Assembly (NCBI RefSeq): GCF_964275005.1 | Contig: NC_092692.1 | Span: 14,840,084-14,904,083, forward strand | Length of the DNA stretch: 64,000 nt | Direction: 5' to 3' | Origin: Diadema setosum | Lineage: Eukaryota > Echinodermata > Echinoidea > Diadematoida > Diadematidae | Shown here: piece after piece, positions 1 through 64,000 of the stretch | Position numbering within the stretch: the first letter of the stretch is position 1 | How the letters are laid out: each line of letters begins with the position of its first letter | Program-made: the position numbers and the translations under genes | The notes under the pieces: generated by a model | Told to the model about the DNA's origin: nothing | Seen by the model: the letters and a program-made list of their open reading frames with translations, nothing else | Database searches by the model: none

Positions 1-24
1 TCAAGATGCCTTGCCAAACTTTCG

Positions 25-540
25 CAGCTGGTAGCCGCGCTCAAGCTCAAGGTCAGCTGATCACCCGAGTCGCCAAATTGGAGAGAAACCGAGCAGCAGG
101 AAGAAGATACGACACTCCGAGGCTAACGTACGGCGATGGAAAATGGATATATGCAGCAGCTCTTGCAAACACCCAAGCAGCAGAAGGCACGTCAGGGGAA
201 GAAAGCAAAGTGGCCTGAAATGGAGGAGCAGCTAGTCACATGGATAACATAGAAGTGTCACGAAGGTTGTGCCATCTCCACAACTGCTCTGAGATTGAAA
301 GACAGGGCAGTCACCAATACAACCAGCATTGCTGAATTTAAGGTGAGTCACAGGATAACAAGCTTCCAACACTTCATTATCCAGATTCATCAGCAGTACG
401 ACTACAGTACCCTCTCTCCCAAATAGGCAACGATGACCAAGGCAAACCCTGCTTACTTTTGACATTCCAGACAACATCGACATAGCGATGAAGGGGGCAA
501 AATCCATCAGTATTGCGACAACTACATGTAGTCATGACAA
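25..540 (+). pseudogene. pogo/Tigger transposase, N-terminal half, broken
   Basis: Translated pieces in two or more frames match the start of a pogo/Tigger transposase. First comes a psq-type helix-turn-helix (LITRVAKLERNRAAGRRYDT). A CENP-B-type HTH follows near 190-340 (KAKWPEMEEQLVTWI, then TTALRLKDRAVTNT). The beginning of the DDE domain lies near 410-520 (YPLSQIGNDDQ and LLTFDIPDNIDIA), which contains the first catalytic Asp region. The reading frame changes near 118, there is a stop after VTWI near 250, and it changes again near 430. The piece stops where the family has GHEKD. The C-terminal half is not adjacent but occurs repeatedly in the tandem array from 2.6 kb. It is a dead DNA transposon remnant. 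Confidence 0.75.
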
Positions 541-1215
541 AGGATTGTGTGAGAGTGTGAAGTATTAGTTGATTAGTCTTACTTGCTGTTATTAATGAAA
601 TCTGCTTTGTATTCAGTGGTATTTACAAACTGAATGTAGATGAGAGGCCATGCAGAACTACGCGTCATTGAAAGCCCATTTAGAAACTATTATGTTTCTG
701 GATGGATAGATACTGTTCAGCTTATTACAACAGCAGCAGGTTCAGTGGTGTTCAAGCCTAATGTCAAGCCATCACAAAGCAAATGCAACACAATAGACAT
801 TTACGCATCAATTGATGTCATCATTTACCTGACAACCAATCACGACATCATGTTCGAGGGCAAGCAAACACCTTGACAATGCACTCAGCGTACAGAGCGT
901 GCGTAAGATACATGCACATATGCCTGATGATTGTAATACTCGCCAGTGTGTACATTGCTTTCTTTGATATATTACATTATACATGTTATAATGTTGGTGA
1001 TTTAGAGATTCCTGGAGAATCTGCTTGGTCACTTTAAGAACAGGGGTGGAACGGCTCCTACGCCAAAAGTGTCCAAATACGTTGTGGAATTGGCCTGCAC
1101 GGCGAAAGCCAGATACTAGAAAAGTTGGCCACATGCAAGCTGAGCACAGACCCCTATGCTTCAGAGGACAAAAGACTCAATACCAAACCAGAGGACATTC
1201 CAAATGTTGAGAGAT
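541..1215. other. no gene recognised
   Basis: Short overlapping ORFs of 60-108 codons occur here, but none shows a recognisable domain. The stretch is probably decayed transposon or intergenic DNA between the pogo remnant and the TATACCCCCG-type element. Confidence 0.4.
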
Positions 1216-1912
1216 ACTTGGAGTGAGTGTCTTGCACATCTTCTTTTGCTAGTAGTCACACATGCCAAATTTGAAGTTATAGTTGCTCCAAAAAAAAAAA
1301 ATGAGAGTAGATCGTTTCACAAGTTTTTATGAAAATATGCTGTTGCCATGGCAATGCATTATGTGATACTAACAAAAAAGGTGTATTGCACATCTACCTT
1401 TGATAGCAGTCACACATGTCGAATTTGGGATCAATTGCTTGAAAAATGAGAGAGTAGTTCGATCCATAACATTTTGCAAGATTTTTCTGAAATTTGCTGT
1501 TGGCATGGCAATGCATTATGCAATACCAATGAAAAAGGTATCATGCACATCTTTAATAGTGGTCACACATGCCAAATTTGGGGTTAATTGCTCAAAAAAA
1601 AAATAAGAGAGTAGTTTGATCCACAAGTTTTTATGAAAATATGTCGTTACCATGGTAATGTATTATACGATACTAACAAAAAAGGTGTCTTGAACATCTA
1701 CCTTTGATAGTGGTCACACATGCCAAATTTGGGGTCAATTGTTCAAAAAATGAGAGAGGAGTTCAATCCACAAAATTTTGCAACGGACTAACCGCCCAAC
1801 CGCCCGACCACGCGCCCAACTAACTGCCTGACCGACCGCCCGACTGGCCACCCGACCTCAGAGTGATTCCTATATACCCCATATACACTATGTGTGGGTG
1901 GGGGTATAATAA
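1216..1912 (-). mobile_element. non-autonomous element with ~158-bp internal repeats (TATACCCCCG family, reverse orientation)
   Basis: About 3.5 direct copies of a ~158-bp unit run from 1226 to 1780. Each contains CACACATGCCAAATTTG, a run of A followed by TGAGAGAGTAG, and TTGCCATGGCAATGCATTAT. They are followed by a GGTCGG-type simple repeat read on the minus strand (CCGCCCAACCGCCCGACC) and then GATTCCTATATACCCC. This order (terminus, GGTCGG tract, ~150-bp repeats with a CCATGG core) mirrors the complete element at 57963-58795 in the opposite orientation. The terminal repeat is degraded on this copy. No coding capacity is visible. Confidence 0.6.
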
Positions 1913-2352
1913 CGTTGAAGATACACAATTTCAGTGAACAAGCATGGGAAAGCGGAGACCAAACCTCACCCTCCAGCAGGTGTCCTCTTTCGCTGAGTGC
2001 AAAAAATCTGGTTAACTTGGATGGAAATGGCATTGAAAGCAAGAAAATACAGGGACTAAGAGTTTCAGACTGGTATGTTAGTGAACTAGTGGATAATTAT
2101 AATACTACCTTACTATTAAATAAAAGTTTATAGTCTACTACTTTTTAGCAGACAGTACTGTGGGCCCATAGATTCAGGAGCAGGCATGGTCTGTCTGTAT
2201 GCCGCCGTACACATATTTCACAGCAGTTGCCTGATGACGTCAACCACAGGATAACATGCTTCCAACACTTTATTATCCAGATATCCAGGAAATTGCAAAT
2301 TAAACAGCAATTATTACATGCGATCAGATCTCGAAACAAGATAAGAGAATAG

Positions 2353-2565
2353 GTGTCTGAATCTGCCCCAAGAAAGTTATATTCAGACATGGTCTTAACA
2401 GATGAGAAGAAGGCCCCACGAGATCTGAAACAGGTTCAAAATTTTAGAAATAAGAATGCCTCCACCAATGATGGATTAAAAAGACAAAATTTAGCAGAAG
2501 ACTTCCAAACTGTGATAAATCAATTTCACCAAAGTGATATAATGCAAGAAATCCTACAAACCTAA
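2353..2565 (+). pseudogene. array unit 1: PRDLKQVQNF block
   Basis: A 70-residue open piece reads SESAPRKLYSDMVLTDEKK then APRDLKQVQNFRNKN and ends in a stop after MQEILQT. Reading continues in the same frame as NNPPSIILYTDEQLMDLK. This motif order resembles linker regions of large animal transposon proteins, but I cannot name the family. The same block recurs at 4095-4421, 5951-6277, 7807-8133, 10030-10356 and 11973-12446. Only the last lacks the stop, so its codon looks ancestral. Confidence 0.5.
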
Positions 2566-2627
2566 AATAACCCGCCGTCAATCATTCTTTACACTGATGA
2601 ACAATTGATGGATCTAAAAAGCATTAA

Positions 2628-3100
2628 TGGGACTGGTCACGAAAAGGATTGTTTTATGGTCATGCTGACAGCACAGCAGATGAAGAGAGATTGCCACTCT
2701 GCGTTGTCTTCAAAAGAAAGCCATTGCCCAAGGAGAAGTTCCTGGCTGGCGTCATCGTCAGAGTGCAACACAAAGGCTGGACGGACGAGGGTCTCATCAA
2801 TGATTGGCTCTTGTGTGTATGGGGTAGACATGACGCAGGGCACAACAGATGGCGCAGTCTTTTGGTGCTCGATGCATTCCGCTGCCACAAGACGGACGGG
2901 GTGAAAGCAACGATGCGTCAGATGAATGTTGATCTGGCAATCATTCCTGGGGGAATGATGTCCCTTCTCCAGCCACTTGATGTTTACATTTAAAATAAAC
3001 CCTTTAAGGATGGGCTCCATTGTCGTTAGACTGATTGGATGATCACCGGGGGAGTTTTCAAATTTGCAAAAATTTGGCTTCAACCAAACATTAATTTAAC
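2628..3100 (+). pseudogene. array unit 1: pogo/Tigger DDE C-terminal fragment
   Basis: The sequence starts at the family's GHEKD motif and continues as LPLCVVFKRKPLPKEKF, then LLVLDAFRCHKTDGVKA around the second catalytic Asp, then IIPGGMMSLLQPLDV around the third. It continues past a stop as NKPFKDGL and TDWMITG. The psq, CENP-B and first-Asp regions are missing, so it cannot encode a working transposase. A frame change separates GHEKDCFMVML from the CVVFKRK part. The fragment ends upstream of a splice acceptor for the BEN-like exon. Confidence 0.85.
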
Positions 3101-3174
3101 AATCCACGCCCGGCTTTCTGATGATTCTGAGGAAAGCAAAAAACAATTTGTCTTCTCTGTCTCTTTATGTGTAG

Positions 3175-3432
3175 ATGGTTGAGCTGTTTCCTGGTACAGG
3201 TGAATACCTGTACCAGCACCAACTCACAGAGGTGACCAAAAAAGCTCGCTGCACTTGGGTGGCCTGCTACCTACTGTCATGTTTCATGGCAGCAGAAGAA
3301 ATTTCAGTGTACAAGCATGGGAAAGCAGAGACCAAACCTCACCCTCCAGCAGGTGTCCTCTTTGGCTGCATTTGTGAAGAGGCACCCTTCCCAAACAACC
3401 TGTTCGGGAAGGCGGGCCATTGTGCTGACAGA
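3175..3432 (+). pseudogene. array unit 1: conserved BEN-like exon
   Basis: A polypyrimidine tract and TGTGTAG acceptor precede an 86-codon open exon that ends at a consensus GTAAGT donor, phase 0 in and out. The peptide includes PGTGEYLYQHQLTE, CYLLSCFMAAEE and PPAGVLFGCICEE. The first half (PGxGVY, a Lys-rich helix, then LLxxxFxxEE) is reminiscent of a BEN domain, but this is a weak visual match. The next candidate exon starts at 3758 after ATTATAG with VKRRKDDKGQKEVNE and soon hits a stop. The same exon recurs at 5031, 6887, 8743, 10964, 12795, 15461, 15700 and 24496. Confidence 0.4.
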
Positions 3433-4094
3433 GTAAGTGAGGATGACACTGTCTCTGTCTTTACATGAATATGTTTCAAACTAAGTTCTGTTTATGAATT
3501 TCTATGCTACACAAATAGAAATTATGTCAATGATGTGCATGATGAGTTTCACATCTTATGAATATACTTATAGATATACTAAATATTTAATTTACAAAGT
3601 ATATATTGAGCTTTTATAGGAAAAGTAATGCTGACTTTATTTCAATCCACACAATTTTCACATAATACAATCAGTTATATCAAATATGTTTTTATTTATG
3701 TACACTTATGGCTATCAATAACCTTTGTCAAATTATCTCTTTTGAAAAATATTATAGGTAAAGAGGAGAAAGGATGACAAGGGGCAGAAAGAAGTCAATG
3801 AACTAGAAGCTCAGGGGATGCCGAAGGGGACGAATGCGAAAAATCTCTGTTTAACTTGGACGGAAATGGCATTGAAAGCAAGAAAATACAGGGACTAAAA
3901 ATTTCAGACTGGTATGTTAGTGAACCAGTGGATAATTATAATACTACCTTACTATTAAATTCATGTTTATAGTTTACTACTTTTTAGCAGACAGTACTGT
4001 GGGCCCATAGATTCAGGAGCAGGCATGGTCTGTCTGTATGCCGCCGTACACATATTTCACAGCAGTTGCCCGATGACGTCAACCACAGGATAAC

Positions 4095-4421
4095 ATGTTT
4101 CCAACACTTTATTATCCAGATATCATCCAGATATCCAGGAAATTGCAAATTAAACAGCAATTATTACATGCGATCAGATCTCGAAACAAGAGATATGATA
4201 GAGAAAAAGAGTCTGAATCTGCCCCAAGAAAGTTATATTCAGACATGGTCTTTACAGATGAGAAGAAGGCCCCACGAGATCTGAAACAGGTTCAAAATTT
4301 TAAAAATAAGAATGCCTCCACCAAGGATGGATTAAAAAGACAAAATTTAGCAGATGACTTCCAAACCGTGATAAATCAACTTCACCAAAGTGATATAATG
4401 CAAGAAATCCTACAAACCTAA
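4095..4421 (+). pseudogene. array unit 2: PRDLKQVQNF block
   Basis: This is a copy of the block at 2353. The 5' part reads KRYDREKESESAPRKLYSD, where units 1 and 6 have a short insertion/deletion and a stop. It is terminated after MQEILQT by the TAA shared with units 3 to 5. Confidence 0.5.
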
Positions 4422-4483
4422 AATAACCCGCCGTCAATCATTCTTTACACTGATGAACAATTGATGGATCTAAAAAGCATTAA

Positions 4484-4950
4484 TGGGACTGGTCACGAAA
4501 AGGATTGTTTTATGGTCATGCTGACAGCACAGCAGATGAAGAGAGATTGCCACTCTGCGTTGTCTTCAAAAGAAAGCCATTGCCCAAGGAGAAGTTCCTG
4601 GCTGGCGTCATCGTCAGAGTGCAACACAAAGGCTGGACGGACGAGGGTCTCATCAATGATTGGCTCTTGTGTGTATGGGGTAGACATGACGCAGGGCACA
4701 ACAGATGGCGCAGTCTTTTGGTGCTCGATGCATTCCGCTGCCACAAGACGGACGGGGTGAAAGCAACGATGCGTCAGATGAATGTTGATCTGGCAATCAT
4801 TCCTGGGGGAATGATGTCCCTTCTCCAGCCACTTGATGTTTACATTTAAAATAAACCCTTTAAGGATGGGCTCCATTGTCGTTAGACTGATTGGATGATC
4901 ACCGGGGGAGTTTTCAAATTTGCAAAAATTTGGCTTCAACCAAACATTAA
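4484..4950 (+). pseudogene. array unit 2: pogo DDE fragment
   Basis: This appears identical to the fragment at 2628-3100, shifted by 1,856 bp, including its frame change and stop. Sharing of every lesion shows duplication after the transposon had already died. Confidence 0.85.
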
Positions 4951-5030
4951 TTTAACAATCCACGCCCGGCTTTCTGATGATTCTGAGGAAAGCAAAAAAC
5001 AATTTGTCTTCTCTGTCTCTTTATGTGTAG

Positions 5031-5288
5031 ATGGTTGAGCTGTTTCCTGGTACAGGTGAATACCTGTACCAGCACCAACTCACAGAGGTGACCAAAAAAG
5101 CTCGCTGCACTTGGGTGGCCTGCTACCTACTGTCATGTTTCATGGCAGCAGAAGAAATTTCAGTGTACAAGCATGGGAAAGCAGAGACCAAACCTCACCC
5201 TCCAGCAGGTGTCCTCTTTGGCTGCATTTGTGAAGAGGCACCCTTCCCAAACAACCTGTTCGGGAAGGCGGGCCATTGTGCTGACAGA
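5031..5288 (+). pseudogene. array unit 2: BEN-like exon
   Basis: Same exon as 3175-3432, with the acceptor and GTAAGT donor retained. The peptide is identical. Confidence 0.4.
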
Positions 5289-5950
5289 GTAAGTGAGGAT
5301 GACACTGTCTCTGTCTTTACATGAATATGTTTCAAACTAAGTTCTGTTTATGAATTTCTATGCTACACAAATAGAAATTATGTCAATGATGTGCATGATG
5401 AGTTTCACATCTTATGAATATACTTATAGATATACTAAATATTTAATTTACAAAGTATATATTGAGCTTTTATAGGAAAAGTAATGCTGACTTTATTTCA
5501 ATCCACACAATTTTCACATAATACAATCAGTTATATCAAATATGTTTTTATTTATGTACACTTATGGCTATCAATAACCTTTGTCAAATTATCTCTTTTG
5601 AAAAATATTATAGGTAAAGAGGAGAAAGGATGACAAGGGGCAGAAAGAAGTCAATGAACTAGAAGCTCAGGGGATGCCGAAGGGGACGAATGCGAAAAAT
5701 CTCTGTTTAACTTGGACGGAAATGGCATTGAAAGCAAGAAAATACAGGGACTAAAAATTTCAGACTGGTATGTTAGTGAACCAGTGGATAATTATAATAC
5801 TACCTTACTATTAAATTCATGTTTATAGTTTACTACTTTTTAGCAGACAGTACTGTGGGCCCATAGATTCAGGAGCAGGCATGGTCTGTCTGTATGCCGC
5901 CGTACACATATTTCACAGCAGTTGCCCGATGACGTCAACCACAGGATAAC

Positions 5951-6277
5951 ATGTTTCCAACACTTTATTATCCAGATATCATCCAGATATCCAGGAAATT
6001 GCAAATTAAACAGCAATTATTACATGCGATCAGATCTCGAAACAAGAGATATGATAGAGAAAAAGAGTCTGAATCTGCCCCAAGAAAGTTATATTCAGAC
6101 ATGGTCTTTACAGATGAGAAGAAGGCCCCACGAGATCTGAAACAGGTTCAAAATTTTAAAAATAAGAATGCCTCCACCAAGGATGGATTAAAAAGACAAA
6201 ATTTAGCAGATGACTTCCAAACCGTGATAAATCAACTTCACCAAAGTGATATAATGCAAGAAATCCTACAAACCTAA
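5951..6277 (+). pseudogene. array unit 3: PRDLKQVQNF block
   Basis: Identical translation to the unit 2 block, exactly 1,856 bp downstream. Confidence 0.5.
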
Positions 6278-6339
6278 AATAACCCGCCGTCAATCATTCT
6301 TTACACTGATGAACAATTGATGGATCTAAAAAGCATTAA

Positions 6340-6806
6340 TGGGACTGGTCACGAAAAGGATTGTTTTATGGTCATGCTGACAGCACAGCAGATGAAGAGA
6401 GATTGCCACTCTGCGTTGTCTTCAAAAGAAAGCCATTGCCCAAGGAGAAGTTCCTGGCTGGCGTCATCGTCAGAGTGCAACACAAAGGCTGGACGGACGA
6501 GGGTCTCATCAATGATTGGCTCTTGTGTGTATGGGGTAGACATGACGCAGGGCACAACAGATGGCGCAGTCTTTTGGTGCTCGATGCATTCCGCTGCCAC
6601 AAGACGGACGGGGTGAAAGCAACGATGCGTCAGATGAATGTTGATCTGGCAATCATTCCTGGGGGAATGATGTCCCTTCTCCAGCCACTTGATGTTTACA
6701 TTTAAAATAAACCCTTTAAGGATGGGCTCCATTGTCGTTAGACTGATTGGATGATCACCGGGGGAGTTTTCAAATTTGCAAAAATTTGGCTTCAACCAAA
6801 CATTAA
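6340..6806 (+). pseudogene. array unit 3: pogo DDE fragment
   Basis: Identical translation to units 1 and 2. The second and third catalytic Asp motifs are retained and the N-terminal half is absent. Confidence 0.85.
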
Positions 6807-6886
6807 TTTAACAATCCACGCCCGGCTTTCTGATGATTCTGAGGAAAGCAAAAAACAATTTGTCTTCTCTGTCTCTTTATGTGTAG

Positions 6887-7144
6887 ATGGTTGAGCTGTT
6901 TCCTGGTACAGGTGAATACCTGTACCAGCACCAACTCACAGAGGTGACCAAAAAAGCTCGCTGCACTTGGGTGGCCTGCTACCTACTGTCATGTTTCATG
7001 GCAGCAGAAGAAATTTCAGTGTACAAGCATGGGAAAGCAGAGACCAAACCTCACCCTCCAGCAGGTGTCCTCTTTGGCTGCATTTGTGAAGAGGCACCCT
7101 TCCCAAACAACCTGTTCGGGAAGGCGGGCCATTGTGCTGACAGA
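6887..7144 (+). pseudogene. array unit 3: BEN-like exon
   Basis: Same 258-bp exon as at 3175, identical peptide, flanked by the same acceptor and donor. Confidence 0.4.
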
Positions 7145-7806
7145 GTAAGTGAGGATGACACTGTCTCTGTCTTTACATGAATATGTTTCAAACTAAGTTC
7201 TGTTTATGAATTTCTATGCTACACAAATAGAAATTATGTCAATGATGTGCATGATGAGTTTCACATCTTATGAATATACTTATAGATATACTAAATATTT
7301 AATTTACAAAGTATATATTGAGCTTTTATAGGAAAAGTAATGCTGACTTTATTTCAATCCACACAATTTTCACATAATACAATCAGTTATATCAAATATG
7401 TTTTTATTTATGTACACTTATGGCTATCAATAACCTTTGTCAAATTATCTCTTTTGAAAAATATTATAGGTAAAGAGGAGAAAGGATGACAAGGGGCAGA
7501 AAGAAGTCAATGAACTAGAAGCTCAGGGGATGCCGAAGGGGACGAATGCGAAAAATCTCTGTTTAACTTGGACGGAAATGGCATTGAAAGCAAGAAAATA
7601 CAGGGACTAAAAATTTCAGACTGGTATGTTAGTGAACCAGTGGATAATTATAATACTACCTTACTATTAAATTCATGTTTATAGTTTACTACTTTTTAGC
7701 AGACAGTACTGTGGGCCCATAGATTCAGGAGCAGGCATGGTCTGTCTGTATGCCGCCGTACACATATTTCACAGCAGTTGCCCGATGACGTCAACCACAG
7801 GATAAC

Positions 7807-8133
7807 ATGTTTCCAACACTTTATTATCCAGATATCATCCAGATATCCAGGAAATTGCAAATTAAACAGCAATTATTACATGCGATCAGATCTCGAAACA
7901 AGAGATATGATAGAGAAAAAGAGTCTGAATCTGCCCCAAGAAAGTTATATTCAGACGTGGTCTTTACAGATGAGAAGAAGGCCCCACGAGATCTGAAACA
8001 GGTTCAAAATTTTAAAAATAAGAATGCCTCCACCAAGGATGGATTAAAAAGACAAAATTTAGCAGATGACTTCCAAACCGTGATAAATCAACTTCACCAA
8101 AGTGATATAATGCAAGAAATCCTACAAACCTAA
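7807..8133 (+). pseudogene. array unit 4: PRDLKQVQNF block
   Basis: Copy with one visible amino-acid difference from units 2 and 3 (SDVVFTDEKK in place of SDMVFTDEKK). Confidence 0.5.
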
Positions 8134-8195
8134 AATAACCCGCCGTCAATCATTCTTTACACTGATGAACAATTGATGGATCTAAAAAGCATTTA

Positions 8196-8650
8196 TGGGA
8201 CTGGTCACGAAAAGGATTGTTTTATGGTCATGCTGACAGCACAGCAGATGAAGAGAGATTGCCACTCTGCGTTGTCTTCAAAAGAAAGCCATTGCCCAAG
8301 GAGAAGTTCCTGGCTGGCGTCATCGTCAGAGCGCAACACAAAGGCTGGACGGACGAGGGTCTCATCAATGATTGGCTCTTGTGTGTATGGGGTAGACATG
8401 ACGCAGGGCACAACAGACGGCGCAGTCTTTTGGTGCTCGATGCATTCCACTGCCACAAGACGGACGGGGTGAAAGCAACGATGCGTCAGATGAATGTTGA
8501 TCTGGCAATCATTCCTGGGGGAATGAAGCCCCTTCTCCAGCCACTCGATGTTTGCATTTAAAATAAACCCTTTAAGGATGGGCTCCATTGTCGTTGGACT
8601 GATTGGATGATCAACGGGGGAGTTTTCAAATTTGCAAAAATTTGGCATCA
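8196..8650 (+). pseudogene. array unit 4: pogo DDE fragment
   Basis: The same fragment with several substitutions relative to units 1-3: AQHKGW for VQHKGW, RRRSLLVLDAF, GGMKPLLQPLDVCI. This marks the start of a divergence gradient along the array. Confidence 0.85.
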
Positions 8651-8742
8651 ACTAAACATTAATATAACAGTCCATGCTCGGCTTTCTGATGATTCTGAGG
8701 AAAGCAAAAAACAATTTGTCTTCTCTGTCTCTTTATGTGTAG

Positions 8743-9000
8743 ATGGTTGAGCTGTTTCCTGGTACAGGTGAATACCTGTACCAGCACCAACTCACAGAGG
8801 TGACCAAAAAAGCTCGCTGCACTTGGGTGGCCTGCTACCTACTGTCATGTTTCATGGCAGCAGAAGAAATTTCAGTGTACAAGCATGGGAAAGCAGAGAC
8901 CAAACCTCACCCTCCAGCAGGTGTCCTCTTTGGCTGCATTTGTGAAGAGGCACCCTTCCCAAACGACCTGTTATGGAAGGTGGGCCATTGTGCTGACAGA
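8743..9000 (+). pseudogene. array unit 4: BEN-like exon
   Basis: Same exon with a few replacements near the end (NDLLWKVGHC). The GTAAGT donor is retained. Confidence 0.4.
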
Positions 9001-9532
9001 GTAAGTAAGGATGACACTGTCTCTGTCTTTACAATAATACATGAATATGTTTCAAACTAAGTTCTGTTTATGAATTTCTATGCTACACAAATAGAAATTA
9101 TGTCAATGATGTGCATGATGAGTTTCACATCTTATGAATATACTTATAGATATACTAAATATTTAATTTACAAAGTATATATTGAGCTTTTATAGGAAAA
9201 GTAATGCTGACTTTATTTCAATCCACACAATTTTCACATAATACAATCAGTTATATCAAATATGTTTTTATTTATGTACACTTATGGCTATCAATAACCT
9301 TTGTCAAATTATCTCTTTTGAAAAATATTATAGGTAAAGAGGAGAAAGGATGACAAGGGGCAGAAAGAAGTCAATGAACTAGAAGCTCAGGGGATGCCGA
9401 AGGGGACGAATGCGAAAAATCTGGTTAACTTGGATGGAAATGGCATTGAAAGCAAGAAAATACAGGGACTAAAAATTTCAGACTGGTATGTTAGTGAACC
9501 AGTGGATAATTATAATACTACCTTACTATTAA

Positions 9533-9889
9533 AGGGGATGGCTAGTAACCGATCAGTGGAAATCAGTGGGAATGCTGAGGGATGATTGTTCCAATCCTTG
9601 TGGGATTCATTTAAGAGTACATTATATATATACTGTTGTGTGAAAATTATTTGCTTCAGAACGGTCTCATATTCAAGTAATGTGCAGATTAATGCCCCGT
9701 CACTGACCAGGGACGCTTACCTGGAAACATTAAACTGCACATTACTTGAATATGAGACCATTCTGAAGCAAATTATTTTCACACAAGAATAGATATATAA
9801 TGTACTCTTAAATGAATCCCACAAGGATTGGAACAATCATCCCTCAGCATTCCCACTGATTCCCACTGATCAGTTACTAGCCATCCCCT
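9533..9889. mobile_element. foldback MITE with TTAA target duplication
   Basis: A 357-bp insertion is flanked by TTAA at 9529-9532 and 9890-9893. The termini are AGGGGATGG and CCATCCCCT, and the inverted arms extend about 150 bp to a short centre near 9690-9720. Sibling array units have an uninterrupted CTATTAAATTCATG at this site, so target and duplication are seen directly. TTAA duplication fits piggyBac or Kolobok-type non-autonomous elements. It has no coding capacity. Confidence 0.93.
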
Positions 9890-10029
9890 TTAAATTCATG
9901 TTTATAGTCTACTACTTTTTAGCAGACAGTACTGTGGGCCCATAGATTCAGGAGCAGGCATGGTCTGTCTGTATGCCGCCGTACACATATTTCACAGCAG
10001 TTGCCCGATGACGTCAACCACAGGATAAC

Positions 10030-10356
10030 ATGTTTCCAACACTTTATTATCCAGATATCATCCAGATATCTAGGAAATTGCAAATTAAACAGCAATTATT
10101 ACATGCGATCAGATCTCGAAACAAGAGATATGATAGAGAAAAAGAGTCTGAATCTGCCCCAAGAAAGTTATATTCAGACATGGTCTTTACAGATGAGAAG
10201 AAGGCCCCACGAGATCTGAAACAGGTTCAAAATTTTAAAAATATGAATGCCTCCACCAAGGATGGATTAAAAAGACAAAATTTAGCAGATGACTTCCAAA
10301 CCGTGATAAATCAATTTCACCAAAGTGATATAATGCAAGAAATCATACAAACCTAA
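10030..10356 (+). pseudogene. array unit 5: PRDLKQVQNF block
   Basis: Copy downstream of the MITE, with QNFKNMN in place of QNFKNKN and MQEIIQT at the end. Confidence 0.5.
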
Positions 10357-10418
10357 AATAACCCGCCGTCAATCATTCTTTACACTGATGAACAATTGAT
10401 GGATCTAAAAAGCATTAA

Positions 10419-10870
10419 TGGGACTGGTCACGAAAAGGATTGTTTTATGGTCATGCTGACAGCACAGCAGATGAAGAGAGATTGCCACTCTGCGTTGTCT
10501 TCAAAAGAAAACCATTGCCCAAGGAGAAGTTCCTGGCTGGCGTCATCGTCAGAGCGCAACACAAAGGCTGGATGGACGAGGGTCTCATCAATGATTGGCT
10601 CTTGTGTGTATGGGGTAGACATGACGCAGGGCACAACAGACGGCGCAGTCTTTTGGTGCTCGATGCATTCCGCTGCCACAAGACGGACGGGGTGTAAGCA
10701 ACAATGCGTCAGATGAATGTTGATCTGGCAATCATTCCTAGGGGAATGATGTCCCTTCTCCAGCCACTTGATGTTTACATTTAAAATAAACCCTTTAAGG
10801 ATGGGCTCCATTGTCGGTAGACTGATTAGATGATCACCGGGGGAGTTTTCAAATTTGCAAAAATCTAATT
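10419..10870 (+). pseudogene. array unit 5: pogo DDE fragment
   Basis: Catalytic-core fragment with an added stop after HKTDGV and other substitutions. It is more decayed than units 1-4. Confidence 0.8.
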
Positions 10871-10963
10871 AATAAACATTAATATAACAGTCCATGCTCG
10901 GCTTTCTGATGATTCTGAGGAAAGCAAAAAACAATTTGTCTTCTCTGTCTCTTTATGTGTAGA

Positions 10964-11221
10964 TGGTTGAGCTGTCTCCTGGTAAAAGTGAATACCTGTA
11001 CCAGCACCAACTCAAAGAGGCGAGCAAAAAAAGCTCGCTGCACTGGGGTGGCCTGCTACCTACTGTCATGTTTCATGACAGCAGAAGAAATGTCAGTGTA
11101 CAAGCATGGGAAAGCAGAGACCAAACCTCACCCTCCAGCAGGTGTCCTCTTTGGCTGCATTTGTGAAGAGACACCCTTCCAAAACGACCTGTTCGGGAAG
11201 GCGGGCCATTGTGCTGACAGA
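10964..11221 (+). pseudogene. array unit 5: BEN-like exon
   Basis: Diverged copy. A one-base insertion shifts the frame within the KKSSLHWGG/KKARCTGVA segment, so the halves read in different frames. The acceptor and GTAAGT donor remain. Confidence 0.4.
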
Positions 11222-11972
11222 GTAAGTGAGGATGACACTGTCTCTGTCTTTACATGAATATGTTTCAAACTTAGTTCTGTTTATGAATTTCTATGTTACA
11301 CAAGTAGAAATTATGTCAACGATGTGATGACTGATAATGAGTTTCACATCTTATGAATGGACTTATAAATATATATTGAGGTTTTATAGAAAAAGTAATG
11401 CTGACTTTATTTCAATCCACACAATTTTCACATAATACAATCAGTTATATCAAATATGTTTTTATTTATGTACACTTATGGGTATCAATAACCTTTGTCA
11501 AATTATCTCTTTTTAAAAATATTGTAGGTAAAGAAGAGAAAGGATAACAAGTGGCAGAAAGAAGTCAAAGAACTAGAAGCTCAGGGGATGCCGAAGGGGA
11601 CGAGTGCAAAAAATCTGGTTAACTTGGGACGGAAATGGCATTGAAAGCAAGAAAATACAGGGACTAAAAGTTTCAGACTGGTATGTTAGTGAACTAGTGG
11701 ATAATTATAATACCCCTTACTATTAAATTCATGACTGTTTAGTCTACTACTTTTTAGCAGACAGTACTGTGGGCCTATAGATTCAGGAGCAGGCACGGTC
11801 TGTCTCTATGCCGCCGTACACATATTTCACAGCAGTTGCCCGATGACGTCAACCACAGGATAACATGCTTCCAACACTTTATCATCCAGATATTATCCAG
11901 ATATCCAGGAAATTGCAAATTAAACAGCAATTATTACATGCGATCAGATCTCGAAACAAGATAAAAGAATAG

Positions 11973-12446
11973 GTGTCCGAATCTGCCCCAAGAAAGTTAT
12001 ATTCAGACATGGTCTTAACAGATAAGAAGAAGGCCCCACGAGATCTGAAACAGGTTCAAAATTTCAAAAATAAGAATGCCTCCACCAAGGATGGATTAAA
12101 AAGACAAAATTCAGCAGATGACTTCCAAACTGTGATAAATCAATTTCACCAAAGTGATATAATGCAAGAAATCCTACAAACCAAAAATAACCCGCCGTCA
12201 ATCATTCTTTACACTGATGAACAATTGATGGATCTAAAAAGCATTTATTGGACTGGTCACGAAAAGGATTGTTTTATGGTCATGCTGACAGCACAGCAGA
12301 TGAAGAGAGATTGCCACTCTGCGTTGTCTTCAAAAGAAAGCCATTGCCAAAGGAGAAGTTCCTGGCTGGCGTCATCGTCAGAGCGCAACACAAAGGCTGG
12401 ACGGACGAGGTTATCATCAATGATTGGCTCTTGTGTGTATGGGTAG
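11973..12446 (+). pseudogene. array unit 6: PRDLKQVQNF block fused in frame to pogo GHEKD
   Basis: This is the longest open version (157 codons). It runs through MQEILQTKNNPPSIILY and DEQLMDLKSIY into TGHEKDCFMVMLTAQQ without the TAA seen in units 1-5. It therefore shows the ancestral reading between the two blocks. Confidence 0.5.
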
Positions 12447-12720
12447 ACATGTCGCAGGGCACAACAGACGGCGCAGTCTTTTGGTGCTCGATGCATACCG
12501 CTGCCACAAGACGGACGGGGGTGAAAGCAACAATGCGTCAGATGAATGTTGATCTGGCAATAATTCCTGGGGGAATGATGTCCCTTCTCCAGACACTTGA
12601 TGTTTACATTTAAAATAAACCCTTTAAGGATGGGCTCCATTGTCGTTGGACTGATTGGATGATCACCGGGGGAGTTTTCAAATTTGCAAAAATTTGGCAT
12701 CAACCAAACATTAATATAAC
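12256..12720 (+). pseudogene. array unit 6: pogo DDE fragment
   Basis: The pogo core has a small deletion after CVWV and an altered frame around the second Asp motif. QTLDVYI replaces QPLDVYI at the third Asp motif. Confidence 0.75.
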
Positions 12721-12794
12721 AGTCCATGCTCGGCTTTCTGAAGATTCTGAGGAAAGCACAAAGCAATTTGTCTTCTCAGTCTCTTTATGTGTAG

Positions 12795-13080
12795 ATGGTT
12801 GATATGTCTCCTGGTACAGGTGAATACCTGTATCAGCACCAACTCACAGAGGCGATCAAAAAAAGGTCGCTGCACTGGGGTAGCCTGCTACCTACTGTCA
12901 TGTTTCATGACAGCAGAAGAAATGATGCAGCGGGCCAGCCTGGTGGAGTGTGATAACACAATTTGTCGGCAACTGTCGAATGTCAAGTGGCCAATTTATT
13001 CCCATGGAGCCCCCCAGCCGGCAGCGATGGACGTTATGTTTGTGGGAGGACAGGATTGTCCCCTCCATCAGCACCATTGA
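12795..13080 (+). pseudogene. array unit 6: BEN-like exon, alternative 3' half
   Basis: After the shared PGTGEYLYQHQL segment this copy continues as TAEEMMQRASLVECDNTIC, unlike the FGCICEE tail of units 1-5. The same alternative tail occurs at 15700 and 24496, so it is likely the original exon and the other tail a rearrangement. Confidence 0.4.
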
Positions 13081-14040
13081 GCATGTGGCGCAAGCCCCCG
13101 CGGTCTCCATGGCGGCCTGCTCAAAGGCGCGTGTTAGTTAGCAGCATGGTAACCACTCCTTATTGGCATCATAGCGCTAAATTATTATTGTTTGTGCATG
13201 ATTTATTTCATTGTTGGATTGACTCGTAAGACTCCGGACGTTCATTTCATAGCACTCCCACTTATAACGGAGTTTTGTCATACAACACGAGCTGACTCTT
13301 GAATAGGTAAGGGCATAAACAATTGTTTTGTGATTATAATTATTAAATACGTATTTTGCAAATATCTTATTTGTTTGTTTGCTTTGACAATATTTACATT
13401 GCAAATTAGTGGGATTGTATTATTACCAACATACCTCTATTTAATCGTTGGTTGGTGAAATATATTATTTATTACTGTAGTACGTATTCAGAATACATGT
13501 ATCTTCTTATTAATGTTAGCGATATCCAGTATGTTATATGCTTTGTACCGCGATATCTCTTTATGATTTATGATTTAGATTTTCATTACGAAAATATCAT
13601 TATGAGAGATGGTCGTTATTTAAACACTTGAATATATTCATTTAATTTGAGGATTGTTTGGTCAATCTACAGGAGTTTTATAGTGAAACTGAACTTCTTT
13701 TTTTGTGTAGGTGGCGCATACCTAGGTCATAACGGATCGGTTGGCGAGGCGCCGTGAATGGTGTAATTTGCTCTTATAGGAGACGTCATCTTGTGCTGTG
13801 TTGGTTTTCACTCTTTAATTATCTTTTAATTTTGTTTTCATTTTTTTTAACGATATTTATAATTCTCACTCTGTTTTTTTAATTATCTTAATAAATAAGC
13901 AATCATTTGAAATTCAAAATATTGCTTTCGAGTTCTTCCTTTCCACCTTCTCTTCAAGTGTTTTGAGCCAGGGATTGTTAATATGTGTGAAGTAGATTTT
14001 CATATGTACGTATTCAGTCTGTCACGTTGAAAAGATATTA
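13081..14040. other. AT-rich stretch with no gene recognised
   Basis: No convincing coding or repeat structure is visible. A small GC-richer patch (GGCGAGGCGCCGTG near 13744) sits in otherwise AT-rich sequence. Confidence 0.4.
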
Positions 14041-14159
14041 TTCCTCCCTGAAAAGATATTTATCATATAGAAGAAGAATATCATACTTTTGAGAGGATTG
14101 CAGGACACGAAACTTCAACAGCAAACATTGCAATTGCTGAGTACTAGGAATTTTTCCCC

Positions 14160-15170
14160 GTGAAGCGTGACAATAGCATCCATGGAAACTGCAAATTGAA
14201 CAGCAATTATTACAAGCGATCAGATCTCGAAACAAGAGGTATGATAGAGAAAAAGTGTCTGAATCTGCCCCAAGAAAGCTATATTCAGACATGGTCTTAA
14301 TAGGTGAGAAGAAGGTCCCACGAGATCTGAAACGGGTTCAAAATTTTAAATATAGGAATGTCTCCACCACAGATGGATCAAAAAGAAAGTGATATAATGC
14401 AAGAAATCATACAAACCTAAAATAACCTGCCGTCAATCATTCTTTACACTGATGAACAATTGATGGATCTAAAAAGCATTATTGCGAATGAAAATAAGTT
14501 CATTTTTCATGCATATGGATGTATAGGCAACTATACTTATAAATAAACTAATCAGTTACTAAGTCATGCAAAATTTTAAAGGTTATATTTAAACTCAGTA
14601 GAAAAGAAGAGAGGACGAAAAATCTCTTTAAAAATCTGGTCATGAATTAAATTCCTCCTGCTCCGGAACAAAAGATATGTATGACTTTTAATAAAACTCT
14701 CAATATTTCATTTTTGTGACCAGTCTTGCTACGACTGGTCATGAGATTGCCACTCTGCATTGTCTTCAAAAGAAAGACATTGCCCAAGGAAAAGTTCCTG
14801 GCTGGCGTCATTGTCAGAGCACAACACGAAGGCTGGATGGACGAGGGTCTCGTTAATGATTGGCTCCAGTATGTATGGGGTAGACATGACGCAGGGCTCA
14901 ACAGACCGTGCAGTCTTTTGGTGCTCGATGCGTTCTGCTGCCATAAGATGGACGGGGTGAAAGCAACAATGCGTCAGATGAATGTTGATCTGGCAATCAT
15001 TCCTGGGGGAATGATGTCCCTTCTCCAGCCACTCGATGTTTGCATTTAAAACAAACCCTTTAAGGATGGGCTCCGTCGTCGTTGGACTGATTGGATGATC
15101 ACCGTGGGAGTTTTCAAATTTGCAAAAACCTGGCATCAAAAAAACATTGATATATCGGTCCACGTTTGGC
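14160..15170 (+). pseudogene. seventh, heavily decayed array unit
   Basis: The stretch 14190-14480 matches the PRDLKQVQNF block with a deletion in its middle. Unrelated sequence follows, also seen in part at 24690-24870. Then 14740-15130 matches the pogo DDE core (RLPLCIVFKRKTLPKEKF, LLVLDAFCCHKMDGVKA, LLQPLDVCI). The 5' part of the pogo piece is missing. It has diverged from the array more than any other copy. Confidence 0.7.
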
Positions 15171-15460
15171 TTTCCATTTCAAATCATCCAAATCAGTCTG
15201 TTTGAGTATTAACCAGATCCTAACGGGGACAGGTTCCCACAATGTAGACAGCAGAACTAGCTAGGAAAACAAATGCCCGGCAGCTGTGCTATATAGCAGC
15301 ACGCACAGCTTGCTGTCACATCACGACAATATCCTAGCTGCAGAGCTCAAACTGCCTGTTCATTTAGCTGTGACTTGTGCTGCAAGTGTGCAAAAATGTC
15401 AGATTCTGAGGAAAGCACGAAGCAATAATATTTGTCTTCTCTGTCTCTTTCGGTGTAGAT

Positions 15461-15595
15461 GGTTGAGCTGTCTCCTGGTACAGGTGTACCAGCACCAACT
15501 CACAGAGGCGACCAAAAAAAGCTCGATGCACTGGGGTGGCATGCTACCTGCTGTCATGTTTGACGACAGGAAATGAACTGATGCAGCGGGGCCGG
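15461..15595 (+). pseudogene. BEN-like exon copy, truncated
   Basis: Acceptor GGTGTAG then MVELSPGTG and VYQHQLTEATKKSSMHWG. A short deletion removes part of the VYLY segment. It is followed 240 bp later by a fuller copy, so the two form a local tandem duplication that includes SDSEESTKQ-type flank. Confidence 0.4.
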
Positions 15596-15699
15596 CAGCC
15601 TGGCAAAGTGTGACAACACAATTGTGTCAGCAATTGTGGGTAATGTCAGATTCTGAGGAAAGCACATAACAATTTGTCTTCTCAGTCTCTTTATGTGTA

Positions 15700-15930
15700 G
15701 ATGGTTGAGCTGTCTCCTGGTGCAGGTGTATACCTGTACGAGCACCAACTCACAGAGGCGACCAAAAAAAGCTCGCTGCACTGGGGTGGCCTGCTACCTG
15801 CTGTCAAGTTTCATGACAGCAGAAGAAATGATGCAGCAGGCCAGCCTGGTGTGTGATAACACAATTGTGTCGGCAATTGTTGAATGTCTAGTGGCCAATT
15901 TATTCCCATGGAGCCCCAGCCCCCAGCAGT
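15700..15930 (+). pseudogene. BEN-like exon copy, fuller
   Basis: MVELSPGAGVYLYEHQLTEA and then, in a shifted frame, MTAEEMMQQASLVCDNTIVS. It overlaps the start of the next open block (MSSGQFIPMEP), suggesting that in the source gene this exon reads on into the HLHPLD region. Confidence 0.4.
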
Positions 15931-16300
15931 TGGGTTTCATGCAACAACTCAAGAGGGAATTCATGTAAACAGCATACACATCACGAGCACAGACAGATGC
16001 CATGTGTTGGCCATTGATCAACTACCTGGAGGCGATGCAGAGGATTATTCCCTGCATATCAATGGAACAATGGACACAATAAGTGAGACCTACTGCAAGG
16101 TGTATGATACTGATTTTCAGTCAACTCGTGCCCGAATCTTGAGCCACATCAGTAACACCATGACAGAACGGGCAGCGGTGAACCACGCTACCATCCAACA
16201 GCTGGAAACTAACTGGGGAAAGACTTTAAATGAGCTTGATTGTCATCTTCATCCTTTAGACACGATAGCAACCTCAGTCAGATCCAGAGGGCGCTATTGA
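15884..16300 (+). CDS. fragment of an uncharacterised multi-copy animal protein (HLHPLDTIA motif)
   Basis: A 138-codon open stretch includes TERAAVNHATIQQLE, WGKTLNELDCHLHPLDTIA and then a stop. From memory, similar AANHATI / ELNCHLHPLD segments occur in large uncharacterised proteins of cnidarians, lancelets and echinoderms. These often also contain a GNRxNxLFYxAG segment like the one in the gene at 27.5-33.3 kb. It lies just downstream of a BEN-like exon. It is probably a truncated copy rather than a complete gene, because no upstream or downstream exons are visible. Function unknown. Confidence 0.45.
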   Translation: MSSGQFIPMEPQPPAVGFHATTQEGIHVNSIHITSTDRCHVLAIDQLPGGDAEDYSLHINGTMDTISETYCKVYDTDFQSTRARILSHISNTMTERAAVNHATIQQLETNWGKTLNELDCHLHPLDTIATSVRSRGRY

Positions 16301-16434
16301 CAGACAAAATGGCTGAACCGGAATAAATTTTCTCTACAAAATTTGATGTTTTTTGGGGTGTTTATAAAGACAGTGATCGAGTCATTTGTACATATTATGT
16401 GTTTTGGATCATAAGTGCTGACTAGACAGTAAAA

Positions 16435-17295
16435 ATGGACCAGAAACAGCATTGTGTGGATCAGCAGGACACAGCTCCAGTGTCGCCATTCCAGCCCCCG
16501 AAGAAGTTGAAATCAGCTATGGATGATGAAGGAGGTGCTCCGCGGACGGAGACGGCGGGAAAGCAGGCCGTTAAACGACTGTCTTACTCTGACGCAGCAG
16601 CCGCCAATGAGGGCAATCCACCACCCCGGTGGTTCATACGATTCATGAAAGATTTCGATAACAAGTGGGAAGAGAGATTTTCCAAGAGATTGGACGATTT
16701 GATGGTGAAAGTTCTGGAACATGAAGACACAATTGTTGGGGTTACACATCAGTTAGAAGTTATGGAGCAGGAGGTGAAGAATCTGAAAAAAGAAAGAAAT
16801 TAGTATGAAAGCTAGATGATCTCGAGAACAGGTCACGCAGGAACAATCTTGTATTCCATGGGACTGCTGAGTCCCCAAAAGAGAACTGTTACAACTTGAT
16901 TACAAAGGAGCTCCTCGTAGACTTCATTGGTTTTCATTGGCTTTCACCAAATAACTTCAAAGTGGAGAGATGCCACTGCACGCCAGGCTCGCACACAACA
17001 ACAGCTCCTGGAACCAACGCCGGTCCAAGGCCCAGAATCATCCATGTAGTTTTTAGTTCTTGCTCGGAGAAGGAGCACGTTCGCAAGGCATGCGTAGAGA
17101 AATTCCGAGCCAACAAATTCGAGGATGGTAAGATCTTCGTCAGTGACGACTTTTCTAAGAGGGTCCTAAACAAGAGAAAAGAGCAAAATGGATACATTCA
17201 GACGCTTGAAAGAAGAGGGGAAAAGGCCCTTTTTTCTCTACCCTGACCGCCTTGGGTATAGAAGCAAAGAGGGGAAATTGCACATCGTTGAATAA
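16435..17295 (+). pseudogene. L1-like LINE ORF1, with two frame changes
   Basis: The start is at ATG 16435. An N-terminal basic/Pro-rich part is followed by a coiled coil (about 16640-16800: HQLEVMEQEVKNLKKER). After a frame change near 16800 comes the ORF1 RRM signature LDDLENRSRRNNLVFHG, then PRIIHVVFSSCSEKE and a C-terminal YPDRLGYRSKEGKLHIVE in a third frame after a poly-T tract near 17230. ORF1 proteins of this type bind element RNA and form trimers in L1. The protein is about 285 residues if read through, typical for compact ORF1p. No ORF2 endonuclease or reverse transcriptase is visible downstream, so the copy cannot move by itself. Confidence 0.8.
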
Positions 17296-19500
17296 ACTCG
17301 AACTTATTTGCTGCCGATGGAAAAACTACTGATTTTGTTTACAAAAATCTGTGTTGTTATTTAATTTTTGACTAAATACCAGGAATTCACAAAAGAGAGA
17401 CTTAAAAGCATTCAACTTCATGAAGTGATATGAATGGAAAAATGACAGTTTAATGATTGAATGCTTTGTTTTGCTTATATCCCACTTGGTCGGTGCTTGT
17501 CATAATTTTTTTCCCCCCGCCACTCCAGACCTGTACTGTTGGAAAATAAAAATGTTTTGTCTAGGTCTTTTAATGGTGGTCAAAACAACTGTTGTACCAC
17601 ATTGTTTAGTTTTGTCTGCAATCTGCAAACAGTCAGATACATCAGGTTATAGTTTTTTTACATTATTGTTATGTGCATATAATCATATATATCTTTTATC
17701 ACTTGAAGAGTTTTAGTCATTGATATTGTTTGCTTTGACCTTAGAACATTTTTGAATATATTTTCACTCCTATAATGTTTTTATTTACTTTCTCTTATTT
17801 CATATACATGTTATGATCTGTGTTAATAATTGAAATGCACTTATAATTTAAACTGGGTGTAATCCTTTTACTTTATTATTATTGTGAGGGTCACAGTAAT
17901 ATCAGCACTCACCCCCCCCCCCCCTTTCCTGTGATGATTACACTCGCTCGTTATATTATGTAGTATTTATATGTATGTTTATCTATTTGACTCTCTATCC
18001 ACATATATATAGGTATATGATATATCACAGTACTCTAGTTGTATAGTAGAGGTACATACACGGTGGTGTAAGGTCAGGAGGTAATTTACTTAATCATGGG
18101 GAACACCCCCCCCCCATAAGTGGAATATCCCTGTGAGGGGTAAAGCGTGTCCTGAAGTTATACAGAAGGGGCACCTCCTTTGATCATTCTTGAGAAGGCG
18201 TCCAAGCAGGCAACGTCACTTTAATCAACCTGCTCCTGTGGCTGTAGCTATAGTCCAGTCCCTCATCCTTTGTACAAAGAAGACACCAAGACTTCTGTCA
18301 AGTGGATGGACCCCAGCGCACTGCACATGCTGTAATGTCAGAGCTTCTGTGGGAAAGGGACACAGACTTGCTGTATTCTGCGTCGGACAGTGTTGCGTTG
18401 CTGTAAAGTTGTTAGAGTTGCTTTAAGTGTTTGCGTTGCCTTTTTGTACTTGTTTTCAGTGTTGCCTTTTGTTGTTTAAGTTTGCTTTTAACTTTTGTTG
18501 CTACGTTGCTTTTAGCGTTGTTAAAGTTGCTTTAAGTGTTTGCGTTGCTTTTTTTTTGTAGTTGGTTTTAGTGTTGCGTTGCCTCTTGTTATTTTTTAAC
18601 CATTTGCTTTTAAGAGTTGTTATTGTTGCATTTGGTTTAAATTTGCTTTTAGTGTTGTTTTGTTATTAGTTGTTTTGAATTTGTTATAAGTTGCTCTCCG
18701 TCGTTTTAAATTTGTTTGCTTTGTGTTCAGTCTGTTACAATTTTGGAGTTGTTTTAATTTTGGTTTAGTTTGGAATACTGCAACAAAGTGAAGTAATAAA
18801 AACACCCTTTTTTTTGCAACGGAAACACAGTAAAATCATCTTTGAGCATTCATTCTGTTCCCAGTCCTTATCAAATAGAACCAGGTAATTGATTTTGTCT
18901 AATTGAGTCCAAGCTACTGTAGGTCAACACTGACTGGACGTGTCCAGCCGGTCACATTATTATTATTTTTTTTTTTTTGAGGAGGGATATGAATTTACTC
19001 TTGCATGTTTATTCAACAAAAATTTTTTAATTTCTCAAAATATATGGTCCTGTATAGGGTTAATGTATATGGATAACTTTTTTTTTAAATTGCTGATTAT
19101 ACCGTCAGATATGACGCTTTTACTTTTTTTTTTCTCTTCTTCCTTTTTAAGGGAAATCAATCTCTAAGTTTTCTTTTGTTTTTTGGTTTTTTTTTTTCAT
19201 TAAGAAATAATTACTAGCCAACTGCTGTTAACTTGCACACTTGGGAAGGGCTGGTTTTTGATTTGAAGCCCTTTCTTTTGTTATCTTGTGCACTTGCGCG
19301 CTCTTTTTGTTTGCTTTTCAATTGCTTTTTTTTCTTGTTCTGTTAAGCTGCATTTATTGTTAATATTATTATTTATTTTTTTTCTTTTCTTTTTTATTCA
19401 TGTTTGATTTCGCCCATAAATTTGTCTAATCATTTGTAATATTTTGTATATATCATGATTTTGTTGATTCAATAAAACATATAAAGAGAAAAAAAAAGCT
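17296..19500 (+). other. possible LINE 3' region with GTTGC-rich simple repeat and A-rich end
   Basis: No ORF2 is seen. Short C runs lie at 17910 and 18105. From 18400 to 18760 GTTGCTTT/GTTGCGTTG motifs recur irregularly. The stretch ends with AATAAA at 19471 and an A-rich run at 19488-19497. This could be the 3' tail of the LINE copy after loss of ORF2, or an unrelated insertion. I cannot decide from sequence alone. Confidence 0.35.
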
Positions 19501-19615
19501 AACAAAGAACATAATTCAGGATAGCTGTTCACTGTACTGAACTCGAAAGTTGTGTAGGTCTTGTCTGGCTACACAACTCTTACAAAACCAAAATCTTATT
19601 TTGACTGAAGGATGT

Positions 19616-19820
19616 ATGGTGACTAGACGAGATATGAATGGCCCTCTCCCATATGATTTTCAGCCAACCAGACGGCAAATCCAGCAAAGGAACAATGAAA
19701 GTGACAGTAAGAACAATAAGGACATCCATGACTTGCCCCGCGGCCACCACCAGGCCAGTGGTCCCGACCTGCTCCTCCTTTGCAACCCAACAGCTCCACC
19801 ATCCTGTATCGCTATGTAGA
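19616..19820 (+). other. weak coding-like stretch
   Basis: A short open stretch reads GPLPYDFQPTRRQIQQRN. The xPYxFxP motif is vaguely like the P2X-type cysteine module found beside animal transposon genes, but the cysteines are not visible. Low support. Confidence 0.15.
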
Positions 19821-19923
19821 TCTAAGCGCTGGATGTAGCGGCCCGCGCTGCCATAGCAGCAGGTACCGCCTGTAGTAGACCTACATAGCCGCCGATCGAT
19901 ATAGATCTGTCTGCTTTGAAAAA

Positions 19924-20126
19924 AGGGACATAAAAGTTGTGCACCTATGACGTCACGACATCCCGGCTCGTCAGCTCATTAACATAATTCCCACCTAAAA
20001 AGTTCCATTTTTAACATGAAATTACGGACTAAATTGTTATGAAATTTTTATTCTGCTTGCACCGCTGGGTCTTTTAGAATTAAAAGAACAACATATCAAA
20101 AAATAAAATACTGGTACAATGTCCCT
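19924..20126. mobile_element. MITE with AGGGACAT ends, TTAA-type
   Basis: The left end AGGGACATAAAAG and right end ACAATGTCCCT are inverted, with TTAA directly after the right end (20127-20130) and a degraded left flank. Length is 203 bp and it is non-coding. It resembles the other TTAA elements in this window. Confidence 0.55.
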
Positions 20127-20217
20127 TTAAATTCAGAATCAGATTATTGGTTAGAATTTTTGAGCTATGACTAGTCTAGTAGTACATGTAAGGTTAAGCA
20201 AAGGGTTTAGTGATCAC

Positions 20218-20391
20218 TGATGATGAATTTGTGTGTTTGCCATGAGTCTAAATTCTTGTATGTTCCTATAGTTTAAACCATGGATTATGTAAATTCACAA
20301 CAAAAAAATGCATGAATTTACATATCCATGGTTTAAACCATGGCAACAAGTGGGAATTTAGCGCCTTTTGCCAAACACACACATCCATCAA
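20218..20391. mobile_element. palindromic MITE
   Basis: Nested inverted repeats are present. The inner arms GTTTAAACCATGGAT and ATCCATGGTTTAAAC (20271-20333) flank TGTAAATTC/GAATTTACA. The outer arms include TGTGTGTTTGCC and GGCAAACACACACA-type sequence. Non-coding. Confidence 0.55.
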
Positions 20392-20997
20392 TAGAAATCT
20401 CTGGACCTTTATTTTGTGTATGCACTAAATCAAGCGAACATTGTTAGGTCTATACCACAAATTTTGCCAAACACCTGCCCTGCCCTGCCCTAGGTCTAAA
20501 TCTAAACTACCTTTGTGATTTCTGGCTATGGGGTTAAAATTATACAGTGGCTCTAATTAACTTATCATGCCTTTGAATTTTGCGTATTTTGCCCCAGGTT
20601 GTTTGTTTTGTTCCTTAATCTTTTTAATTGTGTGTGTTCCCTTAAAAAAGTTATAACATGTAGGCTATAGGGTCTCTAGTTGTTGAGAAAAAAATAACCG
20701 TTGGGTAATGTTATTCCCCCCCCCCCCCAACCCAGTTTAGTGAACTTGGAAAGATGGAGCTAAGTGATGTATGATCTTGGCAGAGTAAATTGACACTAAA
20801 TAAACCTTTTTTTTTAAAATGAAATTTCATAGACTATGTTATCACAAGTATGAATAAGTTAGTGTAGCAAATAATGAAGGGTTTATATTTTTAAAGTTTT
20901 TTTTTTTACAGAAATTTGTCCTAGTAACTGTTATTTCTTACTATATGAACAAATCATTTCTACCCCCTTTTCTTTCTTTCTTTTTTTCTCCCCAGAT

Positions 20998-21306
20998 TTG
21001 AGCCATCATTGCCATTGGTCACCAGCACTCGCTCACCATGCGGGCTCCAATCGCCTGCCAAGAAAGTCATGGAGGAATAAAATGAAAGCAAAAGATCCAG
21101 GGAAGTACGAAAAAGTGTTATCGTACAGCAGAATTTATAGCAGCTCGTATCGCTGTGAGGCGTACGCAGCTGAACAAACGGCTACCAAGCGAAACATGAC
21201 AGATGAAGAGAGGGAGAATGAGGAAAAGCTCTTAGAAAGAAAGAAGCGACTGAAAGAATCAGCAAGACAAAGGATGAGAAAAATGAGACAGAAGAGAAAG
21301 TTTTAA
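20998..21306 (+). CDS. basic coiled-coil exon, uncharacterised
   Basis: A strong polypyrimidine tract and CCCCAG acceptor end just before 20996. The open stretch of about 100 codons reads SWRNKMKAKDPGKYEKVLSY, then NMTDEERENEEKLLERKKR and an Arg/Lys-rich tail, and stops at 21306. The K(A/E)DPxKYxxxL pattern followed by a T(D/E)xE-rich basic helix is known to me from uncharacterised, transposon-associated proteins of invertebrates. Similar decayed coding follows at 22354-22820, so this may be one broken gene. Function unknown. Confidence 0.4.
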   Translation: MSHHCHWSPALAHHAGSNRLPRKSWRNKMKAKDPGKYEKVLSYSRIYSSSYRCEAYAAEQTATKRNMTDEERENEEKLLERKKRLKESARQRMRKMRQKRKF

Positions 21307-21699
21307 GAGCAGAAAGAGGGAAAAGAGAAAACCAAACCTAGAAAAGCATGAGAGACAGAAAGAGATTTGGAGAGACAGGAAGAAGGCCCAGAGAGAAACA
21401 ATGAGAAAAAAAAAGAACATGAAAGGATGTTGGCAAATAGACGAGAGAAGTGTGCTCTGAAAAGAGAAAGAGAACGCTTGCATGTTGAAGAACACTTGAG
21501 GCTTAAAGGTAGGGAGTCTCATTATTGCAGATCTAATATTTGAGATTCAATGAATCCAGTATTAAATTGAAGAGACTACTTATTAGGAACTTTCCCCTTA
21601 ATGAAAAAACTAAAAACTGGCCTTAACTTGACAAATCTGTAATGTTTCAATCAACACCATTCTTTTCGGGACCCGAAAATTATTCCTGCTTTTAAAAAA

Positions 21700-22330
21700 A
21701 ATATTTTGACCGTTAGAAGCGTTAATTTCAGAATAGCTCCCTCTGCGGCAATCTAACGTACATTGAGAAGGGGTTGGGGAATTTCTGACACCGTGTGTAC
21801 CGTGCGACCAATCGTTACGCAACGGTACGATTGAAAGCTCGAGAGGCAATCCCACTCGCCTACGTGTGCTGCGGGCTGGGAGGCGCTGGCGATTCCTTGC
21901 TACTGAGTAACCGGCCAGCCGGCCGCAGCCGGGCGGGTTAGATGGCGCTGGCGCTGGCGCGGCGCGGCTTGGGGGGCGCCCATGCATGCATTGCATTCAT
22001 ATTCGTATATGTATTGCATTTGAGATCGTTGGCGTATACGTGGCGCATGGTGCTTTCGTAAAAATTTTCTAGAATGGAAAAGACAGCGAGATAGAAACGT
22101 GGGAGGCCTGCAGGGTCGGCCCTTTCTGAGAGTGCAAGAAAAGAGAGGAAAAAACAACAAGACCGAGAGCGGGGCAAGTTGAACAAAAAAGTTCTTATGC
22201 ATGTAGAGGTACATGATCGCTGGATGGCATTAGCCAAAAATCGGGGTGACTGCCCGACAGTCGGTGTCGGTCCTCCTTGACGCAGTGGATGAGGGGAGAC
22301 TTGTGCTCGGAACTCACACAGAAACCAGGT
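21700..22330 (+). promoter_or_regulatory. CpG-dense patch, possible old promoter
   Basis: CpG-rich sequence (for example GGCGCTGGCGCGGCGCGGC near 21950) contrasts with the AT-rich surroundings. It ends at a consensus donor, CAG then GTGAGT, at about 22328. A coding block (22354 onward) begins shortly after. Promoter and first-exon status is inference. Confidence 0.25.
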
Positions 22331-22353
22331 GAGTAAATACTGTAGTTGTGATA

Positions 22354-22820
22354 ATGTCTTTGTCAGAGAAGGAGAAGTTAGACCAAGAAAAGAAGCGTTT
22401 GCAGGAGCGAGAAAGGCAGCTGAACCAGAAAATAGAAGAATTTGATGCGAAGAAGAAAGAACTGGCAGGTAATGGATAGGATGTCCGTTCAAAGGAAGCT
22501 AGGAGAAAAAGTCTCAAACAAACACGAAAGGGAATGCCGCAGAAAGCTTCACACTATGCATCTACAGTCATGGACTTAATCAACCAGGCTTCACCAGAAA
22601 AAAAAAAAAGGCTTAAGACCATCCGAAGTAAAGAAGAAAAATTGAAAGACACAGTCATGGATGAGGTCAGTCATGAATGAGGTGGCATCAGAGTTGTCAC
22701 AGCCAAGTAGCTCCATAAAGAAGACACTTGCATCATCATTGAGTGGACAACTCAGAAAGGAAAAACTTCAAAGGCAAGCAGCAAAGAAGTTCAGAAAAAT
22801 AAGTTGCAAAAACTAATACA
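22354..22820 (+). pseudogene. decayed basic coiled-coil coding region
   Basis: It begins MSLSEKEKLDQEKKRLQERE and continues KIEEFDAKKKELAG up to a GTAATG. Frame-shifted pieces follow: ASPEKKKRLKTIRSK and SSSIKKTLASSLSGQLRKEK. At least three frame or stop interruptions are present. It is similar in character to the exon at 20998 and may be the same gene family. Confidence 0.4.
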
Positions 22821-22859
22821 TGAATTGAATTTTGGTAATAGAAATGAATTGTATTACTC

Positions 22860-24300
22860 CTTAGAAGCTAACTTGCAAAATGATATAAGTTTGCATGCGA
22901 GCTTTGGCTTCGCATTGCTGTTATGACGTAGCCATGTCAGCGTGTGATTTGGATCCTTCGTGTATGAAAATTACTGCTATTTTGTCGATTCTGGTCAATA
23001 CTAGAGAAATTTGGTTCGTTATATGTATTTGGTCATTTGGTAAATAACTCATAATTTATTGTAACACGGAACCCATATTATGGAGAGTGATATTTGTCGA
23101 GATAATAAGATATTTGCGACGCCAAACTACAATGTAGCACAAAATCTACGGAGTGTACAAGTTCAGCGCTTAGCGCATACCGTAGCCACCTCCGCGTAGT
23201 GATTCCCTTGACGTCCGCATTCAGCCTATATAAGCAATAAAATTTTTCAGTTCGGCAGGAGACTCCCGGAGTCCTACTCCAGGTAACGAGCTACTCTCTG
23301 CTCACTCCTCAACACACTAGTCTAACTTTAACTTTCTTCCTTCCCTCCCCCCTATATGTAGAGGAGACTCCCGGAGTCCTTCTTCAAGTAACGAGCTACT
23401 CTCTGCTCACTCCTCAACACACTAGTATAACTTCAACTCTCTTCTTTCCCTTCCCCTATATGTAGAGGAGACTCTTGGAGTTCTACTCCAGGTATCGAGC
23501 ATCTGCTCACTCCTCAACATACCAACTACAACCTCCCCCCCCCCCCCTTTATGTCCCCATGTAAAATTTCAACTTATGCTTTAGGATCTTTTGGCAAATT
23601 CAAATTCTATAGAGTATAAGAGACATGCTTTGTATTACTTTCAGGAGATCTTAGGGATTCTGGCGAGTCATTAACTAAGTCGGAACAAAGGAACTTTAAA
23701 TAGGCACAAGTACAAATCAAATTTAGAAGATTCTATATTAGAATATACGAAGTGGTTTGTATAGGCATGCATGAATAACTTGAAGATAGTTTTAATTACT
23801 TCAGGCGTTTAGTCTCTATATGTGAATGAGTATGTAACAGTGGCGATTTAGGGAAAAGAATATTAAACTTTGATTTTTGTTTTTGTTGAACCTGAAATCC
23901 GAGTATTACAACCTTGTGTCTTTCTTTGTTTCTGTGTATGACTTTCTTGACTTAGTTTCTATTTTCATACACCACACAACCCATACACAACATACACATC
24001 TACTACATACATACACACAACACACACACACACACACACACAAACTGCACATATATTCCTCCCCTTGTATATTCCATCTTCCCTCCACGGTCATATACTT
24101 TGACCTTAGAACTCATCCCCACCGAGACTATTAGTTTCCGAAAGGTCGATTAACTCTGTATATGTTTTTACCGCTCAGACATTTGGGCATAACATCTCGC
24201 CCACGGAGTTGATCAATCTTTCTGGAAAACACACACAATATCACATCACACCGCTAATATATCTCGGTCTTATTATTTTATTCTGTGGTGGCGACAGTGC
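22860..24300 (+). mobile_element. LTR-like fossil (probable Ty3/Gypsy LTR and start of internal region)
   Basis: The stretch has a TATATAA box near 23226, three direct copies of a ~104-bp GAGACTCCCGGAGTCCT unit from 23257, a long pyrimidine-rich part, and a GTGGTGGCGACAGTGCGCC motif near 24286 that looks like a primer-binding-site junction. A Gypsy integrase fossil lies 1 kb downstream. The element is old and incomplete, and its boundaries are approximate. Confidence 0.35.
24001..24042. repeat. (CA)n microsatellite
   Basis: ACACAC run at 24014-24042 with interrupted CA-rich flanks. Confidence 0.8.
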
Positions 24301-24495
24301 GCCCTCGACAACAAACACACAGAAGGCGCCACAGCCAAGCCCGCCACAATATTGTATGATGGCATATAGCACAAAATGTTTATGCTGCATGTTGTTTATA
24401 TCTTATGATTTGTTGTTAAATGGGGGGGGGGGGAGGAAGGGGGTAGGAGAGCACAAAACAGTAATATTTGTGTTCTCTGCCTCTTTATGTGTAGA

Positions 24496-24681
24496 TGGTT
24501 GAGCTGTCTCACGGCACAGGTGTATACCTGTACCAGCACCAACTCACATAGGTGACCAAAAAAGCTCGCTGCACTGGGGTGGCCTGCTATCTACTGTCAT
24601 GTTTCATGACAGCAGAAGAAATGATGCAGCAGGGCAGCCTGGTGGAGTGTCATAACACAGTTGTGTCAGCAATTGTGGGTA
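24496..24681 (+). pseudogene. BEN-like exon copy outside the array
   Basis: Acceptor TGTGTAG, then MVELSHGTGVYLYQHQLT, a stop, and AEEMMQQGSLVECHNTVVS ending IVG at a GTAAGT donor (24679). It is the best-preserved version of the alternative 3' tail. The following intron sequence (CATGCATATGGATGTATAGG) is shared with 14510, confirming a common source locus. Confidence 0.45.
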
Positions 24682-24997
24682 AGTTCATTTTTCATGCATA
24701 TGGATGTATAGGCACCTATACTTAAATAAATGAACTAATCAGTTATTAAGTCATGCAAAATTTCAAAAGTTAAAACTCAGTAGAAAAGAAGAGGACAAAA
24801 TTGCCTTTAAAAAATCTGGTCATGAATTAAATTCCTCCTGCTCCAGAACAAAAGATATGTATGACTTAAAATTTTCATGATTTCATTTGCAAGAGGGACA
24901 TACAGTACTTCTCCAAATGATGACATACATACAGTACTTCACACTCTTCCCTTACCTCTCCCCTCTCCCCACCATCCCATCCTTGTTTCTTTCCAGA

Positions 24998-25081
24998 TTT
25001 TACAGCCATGAAGCCGGCCAACATCAGGCACGCCCTCCGTAACAAGATCATGGGCCTGCTGTATCGAAACAAGGCCCAGTA
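24998..25081 (+). pseudogene. possible next exon of the BEN-like gene
   Basis: A pyrimidine tract and TTCCAG acceptor precede DFTAMKPANIRHALRNKIMG then LLYRNKAQ and a stop. A short helix with IRxALxxK is compatible with the C-terminal part of a BEN domain. This is a weak visual match only. Confidence 0.3.
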
Positions 25082-25285
25082 ACTCGATCCTGAGAAGAGA
25101 CTAGAAATGTCGCTATGGCGACTGGTATGCCTCCGCCATAATGCACGATTCTCCTAATAGGTCTATAGTACATGTGGACAATGGGTGATTACATTGTAAA
25201 ATGCAATTCAAATGTTCATGTATTGTCTTGCAAGTTAATGGAAGAATTTTTTATTACTGAATACTGATTCACTAGATGGGAGGAA

Positions 25286-25735
25286 ATGTTTTCTCTAGTC
25301 AAACTAAAATACAACAAGTTGCCAGTCATGATGATGTTGGGCCGAGATATTACACTGCCAGTGGATATCACCATCAGTCAACCTACGTCAGAAGAAACGG
25401 AGAGAGATAATTACGCACAACATCTCAGAGATAAACTAAACGATGTGCATGAGATTGCTCGACAAAAGCTGGTGCTAGCTCACAATAAGCAGGCAAAGCA
25501 ATATGATCGCAACACTCTACTGGTACAATACAAAGTAGGCGATTGGGTTTGGCTGTATCACGTACTAAGAAAAAGGGGGGTATGTCCAAAGCTTCTTCCC
25601 AAGTGGACAGGACCATTCATGATCATACACAAGTTATCAGATATGGTGTACAGAATCCAAGAATCGAGCAGATCCAAGCCCAAGGTTATTCATGTTGATC
25701 GGTTGAAGCCTTATCATGGTCCTCCCCCGAGTTAA
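25286..25735 (+). mobile_element. Ty3/Gypsy pol fossil: integrase C-terminal part
   Basis: This is an old retroelement fragment recognisable from PVMMMLGRDITLPVDI, VGDWVWLY, PKWTGPFMI and a final HVDRLKPYHGPPPS, the usual end of Gypsy-type integrases. Protease, reverse transcriptase, RNase H and the integrase core are not present next to it. Fragmentary and not functional. Confidence 0.85.
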
Positions 25736-25856
25736 CTGGCTCAATGCAACACCCCGCAGACGTAACCCAGCAAGAAGTAGGCATGCTCCAAGACAATTAA
25801 TTAAGATTAATAATACAATGTTAGCCCTTCAAGGTATATTTCTTGTTTTTATATAG

Positions 25857-26240
25857 ATGTTGCGGTGCACAATCTGCCGTGACGACAAGCCGTCCATGTC
25901 ATCGCTCCTGACCAACTTGCATTTAATGCATAACACGACCCTAACCTTGCAGTGCCGCTACTGTAGTTACGAATCAAGGGGACGACCAGAGTTCAGTCGT
26001 CATTACCAGCGACAGCATCCTGGACATCGGCAAGAGGCGGGATATGTTGACCATAAGGTGGCCACTAGAAGATATATTGAAAAGGAGATGGAAGAAGAGG
26101 AAAGGCGAAAGAGAAGACAGAGGGACGAAAGGCGTAGTGAAGAGAGGAAGGACAGAAAGAAAGACGAGAAGGTGAAGGAGCGACGAGGCGGAGAAAGAGA
26201 CGGTGGAAATAGGGTTTTCAGTCTCCTCCACTTTCACTGA
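25857..26240 (+). CDS. small C2H2 zinc-finger protein with basic tail
   Basis: 127 codons from ATG 25857, which follows directly on a TTTTTATATAG acceptor-like tract. Two C2H2-type fingers are visible: CTICRDDK...HLMH (residues ~4-25) and CRYCSYES...HYQRQH (~33-54). An Arg/Glu/Lys-rich helix (~70-115) follows. It lies 120 bp after the Gypsy integrase fragment. It could be an exon of a host or DNA-transposon gene, or an accessory reading frame once linked to that element. I cannot tell which. Confidence 0.45.
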   Translation: MLRCTICRDDKPSMSSLLTNLHLMHNTTLTLQCRYCSYESRGRPEFSRHYQRQHPGHRQEAGYVDHKVATRRYIEKEMEEEERRKRRQRDERRSEERKDRKKDEKVKERRGGERDGGNRVFSLLHFH

Positions 26241-26279
26241 AGCCCCTCATGTGCGTAGAACATTTTCAAACCGAAAAAA

Positions 26280-27543
26280 AAGTCTTTTTTAAACTTACAA
26301 ATCAAACCCTTTAATTTTGCCCAAACGTCACGAGTCTGGTACCATTACAAAGAGCAGAGTCTCAGCTGTTCAAAAATGCAAAGTTCGAAGCTGTAGGGGT
26401 TACGTAGGCGAGTCCAGAAAGTTATGAATGAACTACTACGCTCCGCCCAATCTTCTCTCGAAGACTTCCGAATTTATGCGATTCGGCGCTCGCGGCACCG
26501 CAATTTTGCCGAAACTTTCACGAAAGGACGTCTTCGGATGCTTCTCCGCAGCCAAACGCAAGTTGATTGACACTTAAACGGGTTTCAACGTTAACCCGAA
26601 GGACTAATTTACATACTACAAGTTGCTCGATCTTCATAGCTTATCTACAACGAAAGTTACGGCGATTTGAAAAGTCACCGGCTGATTTTGGGATGAATTT
26701 TGCCAAGTTGAAGGTAAGAGTATATCCGATATGATTCTTACATTTATTTTCTAAGGCATATGTAAAATTTAAGTCCTCATGACTTGTACTTTTATGCGGA
26801 AAGAGCATTTTGGAAAGCTATTCCCTGACTTTGTTGACAGAATTGATCGTAGCGCAGCGAGCTATTGTGCGGTGCGAGTGCCCTATTGTACCGGGGCACT
26901 GGCCGTGTAAACAAAGGCGAGTGCCCGTGCAGAGACTGGGGATTAATTGACGAGTGCGATTTGTAATTCACAGAAGGTGGTTGCGGGGTTATAGCAGACT
27001 TTTCAGTTATTCATTGTCATTTTTGAAGTGTAAGTCACAAATATTATGGAATTTGAGTTCGATATTTATGATTAGTGAGAAAAGTCCATCATTAATATCA
27101 ATATTAATTTACGATAAAGCTTCTCCTTGGGCACATGAGAAAAACACCCCTAAGTTAATATGGAATAACCCATTTCATAACTACGTATGCCGCCGGTCTA
27201 TTTTTAGTGGGCGGAACCATTTGTACTTTTAGGGGTGTTTTTCTTTACGCATAGGGAGGGACTACATGTTTTTTTTTCACATTTTTTGTTTTGTTTTTTA
27301 GTTCCATTATAAATATATAAGTATAGAATATGAGAGAAAACAGATCGATTCTGTCATATTCAACAAGTAATGAGACAAGTTCAATTCCACTATGCCATGC
27401 TGCATTGATTGTTTTTAAATTAAAAACAATCAATGAAATTTAAATTTTAATGCTTTTTAATTTTAATGTATGGTGTAAACTTCATTCTGTTTATTGTTTG
27501 TTACTTTTACCTGAAGGATTTATTCTGATCGAACTTTGTGACC
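26280..27543 (+). promoter_or_regulatory. 5' flank of the exon-repeat gene
   Basis: The stretch 26400-26560 and 26840-26960 is moderately CpG-containing (TTCGGCGCTCGCGGCACCG, CATTGTACCGGGGCACTGG-like sequence), unlike its surroundings. No clear TATA box fixes a start site. A small palindromic insertion sits at 27139-27243, and a perfect-arm AT-rich palindrome at 27403-27435. Confidence 0.3.
27139..27243. mobile_element. short palindromic MITE
   Basis: Inverted ends AAAAACACCCCTAA and TTAGGGGTGTTTTT flank about 75 bp, with weaker pairing of ATGGAATAACCC and GGAACCATTTG inside. Non-coding. Confidence 0.5.
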
Positions 27544-27700
27544 ATGGAAGAAAGTCCAGATGACCCTCCAGGTGATCCTTCAGCCCCATGCAGTGTCATT
27601 CCTTGCGTATCGCAGGGAGTTGAGCCGATATCTTCAAACTCTTCTGCAGCAGCAAGTTCTGACTCGGATGTGACTAAGCCTTCTATTCCCCAGAAGATTG
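27544..27700 (+). CDS. exon-repeat gene, exon 1
   Basis: ACCATGG gives a good Kozak context. The 157-bp exon encodes MEESPDDPPGDPSAPCSVIP and a Ser-rich stretch ending at a GTTAGT donor, phase 1 out. It is acidic/Ser/Pro-rich and likely disordered. I chose this start because it is in phase with three downstream exons and no in-frame upstream extension is supported. Confidence 0.6.
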
Positions 27701-27766
27701 GTTAGTATAATTGCATTTCCACTGTTGTTTTTTTTTTTTTGTTGTTGTTTTTTTCTTCTTCTTCTG

Positions 27767-28133
27767 AAAAATTATTTTGATGTCCTAATTCATTCACCAT
27801 CCAATTGAAATTTTAATTTGTGTACTTTTTATTCTTTTATTAATTTTTTTTTTCAGTTTAGACATGTCATAAGTAATCTTGTTTTCTTCTTCTCCTCCTC
27901 CTCCTCCTCCTCCTCTTCCTCCTCCTCCTTCTTCTTCTTCTTCTTCTTCTACTTCTTCTTCTTATTATTATTGTTGTTTTTTTCTTCTTCTTCTGAAAAA
28001 ATATTTTGATGTCCTAATCTATTCACCATCCAATTGAAATTTTAATTTGTGTACTTTTTATTTTTTTATTAATTTTTTTTTTTCAGTTTAGACATGTCAT
28101 AAGTAATCTTGTTTTCTTCTTCTCCTCCTCCTC
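27767..28133 (+). repeat. tandem duplication in intron 1 with polypyrimidine microsatellites
   Basis: The segments 27767-27905 and 27995-28133 are near-identical (shared ATTCACCATCCAATTGAAAT and TTTAGACATGTCATAAGTAA). Each ends in a TCC/TTC-rich microsatellite. The duplication doubles the branch-point/pyrimidine region upstream of exon 2. Confidence 0.85.
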
Positions 28134-28175
28134 CTTCTTCTTCTTCTTCTTCTTCTTCTTCTGCTTTTCCTCCAG

Positions 28176-28313
28176 CCACATTGAAACAAGATGAAACGTC
28201 TTTCCTCCCTTCATCCCAAAGTTTGGCCCCTCGTGTGCCTAGAGCCGGACACTCCACTCCTCATGACCAAGGGGAAGGAACTTCACCGTCTTCTTCAGCA
28301 GCTAAAATAACAT
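28176..28313 (+). CDS. exon-repeat gene, exon 2 (repeat exon a)
   Basis: 138 bp, acceptor CCTCCAG, donor GTAAAT, phase 1 in and out. The peptide includes DETSFLPSSQSLAPRVPRAG then HSTPHDQGEGTSPSSSA. It is homologous to exons 3 and 4. Confidence 0.65.
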
Positions 28314-28734
28314 GTAAATACTTATATAGATTTATTCACTTTTAAATTTGCCTTAATTTATTTATGTATTTATTTGTTTATTTATTTCTTTCTAATTTTA
28401 TTTTTGAGGGGGGATTTCATGCATGGATATTCAAATGTTATTATTTATTGTTAAAATTATAATTTTTTTTATTCCACTTCTGTTGGCTTTGGTACTTGCA
28501 TGTTCCATTTTTTGTTAAGCAGTTAAACAATTACATGTTTGATAAATCCATTTTATGTCATATAAAGAGAAAGAAACATATTGTGTAGTGTACATGTGCA
28601 AAAATGTGTTTGAAATGTCTACACAGTTAGGCCAATTAATTTTGATACTATTGCATATTAAGGATGCATTATAACTACGGCTAATTTTGTTTCTCATATG
28701 AATATAAAATTTTCTTTTTATTTTTCTTGGTCAG

Positions 28735-28884
28735 ACGATGCTCCCAGTGCCTTTCCACATGCTAGACCAAAACAGAAGGAGATGCCTCGTGTCCCTTTGT
28801 CTGACATTCTGGAGCCTCTTGTGACTGGATGCTCTGACCAAGGGGAAGGAACTCCACTATCCTCTCCACCAGCTGATGAAGCAC
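28735..28884 (+). CDS. exon-repeat gene, exon 3 (repeat exon b)
   Basis: 150 bp, acceptor TTGGTCAG, donor GTGAGT, phase 1 in and out. It reads KQKEMPRVPLSDILEPLVTG then DQGEGTPLSSPPADEA. It shares the RVP/SDILxPxV and DQGEGT signatures with the neighbouring exons. Confidence 0.7.
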
Positions 28885-28939
28885 GTGAGTACCAAAATAG
28901 AATCATTTACTTATAAATATGACTTATCATAAATATAAA

Positions 28940-29120
28940 GTATAGTGGACTCTGGTTCTAACAAGCACTGATAAAACAATTTCATAATAACAAGCTAATT
29001 TTTGTGGCCCCCAATTGTAATTTCCTTTGTATTTTATAGTTTTTGTACCCCTCTTATAACAAGTATTCATTATAACAAGCATATTTCTCTGGTCCCTAGG
29101 ACCTCGTTATAATGAGAGTC
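28940..29120. mobile_element. pogo/Tigger-type MITE in intron 3
   Basis: Left end TAGTGGACTCTGGTTCTAAC and right end ATAATGAGAGTCCACTGTA form inverted repeats resembling Tigger termini (CAGTGGACTCTC...), with TA at the edges. Inside are AACAAGC and GCTTGTTATAA copies. About 180 bp and non-coding. Confidence 0.7.
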
Positions 29121-29461
29121 CACTGTATATCTGTTTTTTTTTTTGTTGGTTTTTTTTTTTTTTTTTTTTTTTTTGGGGGGGGGGGGTAATTTTCTTCATT
29201 TCTGTGTATGTTCCAGCTTTTATTTAGCAGTTGAATAAATACATTTGTGACGGATTTATGCCACATAAGTTAAATATATATATATATACAGAGGTCTATA
29301 TATATTTTGCAAAAATCTTTTTATATGTCTACAATGTGGCAATCAATTGTGATACTATTGTGCATGTAATAAAAAATGATATAAACAGTGGCTAATTAAT
29401 TTGAATCTCATAGGTATATATAAATATGTATATAAATATTCATATTCTTTTTTTTGGTCAG

Positions 29462-29620
29462 ATGATACTCCCATAGCCAATACTCCTGCCACACCGAAAG
29501 AGAAGGAGATGTCTCCTGTCCGGTCGTCTGATATTTTGGCCCCTCCTGTGACAAGACGCTCAACTCCTCATTCTGACCAAGGGGAAGAAACTTCACTGTC
29601 TTCTTCAGCAGATGTAACAG
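29462..29620 (+). CDS. exon-repeat gene, exon 4 (repeat exon c)
   Basis: 159 bp, acceptor TTGGTCAG (identical to that of exon 3), donor GTCAGT, phase 1 in and out. It reads KEKEMSPVRSSDILAPPVTR then STPHSDQGEETSLSSSADV. Confidence 0.7.
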
Positions 29621-29925
29621 GTCAGTCTAATTACTTTTTACCCATATGATCATAATGCTTTGTTTGACATTTATTGTACCAGGTATACCTCCAATTTCCC
29701 TTCTTAAAGCAATTGTTTTTTTAACTTTTTATAATTGTTTTTATGTGATATTTTGGATTTTGTTTTTACACATTCCTGTAATGTGATAAACATTTGAAGT
29801 GTTGGCCAATTCAGAACAACCTGTAGAATGTTGTATTGAATCGATTTCCCAACTTTCTATTGATTTTGACATATATTTTAATTCATGTTTCAGGTAATTA
29901 CTTATTTCTTATTCTTTCTTTGCAG

Positions 29926-32900
29926 GTGGACCTACATCTTCTCCAGTCTCTACACAAGCTGCAGATGATCCTGGACCTTTTTCCAGAGCAGAGGGGCTGA
30001 CCTTTACTCATTTTGCCAACCCACAGCTGGCCAAGGGGAGGATTCAGTGTTTCAAGAATGGACTAGTTCTAGAGATTTTTGATTTTTTTCCAAAACAGTA
30101 AAGTTGTAACAGATACAATGTTTGTTCTTGCCCATGACAGCAATGCCATTCATCATTCAAAGCCTGACAGTGTACGCCTAAAAGTAGGAAACGTCGTCAA
30201 GAGGAGGAAAACACTACGAAAGAATAAAAAAGCTGCGCTACCTGCCTTTCTCCAAACAGAGTTCATTCCACCCTCAAGTTCTCAACCTGCACCAAAACGC
30301 AACCTTGAAGATCTAAATGAAGAAAATGAAGCAATGAAAGCAGACATAAAGAACTTGGAGTCAAGATTGACAAGCGAAGAAGAAAAGGCAGATCGTCTTG
30401 GAGCTCAACTAACAAGGCTGGTGAAACAGCAGCAGGCCAGTATAGCCATCCATGCAAAGGACATGAAAAGTCTAGGAAGGGAGATGTCAAATTGACAAAG
30501 GAATATGACAAACAATCCGAAGAATTGGATAAAGTGAACAAAGTTGTTGACCAGTTAAGGAATAAAGTGGCACAGAAATCGGCTTCATTGAAGAACATTT
30601 CAAAAAGACTCCGGAGAAGCACAGAAAAGCAAAAACAAGAAGAGCAGGAAATCGAAGAACTGAAAGATACCAACATGCAGCTGGTGGAGCAGACTGAGCA
30701 AATGTCAAAGACTCTAGAACAAACGACAGAACTTCTTATGTCAGCAAAGAAGGAGAAAAGAACAGCTCTGAAAACGCTTAGCCAAGCGAAAAGAAGAACT
30801 GAAAGAAGGAAGGCAGAAAGCATCCTACATAATGAAGCTGAAATAACACAACTCAGAGAAACTGTAAAAAACAACAACAATCGAATCGCTGAACTGGAAC
30901 AGTTAAACATACTCCTCGAAGATGAAGTACTCCATACCTTTGAAGGAGGGAGGTACATCAGTGAGCTGCGAGAGACAATCATGATTCTGCTGACAGAGTG
31001 TAATGTTAGTATGAGCAAGATGAAGATGGTAATAAATACAGTATGCAAGAACCTCCTTGGCAAGCTTCCGGAACGCCTTCCATCCCTCGGAACTTTGGAC
31101 AGAATTCTCTCAGAGGCGAAGTTTGTTGCCCAAAACCAAATATTCAAGTGCATGGAGGAAGGAGGAGATCCAACCACATTAACTGGAAACACACTACACA
31201 ATGACGCCACTACAAAATTCAATCATCATTACCAGGGGTTCCAAGTCACACTTTTGAACGGCAAGCAGATGACAATAGGCTTGCGAGAAATAGGGGCAGC
31301 GGACACAGAAACACTGATGGATGCCTTCTATTCATCTGTGGAAGAAATAACAGCAGCGGTGTCAGACAGTACAGCTGAGAAGCAAACCAAAATTGCTGGG
31401 CTTATTACATTATTGAAGAACACAATGGGGGATCAGGGGCCAACAAATCCACAATTCAACAGTCAGGTACAAGCACTCCGGGAAACTCTTCTACCCAAAG
31501 TAGTTGAAAATTGGGAAATGCTCAGTGAGGAAAACCAGAGGGAGATTGCAAACATGGGGAACTTTTTTTGCAAGATGCACCTGCTCGTGAACTTTGCTAC
31601 CGAGGCTGACAAGGTCCTGAAAGTCAACGAAGCGGATGTAGTTGCAGAAGGAAGGAACCCATATGCATTTGGCACAGAGAGTGGTGGTGCTAGACTAGTT
31701 AGGACAGCAGCCAAGGCATTCACTTCTCATGGGAGCGACAAGTCGGGCATGACAGCAGACTGGGAAACGTATCTAGGAGAACAAGGAAAAACGAACCACT
31801 TAGTGACGTTTAGGGGCAACCGTTTCAATATCCTTTTCTATGATGCTGGGGCCACATACTTCCATCGCCAGGACTTGTACCATTTCATATCAACCATACC
31901 AGATCCAAACAACCTGATCAGAGCAGTCAATTTTGATATACAACAGAAGGTTTACCTTGCACAACTCCGGGCTCTGGGGCTCATCGACAAACTAATTACA
32001 GGACCATTCTGGAGACTTGTAGAAAACACAGATTCTATCTTGGAACTGAATGACCCATTGAACGAGATGCTGCAAAAGATGAAAGGATGGGCGGAAGATG
32101 CAACACCACTGTTTACAGGGGATGTTCCATTTCAAGGTGCCATAGTCCATGATGATGACATTTACCAAGAACTCCTGAAGGAAACTGATGACGCGGACTT
32201 CAACACCTACACACAAGCAGCCCTGGAAATGGTGCTGTCTGCAATGATTCTTATCTTGGAGAGGCAGGCCAAAGATCAGCTGGAAGGAGGCAAGTTCTTT
32301 GCACCATCTGAACAAATGAAGACATCAGCAAGAAATGTCCCAACAACCAACACTGTTTCTGAGCGTGATTTTGCCATTCTAGATGTACTTACACGCATCA
32401 AACCAGCCGCAGCAAGCCACGCATACGAAACCTACATCATGTGGCTGAACAACAGGCCTAGTAAATGGTTGGAAACACTGGACAGTGAAGAGAAGGAAAA
32501 ACTTCTGCATATGGCGCGGCACAGGTACCCAGAGATACGCCAACAGTACACTCAACGGAAGGATAAACTGAAAGCGCAACACAAAGTCCCTGAGAGCTAA
32601 ACAGAGCCGACAGGAGCACAAAGAAGAGAAGGGACGGCTGGATAAAGTGGCTGCAACAGAAGGCATAATCCAATATGGAGGGGTTTGGACATGTGAGGAA
32701 GTTGACACAAGGGTCATGGGACTTCCAGTAAATGAGAGAAAGGGAGCGCTCATTGCCCAGATACAGTACCAGAAAAAGTGCTCAATGCAAAAGGAAGTGC
32801 AGGCCTCTTTAGAAAATCCAGCCAAGGAGTGGCATTCACAGAGGACCAACTCCAAGCTAACCTCACAAAAATACTGGACCTTAACAAAATCACAACGGAA

Positions 32901-33275
32901 AATGTAAAGGGAGCTAAGTTACTCCACTACTACCCATCAGAAAAGGTCACCTCAAATGTCAACCAAAGCAAACTGGATCTTCACAACAAAATTGGAATGC
33001 AACGGAACCAAATAATTGCCAAGCAGCAGCAGCATCTTCTTCCTCTGTACCAAAGCGACCCCGAAACTCTCCTGCAAAAGAAAGTCAAACAAAAATGTCG
33101 AGAAACTGATGGCACTGTCGAGTGGTTCTCTGCGGAAGTAACAGGAATCTACAGCAAAAAGAGGGACAACATGCTAACCGAATACACAATAGTGTATGAT
33201 AGTTTTCCGGATGACGAGTGGCATTTTCCCCTCCTCAAAGATATGAAAAATGGTGACCTCATCATCATGGAGTAA
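29926..33275 (+). CDS. exon-repeat gene, terminal long exon: coiled coil, uncharacterised domain and Tudor-like tail
   Basis: Acceptor CTTTGCAG, phase 1 in. It starts GPTSSPVSTQAADDPGPF and LTFTHFANPQLAKGRIQCF. A long coiled coil (about 30300-30930) follows. The conserved core 30940-32560 has CMEEGGDPTTL, MGDQGPTNPQF, RTAAKAFTSHGSDKSGM, FRGNRFNILFYDAGATYFHR, ALGLIDKLITGPFWRLVEN and PTTNTVSERDFAILDVLTR. The stretch 32600-32800 carries YGGVWTCEEVD. The C-terminus 33070-33260 (VEWFSAEVTGIY, EYTIVYDSFPDDEW, FPLLKDMKNGDL) looks Tudor/Agenet-like. From memory, this architecture belongs to a multi-copy uncharacterised family of invertebrates and fish. The frame changes about four times (near 30095, 30490, 32590 and 32775), mostly beside A or T runs. 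It may be a young pseudogene or carry sequencing indels. The 702-codon core (30492-32600) is intact. Confidence 0.65.
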
Positions 33276-33980
33276 CTTATTCACACGACATGAAAACATT
33301 TGTAATATATTTCCATAAGAAATTCACACAGATTACTTGAGCGAGCAAGTTTCTTTTTTAATTCAAGTAAATCTTGTTAGTATATTGTTTGCCATGTATG
33401 TGCTTATGTCAGGTAATTTCTGTCTATAGCTTTTGCAAGACCTGAAAGTGAACGTCTGGTGGATATGTTTCTTTTGAAGTAACTCTGAATACATTATTTC
33501 ACATGTATGAAGTAGCATTATAACTTCAGAATTTCACACATGATTATAAATTACCATTGCATAAGATGATTCTTATTCAAATCTATTGCATGAATTTCAA
33601 AATCTCTGTTGAATTCAAATTGGTGAAAGTGTGATCAATATCTTTTCCATCTACATTACTTTCAGATTTTCATACTCAGTGGAAAAAAAGGAAAGAAAGA
33701 AAAACCAGGGTTTAATTGAGATGAGCCTGAGTTGTACACTAGATACCATAGTAATATGGCTTTACAATTTACATAGGATTTTGAGAAATATTAGTAAAAA
33801 ATACTGAGATGATTGATTGTTTTTTTATCTGTGAATTCTCTGTTATTCAAACACATTGAGATGTATAATTATGACTTCAAAGTTCAATGAATTTGTATAC
33901 ATGTCTTATATAACAGACTTTGAAGCTGGACAAGTCTGAAAAGTAAACACTTAGATAAGAATGTACCTTTTGATAATTCA
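33276..33980 (+). other. 3' flank of the exon-repeat gene
   Basis: AT-rich non-coding sequence, likely 3' UTR at its start. No clear single polyadenylation site can be fixed and nothing else is recognised. Confidence 0.3.
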
Positions 33981-33989
33981 AATGAAACT

Positions 33990-34480
33990 CTTAATTTGAT
34001 TATGAGCAGTTGCCAAACATTGTCAAGTCATGTTAAAAAGTGCAAAAATCACATAATTACATCAGCTTGCTGTATTGTCAGAACTTTGGCATGCTTCTCA
34101 TTTTATTCACTCCTGAAGCTAAACTTCATTTTATCATTGACATTGAAAAACGATAAACAAAGTTGTAAAATAAACACAGCAGTAAATCATGTTAAAGTTT
34201 TGTCAAAATTATTACAGTTTGCAGCTAATTGTCAGAACTCAGATGTGCTTCTGGTTTGATTTACTCGAGAGTCAAGTTACCTTCAATTTCTCATTGACCT
34301 TTACAAAGGAACAATGGGTTACATGCAAACACATTGGTAAACCATGTTATACAAGTTTTGTTAAACTTAAAATCACATGTATTTAGTAATTTACAGTTTG
34401 CAGTTAATTGTCAGAACTCTGATTTGATTTACTCAAACTTCAATTTCTCATTGACCTTGAAAAAGTTTTACTGACCATAA
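33990..34480 (+). repeat. diverged tandem repeat, ~160-bp unit, three copies
   Basis: TTGTCAGAACT(C/T)...GATTTACTC...TCAATTTCTCATTGACCTT and GTTTTGTTAAA-like segments recur near 34070, 34230 and 34410 in the same order. The copies are clearly diverged. Confidence 0.6.
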
Positions 34481-34498
34481 TTATTTCCGGAAGAGTTT

Positions 34499-34560
34499 GT
34501 GTGTGTGTGCGTGTGTGTGTGTGTGTGTGTGTGCATGCGTCTGTGTGTGCGTCTGTGATT
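34499..34560. repeat. (GT)n microsatellite
   Basis: GTGTGT run with few interruptions, downstream of TTCCGGAAGA. Confidence 0.85.
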
Positions 34561-34794
34561 GCCATCAACCGCGGACCACTCCATCAAAAACTACCTTCTA
34601 ACCGCGGACGTACGTGCTATGGGGGACCGTCCACGGTTGAGATAACGATTCAGTCGTATCAAATTTACGACAATAGAGAGGGTGTGTGAAAATTGGATTG
34701 ATCAGAGATTCGTCCGCGGTTTCATGTAAAAGGGCAACTTGGTGGGTACGATTTGTGTAAGCAACATCGACCTGTGTATCACTGATGTTTCACA

Positions 34795-35040
34795 GCGCCC
34801 CCTCATGACGGCGCGGCTGCTGGAAACGTACGCGTACGTACGCCTGGCAAGGCTGGCCTAGCTGCTAGCATAATACGGGGGTTTACGGCCGGCCGGCCCC
34901 GCCCCGGCCACGATGATGCGCTAGCTGCAGCAGGCATAGCCACTTTTGACAAATCCGAGGGCCGCCCAAACCACGGCACGAGACCGGCTAAAAGAAGGAA
35001 CAGAAGTAGGGAGTGGAATCTACTCGAGATGCAGCAAAGT
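34795..35040 (+). promoter_or_regulatory. CpG-dense promoter candidate of the SET-recombinase gene
   Basis: CpG-rich DNA (GGCGCGGCTG, ACGTACGCGTACGTACGCC, GGCCGGCCGGCCCCGCCCCG) stands out from the AT-rich flanks. It runs directly into an ATG at 35029 and a consensus donor. A GC-box-like CCCCGCCCC is present and no TATA box is seen, as expected for a CpG-type promoter. Confidence 0.45.
35029..35038 (+). CDS. SET-recombinase gene, candidate exon 1
   Basis: ATGCAGCAAA is followed by GTAAGT, leaving phase 1, which fits the acceptor at 51271 exactly. It contributes MQQ plus one base. The assignment rests on promoter-like context, donor quality and phase only, and a 16-kb first intron must be accepted. 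It also fits in phase with the alternative acceptor at 39810. Confidence 0.4.
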
Positions 35041-35346
35041 AAGTGAGGCATATTATTTTATGGTAGCACAAATAACTGCAGTATCACATTTTGAGGGCTA
35101 GTTTTTATAACTATTCATTGTATTCATTTGTGTGCAAGCCACGAGTGCAGTGGCAATGCCAGTATGGATATTGGTCTAGGTGTCTCCGCGCTCTTTGCAC
35201 GGCATGCCCGCGCTGACCGGCCTCTTTTAGCCTTTATATCTCCGGGTTTGCCAAGCAAAATAGATCTGTAACGTTAGTATTCTATAGACTTTTAGTCCTC
35301 AGGTCTGGTCTCTAGATAAATATACTTGAACGACATGGTAACTTCC

Positions 35347-35374
35347 AGTGGTAACTACCATGGTAGTTACCACT
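35347..35374. repeat. perfect 28-bp palindrome
   Basis: AGTGGTAACTACCA is followed by its exact reverse complement TGGTAGTTACCACT. The same GTGGTAACT/AGTTACCAC motifs form the inner arms of the MITE at 36485-36640, so it is likely a relic of that family. Confidence 0.7.
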
Positions 35375-36484
35375 ACCATTACTTAGAACTACAACAGAAG
35401 AGGAAGATTGGATGTGAAGTGTGTGGGTTTTTTACCTGTAGGCCTAACTGAGGACTCTCTGATTTTTTTTTTTTTTTTTTTTTTTTTTTGATACTGCTAG
35501 AGTAGGTGAGGGTAATTTCGGCCGCCTTGGCAAACTTTGGATCATATCTTCGCTCACACAATCTGATCTAATAATTATACTGAGTAGGTCCAGGGTAGTA
35601 GCACTAGCGTTACGTTAGCAGTCACCCGCCATACATCCTTCATAAGTGCCTCGTAGTACTTTATAGACTCAAGTCTAACAATGCATAACGTTAGTTTTAT
35701 CGTAGATAGCTAGTACAAGAAACCTGGCTGCATAGATTTGGTGTCGGGACATAAAGTCTCTATTTCCTAATCACTTTAAAAACTGAGAATTTGGAAGTCG
35801 AGTGTGATTTTGCACTTCCTTACGTGTGCAATAAGGAGACATGTCACATAGGCCTATTGTTAGAATAGATCTAACGTTATACGTGTAGAAAGTTCTAGTT
35901 GTGTATGTACACTGTCCTCATTTTCTGTCATTGTCATATTCTTTAACTTAATTTAGTTGGGGTTAAGCCACTTTGTTTTTGTTTGTTTGTTTCTTTGCTT
36001 GTGTTTTTGTAAACTAGACCCGAGGATACTATTACTATAGTACACATACAGAAGTTGTAGGCCTACCTACACTCCCTACAGTAGCTGGTATGCACTTCCT
36101 TAGAGTTACAAAATAACCATTGTGCAAGTAACCATCCCCTACCTAAAGTGGCAGAGATGTGAGATTCAACCCTGCCACTAGGGTGACAGGGCCGGGAGTT
36201 TTATGGCCCCCACATGAGGAGTAATTTCTGTAAGTTTTACATTTAAATGATAATAAAAACGAATAGTAGCCCTGAAAATAGTCTATAGTATTCAGTAAGG
36301 CAGAAGAAAGGGAACGATGGTCATGGCCTTAGATTTGAGTGTAGATGTGGATACCAAGCAAGTAATTGTATAATTATAATCTTCTAGTTCTAGCAGCACT
36401 TCACATACCGTACATATTTCTGCACAATTTATTGTTCACTCTACTTTGTATGTAAATTATGATTGGCCCTTGAGGGCCCATGGC

Positions 36485-36640
36485 CCGTTGCATAAAAGTT
36501 ACTACAGTGTATACTAACTTTGCCATCCAGTGGTAACTTCATCTATGGAAATCTTGATTTCAGTTGGCTGTTGAGTATTGTTGCCATGGTAGTTACCACT
36601 GGATGGCAAAGTTACCATAATTATAAATTTTATGCAACGG
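36485..36640. mobile_element. palindromic MITE, CCGTTGCATAAAA ends
   Basis: Ends CCGTTGCATAAAA and TTTTATGCAACGG are inverted. Inner arms TAACTTTGCCATCCAGTGGT and ACCACTGGATGGCAAAGTTA are perfect. The element is 156 bp and non-coding. Confidence 0.8.
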
Positions 36641-37054
36641 TATGTCCCTGGTCTCCCAAAGTGCCATTACAGTATGCATACCACTCTGCAGTGCGCTGAT
36701 CTTCAACTATGAAGGATGCACTTCTACAGAAGAAGAAGATTGGATGTGAAGTGTGTGTGTAATTTTTTTTACATGTAACCGAGGACTCTCCTCTATTGCT
36801 TGTGTACATTACTAGTATGCCTAAGTGCACATCATATGGATACCAAGCAAGTAAATAGTAATCTAAAAGTACATTGAATGGGAAGTGTGTTTATTCGATC
36901 AATTGGGCAAAGAAAATTTCCATTCTTGGACAATAACATTTGGAGTTTATATCCAAAACAACTATTATTATTATTATTATTATTTGCCTGGTTTATCCAA
37001 ACTACTTACAACCTGACATACCGTTCACATGAAATAAAGACAGTCCTCCATCAA

Positions 37055-37645
37055 TAGCCGGGTTCACACGTACACCAATTAGCGGGATACAAATCTCGAG
37101 ATTTGCATCGCGATCGTCATCCCGAGTTTTTTGCACGTGTGGACAGAAAAAACCCGAAAATTAGCGGGATAAGCATCGCGATGCTAATCCCAAGAAATCT
37201 TGCGCTGGTTCGTCAATTAGCGGGATAATTGGCCCCGCGCTGGTACGTGTGAACGGTCGGGATTAGAATCTCGAGTTTTTATATCCCATCATGCAATGCG
37301 CACATCACAACAGCGAGGCCTCTGCGAAGAGGTCCTTCACCTCTTTGGAGCACAACAACAACAGCGCGCGAATCACACCACTGACGCGTAAAAGACAATG
37401 GACAAAGGAAAGTGCGCGCAGGCAGTGATAGAGAAGGGCGCTGCGTGACCCAGTTTGCAGGCTTTGCTGTTATCTCTATCGGCAATTAGCGGGATAATTC
37501 GGTACGTGTGGACGCTCGCCAAATTAGCGGGATACCGATCGCGATCGCTATCCCGCTAATTTGGTACGTGTGGACGCTCGCAAAAAAAACTCGGGATGAG
37601 CATCGCGATCGTCATCCCGCTAATTTGTACGTGTGAACCCGGCTA
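37055..37645. mobile_element. MITE with TAGCCGGGTTCACACGTAC ends
   Basis: Exact inverted termini TAGCCGGGTTCACACGTAC and GTACGTGTGAACCCGGCTA enclose 591 bp. Internally AATTAGCGGGAT and GATCGCGATC motifs repeat several times in both orientations. It interrupts a copy of the GAGGACTGTCCTC repeat. The GC/CpG content is unusual for this window. A PIF/Harbinger-type origin is possible but not shown. Confidence 0.85.
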
Positions 37646-38640
37646 ATGATGCGCGCAGGGTATCCATACTACAGATTTCAACTGGTAAAAATGTAAGTGT
37701 TCTAGGGGAAATAAAGAGGATAGCTGTTTCTCTCCTTGATTCTACTATTTATCAAAGAGGCTCTTGGTTCATAGACCTAGTTTTGGCTTATACTAAAACA
37801 TTAGGTTTGAGTGTATGTGGATACCATGCGAGCAAATCACAATCTGCATTGTTACATTGAATGGGAAGTATGCTTATTTGCCTAGTTTATCCAAATTATA
37901 AATGTACTCTATCAAGCCTGAGTTGAGTACACATGCATAAGAGAACAGTCCTCGATTACAAAATTTGTAATCAAACATGCATGGTACAATGTATATATCC
38001 TACAGATTCCATTAACTTGTAGTACATGGAAGTGTTCAAGGGGGGGGGGAGGGGATAACCATCTCGATCTCTCATGGTTTTAACTTTTCAGCAAAGAAAC
38101 TCTTGGTTTGTACATGCACAACTATTTTTTGGCATGGACCAGAACATTAGTTTTGAGTGTATAATGGATCAAGCAAGTGTATAGTATATAATCTTGGTAG
38201 ATTGGATGTGAATTGTGAGCTTTTGACTAAGGACTGTCCTCTATTGCATGTGTACATTAGGTTTGAGTGTACAAGCCAGTGGATACCATGCAAGCAAATT
38301 ATAATCCAAGTACATTGAACGGGAAGTGTGTTAATTTGCCTAGTCTATGATTCTTAAATTACTCAAACCTAATTTACACAGTCATTACAGAACAGTCCTT
38401 AATTATAGATGTAAATAATCAAACATGCATTACATGTCCATAGTACAGATTCCAACTGGTAATGTACTTTGTAAGTTTTCAAGGAGAAAAAAAAGAGAGG
38501 ATATATGTAAGTGTCTCTCTCCTGGATTCTACGTTTTATCAAAGGAGCTCGTGGGGTAATAGAAAGGGAGATCAATACTTTTCGTGCATGCAAATGAAAC
38601 AAAATTTTAGAGTGAGTCATGGCCTAGATGGGAATCTCGT

Positions 38641-39809
38641 ATAACCTCACTCTCAAATGATAGTATTCAAAGTTGGCTGCCCTGTATTGGGTTTTCTGGC
38701 CACTGGAATTAATCCAAGATGCCATAGATATTACTTTGTTGTTCCAAGTTACTTGTGTATTTTCTATGATAGCAAAGAAAAAAGTCAGCCACATAGCGTA
38801 GATGCAAAATGGCAAATAGATTACATGTGAAACAAAGTGATGGGTGATGTTATCAAGATTTAAATATGGAAACTGAATGGAAAACTGCCCTTCATCAATG
38901 GAAGTAAACACAAGTCACTGATTTCCATTTTTTGGTAGTAACTATATTCTGATAAAAATGCAGGGCATGCATACTCAGGTTGGTCATAGTAGAAATATGA
39001 AATAAGATTAAATATGTTATGATGGTAGATATTTGGGGAATATTGTTCCCTTGACAATCTGGATCAGTATTTGAATAATTTCAACTGATTTTACTTCAAT
39101 AATTATGCAAAATACCCATAAACATGATTCTCCACACAATAAACGAATGTGGGACAAAGTGTCCCATGTACTACGTAATTGTCCCATATGTAACATGTTA
39201 TATCTGTCTTAAATCAGAACCTGTAATAACAGTTTTTTACCTCATGACTTGAAACTTGAGTTTTGTGACTTTTATCATGCTGACTTAGAAGTTACAGACT
39301 GTATAGAATGAACTACTTTCAGAGAGTTTTGAGGTTGAAAAAATGTTCATAATAACAAAGTTTTTCCTGGTCCCATATGTAACGGCACATATTTTCTCTT
39401 CTAAAATCTGTAGTTGTCAAGGTCATTTTCTCCATTTTTTACATGATTCTTCTCCTAGATATCAGTCAACATGATAAAGTCCAATATGATCAAAGGTCAT
39501 TAACACTATTTTTCAGGTCATAAAAGTCTCTGAGTGTCCCATACGTAATATGTGCATTATCTTAGACTTGCCCTAATCCTTGTAATGGTAGCATATGAAC
39601 CTTTTGAGTTTATTTAATATCTTCTTTTGGTAATGATCTTTACTAAAAATTTATTACATATGTGTCAAAAAAGTAATTTTTATTGTTGTAAATTTGTGTA
39701 TTTTGTGGTTTTCATATATGTGCATGCTTCTGGCCACCAGGACATTTTTTTTTTCCAGTTTCTTACTGTGCATGTTTCAGAACTCATCTTGGTCAATTTG
39801 TTTCCACAG
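38641..39809. other. no gene recognised; GTCCCATATGTAAC motif recurs
   Basis: AT-rich intronic sequence. GTCCCATATGTAAC or close variants occur near 39160, 39180, 39370 and 39537, so a diverged repeat is present at 39120-39560. A 95-codon minus-strand ORF (38624-38911) shows no domain. Confidence 0.4.
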
Positions 39810-40288
39810 CTTCATTCACCATATCCTGTGCTGACAGCACCCCTCCCACCTCCCATTCATCACTAAGTTCTTCTACAGTATCTCTTTCTTTTCATTTCAA
39901 CTCTGCCATTACCCCTCCTCCTACTCCTAATTCTGAAATTTCTTCCACATCGCTTTCTCCATCTTTGCCTTCTCTCTCATTGTGTTCAACCCATCCACTT
40001 CCTCCCGTTTCTCCTTCTCCTTCTCTCACTTCCTTCCATTCTATCCTGCCTTGCACTCCTTCTTCTTCTTTCTCTGCATTCCCCTCTCCCCCTCCTGCTT
40101 GTTCCTTTATTTCTCATCCACCCTTGATTTCAGCTCCTTCCCATCACTCAAATCCTATTCCTACCACTGTTCCCAGTTCTCTTCCTGCTTCTTTCCATTC
40201 TGTGTTGTATTTCTTTCTTGTTTTACTTCTCCTCTTGCTTTTCCTTTTCATTCTCCTTCTCATTCTTGTTTATGTTTTGAATAACTAA
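39810..40288 (+). CDS. possible alternative terminal exon, Ser/Pro-rich with hydrophobic C-terminus
   Basis: After the acceptor TTTCCACAG one frame stays open for about 159 codons in phase with exon 1 at 35038. The peptide is Ser/Thr/Pro-rich (FTISCADSTPPTSHSSLSSS) and ends in a continuous hydrophobic segment (VLYFFLVLLLLLLFLFILLL) before the stop. The DNA is strongly pyrimidine-rich, so a chance ORF in low-complexity sequence is a real alternative. No conserved domain is seen. Confidence 0.25.
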
Positions 40289-41443
40289 TCGTCATACTGC
40301 AGTTGTTGTTTTTTTAATGTTCCCTTTATGGAGGTGGGGGGGGGGGGATGTGATCATGGGACTAATCTCCATGGGCTCTGTTGGTAAGTACATTTTGTAC
40401 ATCAACTCATTACCTTGATTTTTATTTGCAGTTATGTGATCAGCTGCATAGCAGACTACCTATCAATTTCGTCAAGATTTTTCCTCTTTCTTTCTTTTCC
40501 TTTTTATTCTTTCCAACTATTTTTTGTTCGCGGATTATCACTATAATGCGATGCTCCCTGTGCTTGTAACTTGGCCATCGTATATGTGCCAGGACCAGTT
40601 TTCTCATGTATTAGTTTTTTGTAGTTCGGATCACGTGCAGCCTGTAGGTGCCATTCTATCTTTTTTTCAAAGCCTTATATTGGCAATAAATTCATTACCA
40701 AAAATCATATCAAAAGCAAATTTGGTACACATAAACTTCCACATCATGGTCACGTCCTGAATGTGTACAAATGTAACTGTCTTGTCGCATCTTGGTCTGT
40801 CCATGTTACACGCGTTCACCATGAAGTCTAGAAATGGTACAAAACACAATTTTCAATAGAATTTTACAGCTATTATTATCTTCTCTCAAAAAAATGAGCC
40901 ATTCAATCGAAAAACAGCAAAGTTCCAATGAGTACCGGTATTCATAATTTGACCATCATAATTATGTTAGTACATACTATTCTGTCCTGCTTTACATGTG
41001 TTCACCCATTTTTTTTTTTTTTTTTCATCTTGGCATAGATTTTAATGGATTGCTTGATTGGAGCAATTTGGGGGCACAATTTTCTCTCATTGAAGTGTTC
41101 TAGATTATATTCAGGGAAAATGCACATGGGAAACAGAAAATAAAGAGACATCTCTGAAAAGTACCCATTGAATGTGGAAATGCCCATTTATTATATTTAT
41201 ATTAAAATAATATAGGGAATGTAATGAAAAGCTAATGGAGAGAGCACGTAAAAATATTATTACACCCTTGACAGTGGTAATTTACTGTTCCATCTGAATT
41301 ATCATGCATTAGGTCGCTAGTACACCGTTTGTGAGCAAGCGAAGCGCGCGAACACTTGACAAAATTAAAGTAGCAAATCCAAAAGAAGTAGTATAGTGTA
41401 CACAAAGTGTACACAAGTGTACACTTTGTTGTAGCTCTCACTA
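40289..41443. other. no gene recognised
   Basis: AT-rich intronic DNA with a G run at 40337-40347, a T run at 41010-41026 and a 13-bp-arm palindrome at about 41403-41432 (ACAAAGTGTACAC, two bases, then its complement). Confidence 0.4.
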
Positions 41444-41447
41444 TTAA

Positions 41448-41965
41448 CTCTTTATGTGCCATGGTGGAAACCCCCCGTGTGCCACGTTATTCTGAGACAG
41501 GAAGGTACAGTGTAGTCATGCTTTGAGAAGGAATTCTGTTTTCCCAATGTGTATAAATTCTACAGATTTCTGTTAAGATGGGCATAATAGCAGCCAAAGT
41601 TAAAGAGGAATGCCAAGCTTTGTTTCGATATAAATTATATGACGAATCTATTTTCAATTTTCTTTTAAATGACCACTTGCTACATTACTGTAAAGGCATG
41701 ACTTTTGCACGTAAAACCGTGACAGTAACTTAGAATGTACGAGCAAATCTAGTTGGGAACAAGGCTTGATAGTCAATCACCACATAGAATGCAAGCCGTA
41801 TGAGAAACAAAAGCACGAGATGTACGCTTTCATTGTGCCACGGGATTAGAAGTGATCGCTTCGCCGATTTATCGATCGGTTTTGGTGGCTTTGTTTGTTG
41901 AGCAGAATATGCGAAGTTGGCACGCCGTTGACTGAGTCGAACGTGCGAACGTGGCATGTAAAGAG
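41448..41965. mobile_element. TTAA-flanked MITE, CTCTTTA ends
   Basis: Flanked by TTAA at 41444-41447 and 41966-41969. The ends CTCTTTATGTGCCA and TGGCATGTAAAGAG are inverted. 518 bp, no transposase. piggyBac- or Kolobok-like by target site only. Confidence 0.75.
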
Positions 41966-44091
41966 TTAATTAATTGTATCCAATATAGGTATATATCCAT
42001 ATATCGTTATTGGTATCCATATACGCTCAAACCTAATGTCCTGGCCGCCCATGCCAAAAATAGGTGTATAAACCAAGAGCTTCTTTGTGAAAAAGTAGAT
42101 TCCAGGAGAGAGACAGTTATTTTTTTCCTCTTCCTTGGACACTTACCTGTAGTGTATTACAGTTGGAATCTGTAGTATGGATATACCATGGATGTTTGAT
42201 AATTTACATGATGAAACTGAAGAGTGCTCTCTATTGCATAGCATGTATACATCAGGTTTGATTTTAAAAGTTGGACAAACTAGGCTAATAAACACACTTT
42301 CCTTTATGCTTACAATGTAGATTACAATTTGCCTGCATAGTATTCATGCACTCAAACCTTACGTGTATGTACACAAGCAATAGAGGACAGTCCTCAGTTA
42401 CATGAAAAAAAAAATCACACTTCACATCTAATCTACTCTTTGTACATAGATTATGTACAATACACTTGCTTTGTATCCATTGTATACACTCAACCCTAAT
42501 GTTCTGCTCCACTTTAATATTCCAGAAATAGATCTATGCATGAGACCTTCAATGATAGAAACATATAGAATCCAACAGAGAGAGACAGATATTTTTTTGT
42601 TTTCCCCTTCAAAACTTGTGTATTAACAGTTGGAATCTGTAGTATGGCTATACCATGCATGTTTAATTATTTACATGTAATTGAGGAATGTTCTCTACTG
42701 CATGTGTAAATCAGATTTGAGCAATTTGGATAAACCAGGCAAACAAACACACTTCCCATTCAATGTGCTTAGATTACAATTTTCTTGTTTGGCATCCACT
42801 CATATACACTCAAATGTAACACAAGAAATAGAGGACGGTCCTCAGTGACATGTAAAAACAATCACACTTCACATCCAATATACACTTGTACCTGGATTAT
42901 ATGTACAATACACTTGCTTGGTATCAACAATCATTTAACCGAATGTTCTAGTCCATGCAAGGAGGTTCTTGGTCCATGCCAAATACAATGTAGGAAAACC
43001 AAGAGCTTTTTTTATAAAAAGTAGAATCCAGGAGAGAGATGGTTATCTTTTTTTTTTTTCCTTACAGACACTTACACTAAATTACCAGTTGGATTCGTAC
43101 AATTGTACATGTAGCGTGGCTATACCATTCATGTTTGATTATTTACATGAATCGAGGAATGTTCTCTTTTGCATGTGTACACATGTACATCAGGTTTGAG
43201 TAATTTGGCTAAACGAGGCAAATAAACACTTCCCATTCAATGCACTTTGATTTATAATTTGCTTGCTTGGTATCCACATACACTCAAACCTAATGTGCAC
43301 GAGCAAATAGAGGACAGTCCTCGGTTACATGTAAAAACTCACACTTCACAACCCATCTATCAAGATTATGTACAATACAATATACTTATTTGGTATTCAT
43401 ACACTCAAACCTAATGTTCTGGTCCATGCAAAAAAAAAAAAAAAAAAAAAAAGATCTATGCACCAAGAGCTTCTATGGTAAAAATGTATCCAAGAGAGAG
43501 AGAGAGAGATAGACAGAGACAGACAGTTATCTTTTTGTTATCCCCTTCAACACTTACGTGTACTGGAGTATTACCAGTTGGAATCTGTAGCATGGATAAG
43601 GATATGTATGCATTACTATGCATGTTTTATTATTAACATGTAATTGAGGACTGTTCTCTATTGCATGTGTACATCAGATTTGAGCAATTTGGATAAACTA
43701 AGCAAACGAACACACATTTCCATTCAATGTACTTAGATTACGATTTGCTTGTTTGGCATCATCATATACACTCAAATATAAGTACACAAGAAATAGAGGA
43801 CGGTCCTCAGTGACATGTAAAGAATCACACTTCTCATCCAATCTACCTAGATCATAATACAACTTTGTATACTTCCTTGGTATCTACACTGTACAATAAA
43901 ACCTAATGTTCTAGTCTATGCCAAATACAATGTAGGAAAACCAAGATTTTTTTATTATTTTTTTTTTTTTTATAAAAAGTAGAATCCAGGAGAGAGATCA
44001 AAATCTTTTTTTTTCTTCCTTATAGACACTAACACGTATTACCAGTTGGAATTTATAGCATGGATATACCATGCATGTTTGAATATTTACA

Positions 44092-44855
44092 TTCTTGAAT
44101 CGAGGAATGTTCTTTCTTGCATACAGAAAGTGTACGTCAGGTTTCAGTAATTTGGATAAACAAGGCAAATAACCACTTCCTACTCAATGCACTTATAGAT
44201 TTACAATTTGTTCGCTTGGTATCCATACACTCAAACCTAATGTACACAAGCAAATAGAGGACATCCAGTCCTCAGTTACATGTAAAAAAAAATCACACTT
44301 CACATCTAATCTACCTAGATTATGTACAATATACTTGCTTGGTATCCATATACCCTCAAACCTAATGTTGTGGTCCATGCAAAAAATAGATCTATGTATA
44401 CCAAGAGCTTCAATGATAAAAAGTAGAATCCAGGTGAGAGAGACAGTTACCTTTTTGTTCTCCCCTTAGTGCTGTAAGTATTGAAGGGGAGAACAAAAAG
44501 ATAACTGTCTCTCTCTCCTGGATTCTACTTTTTTATCATTGAAGCTCTTGGTATACATAGATCTATTTTTTGCATGGACCACAACATTAGGTTTGAGTGT
44601 GCATGGATACCAAGCAAGTATATTGTACATATTCTAGGTAGATTAGATGTGAAGTACGTGTGATTTTTTTACATGTAACTGAGGACTGTCCTCTATTTGC
44701 TTGTGTACATTAGGTTTGAGTGTATGGATACCAAGCGAGCAAATTGTAAATCTATAAGTGCATTGAATAGGAAGTGGTTATTTGCCTTGTCTATCCAAAT
44801 TACTGAAACCTGATGTACACATGCAAGAAAGAACATTCCTCGATTCAAGAAAGCT
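44092..44855. repeat. long near-perfect inverted repeat (~375-bp arms, ~15-bp spacer)
   Basis: The left arm 44092-44467 is made of the reverse-oriented repeat family. The right arm 44483-44855 is its reverse complement with few mismatches. The arms meet around TTTTTGTTCTCCCCTT, a short spacer, and AAGGGGAGAACAAAAA. The DNA or its transcript could fold into a very long hairpin. Confidence 0.88.
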
Positions 44856-46380
44856 GTATATACATGTACTGGAGTATTACCAGTTGGAATCTGTAGTATA
44901 GATATGGATTATATGCATTACTATGCATGTTTTGTTATTAACATGTAATTGAGGACTGTTCTCTATTGCATGTGTACACAGATTTGAGCAATTTGGATAA
45001 ACTAGGCAAACAAACACACATTTCCATTCAATGTACTTAGATTACGATTTGCTTGTTTGGCATCCATAATTATACTTGTACACTTAAATGTATGTAAGTA
45101 CACAAGAAATAGAGGACAGTCCTCAGTGACATAAAAAAAAATCACGCTTCACATCCAATATACCTGGATCATGTACAATACACTTGCTTGGTATATCCGT
45201 GTGTACAATAAAACCTAATGTTCTAGTCCATGCAAAAAAAAAAAAAACAGATCTATGAACCAATTGAAAGAGCTTCTTTGATCATAACAAGTAGAATCCA
45301 GGAGAGAGACAATTATCCTTCTTTTTCCCTAGCAGATTATTGAGATTACATATTACCAGTTGGAAATTGTAATATCTACATGTAGAATATACCATGCATA
45401 ACATTGTATGAGGAATGTTCTCTATTGCATGTGTACATCAGATTTGAGTAATTTGGATAAACCGGACAAACAAACACACTTCCCATTCAATGTACTTCGA
45501 TTACGATTTCCTTGCTTGGCATCCATAAACACTCAAATGTAGACACAAGAAATAGAGGACGGTCCTCAGTTACATAAAAAAAAAAATTCACACTTCACAT
45601 CCAGTCTACCTAGATGTACAATACATCTATGTACCTATGTACAATACACTTGCTATAGTATCCATACACTCAAACTGAATGTTCTGGTCCATGCCAAAAA
45701 TAGCTGTACTATAGTGTATTGTACACATTAAGAGCTTCTTTGATAAAAAGTAGACACCAGGATAGAGACAGTTATCTTTTTTTTTTCTTCCTTGGACACT
45801 TGTGTATTACCAGTTGGAATCTGTCGTAAGAATTTACCATGCATGTTTTGTTAATTACATGAATCGAGAACTGTTCTCTGTTGCATGTGTTACATCAGGT
45901 ATGACTAATTTATTGGAGGAATGAGGCAAATAAACACTTCCCATTCAATGTATTTAGTGACAATTTGCATGCTTGGTATCCATATGCACTCAAAACCTAA
46001 TGTACTTTGTAGCAATGAGAGGACAGTCCTCAATTACATGTGAAATATCACACTTCACAACTAATATCCCCTAGATTATAACACTTGCTTGGTACATCCA
46101 CCCAAACCTAATGCTCTAGTCTGTGCCAAAAATAGATCTATGGACCAAGAGCTTCTTTGATAAGTAGTAGAATCAAGGAGGAAGATAGTTATCCTTTTTT
46201 TTTTCTCCACACTTAGATTACGTATTACCAGTTGGAATTTGTAGTGCGGATAAATCACACATGTACATGTTTATTTTCATGTACATATCATTGAGCATTG
46301 TTCTCTATTGCATGTGTATGTCAGGTTTGAGTAGTTTGGATAAACCATGGTGCAAGCAAATAAACAGACTTTAAATTTAA

Positions 46381-46767
46381 AGGGATCGTACAGTTTTGGT
46401 TGACACCTAATTTCAGGTTTCTAACATTTTTGGTGAAATAATGAGAAACCTCTTATAAAATATGAAAGAGCATGTAATTCTATGAGGAATTCAATGTTTA
46501 TTTGATGAAAATTGGTTTTGATATGGCTGAGATATCCAAAAAAGAGTGATTCTAATAAAGTGTGGGACCCACACTTTATTACGATCGCTTTGTTTTATTT
46601 TGTTTTTGGATGTTTCAGTCATTTCAAACCCGATTTTCATCACATAAACTTTGAATTCCCCTTAAAATGGTACGCTCTGTACTATATCTTAAGTGTTTTC
46701 TTGGTATCTCGCGAAAAGTTAAAAGCCCAATTCTCAGCTACACCAATACTATACATTAACCATCCCT
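46381..46767. mobile_element. TTAA-flanked palindromic MITE, AGGGATCGT ends
   Basis: TTAA lies at 46377-46380 and 46768-46771. The ends AGGGATCGT and ACCATCCCT are imperfectly inverted. The centre AAAGTGTGGGACCCACACTT is palindromic, and the arms carry GATGAAAATTGGTTTTGA versus AAACCCGATTTTCATC. The element is 387 bp inside a GAGGACTGTCCTC-family copy. Confidence 0.8.
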
Positions 46768-46929
46768 TTAATGTACTTAAATTATGATTTGCTTGCTTGG
46801 TATCCATATACATGTAAACCTAATGTACACAAGCAATAGAGGACAGTCCTCAGTTTATGTAAAAAATCACAATGTACATCCAATCTACCTACATGTAGAT
46901 TATAATTGATTGGTATCCAATACATGCAG

Positions 46930-48215
46930 ATGTAAAGCATATAATGCCACAGTGTGTCTTGGCATTCAGTTGTCCTGTGCTACACATCAGCAATCCTGCC
47001 CCGTTTAGATCCACCCCAGTGTCTCTGTGTCACCTCTCAAGTCAGCATTGGGTCCAGATCGCTCCAGGCCACCATTCACGAGCTCATCCATCCAAATGTA
47101 GCCCTCCGTCCAAGTATTCCAGCTCCTCAAAACTTGTCAATAAGGAGCTCCCAGACTCCATCTCAAGTTCAGCTCACCCAATCAGAGAGATATTGAACAC
47201 CGGCCGACACATCCTGCCTCTATTAATAAAGTTACTTTTCAAGAGGGTCGCAAATAATCAAAACAGTTACTTAGTCTGACATACTGCATTGTACATCTCC
47301 AGTCCTCAATACACCCTTCCTGCGATGTCAGCCATCCTGTGGTGAGCAAAACATCCAGCAATATTTTGCTGTTTTTGTGCTCCACGTACATACACCAAAA
47401 CTTGTTGAAATTCCCATCCCCATGCACTCCTGACACCAAATGTAGAGAAACACGGGGAGGGCATATCACCCTTTGCACTTCTGTGGGCTTTTCTCACAGT
47501 CCCATTATTGTGACTGTCATCAGCACCATTGTCACACTTACGTACTACTAGTACTCAGACATAGGGAAATTTGAAATTGGTTTATAGTCCCAATTTGACC
47601 TTGGCAGCTTTATTTCTGTAACCACAGGGTATATATTCACCATATCTACCAAAGTGTCTCAAGATATTTCAAACTTCCAAGATGATACAATTGTACAAGC
47701 TCTGCCACAATTCTTGGACTAAGTGATGAAGAGCAGTGCCAGCTCATCATAATTCTCAGAAAATGTTCTTTTCCTACACACTGAAGGTCTGTACTCGGCC
47801 AGACCTAACATTCAACTCCTCCCACACCAAAAAGCTAACTTCCACAATCATGAAAGGACAAAAGGAGCTCCAAATCCGTTGTCTCCCACCATTCCCAAGT
47901 TCATTTAAAGTTGCCAACTTAATTCCCTAACAAAGCATACTGCCAAGTTCCATAGCTGTGTACACAGAGAAGGCATACACAAAGAGCCAACTTACCCCTT
48001 TCCCTGTAACCTACCAGTTAATCCTTGTAATCCCAACTAAATTGCCCAACCAATCTCCTAACAAAGAACAGGTCAATTAAACACTAACAAAAATAACTGC
48101 ACTTTAGCTGCAATTTGCAGTTTAGTTTTCTGTGTGTACTGGTGTACAATAAACACATAATGAAAATTCCAATAAACAGCAAAATCTAACACTGTATCCC
48201 TCACAAAATGTGAAT
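46930..48215 (-). mobile_element. LTR-retroelement fossil (LTR and leader)
   Basis: Read on the minus strand, about 48210 to 47445 has LTR-like features: AATAAA followed some 150 bp later by an end ...CTACA. Directly after it comes a TTTGGTGTCAGGAG-type sequence resembling a primer-binding-site junction, then GC-richer leader-like DNA. The sequence differs from the flanking repeat family, which it splits. Family and exact ends are uncertain. It is old and incomplete. Confidence 0.35.
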
Positions 48216-48995
48216 AACATGTACTTCATGTGTATTGTACATAATCTAGGTAGATTGGATGTAAAGTGTGATTTTTTTACAAGAAATGAACTGCAGAGGA
48301 CTGTCCTGGAGATCTATTTTGTTTGTGAGCATTAGGTTTGAGTTTGTATGCATGAATACCAAGCAAGCAAATTAAAATCTGAAGTGTGTGCATTGAATGG
48401 GAAGTGCGTTGCCTGGCTTATCCAAATTACGCAAACCTGATACCTACACATACAATAAAGAACAGTCCTCGATATATGTAATTTAATAATCAAACATGAA
48501 TAGTATCCATTCTACAGATTCCAACTGGTAATACATGTGAGTGTTCAAAGAAAAAAAAAAGTAAGAACTGTCTCTCTCCTGGATTCTACATATTTTATCA
48601 AAGAAGTACTTGTATAGATTCCAACTGGTAATAATGTAAGTATTCTAGGGGAATGAAAGGGGGATAATTAACTCTCTCTCTCTCTCTCTTTCTCCTGGAT
48701 TCTCCTTTTTATCAAAGAAGCTCTTGGTTCATCTATTTTTGGCATGGACCAGAACATTAGGTTTGAGTGTATGTGCATGGATTTCCCAAGCAAGTGTACA
48801 TGTATTAGACAAAAATCCAGGGAGATTTGATGTGAAGTGTGATTTTTTTATATGTAATTGAGGACTGTCCTCTATTTGCTACAAGTACAGCAGGTTTGAG
48901 TGAATAGGATATGGATACCAAACAAGCAAATTGTACTTTAAGTCCATTGAATGAGAAGTGTTTATTTGCCTGGTTTTTCCAAATTATACCTGATT

Positions 48996-49231
48996 GGCCA
49001 TTCCATGGTAAAAGGGTCTATCTTGAGAAGTGTTACTTTGGAGAAAAACAGGTTTAAAGTTTGGTGTGTTTTTCATATTTCACTGTTTTTAATATTTTCA
49101 TAATACAATAACACTCACGAGCCATTCTCCTTACAAACACAAGAGGCAGACATACAAATACACCAAACTTTAAACCCATTTTCCCCCGCAGTAACATTTC
49201 TCAAGATAGACCCTTTTACCGTGGAACGGCC
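48996..49231. mobile_element. palindromic MITE, GGCC(A/G)TTCCA ends
   Basis: Inverted ends of about 45 bp: GGCCATTCCATGGTAAAAGG continuing to TCTATCTTGAGAAG on the left, and CTTTTACCGTGGAACGGCC on the right. Flanking TGAT is repeated. 236 bp, inserted into a copy of the intronic repeat family. Confidence 0.8.
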
Positions 49232-49784
49232 GTGATGTGCAATGTACACATGCAATAATCTATTGGATGTGAAGTGTGATACAAATGTACAATGTATTTT
49301 ACATGTACATGTAACTGAGGACTGTCCTCTATTGCTTGTGTACGTCAGGTTTAAGTGTATGGATACTAAGCAAGTATTAAAATCATACTCTACTAGGTAC
49401 ATTGAATGGGAATTGCCAGTGTGTTTATTTAACTGGTTCATCCAAACTACTCAAATCTGATGTATGCATGATGCAATGAAGAACAGTCCTCAATGACATG
49501 CATGCACGTACCGGTATGTAAATAAACATGCATGATATACCAGGTATCCATACTACAGATTCCAACTTGTAGGGCCTAAATGAATTTTTCTAGGGGAGAA
49601 AAAAAAAGGATAACTGTCTCTCTCCTGGATTCTATTTTTTTATCAAAGAAGCTTTTTAATTCACAAACCAATTTTGGTATGGACCAGAACATTAGGTTTG
49701 AGTGTATATATGGATTTATCAGGCAATTATATTGTGCATAATCTTTATGTTTATTTATGTTAATATGTATATAATGTTTATTAA

Positions 49785-50815
49785 AGATAATATAAAGTTT
49801 TGGTATTACCTCAAAAGTTTCCCTGAATTTTCTTGTCTTAGTTTGTGTTTCAGGTTAAAGTACCTTTCATATAACTAACACTGTGAGACTTACTCGCCCC
49901 AAAGTGTTCTCATGTCTTAGTAATCATGCAATAATGGTTTCGTACCAGAGCCGCCGCCGTACGGCGGCGGCGAGGTAGTACACGTATTGTGCGAATATCA
50001 CTGCGACCAGCAGCGTGCAGCCCCATACGCATACTGTGTAGCTAACTGCGACCAGCAGCCCCATACGCATAGCTAAATGGGGCTTCGCATTGTAGCTTAC
50101 AGGATCATGACAGATTTAGTATCGCGGGTGAATATCAACTTAAAATCCAAAAATTTCTTCAATTTAAAGACTTACCAGTTAAGTTGAAGTATTGAAAACA
50201 GGCTTTGGGCAACGTTTGGTTTTGCCAATAGTCCCTTTCTGTTCCAATTGATGACTGAATGTGACTCGGTCGAGAGGACCTTGGGAGAGCTACGTACATT
50301 GAATTGATGGCCAGCGCATGCGCACACAAACATCTTATCCGTTCATGGATTTGAAATTTGTTCGCATGTGATGTGTGCGTATGCGCTGGCCGTAGTAATC
50401 AGTGTATGTAGCTCTCCTACGGTCCTCTCGACAGAGTCACATTCAGTCATCAATTCGAACAGAAAGGGACTATTGGCAGAACCAAACGTTGCCCGAAGCC
50501 TGTTTTCAAGACTTCAGCTTAATTGGTAAGTCTTCAAATTGAAGAATTTTGTGGATTTTAAGTTGATATTTGCCCGAGATACAAAATCTGTCATGATCCT
50601 GGATGCTACAATGCGAAGCCCCATTACGCTATGCGTATGGGGCTGCTGGTCGCTATGCGTATGGGGCTGCTGGTCGCAGTTAATTGCATGATTACTAAGA
50701 AATGAGAGCACTTTGGGGCGAGTAAGTCTCACAGTGTTAGTTATATGATAGATACTTTAACCTGAAACACGGAAATTAAGGGAAACTTTTGACGTACCAA
50801 AACTTTTTATTATCT
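49785..50815. mobile_element. 1-kb foldback element with TTAA target duplication
   Basis: TTAA lies at 49781-49784 and 50816-50819. The arms of about 500 bp are inverted (left AGATAATATAAAGTTTTGGT, right ACCAAAACTTTTTATTATCT) and meet near 50330. Internal direct repeats of GCAGCCCCATACGCATAGC lie in each arm, and a CCGCCGCCGTACGGCGGCGG palindrome near 49950 is present only on the left. No transposase is encoded. Confidence 0.88.
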
Positions 50816-51270
50816 TTAACCTGGTTTGTCGAAACTACTCACATCTGACGTACACATGTATGCAATAAATGAACAGTCCTCAATGACATGTACATGTAAA
50901 TAAACATGGGTGATATATCGATACTACAGATTCCAACTTGTAATACTGAATTTTTCTTGGGAACAAAAAAAAAAAGTTCTGTCTCTCTCCTGGATTTTAT
51001 TTTTTTTTTCTCAAAGAAGCTCTTTGTTCACAAGTCAATTTTTGGCATGAACCAAAACATTAGATTTGAGTTTATATGGATATTCCAAGCAATTGTACAT
51101 GTATTGTACATAATCTACAAGGTAGATTGGATATGAAGTGTGATTTTTTACATAATGTAACTGAGGAATGTCCTGTTTTGCTTGTGTAAAGTCGTTTAAA
51201 AAAAAAGGAAAAGTAAACAAGAATTGAATGAAAGTGTCATGTATACTTACATCATTTACATTTTTTGCAG

Positions 51271-51326
51271 AAAAAGATGCCGGCTCCTCAATAAACACTG
51301 AAGCAATGGCAGAGTCATCATCAAAA
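51271..51326 (+). CDS. SET-recombinase gene, exon 2
   Basis: Acceptor TTTTTTGCAG, donor GTGAGT, 56 bp, phase 1 in and 0 out. It encodes KDAGSSINTEAMAESSSK after the split Lys codon. This is a low-complexity linker ahead of the SET module. Confidence 0.6.
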
Positions 51327-52500
51327 GTGAGTGCTGCACCCATCATAGTATTTCATACATTGTGTCTGTTGATTTTGCTTTGTGAGCCCAGAAAAAGCAA
51401 GTAGGAAGAAATCATCTACATAATACACATAGCTCAATATGTAAAAAAAAAAAAAAAAAGAAGAAACAAGCAAACAAATGTGTTGCTGAAATAATGCTCT
51501 TTTCATTTTGATTAGTTTGCGAAATGCCAGAATTCATTTGCACCTGTTATAGCAAAGATATGCTTGAAAATGTAAATAAGTTGCTGTATGGATTAATTTT
51601 TTTTTTTCTATTTTGGAGTCACCCCCTTCTGCATGCGTGTAGTAAACACAAACCTCCACTGATCTTGGAAATGAGATGTAAAGACAGAAAAAAAAAAAAC
51701 TGTGTCATATTTCACCAGAATAGCCAACTTTGCGTGTTTTTTTAATGTAATGTTTTCACATGATATTTAAAGATTTGAAATTAATAATTCATTCTTCCTG
51801 CCCGCTTTTTCTGGGATTAAAGGTCTGGAAGTATCACTGTTCATTACTTTGTGCTTTTCATCGAACCTTGCTCTCACTTCCAAAGTCAAGTGTTGCAGGG
51901 GAAAGAAAAAAAAAAACAATTTAATAGGCAATGGGAACAGCCATGTCCTGTTTTCAGAGGATATGTTTATATGTGGGTTTCATACAAAACTACAAAGGTA
52001 ATTAATCACACTTGTATGCTTTTTACAGTTACATGTATGTTCATATCAAATTTGTAAGTGTAATTGAGCAGGATGTTTACTAATGATATATGGTGTATCT
52101 GTGCATAGTCTGTATTGCATGGTGCTATCTAGATTTTACTTTCTCACTAAGATATAAAAATAAAGTGTGCATGCATTTGTCCTGACCCTCCTATCAAGAT
52201 CTTGATGGAATAGTTTTGGGGGTTGATTTAAGTACTCTGTAAAGCTTATGAAATCAACTGACACTCGGGATCGACTTTCCACCTTAAATGTAAAGCCTCA
52301 TCCACAAGTGTCAAATCTTTTAAAATTTAGTGTACTTTATTACCAATAGATGTGATTTTTATTGAGCAAAAAAGCATTTGCGTATTAAAAAGCTATTTTG
52401 TCTTATTGGTAAACAGTTTTATAGGTGTAGCACTCATATGCAATTTAATATTTTTAAATAACAATAGTACTAGAGTGCATCAAAATTACAGTGGACATGT
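51327..52500. other. intron 2, first part: no gene recognised
   Basis: AT-rich with A and T runs. No repeat-family copies appear until about 52500. Confidence 0.4.
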
Positions 52501-52652
52501 ATAAATAGCCTGGTTTATCGAAACTACTCTAATCAGATGTACACATGCAATAGAGAACAGTCCTCGATGGCATTACATGTAAATAAACATGTGTGCCATA
52601 CGACAGATTCCAACTGGTAGGAAGTAAGTGGGGGAAAGAAAAGGGGATGATT

Positions 52653-52654
<2 letters not shown>

Positions 52655-52683
<29 letters not shown>
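52655..52683. repeat. (CT)n microsatellite
   Basis: Uninterrupted CTCTCT run within a repeat-family copy, at the position where other copies have only two to four CT units. Confidence 0.9.
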
Positions 52684-52686
<3 letters not shown>

Positions 52687-53948
52687 GATTCTACTTTTTA
52701 TCAAAGAAGCTCTTGATTCATCTATTTCTTTGGCATGGACGAGAACATTAGGTTTGAGTTTATGTGGATATATCCAAAGCAAGTGTATTATACATGATCT
52801 AGAGATATGTGAAGCGTGATTTCTTACATGTAATTGAGGACTGTCCTCTATTTGCTGCAAGGACTATTGCATTAGGTTTGAGTGTATACGGATACCAAGC
52901 AAGCATATTATTGTAATCTATGTGCATTGAATGGGATGCGTCGTTTCTCAACTAAAAGTAGTCAAACTTAATATATGCATACAATAGAGAACAGTCCTCG
53001 ATTCATGTGATAAATGAAACATGCATGGTAAATTCTTACTACAGATTCCAACTGGTAATACATGTAAGTGTTCAAGGAAGAAAAAAAGAGATAACCGTTT
53101 CTCTCCTGAATTCTACTTTTTTTTTTTCGTCAAAGAAGCCCTTAATTCATACAATGTAGATCTACAACCTGTATTTTTGGCATGGATCAGAACATTCATA
53201 GTTGAGTGTTTTATTGATGCCAAGCAAGTGTATTATACATAATATGTATTGTACATCTAGGTATAGACTGGATGTGAAGTGTGATTTTTTTTTTTTTTGT
53301 GTCTGTTACATGCAATTGAGGACTGTCCTCTATTGCCTGTGTACATGTACATTTGAGTGTACTGTACAACATATGGATACCAAGCAAGCAAAATAAACTG
53401 TACATTGAATGGGAAGTGTGTTTGTTTGCCTGGTTTATCCAAACTATTAGTACCCAAACCTGATGTACACATGCAAAAGTGAACAGTCCTCATGGTACAA
53501 TGTATGAAACGTGTTCGTGGTATATATTCCAAACTACAAATTCCAACTGGTAATATGTATTCTCAGTGTTCTGCAACATTGTAGGTAAAAAGGATAACTG
53601 TCTCCTGGATTCTACTTTTTATCAAAGAAGCTCTTTCAATTGGTTCATAGATATATTTTTGGCATGGACTAGAATATTAGGTTTTAGTACATGAGGATAT
53701 ACCAAGCAGTCATCCTGTGGGGACCAGGAGTGGTCATCTCCAACAATGCTGACATGAAAGAAAGGATTCTCAAAGAGCCTATACTTAGCACCCATCCAGG
53801 CATCAGAAAGATGAAAGCTCTGGCTATAGATCCTATGTATGGTGGCCAGGAATAGACGGCCAACTGGAACAGCAAGTGAAGAGCTGTCCAAGTTGCCAGC
53901 AGAGTCAACACACAGCCCTGCTGCATCGCCTATTCACCCATGGGAATT

Positions 53949-54712
53949 CGAGGGATCAACGATAGATAAGTATTTAGCCGTTAGAGGGATGTACGTTGTA
54001 TCAAATGCTTATTTTTGATTGGTCGCCGTGCGTTCTAGCTATCATGGATCGAGTTTCCGGTTGTGCTGTGTACTTCCGGTATATATACGAGTATACACGG
54101 CTTGCAAATTGCTACCCGGAGAATCAAATTTTATCAGTTTGTTTTGTCGTTTCATCCATCATTATGGACGGTTCTGAGAACAGAGATTTGCAGAGGATGA
54201 CTGTCCCCCCCCCCCCCCAACTTCGTAAGTTTTTGACTGACAGATGCGTACCATGCAATGGTAAACGGATGCTAGACGAGCTCCTCAGTCTTGCATTGAA
54301 AGCCACACGACCACGTACGATGTGATGATGCAGCCCTGTGATCGTGAAGAATCCCTGCGCTAGCGGCGTAGGGTGACCGCAGCGGATATGGCTCCGAGCG
54401 TGACTTCAACAGTAATAAAGGCCGTGAATTGGAAAGCTGAGCTCGCCGATCTTCTGTCCATCTTCCTCTCTTCGATAGACATTTTTGTGTATCTGTCATC
54501 ATACTGCGACTGGACTCCAGTCGCAGTATGATGACAATATTTTACTGTTACCTTTAGAGAGCGTGACCCGCTTGCACAATGATCTCACAACATAAACACT
54601 AGTACATAGTGATCACCACCGATACCGGAAGTGGGCGTCACAACCAAAAGGCTAAAAAAGAAAATGTCGGCACCATTGGCAAATATCTTACAACTATATT
54701 GTCGATCCCTCG
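53949..54712. mobile_element. DNA element inserted in the Gypsy fossil, CGAGGGATC ends
   Basis: Ends CGAGGGATCAACGAT and ATTGTCGATCCCTCG are inverted, flanked by AATT on both sides. 764 bp. It contains a 41-nt hairpin and a C run at 54207-54218. Its longest ORF (109 codons, 53996-54325) has no recognised domain. TATATATACGAG near 54086 could be a TATA-like element. Confidence 0.75.
54495..54535. repeat. perfect hairpin, 19-bp arms
   Basis: GTCATCATACTGCGACTGG, then ACT, then its exact reverse complement CCAGTCGCAGTATGATGAC. It lies inside the AATT-flanked insertion. Confidence 0.95.
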
Positions 54713-55496
54713 AATTTCCTGACAAGCCATGGAGTCGTATTCACTGTAATTATGCCACCATCGGAGATGAGAATGTCCTGATCACTGTCGATGCTTATAT
54801 ATAATTTCGGTAAATTAGATGTGAAGTGTGATTTGTTACACATAATTGAGGACTGTCCTCTATTTGCTTGTGTACTTGAGGTTTGAGTGTATGGATGCCA
54901 AGCAAGCAAATCTTAATCTAAGTGCATTGAATGGGAAGTGTTTATTTGCCTCTTTTTTTTCCAAATTACTCAAACCTGATGTACACAAATACATGCAAGA
55001 GAGAACATTACTCAATTCATGTAAATGATGAAACATGCATGGTACAAGTATATCCATGCTATAAATTCTAACTGGTAAAACATGTAAGTGTTCAGGGATG
55101 GAAAAAATAAAGATTACCATCTCTCTCCTGGATTCTGCTTGTTATCAAAAAAGCTCTTGGCTCCTACATTGTATTTGGCATGGACTGGAACATTAGGTTT
55201 GAGTGTGGATACCAAGCAAGTGTATTATAATACAGTAGGTAGATTAGATGTGAAGTGTGATTTTTTTACAAGTAACTGAGGACCGTGGACTCTTATTTCT
55301 TGTGTGCATTACATTTGAGTGTATGTGGATGCCAAGCAAGGAAATCGTAATTCAAGTACATTGAATGGAAAAGTGTGTTTGTTTGCCTGGTTTATCCAAC
55401 TTGCTCAAATCCAATGTACACATGCAATAGAGAACAGTCCTCAATTACAACTATTAGTAAATAATAAAACATGCATGGTACATTGTATATCCATAC

Positions 55497-56700
55497 AACA
55501 GATTCCAACTGGTAATAAATATAAGTGTTCATCAAGGGGAAAACAAAAAGATAACTGATGTCTCTCTCTTGGCTTCTACTTTTTTATAATAGAAGCTCTT
55601 GGTTCATAGATCTATTTTTGGCATGGACCAGAACATTAGGTTTGAGTGTACAATAATGGATACCAAGGAAGTGTATTGTACATAATCTAGGTAGATTAGA
55701 TGTAAAGTGTGATTTTGTACATGTGACTGAGGACTGTCCTCTATTGCTCGTGTATGATGTTTGAGTGTATATGGATACCAAGGAATTGTACATAATCTAG
55801 GTAGATTAGATGTAAAGTGTGATTTTGTACATGTAACTGAGGACTGTCCTCTATTACTCGTGTACATTATGTTTGAGTGTATGGATACCAAGGAAGTGTA
55901 TTGTACATAATCTGGGTAGATTGGATGTAAAGTGTGATTTTTTACATGAAAATGAGGACTGCATGTCCTCTATTGCTTGTGTGCATAAGGTTTAAATGCA
56001 TACTGATGGATACCATGCAAGCAAATTATAAAAGGGAAGTGTGTTTATTTGCCTAGTTTGTCCAAATTACTCAAACCTGTTGTACACATGCCAGATTCCA
56101 ACTGGTAATAAATATAAGTGTTCATCAAGGGGAAAACAAAAAGATAACTTATGTCTCTCTCTTGGCTTCTACTTTTTTATAATAGAAGCTCTTGGTTCAT
56201 AGATCTATTTTTGGCATGGACCAGAACATTAGGTTTGAGTGTACATGGATACCAAGGAAGTGTATTGTACATAATCTAGGTAGATTAGATGTAAAGTGTG
56301 ATTTTGTACATGTAACTGAGGACTGTCCTCTATTGCTCAAGTACGATGTTTGAGGTGTACATTGCATGTGGATACCACGGAAGTGTATTGTACATAATCT
56401 AGGTAGATTAGATGTAAAGTGTGATTTTGTACATGTAACAGAGGACTGTCCTCTATTACTCGTGTACATTATGTTTGAGTGTATGGATACCAAGGAAGTG
56501 TATTGTACATAATCTAGGTAGAGTGGATGTAAAGTGTGATTTTTTACATGAAACTGAGGACTGTCCTCTATTGCTTGTGTACATAAGGTTTGAATGCACA
56601 TGGATACCATGCAAGCAGATTATAAAAGAGAAGTGTGTTTATTTGCCTAGTTTGTCCAAATTACTCAAACCTGTTGTACACATGCCAGATTCCAACTGGT
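55497..56700 (+). repeat. ~597-bp direct duplication of repeat-family modules
   Basis: The modules at 55497-56093 and 56094-56700 share the same internal order, including three ~130-bp sub-units each (GTACATAATCTAGGTAGATT ... GAGGACTGTCCTC). They are nearly identical and look more recent than the other copies. Confidence 0.8.
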
Positions 56701-56880
56701 AATAATACACTGTACATGTAAGTGATGTCCAAGGAAGAAGGAAAAAAGATAACCGTTTCTCTCCTGGAATCTAGTTTTTAGCAAAGAAACACTTGGTTTA
56801 TAAAATACATAGATACGGTACTGCAAGAGGGCAACAGGATAGGAACATAGTATGAATTACAAATGTTGCTTTTCTTGCAG

Positions 56881-56998
56881 AGAATGGTCACCAGATCATG
56901 TGCAGTGAAGACAAATCGTAAACAAGATGAATATAAGAAATATCTGGATAAAGACGACCCACAAGGACTTGAAGTCAAACAAGTAAACAAACTGATAG
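56881..56998 (+). CDS. SET-recombinase gene, exon 3 (pre-SET)
   Basis: Acceptor TTTCTTGCAG, donor GTGAGT, 118 bp, phase 0 in and 1 out. It reads RMVTRSCAVKTNRKQDEY then KYLDKDDPQGLEVKQVNKLI. The DPxGLEVxxxNxxIG pattern directly precedes the SET core in KMT5A-like proteins of fish and invertebrates, and it supports joining to exon 4. Confidence 0.8.
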
Positions 56999-57192
56999 GT
57001 GAGTCAGAAAACATTAGCAAGTATTTGGCTAATAGCCAGTGTTAATTAACCAGAACAGCAAGACTTGTTTGTAGACATATTCAATTTTAATGCTCAAGTG
57101 ATAAACAATGCTGGGCTCTATAACTTGTGAACTACCATATTGATCTAATGTACATCTGATTATGTATATATGCATATATATTATATATATAT

Positions 57193-57438
57193 GAAGAGTT
57201 GTTTGCAAAAACCGATAAGTCCATTTTTGAAGATTTTGAAGTACGATCTCTGTCATAAAGTACAAAATAATACCTTTTAAATGATATATTGGTCACTACA
57301 TATACAGGTATATTTCTTAAGTTATGGTCAAAAGAAGCAAAAATTTTCTTATTATTCTCTTTATTTTTCTTGACCTTTAATCGCAAATATCTCCATTTGG
57401 CAAATATGGACTTATCGGTTTTTGCAAACAAACTCTTC
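57193..57438. mobile_element. MITE with GAAGAGTTGTTTGCAAAAAC ends
   Basis: Inverted ends of about 32 bp (GAAGAGTTGTTTGCAAAAAC on the left, GTTTTTGCAAACAAACTCTTC minus its first base on the right), flanked by ATATATAT on both sides. 246 bp. An 8-bp duplication would suit hAT elements, but the flanks are simple sequence. Confidence 0.75.
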
Positions 57439-57962
57439 ATATATATGTATATTATTTTTTTTTTTTAAGGAAATGAGTCTATTTATGGCAGTAGATTTCA
57501 CTAAAAATGCCAATTTCTACCAAAAAATTGTAACAACAAAATATTTTTGTAGAAAGGAAAAAAAAATTTTTGGTCTCTGGATGCAAATGGTGAAATTTTC
57601 TCAAAATCAGATATCTAAAAGGTTCTTTTAGAATCCAACCTAGGAATCATTTATCTCTTGAATCTGTGACCAAAACTTGTCAAAAAACAATTTTTTAAAA
57701 CATTTTGTCCAAGTTGCACACAGGCTGTATTAAAGAGGATCAAAGTCTGTATCATCACAGCCTGTGGATGATAATGGACGATAATGCTTGGATCTAACTA
57801 CTACATCGCACCTTATCAAAATAGTGAATTAAAAAGAATGAAGAAATTAATGAAAAAAGTCAACTTGTGCATTTAGTGCTCATACTCTTCCATTTGAAAT
57901 ACACCCTATACCAAAATATAACACAACATCAACTGATATTTAACCCAGTATGAGCTAATATT
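57439..57962. other. intron 3: no gene recognised
   Basis: AT-rich with A and T runs. No supported feature. Confidence 0.4.
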
Positions 57963-58795
57963 TATACCCCCGCCAAACGAAGTTTGAAGGGGGTATATAG
58001 GAATCAGCGGACGGTCGGGCGGTCGGTCGGGCGGTCGGGCGGTCGGTCCGTTGCAAATCTTGCGTCGCGAACTACTTCCTCAGTTTTCAACCGATTCCAA
58101 TAAAACTTGGCACAGATGTGTGCCTTGGGTTGTAGATGTGCAAGACGTATTTTCTGACAGTACCCAAAAGTACGTTGCCATGGTAACGGCATATTATGGG
58201 CAAAAATGGGTACAAATCTTGCGTCGCGAACTCCTCCCACAGTTTTTGATCAATTTTTATGAAATTAGGTACAGATGTTCATCTGAATATGTTAATGTGC
58301 AAGACACATATTTCCGCAGTGGCAAAAGTGCGTTGCCATGGTAACAGCATGTTATTGGTAAAATATAGGGCAAAATGCTTCATGGCAAAACTGCTTCATC
58401 AGTGTTCTTCCAATTCTCATGGAATTCATATTGAATGTTTGTCTTAGGATATAGGTCAGCATGACACATTTCTTGACAGTGACAAAAAGTATGTTGCCAT
58501 GGTAACAGCTCACATATTATGAGCCAAAATGATGGAAAATTTTGTGTTGCAAACTACTTCCTCAGTTTTTGCCCAATTTCCATGAAACTTGGTACAGATG
58601 TGTGCCTTTGGTTGTAGATGTGCAAGATGCATTTTACGACAGTACCCGAAAGTACGTTGCCATGGTAACGGCATATTAATGGCAGATGATCAAGGAAAGA
58701 TCTTGCGGATTTAACTACTTCCTCAGTTTTTTGACCAAAGCTTATGAAATGTTGTTTTGACCAAAGCTTATGAAATGTTGTTTGGCGGGGGTATA
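57963..58795 (+). mobile_element. non-autonomous element with TATACCCCCGCCAAAC inverted ends and ~150-bp internal repeats
   Basis: The left end TATACCCCCGCCAAAC (57963) and right end GTTTGGCGGGGGTATA (58780-58795) are exact inverted repeats. A GGTCGGGC tract follows the left end. Then about four copies of a ~150-bp unit occur, each with CTTCCTCAGTTTT, an AATTGGCAC-like part and TTGCCATGGTAACGGCATA. A reverse-oriented partial relative is at 1216-1912. No ORF of note. Confidence 0.85.
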
Positions 58796-59080
58796 ACCAG
58801 TCGCTGTAGCGACATTTCTAGTTAACATTTGTTTCAACTGAAATTGATGTAACAAATAATTCCTCCCTGGGGTGGGATGGCTTGTGGATTTCAAATGGAA
58901 TAGCTTGATAATATGCTGGTTTAAAACTTTGATCATACACCTGTTCCAAACTAAAATTGGCATGAGCCAGTCATCAGCAGAATTCTAATGTGCATTTTAC
59001 CACCAAATATTTTGTTTTATCAGTTGATACGTACAGCTTGTCTTGTGTACTGAATTATTGTTACTTTATCTGTCATGAAG
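58796..59080. other. intron 3, end
   Basis: Non-coding AT-rich DNA ending in the acceptor for exon 4 (TTACTTTATCTGTCATGAAG). That acceptor is weak in pyrimidines near the AG but has a T-rich stretch just upstream. Confidence 0.4.
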
Positions 59081-59240
59081 GGTGTGGGATCTTTGCCACA
59101 AGGTCCTTTACCAAAGGGGAGTTTTTACTGCAATATAAAGGTGACGTGATATCAGAGGAGGAAGCAGCAACAAGGGAAGAGAGGTACAAGACGGAGCACC
59201 ACTACCAATTCTTCTATTCCTATAGAGGAAAAACAATGTG
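59081..59240 (+). CDS. SET-recombinase gene, exon 4 (SET domain N-terminal half)
   Basis: 160 bp, phase 1 in and 2 out, donor GTAAGC. Joined to exon 3 it gives LIGCGIFATRSFTKGEFLLQ then YKGDVISEEEAATREERY and FFYSYRGKTM. GxGIFAT and the Y(K/R)G(D/E)(V/L)IS segment are the SET-I beta-strand signature that binds S-adenosylmethionine. Confidence 0.88.
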
Positions 59241-60186
59241 GTAAGCAGTGAATACTTATTTAACAGCAGGTTGTCATGAATGGGATACTTTCTTATCATG
59301 CCCTGATAAAATTGATTGGATCAATACTCTTTAAATGAGCTAATATTGACAGATATGATTTGCTCAAGACTTAGAAATAAGTGTTCCCATATTGAAAAGT
59401 CCAGGGTATAAACTTTGATGCAGTTGAATGTGGACTCGGTAGGCCTAACCTGACTGAATCTCACAGAACCTTATCAGCAGAATAAGCACTACACATGAAA
59501 CTATCCTACATGGTTTAGCATGGCGTTATCCTATAGTGTACATTAATATTGTATGTTCCACAATTTCCACAGCTGGCAATTGGGCTACACATAAATGTAG
59601 TTGCTATGTTTTTGGTACATAATACGGTGACAACCAGGGGCCCGTAAAACAAAGATTTGTGATCAGTCGGTAAATTCAAAGAGTAATTCTGATTGGTTAA
59701 TAGTGGATATGTTGGAATATACATGTATGCGCATGAAACAATGGTCTTGATTGACCAATACCTGTGTCTTTATGATTGATTGCAAACCTCTATGTTATGG
59801 GGGCCTGGTAACACAAACTCTATTAATATGAAATGCTTGATAACACAAGGTGTTTTTATTTCAAGTCATAGCTCTGCAGTGTATTCTACATCATGTCCAG
59901 TTTTTGTTTTCTCTTAAATTTGGAATTTTGTTTCTGAAAGTCCCCTAAACTTTGTTTCAAGGGAATATTTGTGGTCCCTGTCAGAGATGAAGCCAACTAG
60001 TAATCAATGAAGCCAAAATCAAAATTTTACTTTTGTTGTTTTGAGAATGAAACCAAGCTTTTCTCACAATATGGGTAAACTATAAATCACTTAAATTAAA
60101 TGAAATCCAGCCCTGAATTAAATCTTAAAATTCTGTCCAGTACCCAAACTAAGCGAGGACATTATATTGTTCATCATTTATTACAG
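59241..60186. other. intron 4
   Basis: Non-coding, ends in CATTTATTACAG. It contains a degraded palindromic MITE at 59636-59806 (ends AGGGGCCCGTAAAACA and ATGTTATGGGGGCCT). Confidence 0.5.
59636..59806. mobile_element. degraded palindromic MITE, GGGGCCCGT ends
   Basis: Left AGGGGCCCGTAAAACAAAGA and right CTCTATGTTATGGGGGCCT pair imperfectly. Inner TTTGTGATCAGTC pairs with GATTGATTGCAAA. Non-coding. Confidence 0.5.
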
Positions 60187-63100
60187 CATTGATGCAACTG
60201 AGACCAAGTCCAACGGTCGTTTTGTAAATGATGCAAAGGAAGGGACAAGTGAATGCAATTCCAGGATGAGGAAGGTGGAAGAAAGCGGAAAAGTTTTTCT
60301 TTGCTTGTTTGCAATTAAAGACATAAAAGTTGGTGATGAAATTAGGTATGACTACAAGGCACCAAATCTGTGGTGGCGAAGAAAGTGTCGAAGGCGGAAC
60401 AATGAGAGTGAGCAGCTTGAACAAACCAAGGAATCAGCAGAACATGATGTGCCGCTTTTGAGTGAAGTGGCACAAACATCACCAAATCATCACAGCAATG
60501 AGGCATCAGAGGGCCTAGGAGAGAGTGAGCAACTTCAGAAAACCAGAATATCAGCTGAATGTGATCTCGTGCATGAAAATGGAACAGACACAGATTGCAG
60601 TTGTCCAGATCAGGGTTTGAGCAGTCCTCCTGAGGTATCAGAGGAGGAACATGAGGAACTTGAACAAACTGATGGGACATCAGCTGAATGTGATCACGTG
60701 CATGAAGATGTAACAGACGCAGATGGCAGTCAGGGTTTGAGCAATCTTCCTGAGGTATCAAACGGGGAAAATGAAGATCTTGAACAAATTGGGACATCAG
60801 CGGAATGTGATCTTATGCATGAAAACGGAAAAGACACAGATGGCAATCAGGTTTTGAGCAATCCTCCTGAGGTATCAAAGGGGGGAAATGAGAATCTTGA
60901 ACAAACTAGGACATCAGCTGAATATGATCATGTGCATGAAAATGGAACAGACGCGGATGGCAGTCAGGGTTTGAACAGTCCTTCTGAGGTATCAAAGGAG
61001 GAACATGAGGAACTTGAACAAACTGGGACATCAGCTGAACGTGATCACGTGCATGAAGATGTAACAGACGCAGATGGCAGTCAGGGTTTGAGCAATCTGC
61101 CTGAAGTATCAAATGGGGAAAATGAAGATCTTGAACAAAATTGGACATCAGCGGAATGTGATCTAGTGCATGAAAATGGAACAGACACAGATGGCAGTCA
61201 GGGTTTGAGCAATGATCCTTTTGAGGTATCAAAGAAGGAACATGAGGATCTTGAACAAATTGGGACATCAGCGGAATGTGATCTCGTGGGTGAAAATGGA
61301 ACAGACACAGATGGCAGTCAGGGTTTCTGCAGTCCTTCTGAGGTATCAAAGGGGGAGAAAAGGGATCTTGAAAAAACTGGGACATCAGCTGAATGTGATC
61401 TAGTGCATGAAAATGGAACAGACACAGGTGGCAGTCAGGGTTTCTGCAGTCCTTCTGAGGTATCAAAGGGGGGAAATAAGAATCTTGAACAAACTGGGAC
61501 ATCAGCGGAATGTGATCTAGTGCATGAAAATGGAACAGACACAGGTGGCAGTCAGGGTTTCTGCAGTCCTTCTGAGGTATCAAAGGGGGGAAATAAGAAT
61601 CTTGAACAAACTGGGACATCAGCGGAATGTGATCTAGTGCATGAAAATGGAACAGACACAGGTGGCAGTCAGGGTTTCTGCAGTCCGTCTGAGGTATCAA
61701 AGGGGGAAAATAAGGATCTTGAACAAACTGGGACATCAGCGGAATGTGATCTAGTGCATGAAAATGGAACAGACGCAGATGGCAGTCAGGGTTTGAGCCA
61801 TCATTCTGAGGTATCAAAGGGGAAACATGATGATCTTGAACAAACTGGGACATCAGTGGAATGTTATCTCGGTGGTGAAAAGGGAACAGATGCAGATGGC
61901 AGTCAGGGTTTGAGCAGTCCTTCTGTGGTTTCAATGGGAGAAAGTGACCAACTGACAGATGATGACTATGTTCCCGAGTCTGAGGATGTAAGCACAGATA
62001 GTGAAGATGAAGAGTTTATCCCACACAAATCCTGGAGAAAGTATGTGGATCAAACTTCACCAAATCACAGCAATAATGCATCAGAGGAAGAGAGTGAGCA
62101 ACTTGAACAAGCAGGGACATCAGCTGAATGTCACATGTGTCATCAGCCATTGGGCAAGTTGGCACAAGGATCACCAAATCCCAGCAAGTCTGAATGTGAG
62201 CAACAGGCCAGTAAAACTGATAAAGGGACGAAAAAAATAACGGTTATGCGGACACACAACACAAAAGGCAAAAGATTGTGGGACAAAGGCTCATATTGTC
62301 CCTTCTGCAGGAAGTACGTCAAAAAATTGCCCCGTCATCTTGCTGAATTTAAGGGACATAAAGATGAGCTGGATGTAGTTCGATGGAAAGCTACAACTGA
62401 CAAGGTTTTGAAGGACCAACTATTAACCAAGATGAGAAATCTGGGCAATTACTTACACAATCATGCCGTACTTCAAGAAGGAGAAGGCGAGATCATAACT
62501 GTGTATCGACCGAATTATGATGCTAACTATAAGAAGTATGTGCCTTGCCATCAATGCAAAGGATACTTCAGTAAAAGAGAGTTATGGAAACACAGTTGTA
62601 AGTTGGTTCCTGATGAAAATGAGAAGCATGAAACATCTCAAAAGAAGCGAAAACCAAGTTGCATCAAAAAGGGAAGACTTTTGCAACCAGCTCCTGGTAT
62701 GTCCACAAAAGTCAGAGAAATTTATGCAGGCCTACGAGAAGATGAGAATGGTGTCTCCTTTTTTATTAAAGGAGATCAACTGACTAGACTGCTGGCAGAG
62801 AAACTAGCATTTAAACTTGGCCATGATGAAGACCAATTTGATTACATCAGAACCAAATTGAGGGAAACTGGAAGATTAGTACTGGAGTATAGAAAGGTAA
62901 CTGCTGACAAGAATGCAGGATTAGCAGATTTGATCCATCCCAGCAAGTTCACCGACATTGTACAAGCAACCAGGAACATTTCAGGGTTTGATGAGAAGAG
63001 TCATACTTACACAACGCCAAGCTTAGCCCTAAAGCTTGGTCATACCCTGAAGAAGGCAGCTGGTGTTCTTTTGGGTCAGGCAATCATGAAAGAGAATGAA

Positions 63101-63991
63101 GCCATGGAAAGAAGATGCAACCAATTCATCAGACTCTGCGAGCTGAAGTGGACAGAGAGTGTATCGAGTCACGCATTACGCACCCTGAATGAGAATAAGA
63201 GGAACAATCCTACTTACCTACCTGTCACAAAGGATGTAGTTAAACTTACATCATATCTGAAAACTGAGACTGAAGAAGTCATCACAAAACTCAATGAAGA
63301 GACAACAGATGAGGACATATCTAAGGAGTACAGATACCTAGCTGAGCTGACATTGACATCCATAATAGTGTTTAACAGGAAACGATCTGGAGAAGTCAGC
63401 AAAATGAAACTAGATGACTTCAGCAAGTGTAAGCAAGGTGATGAGGTGACTGACGACTATGGCCTGTCCAAATGGGAAGCAAAACTCGGTAAAAACCTGT
63501 GGCGTCTGGAAATTGTGGGGAAGAAACAACGTGCAGTTCCTGTTCTTCTTACAAGTGAGATGAAAAGGAGTATGGACTTGTTGGTTGCTAAGAGAGGAGA
63601 TGCTGGTGTGTATGAGACCAATCCTTATGTGTTTGCCCTGACAAGTTCTAATGGCCACATCAGAGGGAGTGACGTGGTTAGGAAATTCAGCATATCTTGT
63701 GGTGCAAGCAAGCCTTCGTACATAACATCTACAAGGTTGCGCAAGCATATTGCCACGGTCTCACAAGTGATGAACTTAAGAGACAATGAGCTTGATGTGC
63801 TGGCCAATTTTATGGGACACGATGTGCGCATTCACCGGAACTTTTACCGTCTTCCCGATCATGTCATGCAAGTAGCTAAGGTTTCCAAGATTCTCATGTG
63901 CATGGACAAAGGCTCCCTTGGTAAACTTCATGGATCAACTCTTGATGAGGTTCAGCTTGATGAAGGAGAAGGTATGTTATCAACTAAATAA
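60187..63991 (+). CDS. SET-recombinase gene, long exon 5: end of SET domain, 39-aa repeats, zinc fingers, tyrosine recombinase
   Basis: Acceptor ATTTATTACAG, phase 2 in. The first ~65 residues complete the SET domain (IDATETKSNGRFVNDA, CLFAIKDIKVGDEIRYDY). The usual NHS is NDA here, while YDY is kept. An acidic region with twelve 39-residue repeats follows (about 60550-61945). A C2H2-like finger (CPFCRKYVKKLPRHL, ~62295) and a C2HC-like finger (PCHQCKGYFSKRELWKHSC, ~62541) come next. The last ~400 residues resemble a tyrosine recombinase. The Arg box is NRKRSGEVSKM (Arg codon 63383). The second box is TRLRKHIAT, with Thr where the HxxR His is usual. The final box is MGHDVRIHRNFYRLP (His 63818, Tyr 63845). 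Summed with exons 1-4 the frame closes at 1,382 residues. SET part: lysine methylation of histone or other protein (family knowledge). Recombinase part: probably DNA binding; activity unproven. GTATGT at 63973 is a possible donor, so the real end could lie beyond this stop. Confidence 0.85.
60550..61945 (+). repeat. twelve in-frame 117-bp coding repeats
   Basis: The consensus peptide is SAECDLVHENGTDTDGSQG then xSPSEVSKGENEDLEQTGT, 39 residues. Units 8-10 (about 61390-61730) are nearly identical at DNA level, indicating recent expansion. Units 2 and 5 share the variant HVHEDVTDADGSQGLSNLPE, which suggests duplication of a three-unit block. Degenerate half-units (SPNHHSNEASE and SPNHSNNASEE) flank the block. 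Confidence 0.93.
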
Positions 63992-64000
63992 TATTCACTT

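Follow-up and report, generated by a model that had tools for sequence, protein, structure and literature searches.

The window, the whole 64,000-nucleotide stretch of Diadema setosum DNA that we analysed, carries a forward-strand gene in which a SET methyltransferase domain is joined to a predicted tyrosine recombinase (YR). This gene lies in a repeated unit of about 41.7 kb, which begins in the window and ends about 12 kb beyond it.

The SET–recombinase gene

Four exons lie at 51271..51326, 56881..56998, 59081..59240 and from 60187 on; they join in phase, as the initial annotation had proposed, and have AG/GT borders. Exon 1 as found opens at an acceptor and contains a possible start ATG at 51306; the borders of exons 2–4, the part covered by the comparison, are identical in the copies C20 and C9. 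Exon 3 encodes the N-terminal half of the SET domain, according to Pfam and structure matches. Exon 4 (60187..63971) lies in a frame of 1289 codons without a stop (60122–63991), and this single stop-free exon supplies the C-terminal half of the KMT5A-like SET, a repeat with a 39-aa unit, two motifs resembling zinc fingers, and the YR. Although we infer splicing at all junctions from the sequence, the C-terminal half of SET and the YR share one stop-free exon, so that part of the fusion is independent of splicing.

The end of the gene had been placed at 63991, a position that we revise. A donor at 63971..63972 (GAAG/GTATGT), conserved in C20 and C9, precedes it and keeps the frame when spliced to 67392–67645 (window numbering continued) as a fifth exon. 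Counted from ATG 51306, the resulting five-exon product has 1445 aa, is uninterrupted by stops and ends at a stop codon in exon 5. The gene therefore probably continues past 63991 into an exon outside the window, which we read as encoding a Myb-like tail; this tail had no Pfam match.

The SET domain is recognised by Pfam (PF00856, E=6.2e-17), and its best matches among solved structures are KMT5A/SETD8 (E=5.7e-19). In contrast to KMT5A/SETD8, its nearest solved structure, the domain has zinc-finger-like motifs, the YR and the Myb-like tail attached, and its C-terminal half (60187..60391) reads NDA in place of NHS, besides YDY. The substitution is present as first described, and a change of SET catalysis through it is possible. 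Downstream, what had been called an acidic repeat block is a 117-bp in-frame tandem repeat of 11.8 copies (60550..61947). No constraint was seen on it (dN 0.148 versus dS 0.124 over nine equal units, one 40-aa unit being excluded). The two zinc fingers of the initial annotation stand as CxxC..H motifs (62294..62602) that are conserved in paralogs; as Pfam domains they stay below threshold (E 0.67).

The recombinase domain and its paralogs

The C-terminal domain occupies 62705..63970. Its predicted catalytic residues, numbered in the five-exon product, are R1166, K1212, R1285, H1311 and Y1320 (first codon bases 63383, 63521, 63740, 63818 and 63845), and the spacing of 9 between GH and Tyr (H1311 to Y1320) is as originally noted. 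An AlphaFold model of the domain reached a pLDDT of 79.6, and 47 of the 50 fold matches listed were recombinases, integrases or topoisomerases. The assignment of the domain as a tyrosine recombinase thus holds on the predicted fold.

The match by sequence is weak. Searches with the single YR found no recombinase. Among 14 family members, one matched PF00589 beneath the cut-off and one had a weak integrase match in PHROGs (E 0.21). When the YR was compared by HMM with five bacterial and phage YRs (FimB, FimE, XerD, XerC and lambda Int), the boxes fell in register at E 0.022 and a probability of 2.2%; the score of 23.6, against a best of 22.5 among 60 column shuffles, was too weak for us to count as support. 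A 14-row YR profile run against PDB sequences returned one chance-level match, to chorismate mutase (E 0.24), which we discarded.

The place of the HxxR His is taken by Thr (first codon base 63731), a replacement that had been put forward as a sign of changed catalysis. The Thr is there, but in an alignment of 15 partly redundant rows (near-identical copies and broken or short loci excluded, several rows being close relatives) the position was never His (0/15) and was Thr in 10/15. It looks like a trait of the family rather than decay. The Tyr is missing in 5 of the 15 rows.

Older paralogs of the YR show 26–51% identity, and a 13-row tree resolves few of its forks firmly. At one locus, L009, the YR is 49% identical, a SET half lies about 0.8 kb upstream of the zinc-finger–YR frame, on the same strand but in a different frame, and downstream follows an exon that reads as Myb-like. 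We take L009 for an older paralog whose parts are ordered as in the window copy, its SET and YR frames being separate as read. Its SET half has IND where INH is expected, and NDE where the window copy has NDA for the NHS motif of KMT5A-type domains; the altered motif is thus common to the window copy and an older relative. No SET was found in the 5.4–5.7 kb of upstream DNA examined at L014 and L019; at the remaining paralogs the search covered about 1.5 kb upstream, which says little. Viral contigs yielded no relatives; a pattern match at L001 fell in an unrelated ORF and was set aside.

Extent, ends and age of the repeated element

A genome search returned at least 63 matches, fragments and the window included. 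Besides the window copy there are four other full-length YR copies (C9, C6, C20 and C32; 99–100% protein identity); on C4 and C81 the copies are partial, with 277 of 428 YR residues left. Contig C32 starts within the element. The duplication extends to introns and intergenic DNA, as a 20-kb search revealed. Between the window copy (C8) and C20, colinear matching pieces (rows of >93% identity and >150 bp) run from window 34518 to 76250, with none further. The element itself starts at about 34555, its window part being 34551..64000, and runs to about 76236 in continued numbering.

A 246-bp piece of its 5' end occurs at 7 places with 100% identity, and a 253-bp piece of its 3' end at 8 full places with 99–100% identity (15 rows, 7 of them short internal matches). 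The same ends were seen on C9 (both), C11 (5'), and C6 and C32 (3'). Pairing ends by strand and distance gave elements of 41.7 kb (C8), 50.4 kb (C20), 50.1 kb (C9) and 46.2 kb (C4, carrying a truncated gene), all others being unpaired. The 5' part on C11 and the 3' part on C6 each reach a 100-N stretch at or near the minisatellite, and may be a single element divided by the assembly. The flanks (about 1.4 kb, blastn, E 1e-5) shared no DNA among the 7/7 5' and 5/5 3' flanks read. The same ends thus lie in unrelated flanks, as in a mobile element, and we regard mobility as well supported by these comparisons.

The introns and the SET domain, together with paralogs as old as those described above, would also suit a chromatin gene of the host that had domesticated a recombinase and spread through ordinary segmental duplication. 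Such duplication, however, would not share two end points, in TG tracts, amid unrelated flanks. We reject it on the common ends and hold the host-gene explanation to be decidedly improbable. Of the two readings in the initial annotation, a host chromatin enzyme with a captured recombinase or a mobile Crypton-type element that took up a SET domain, mobility is thus supported. The Crypton type is a possibility; no DUF3504/Crypton family was among the eight Pfam families matched by the 14 members (E up to 1). Taken as a whole, the initial annotation is partly confirmed in what it observed and partly supported in how it interpreted it.

The borders are formed by microsatellite DNA. A (TG)n tract adjoins all 12 ends read (seven 5' ends and five of the eight 3' ends), in one orientation throughout; at the window copy the 5' tract occupies 34495..34550. 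In C8 and C20 both borders are a (TG)n run beside the constant end, and two of the three TG/CA runs of at least 16 bp in the 84-kb C8 stretch are the element borders. As the target is a microsatellite, target duplication cannot be judged there. Just inside the 5' border, the arm TGCCATCAACCGCGGACCA (34560..34578) matches an inverted partner, TGGTCCACGGTTGACGCCA, at 16/19 positions; the partner belongs to the 3' end, beyond the window. Of 5000 pairs of random 40-mers, 15 reached a score as high. Inverted arms around a TG core fit the layout of a YR core site. The motif AACCGYGGAC occurs five times in the 84 kb, both strands counted together, whereas the base composition of the element predicts 0.06 occurrences. 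Four sites (34567..34721; 34567 and 34600 forward, 34629 and 34712 reverse) are no more than 180 bp away from the 5' end, the fifth is at the 3' end and none is elsewhere. Around 11 paralog matches, searched to a distance of 1.5 kb, this terminal motif was absent, as were TG runs except one, and we do not extend TG-targeted movement to other family members.

In the stretches compared, which lie outside window 44–56.8 kb, the differences between C8 and C20 number 165 in 23,148 non-coding sites (0.7%), 13 in 2919 coding sites and 108 in 1398 sites of the repeat. Coding against non-coding divergence does not demonstrate constraint (Fisher p=0.12), nor do 578 codons of the window copy compared with C20 (6 amino-acid and 1 silent changes) or C9 (5 and 1). 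The C9 copy contains an insertion of 5.5 kb, whose two long ORFs look like those of a LINE. Judging from the near-identity of the copies and their borders, the element appears to have jumped lately between chromosomes, into TG repeats.

The SET–YR gene is the one gene that we recognise in the element from sequence: six other ORFs scanned had no Pfam match better than E 0.098, a search that intron-bearing genes could escape. This bears on whether the SET–YR protein is a passenger, a regulator or an end-binding repressor in an element moved by another enzyme. YRs can become DNA-binding regulators (MrpR is among the fold matches), and the Thr in HxxR and the Tyr-less paralog rows point the same way. 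Against this, no second recombinase gene was recognised in that search, the inverted arms about a TG core suit a YR, and Arg, Lys, Arg, His and Tyr are all conserved in the window copy, which leaves the passenger role improbable in our view.

Proposed mechanism and known systems

We consider it likely that the locus holds a giant (about 42 kb), recently active YR DNA transposon that targets TG microsatellites and whose recombinase is fused to SET. Its movement into TG tracts by the SET–YR recombinase is our best inference from the anatomy. The AACCGYGGAC-type sites at both ends would be held by the zinc fingers, the Myb-like tail and the core-binding domain. The recombinase would cut within the TG core that the inverted arms enclose and so release a circle with a TG core, which could recombine with genomic (TG)n tracts through ordinary YR strand exchange. 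Exchange between such a circle and (TG)n would leave TG, equally oriented, at both borders. Close to the site, the KMT5A-type SET that forms part of the recombinase chain would add methyl groups to a lysine of a nuclear protein, either a histone or the recombinase itself, so that chromatin there might be opened, marked or silenced. The role of SET may be local methylation, self-methylation or contact only; circular excision and catalysis are likewise conjectured.

Cryptons are YR-encoding DNA transposons of animals, and Kojima and Jurka describe animal Cryptons without terminal repeats (PMC3212892). The element shares with CryptonA/DUF3504 genes the presence of a YR-encoding DNA transposon in an animal, but it differs from Cryptons in its size, its inverted arms, its TG target and its SET fusion. 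Starships of fungi are also giant YR elements, which carry a 5' leading captain gene with DUF3435 and variable cargo and range from 15 to 700 kb (PMC12134995); the 41.7–50.4 kb found here fits that range. Unlike in Starships, the YR lies in the 3' half, its exon starting some 25 kb inward of the 5' end; for the 14 members no match to DUF3435 was listed, and no cargo was recognised.

In crustaceans, nimaviral elements enter telomeric repeats by means of YRs that carry zinc-binding domains (PMC10871703). Giant size, a YR with zinc fingers and insertion into a microsatellite are features that our element has in common with endogenous nimaviruses, and they would favour a virus-derived origin (PMC10871703). 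However, nimaviral YRs target (TAACC)n and the elements bear virus genes (PMC10871703), and none were recognised here, the six ORFs again being searched by Pfam only, which intron-bearing genes could escape. SET, present in our element, finds no mention in the passages on nimaviral YRs (PMC10871703). We give viral descent a very slight chance. For the transposon that we favour, the known parallel to the fusion is SETMAR/Metnase, a SET domain and the Hsmar1 mariner transposase in one primate host gene (PMC6326780). SETMAR also joins SET and a transposon enzyme in one protein; here, in contrast, the enzyme is a YR instead of a mariner transposase and the element is multicopy.

Among the matches listed, the open-access literature held no description of a SET–YR fusion. 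Some fish gene predictions annotated as KMT5A-like probably encode a comparable arrangement of parts; databases may therefore already contain the family in undescribed form. It is possible, if doubtful, that a single protein of a living transposon cuts the element's DNA and also writes a KMT5A-type lysine mark, by which it would control chromatin at its (TG)n landing sites or the timing of its jumps. That the parts follow in the same order in the older paralog would point to a strategy of long standing.

Giant YR transposons have been described in fungi and as virus-derived elements of crustaceans; the element described here would be a recently moving animal one, with ends and target defined. 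In SETMAR the SET–transposase fusion became a host gene, whereas the SET–recombinase fusion of D. setosum is seemingly still mobile. With it, the writing of chromatin marks by a transposon and the choice of sites within microsatellites could be put to the test.

Transposase fragments, a retroelement remnant and open frames

Repeated DDE_1-type transposase fragments lie at 2628-15178 in the window, their first copies spaced ~1.86 kb apart, and one of them matches PF03184 (E = 1.7e-18). An integrase C-terminal fragment of a retroelement (PF22938, PF24626) occupies 25268-25735. Outside the giant tyrosine recombinase (YR) element, a 756-aa open frame at 30330-32600 was without a clear match when compared with Pfam; the adjoining 32736-33275 matched Agenet weakly (E = 0.053).

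The intron after exon 4

Comparison of the window's own copy (L002, contig C8) with loci L003-L008 revealed a ~488-bp insert in the intron after exon 4 (60187-63971), absent from the C8 copy, complete in L003-L006 and partial in L007 and L008.

Relatives and paralogs of the recombinase gene

In L019 (contig C19) and L020 (contig C10), the zinc-finger-YR gene is a single 801-aa frame. Because these 4257-bp loci are 99.46% identical up to the edges of both, we conclude that this relative was likewise recently copied. The zinc-finger block is repeated in paralogs L014 and L015 (both on C8). Cys occupies the catalytic Tyr position in both paralogs, which may be DNA-binding-only derivatives.
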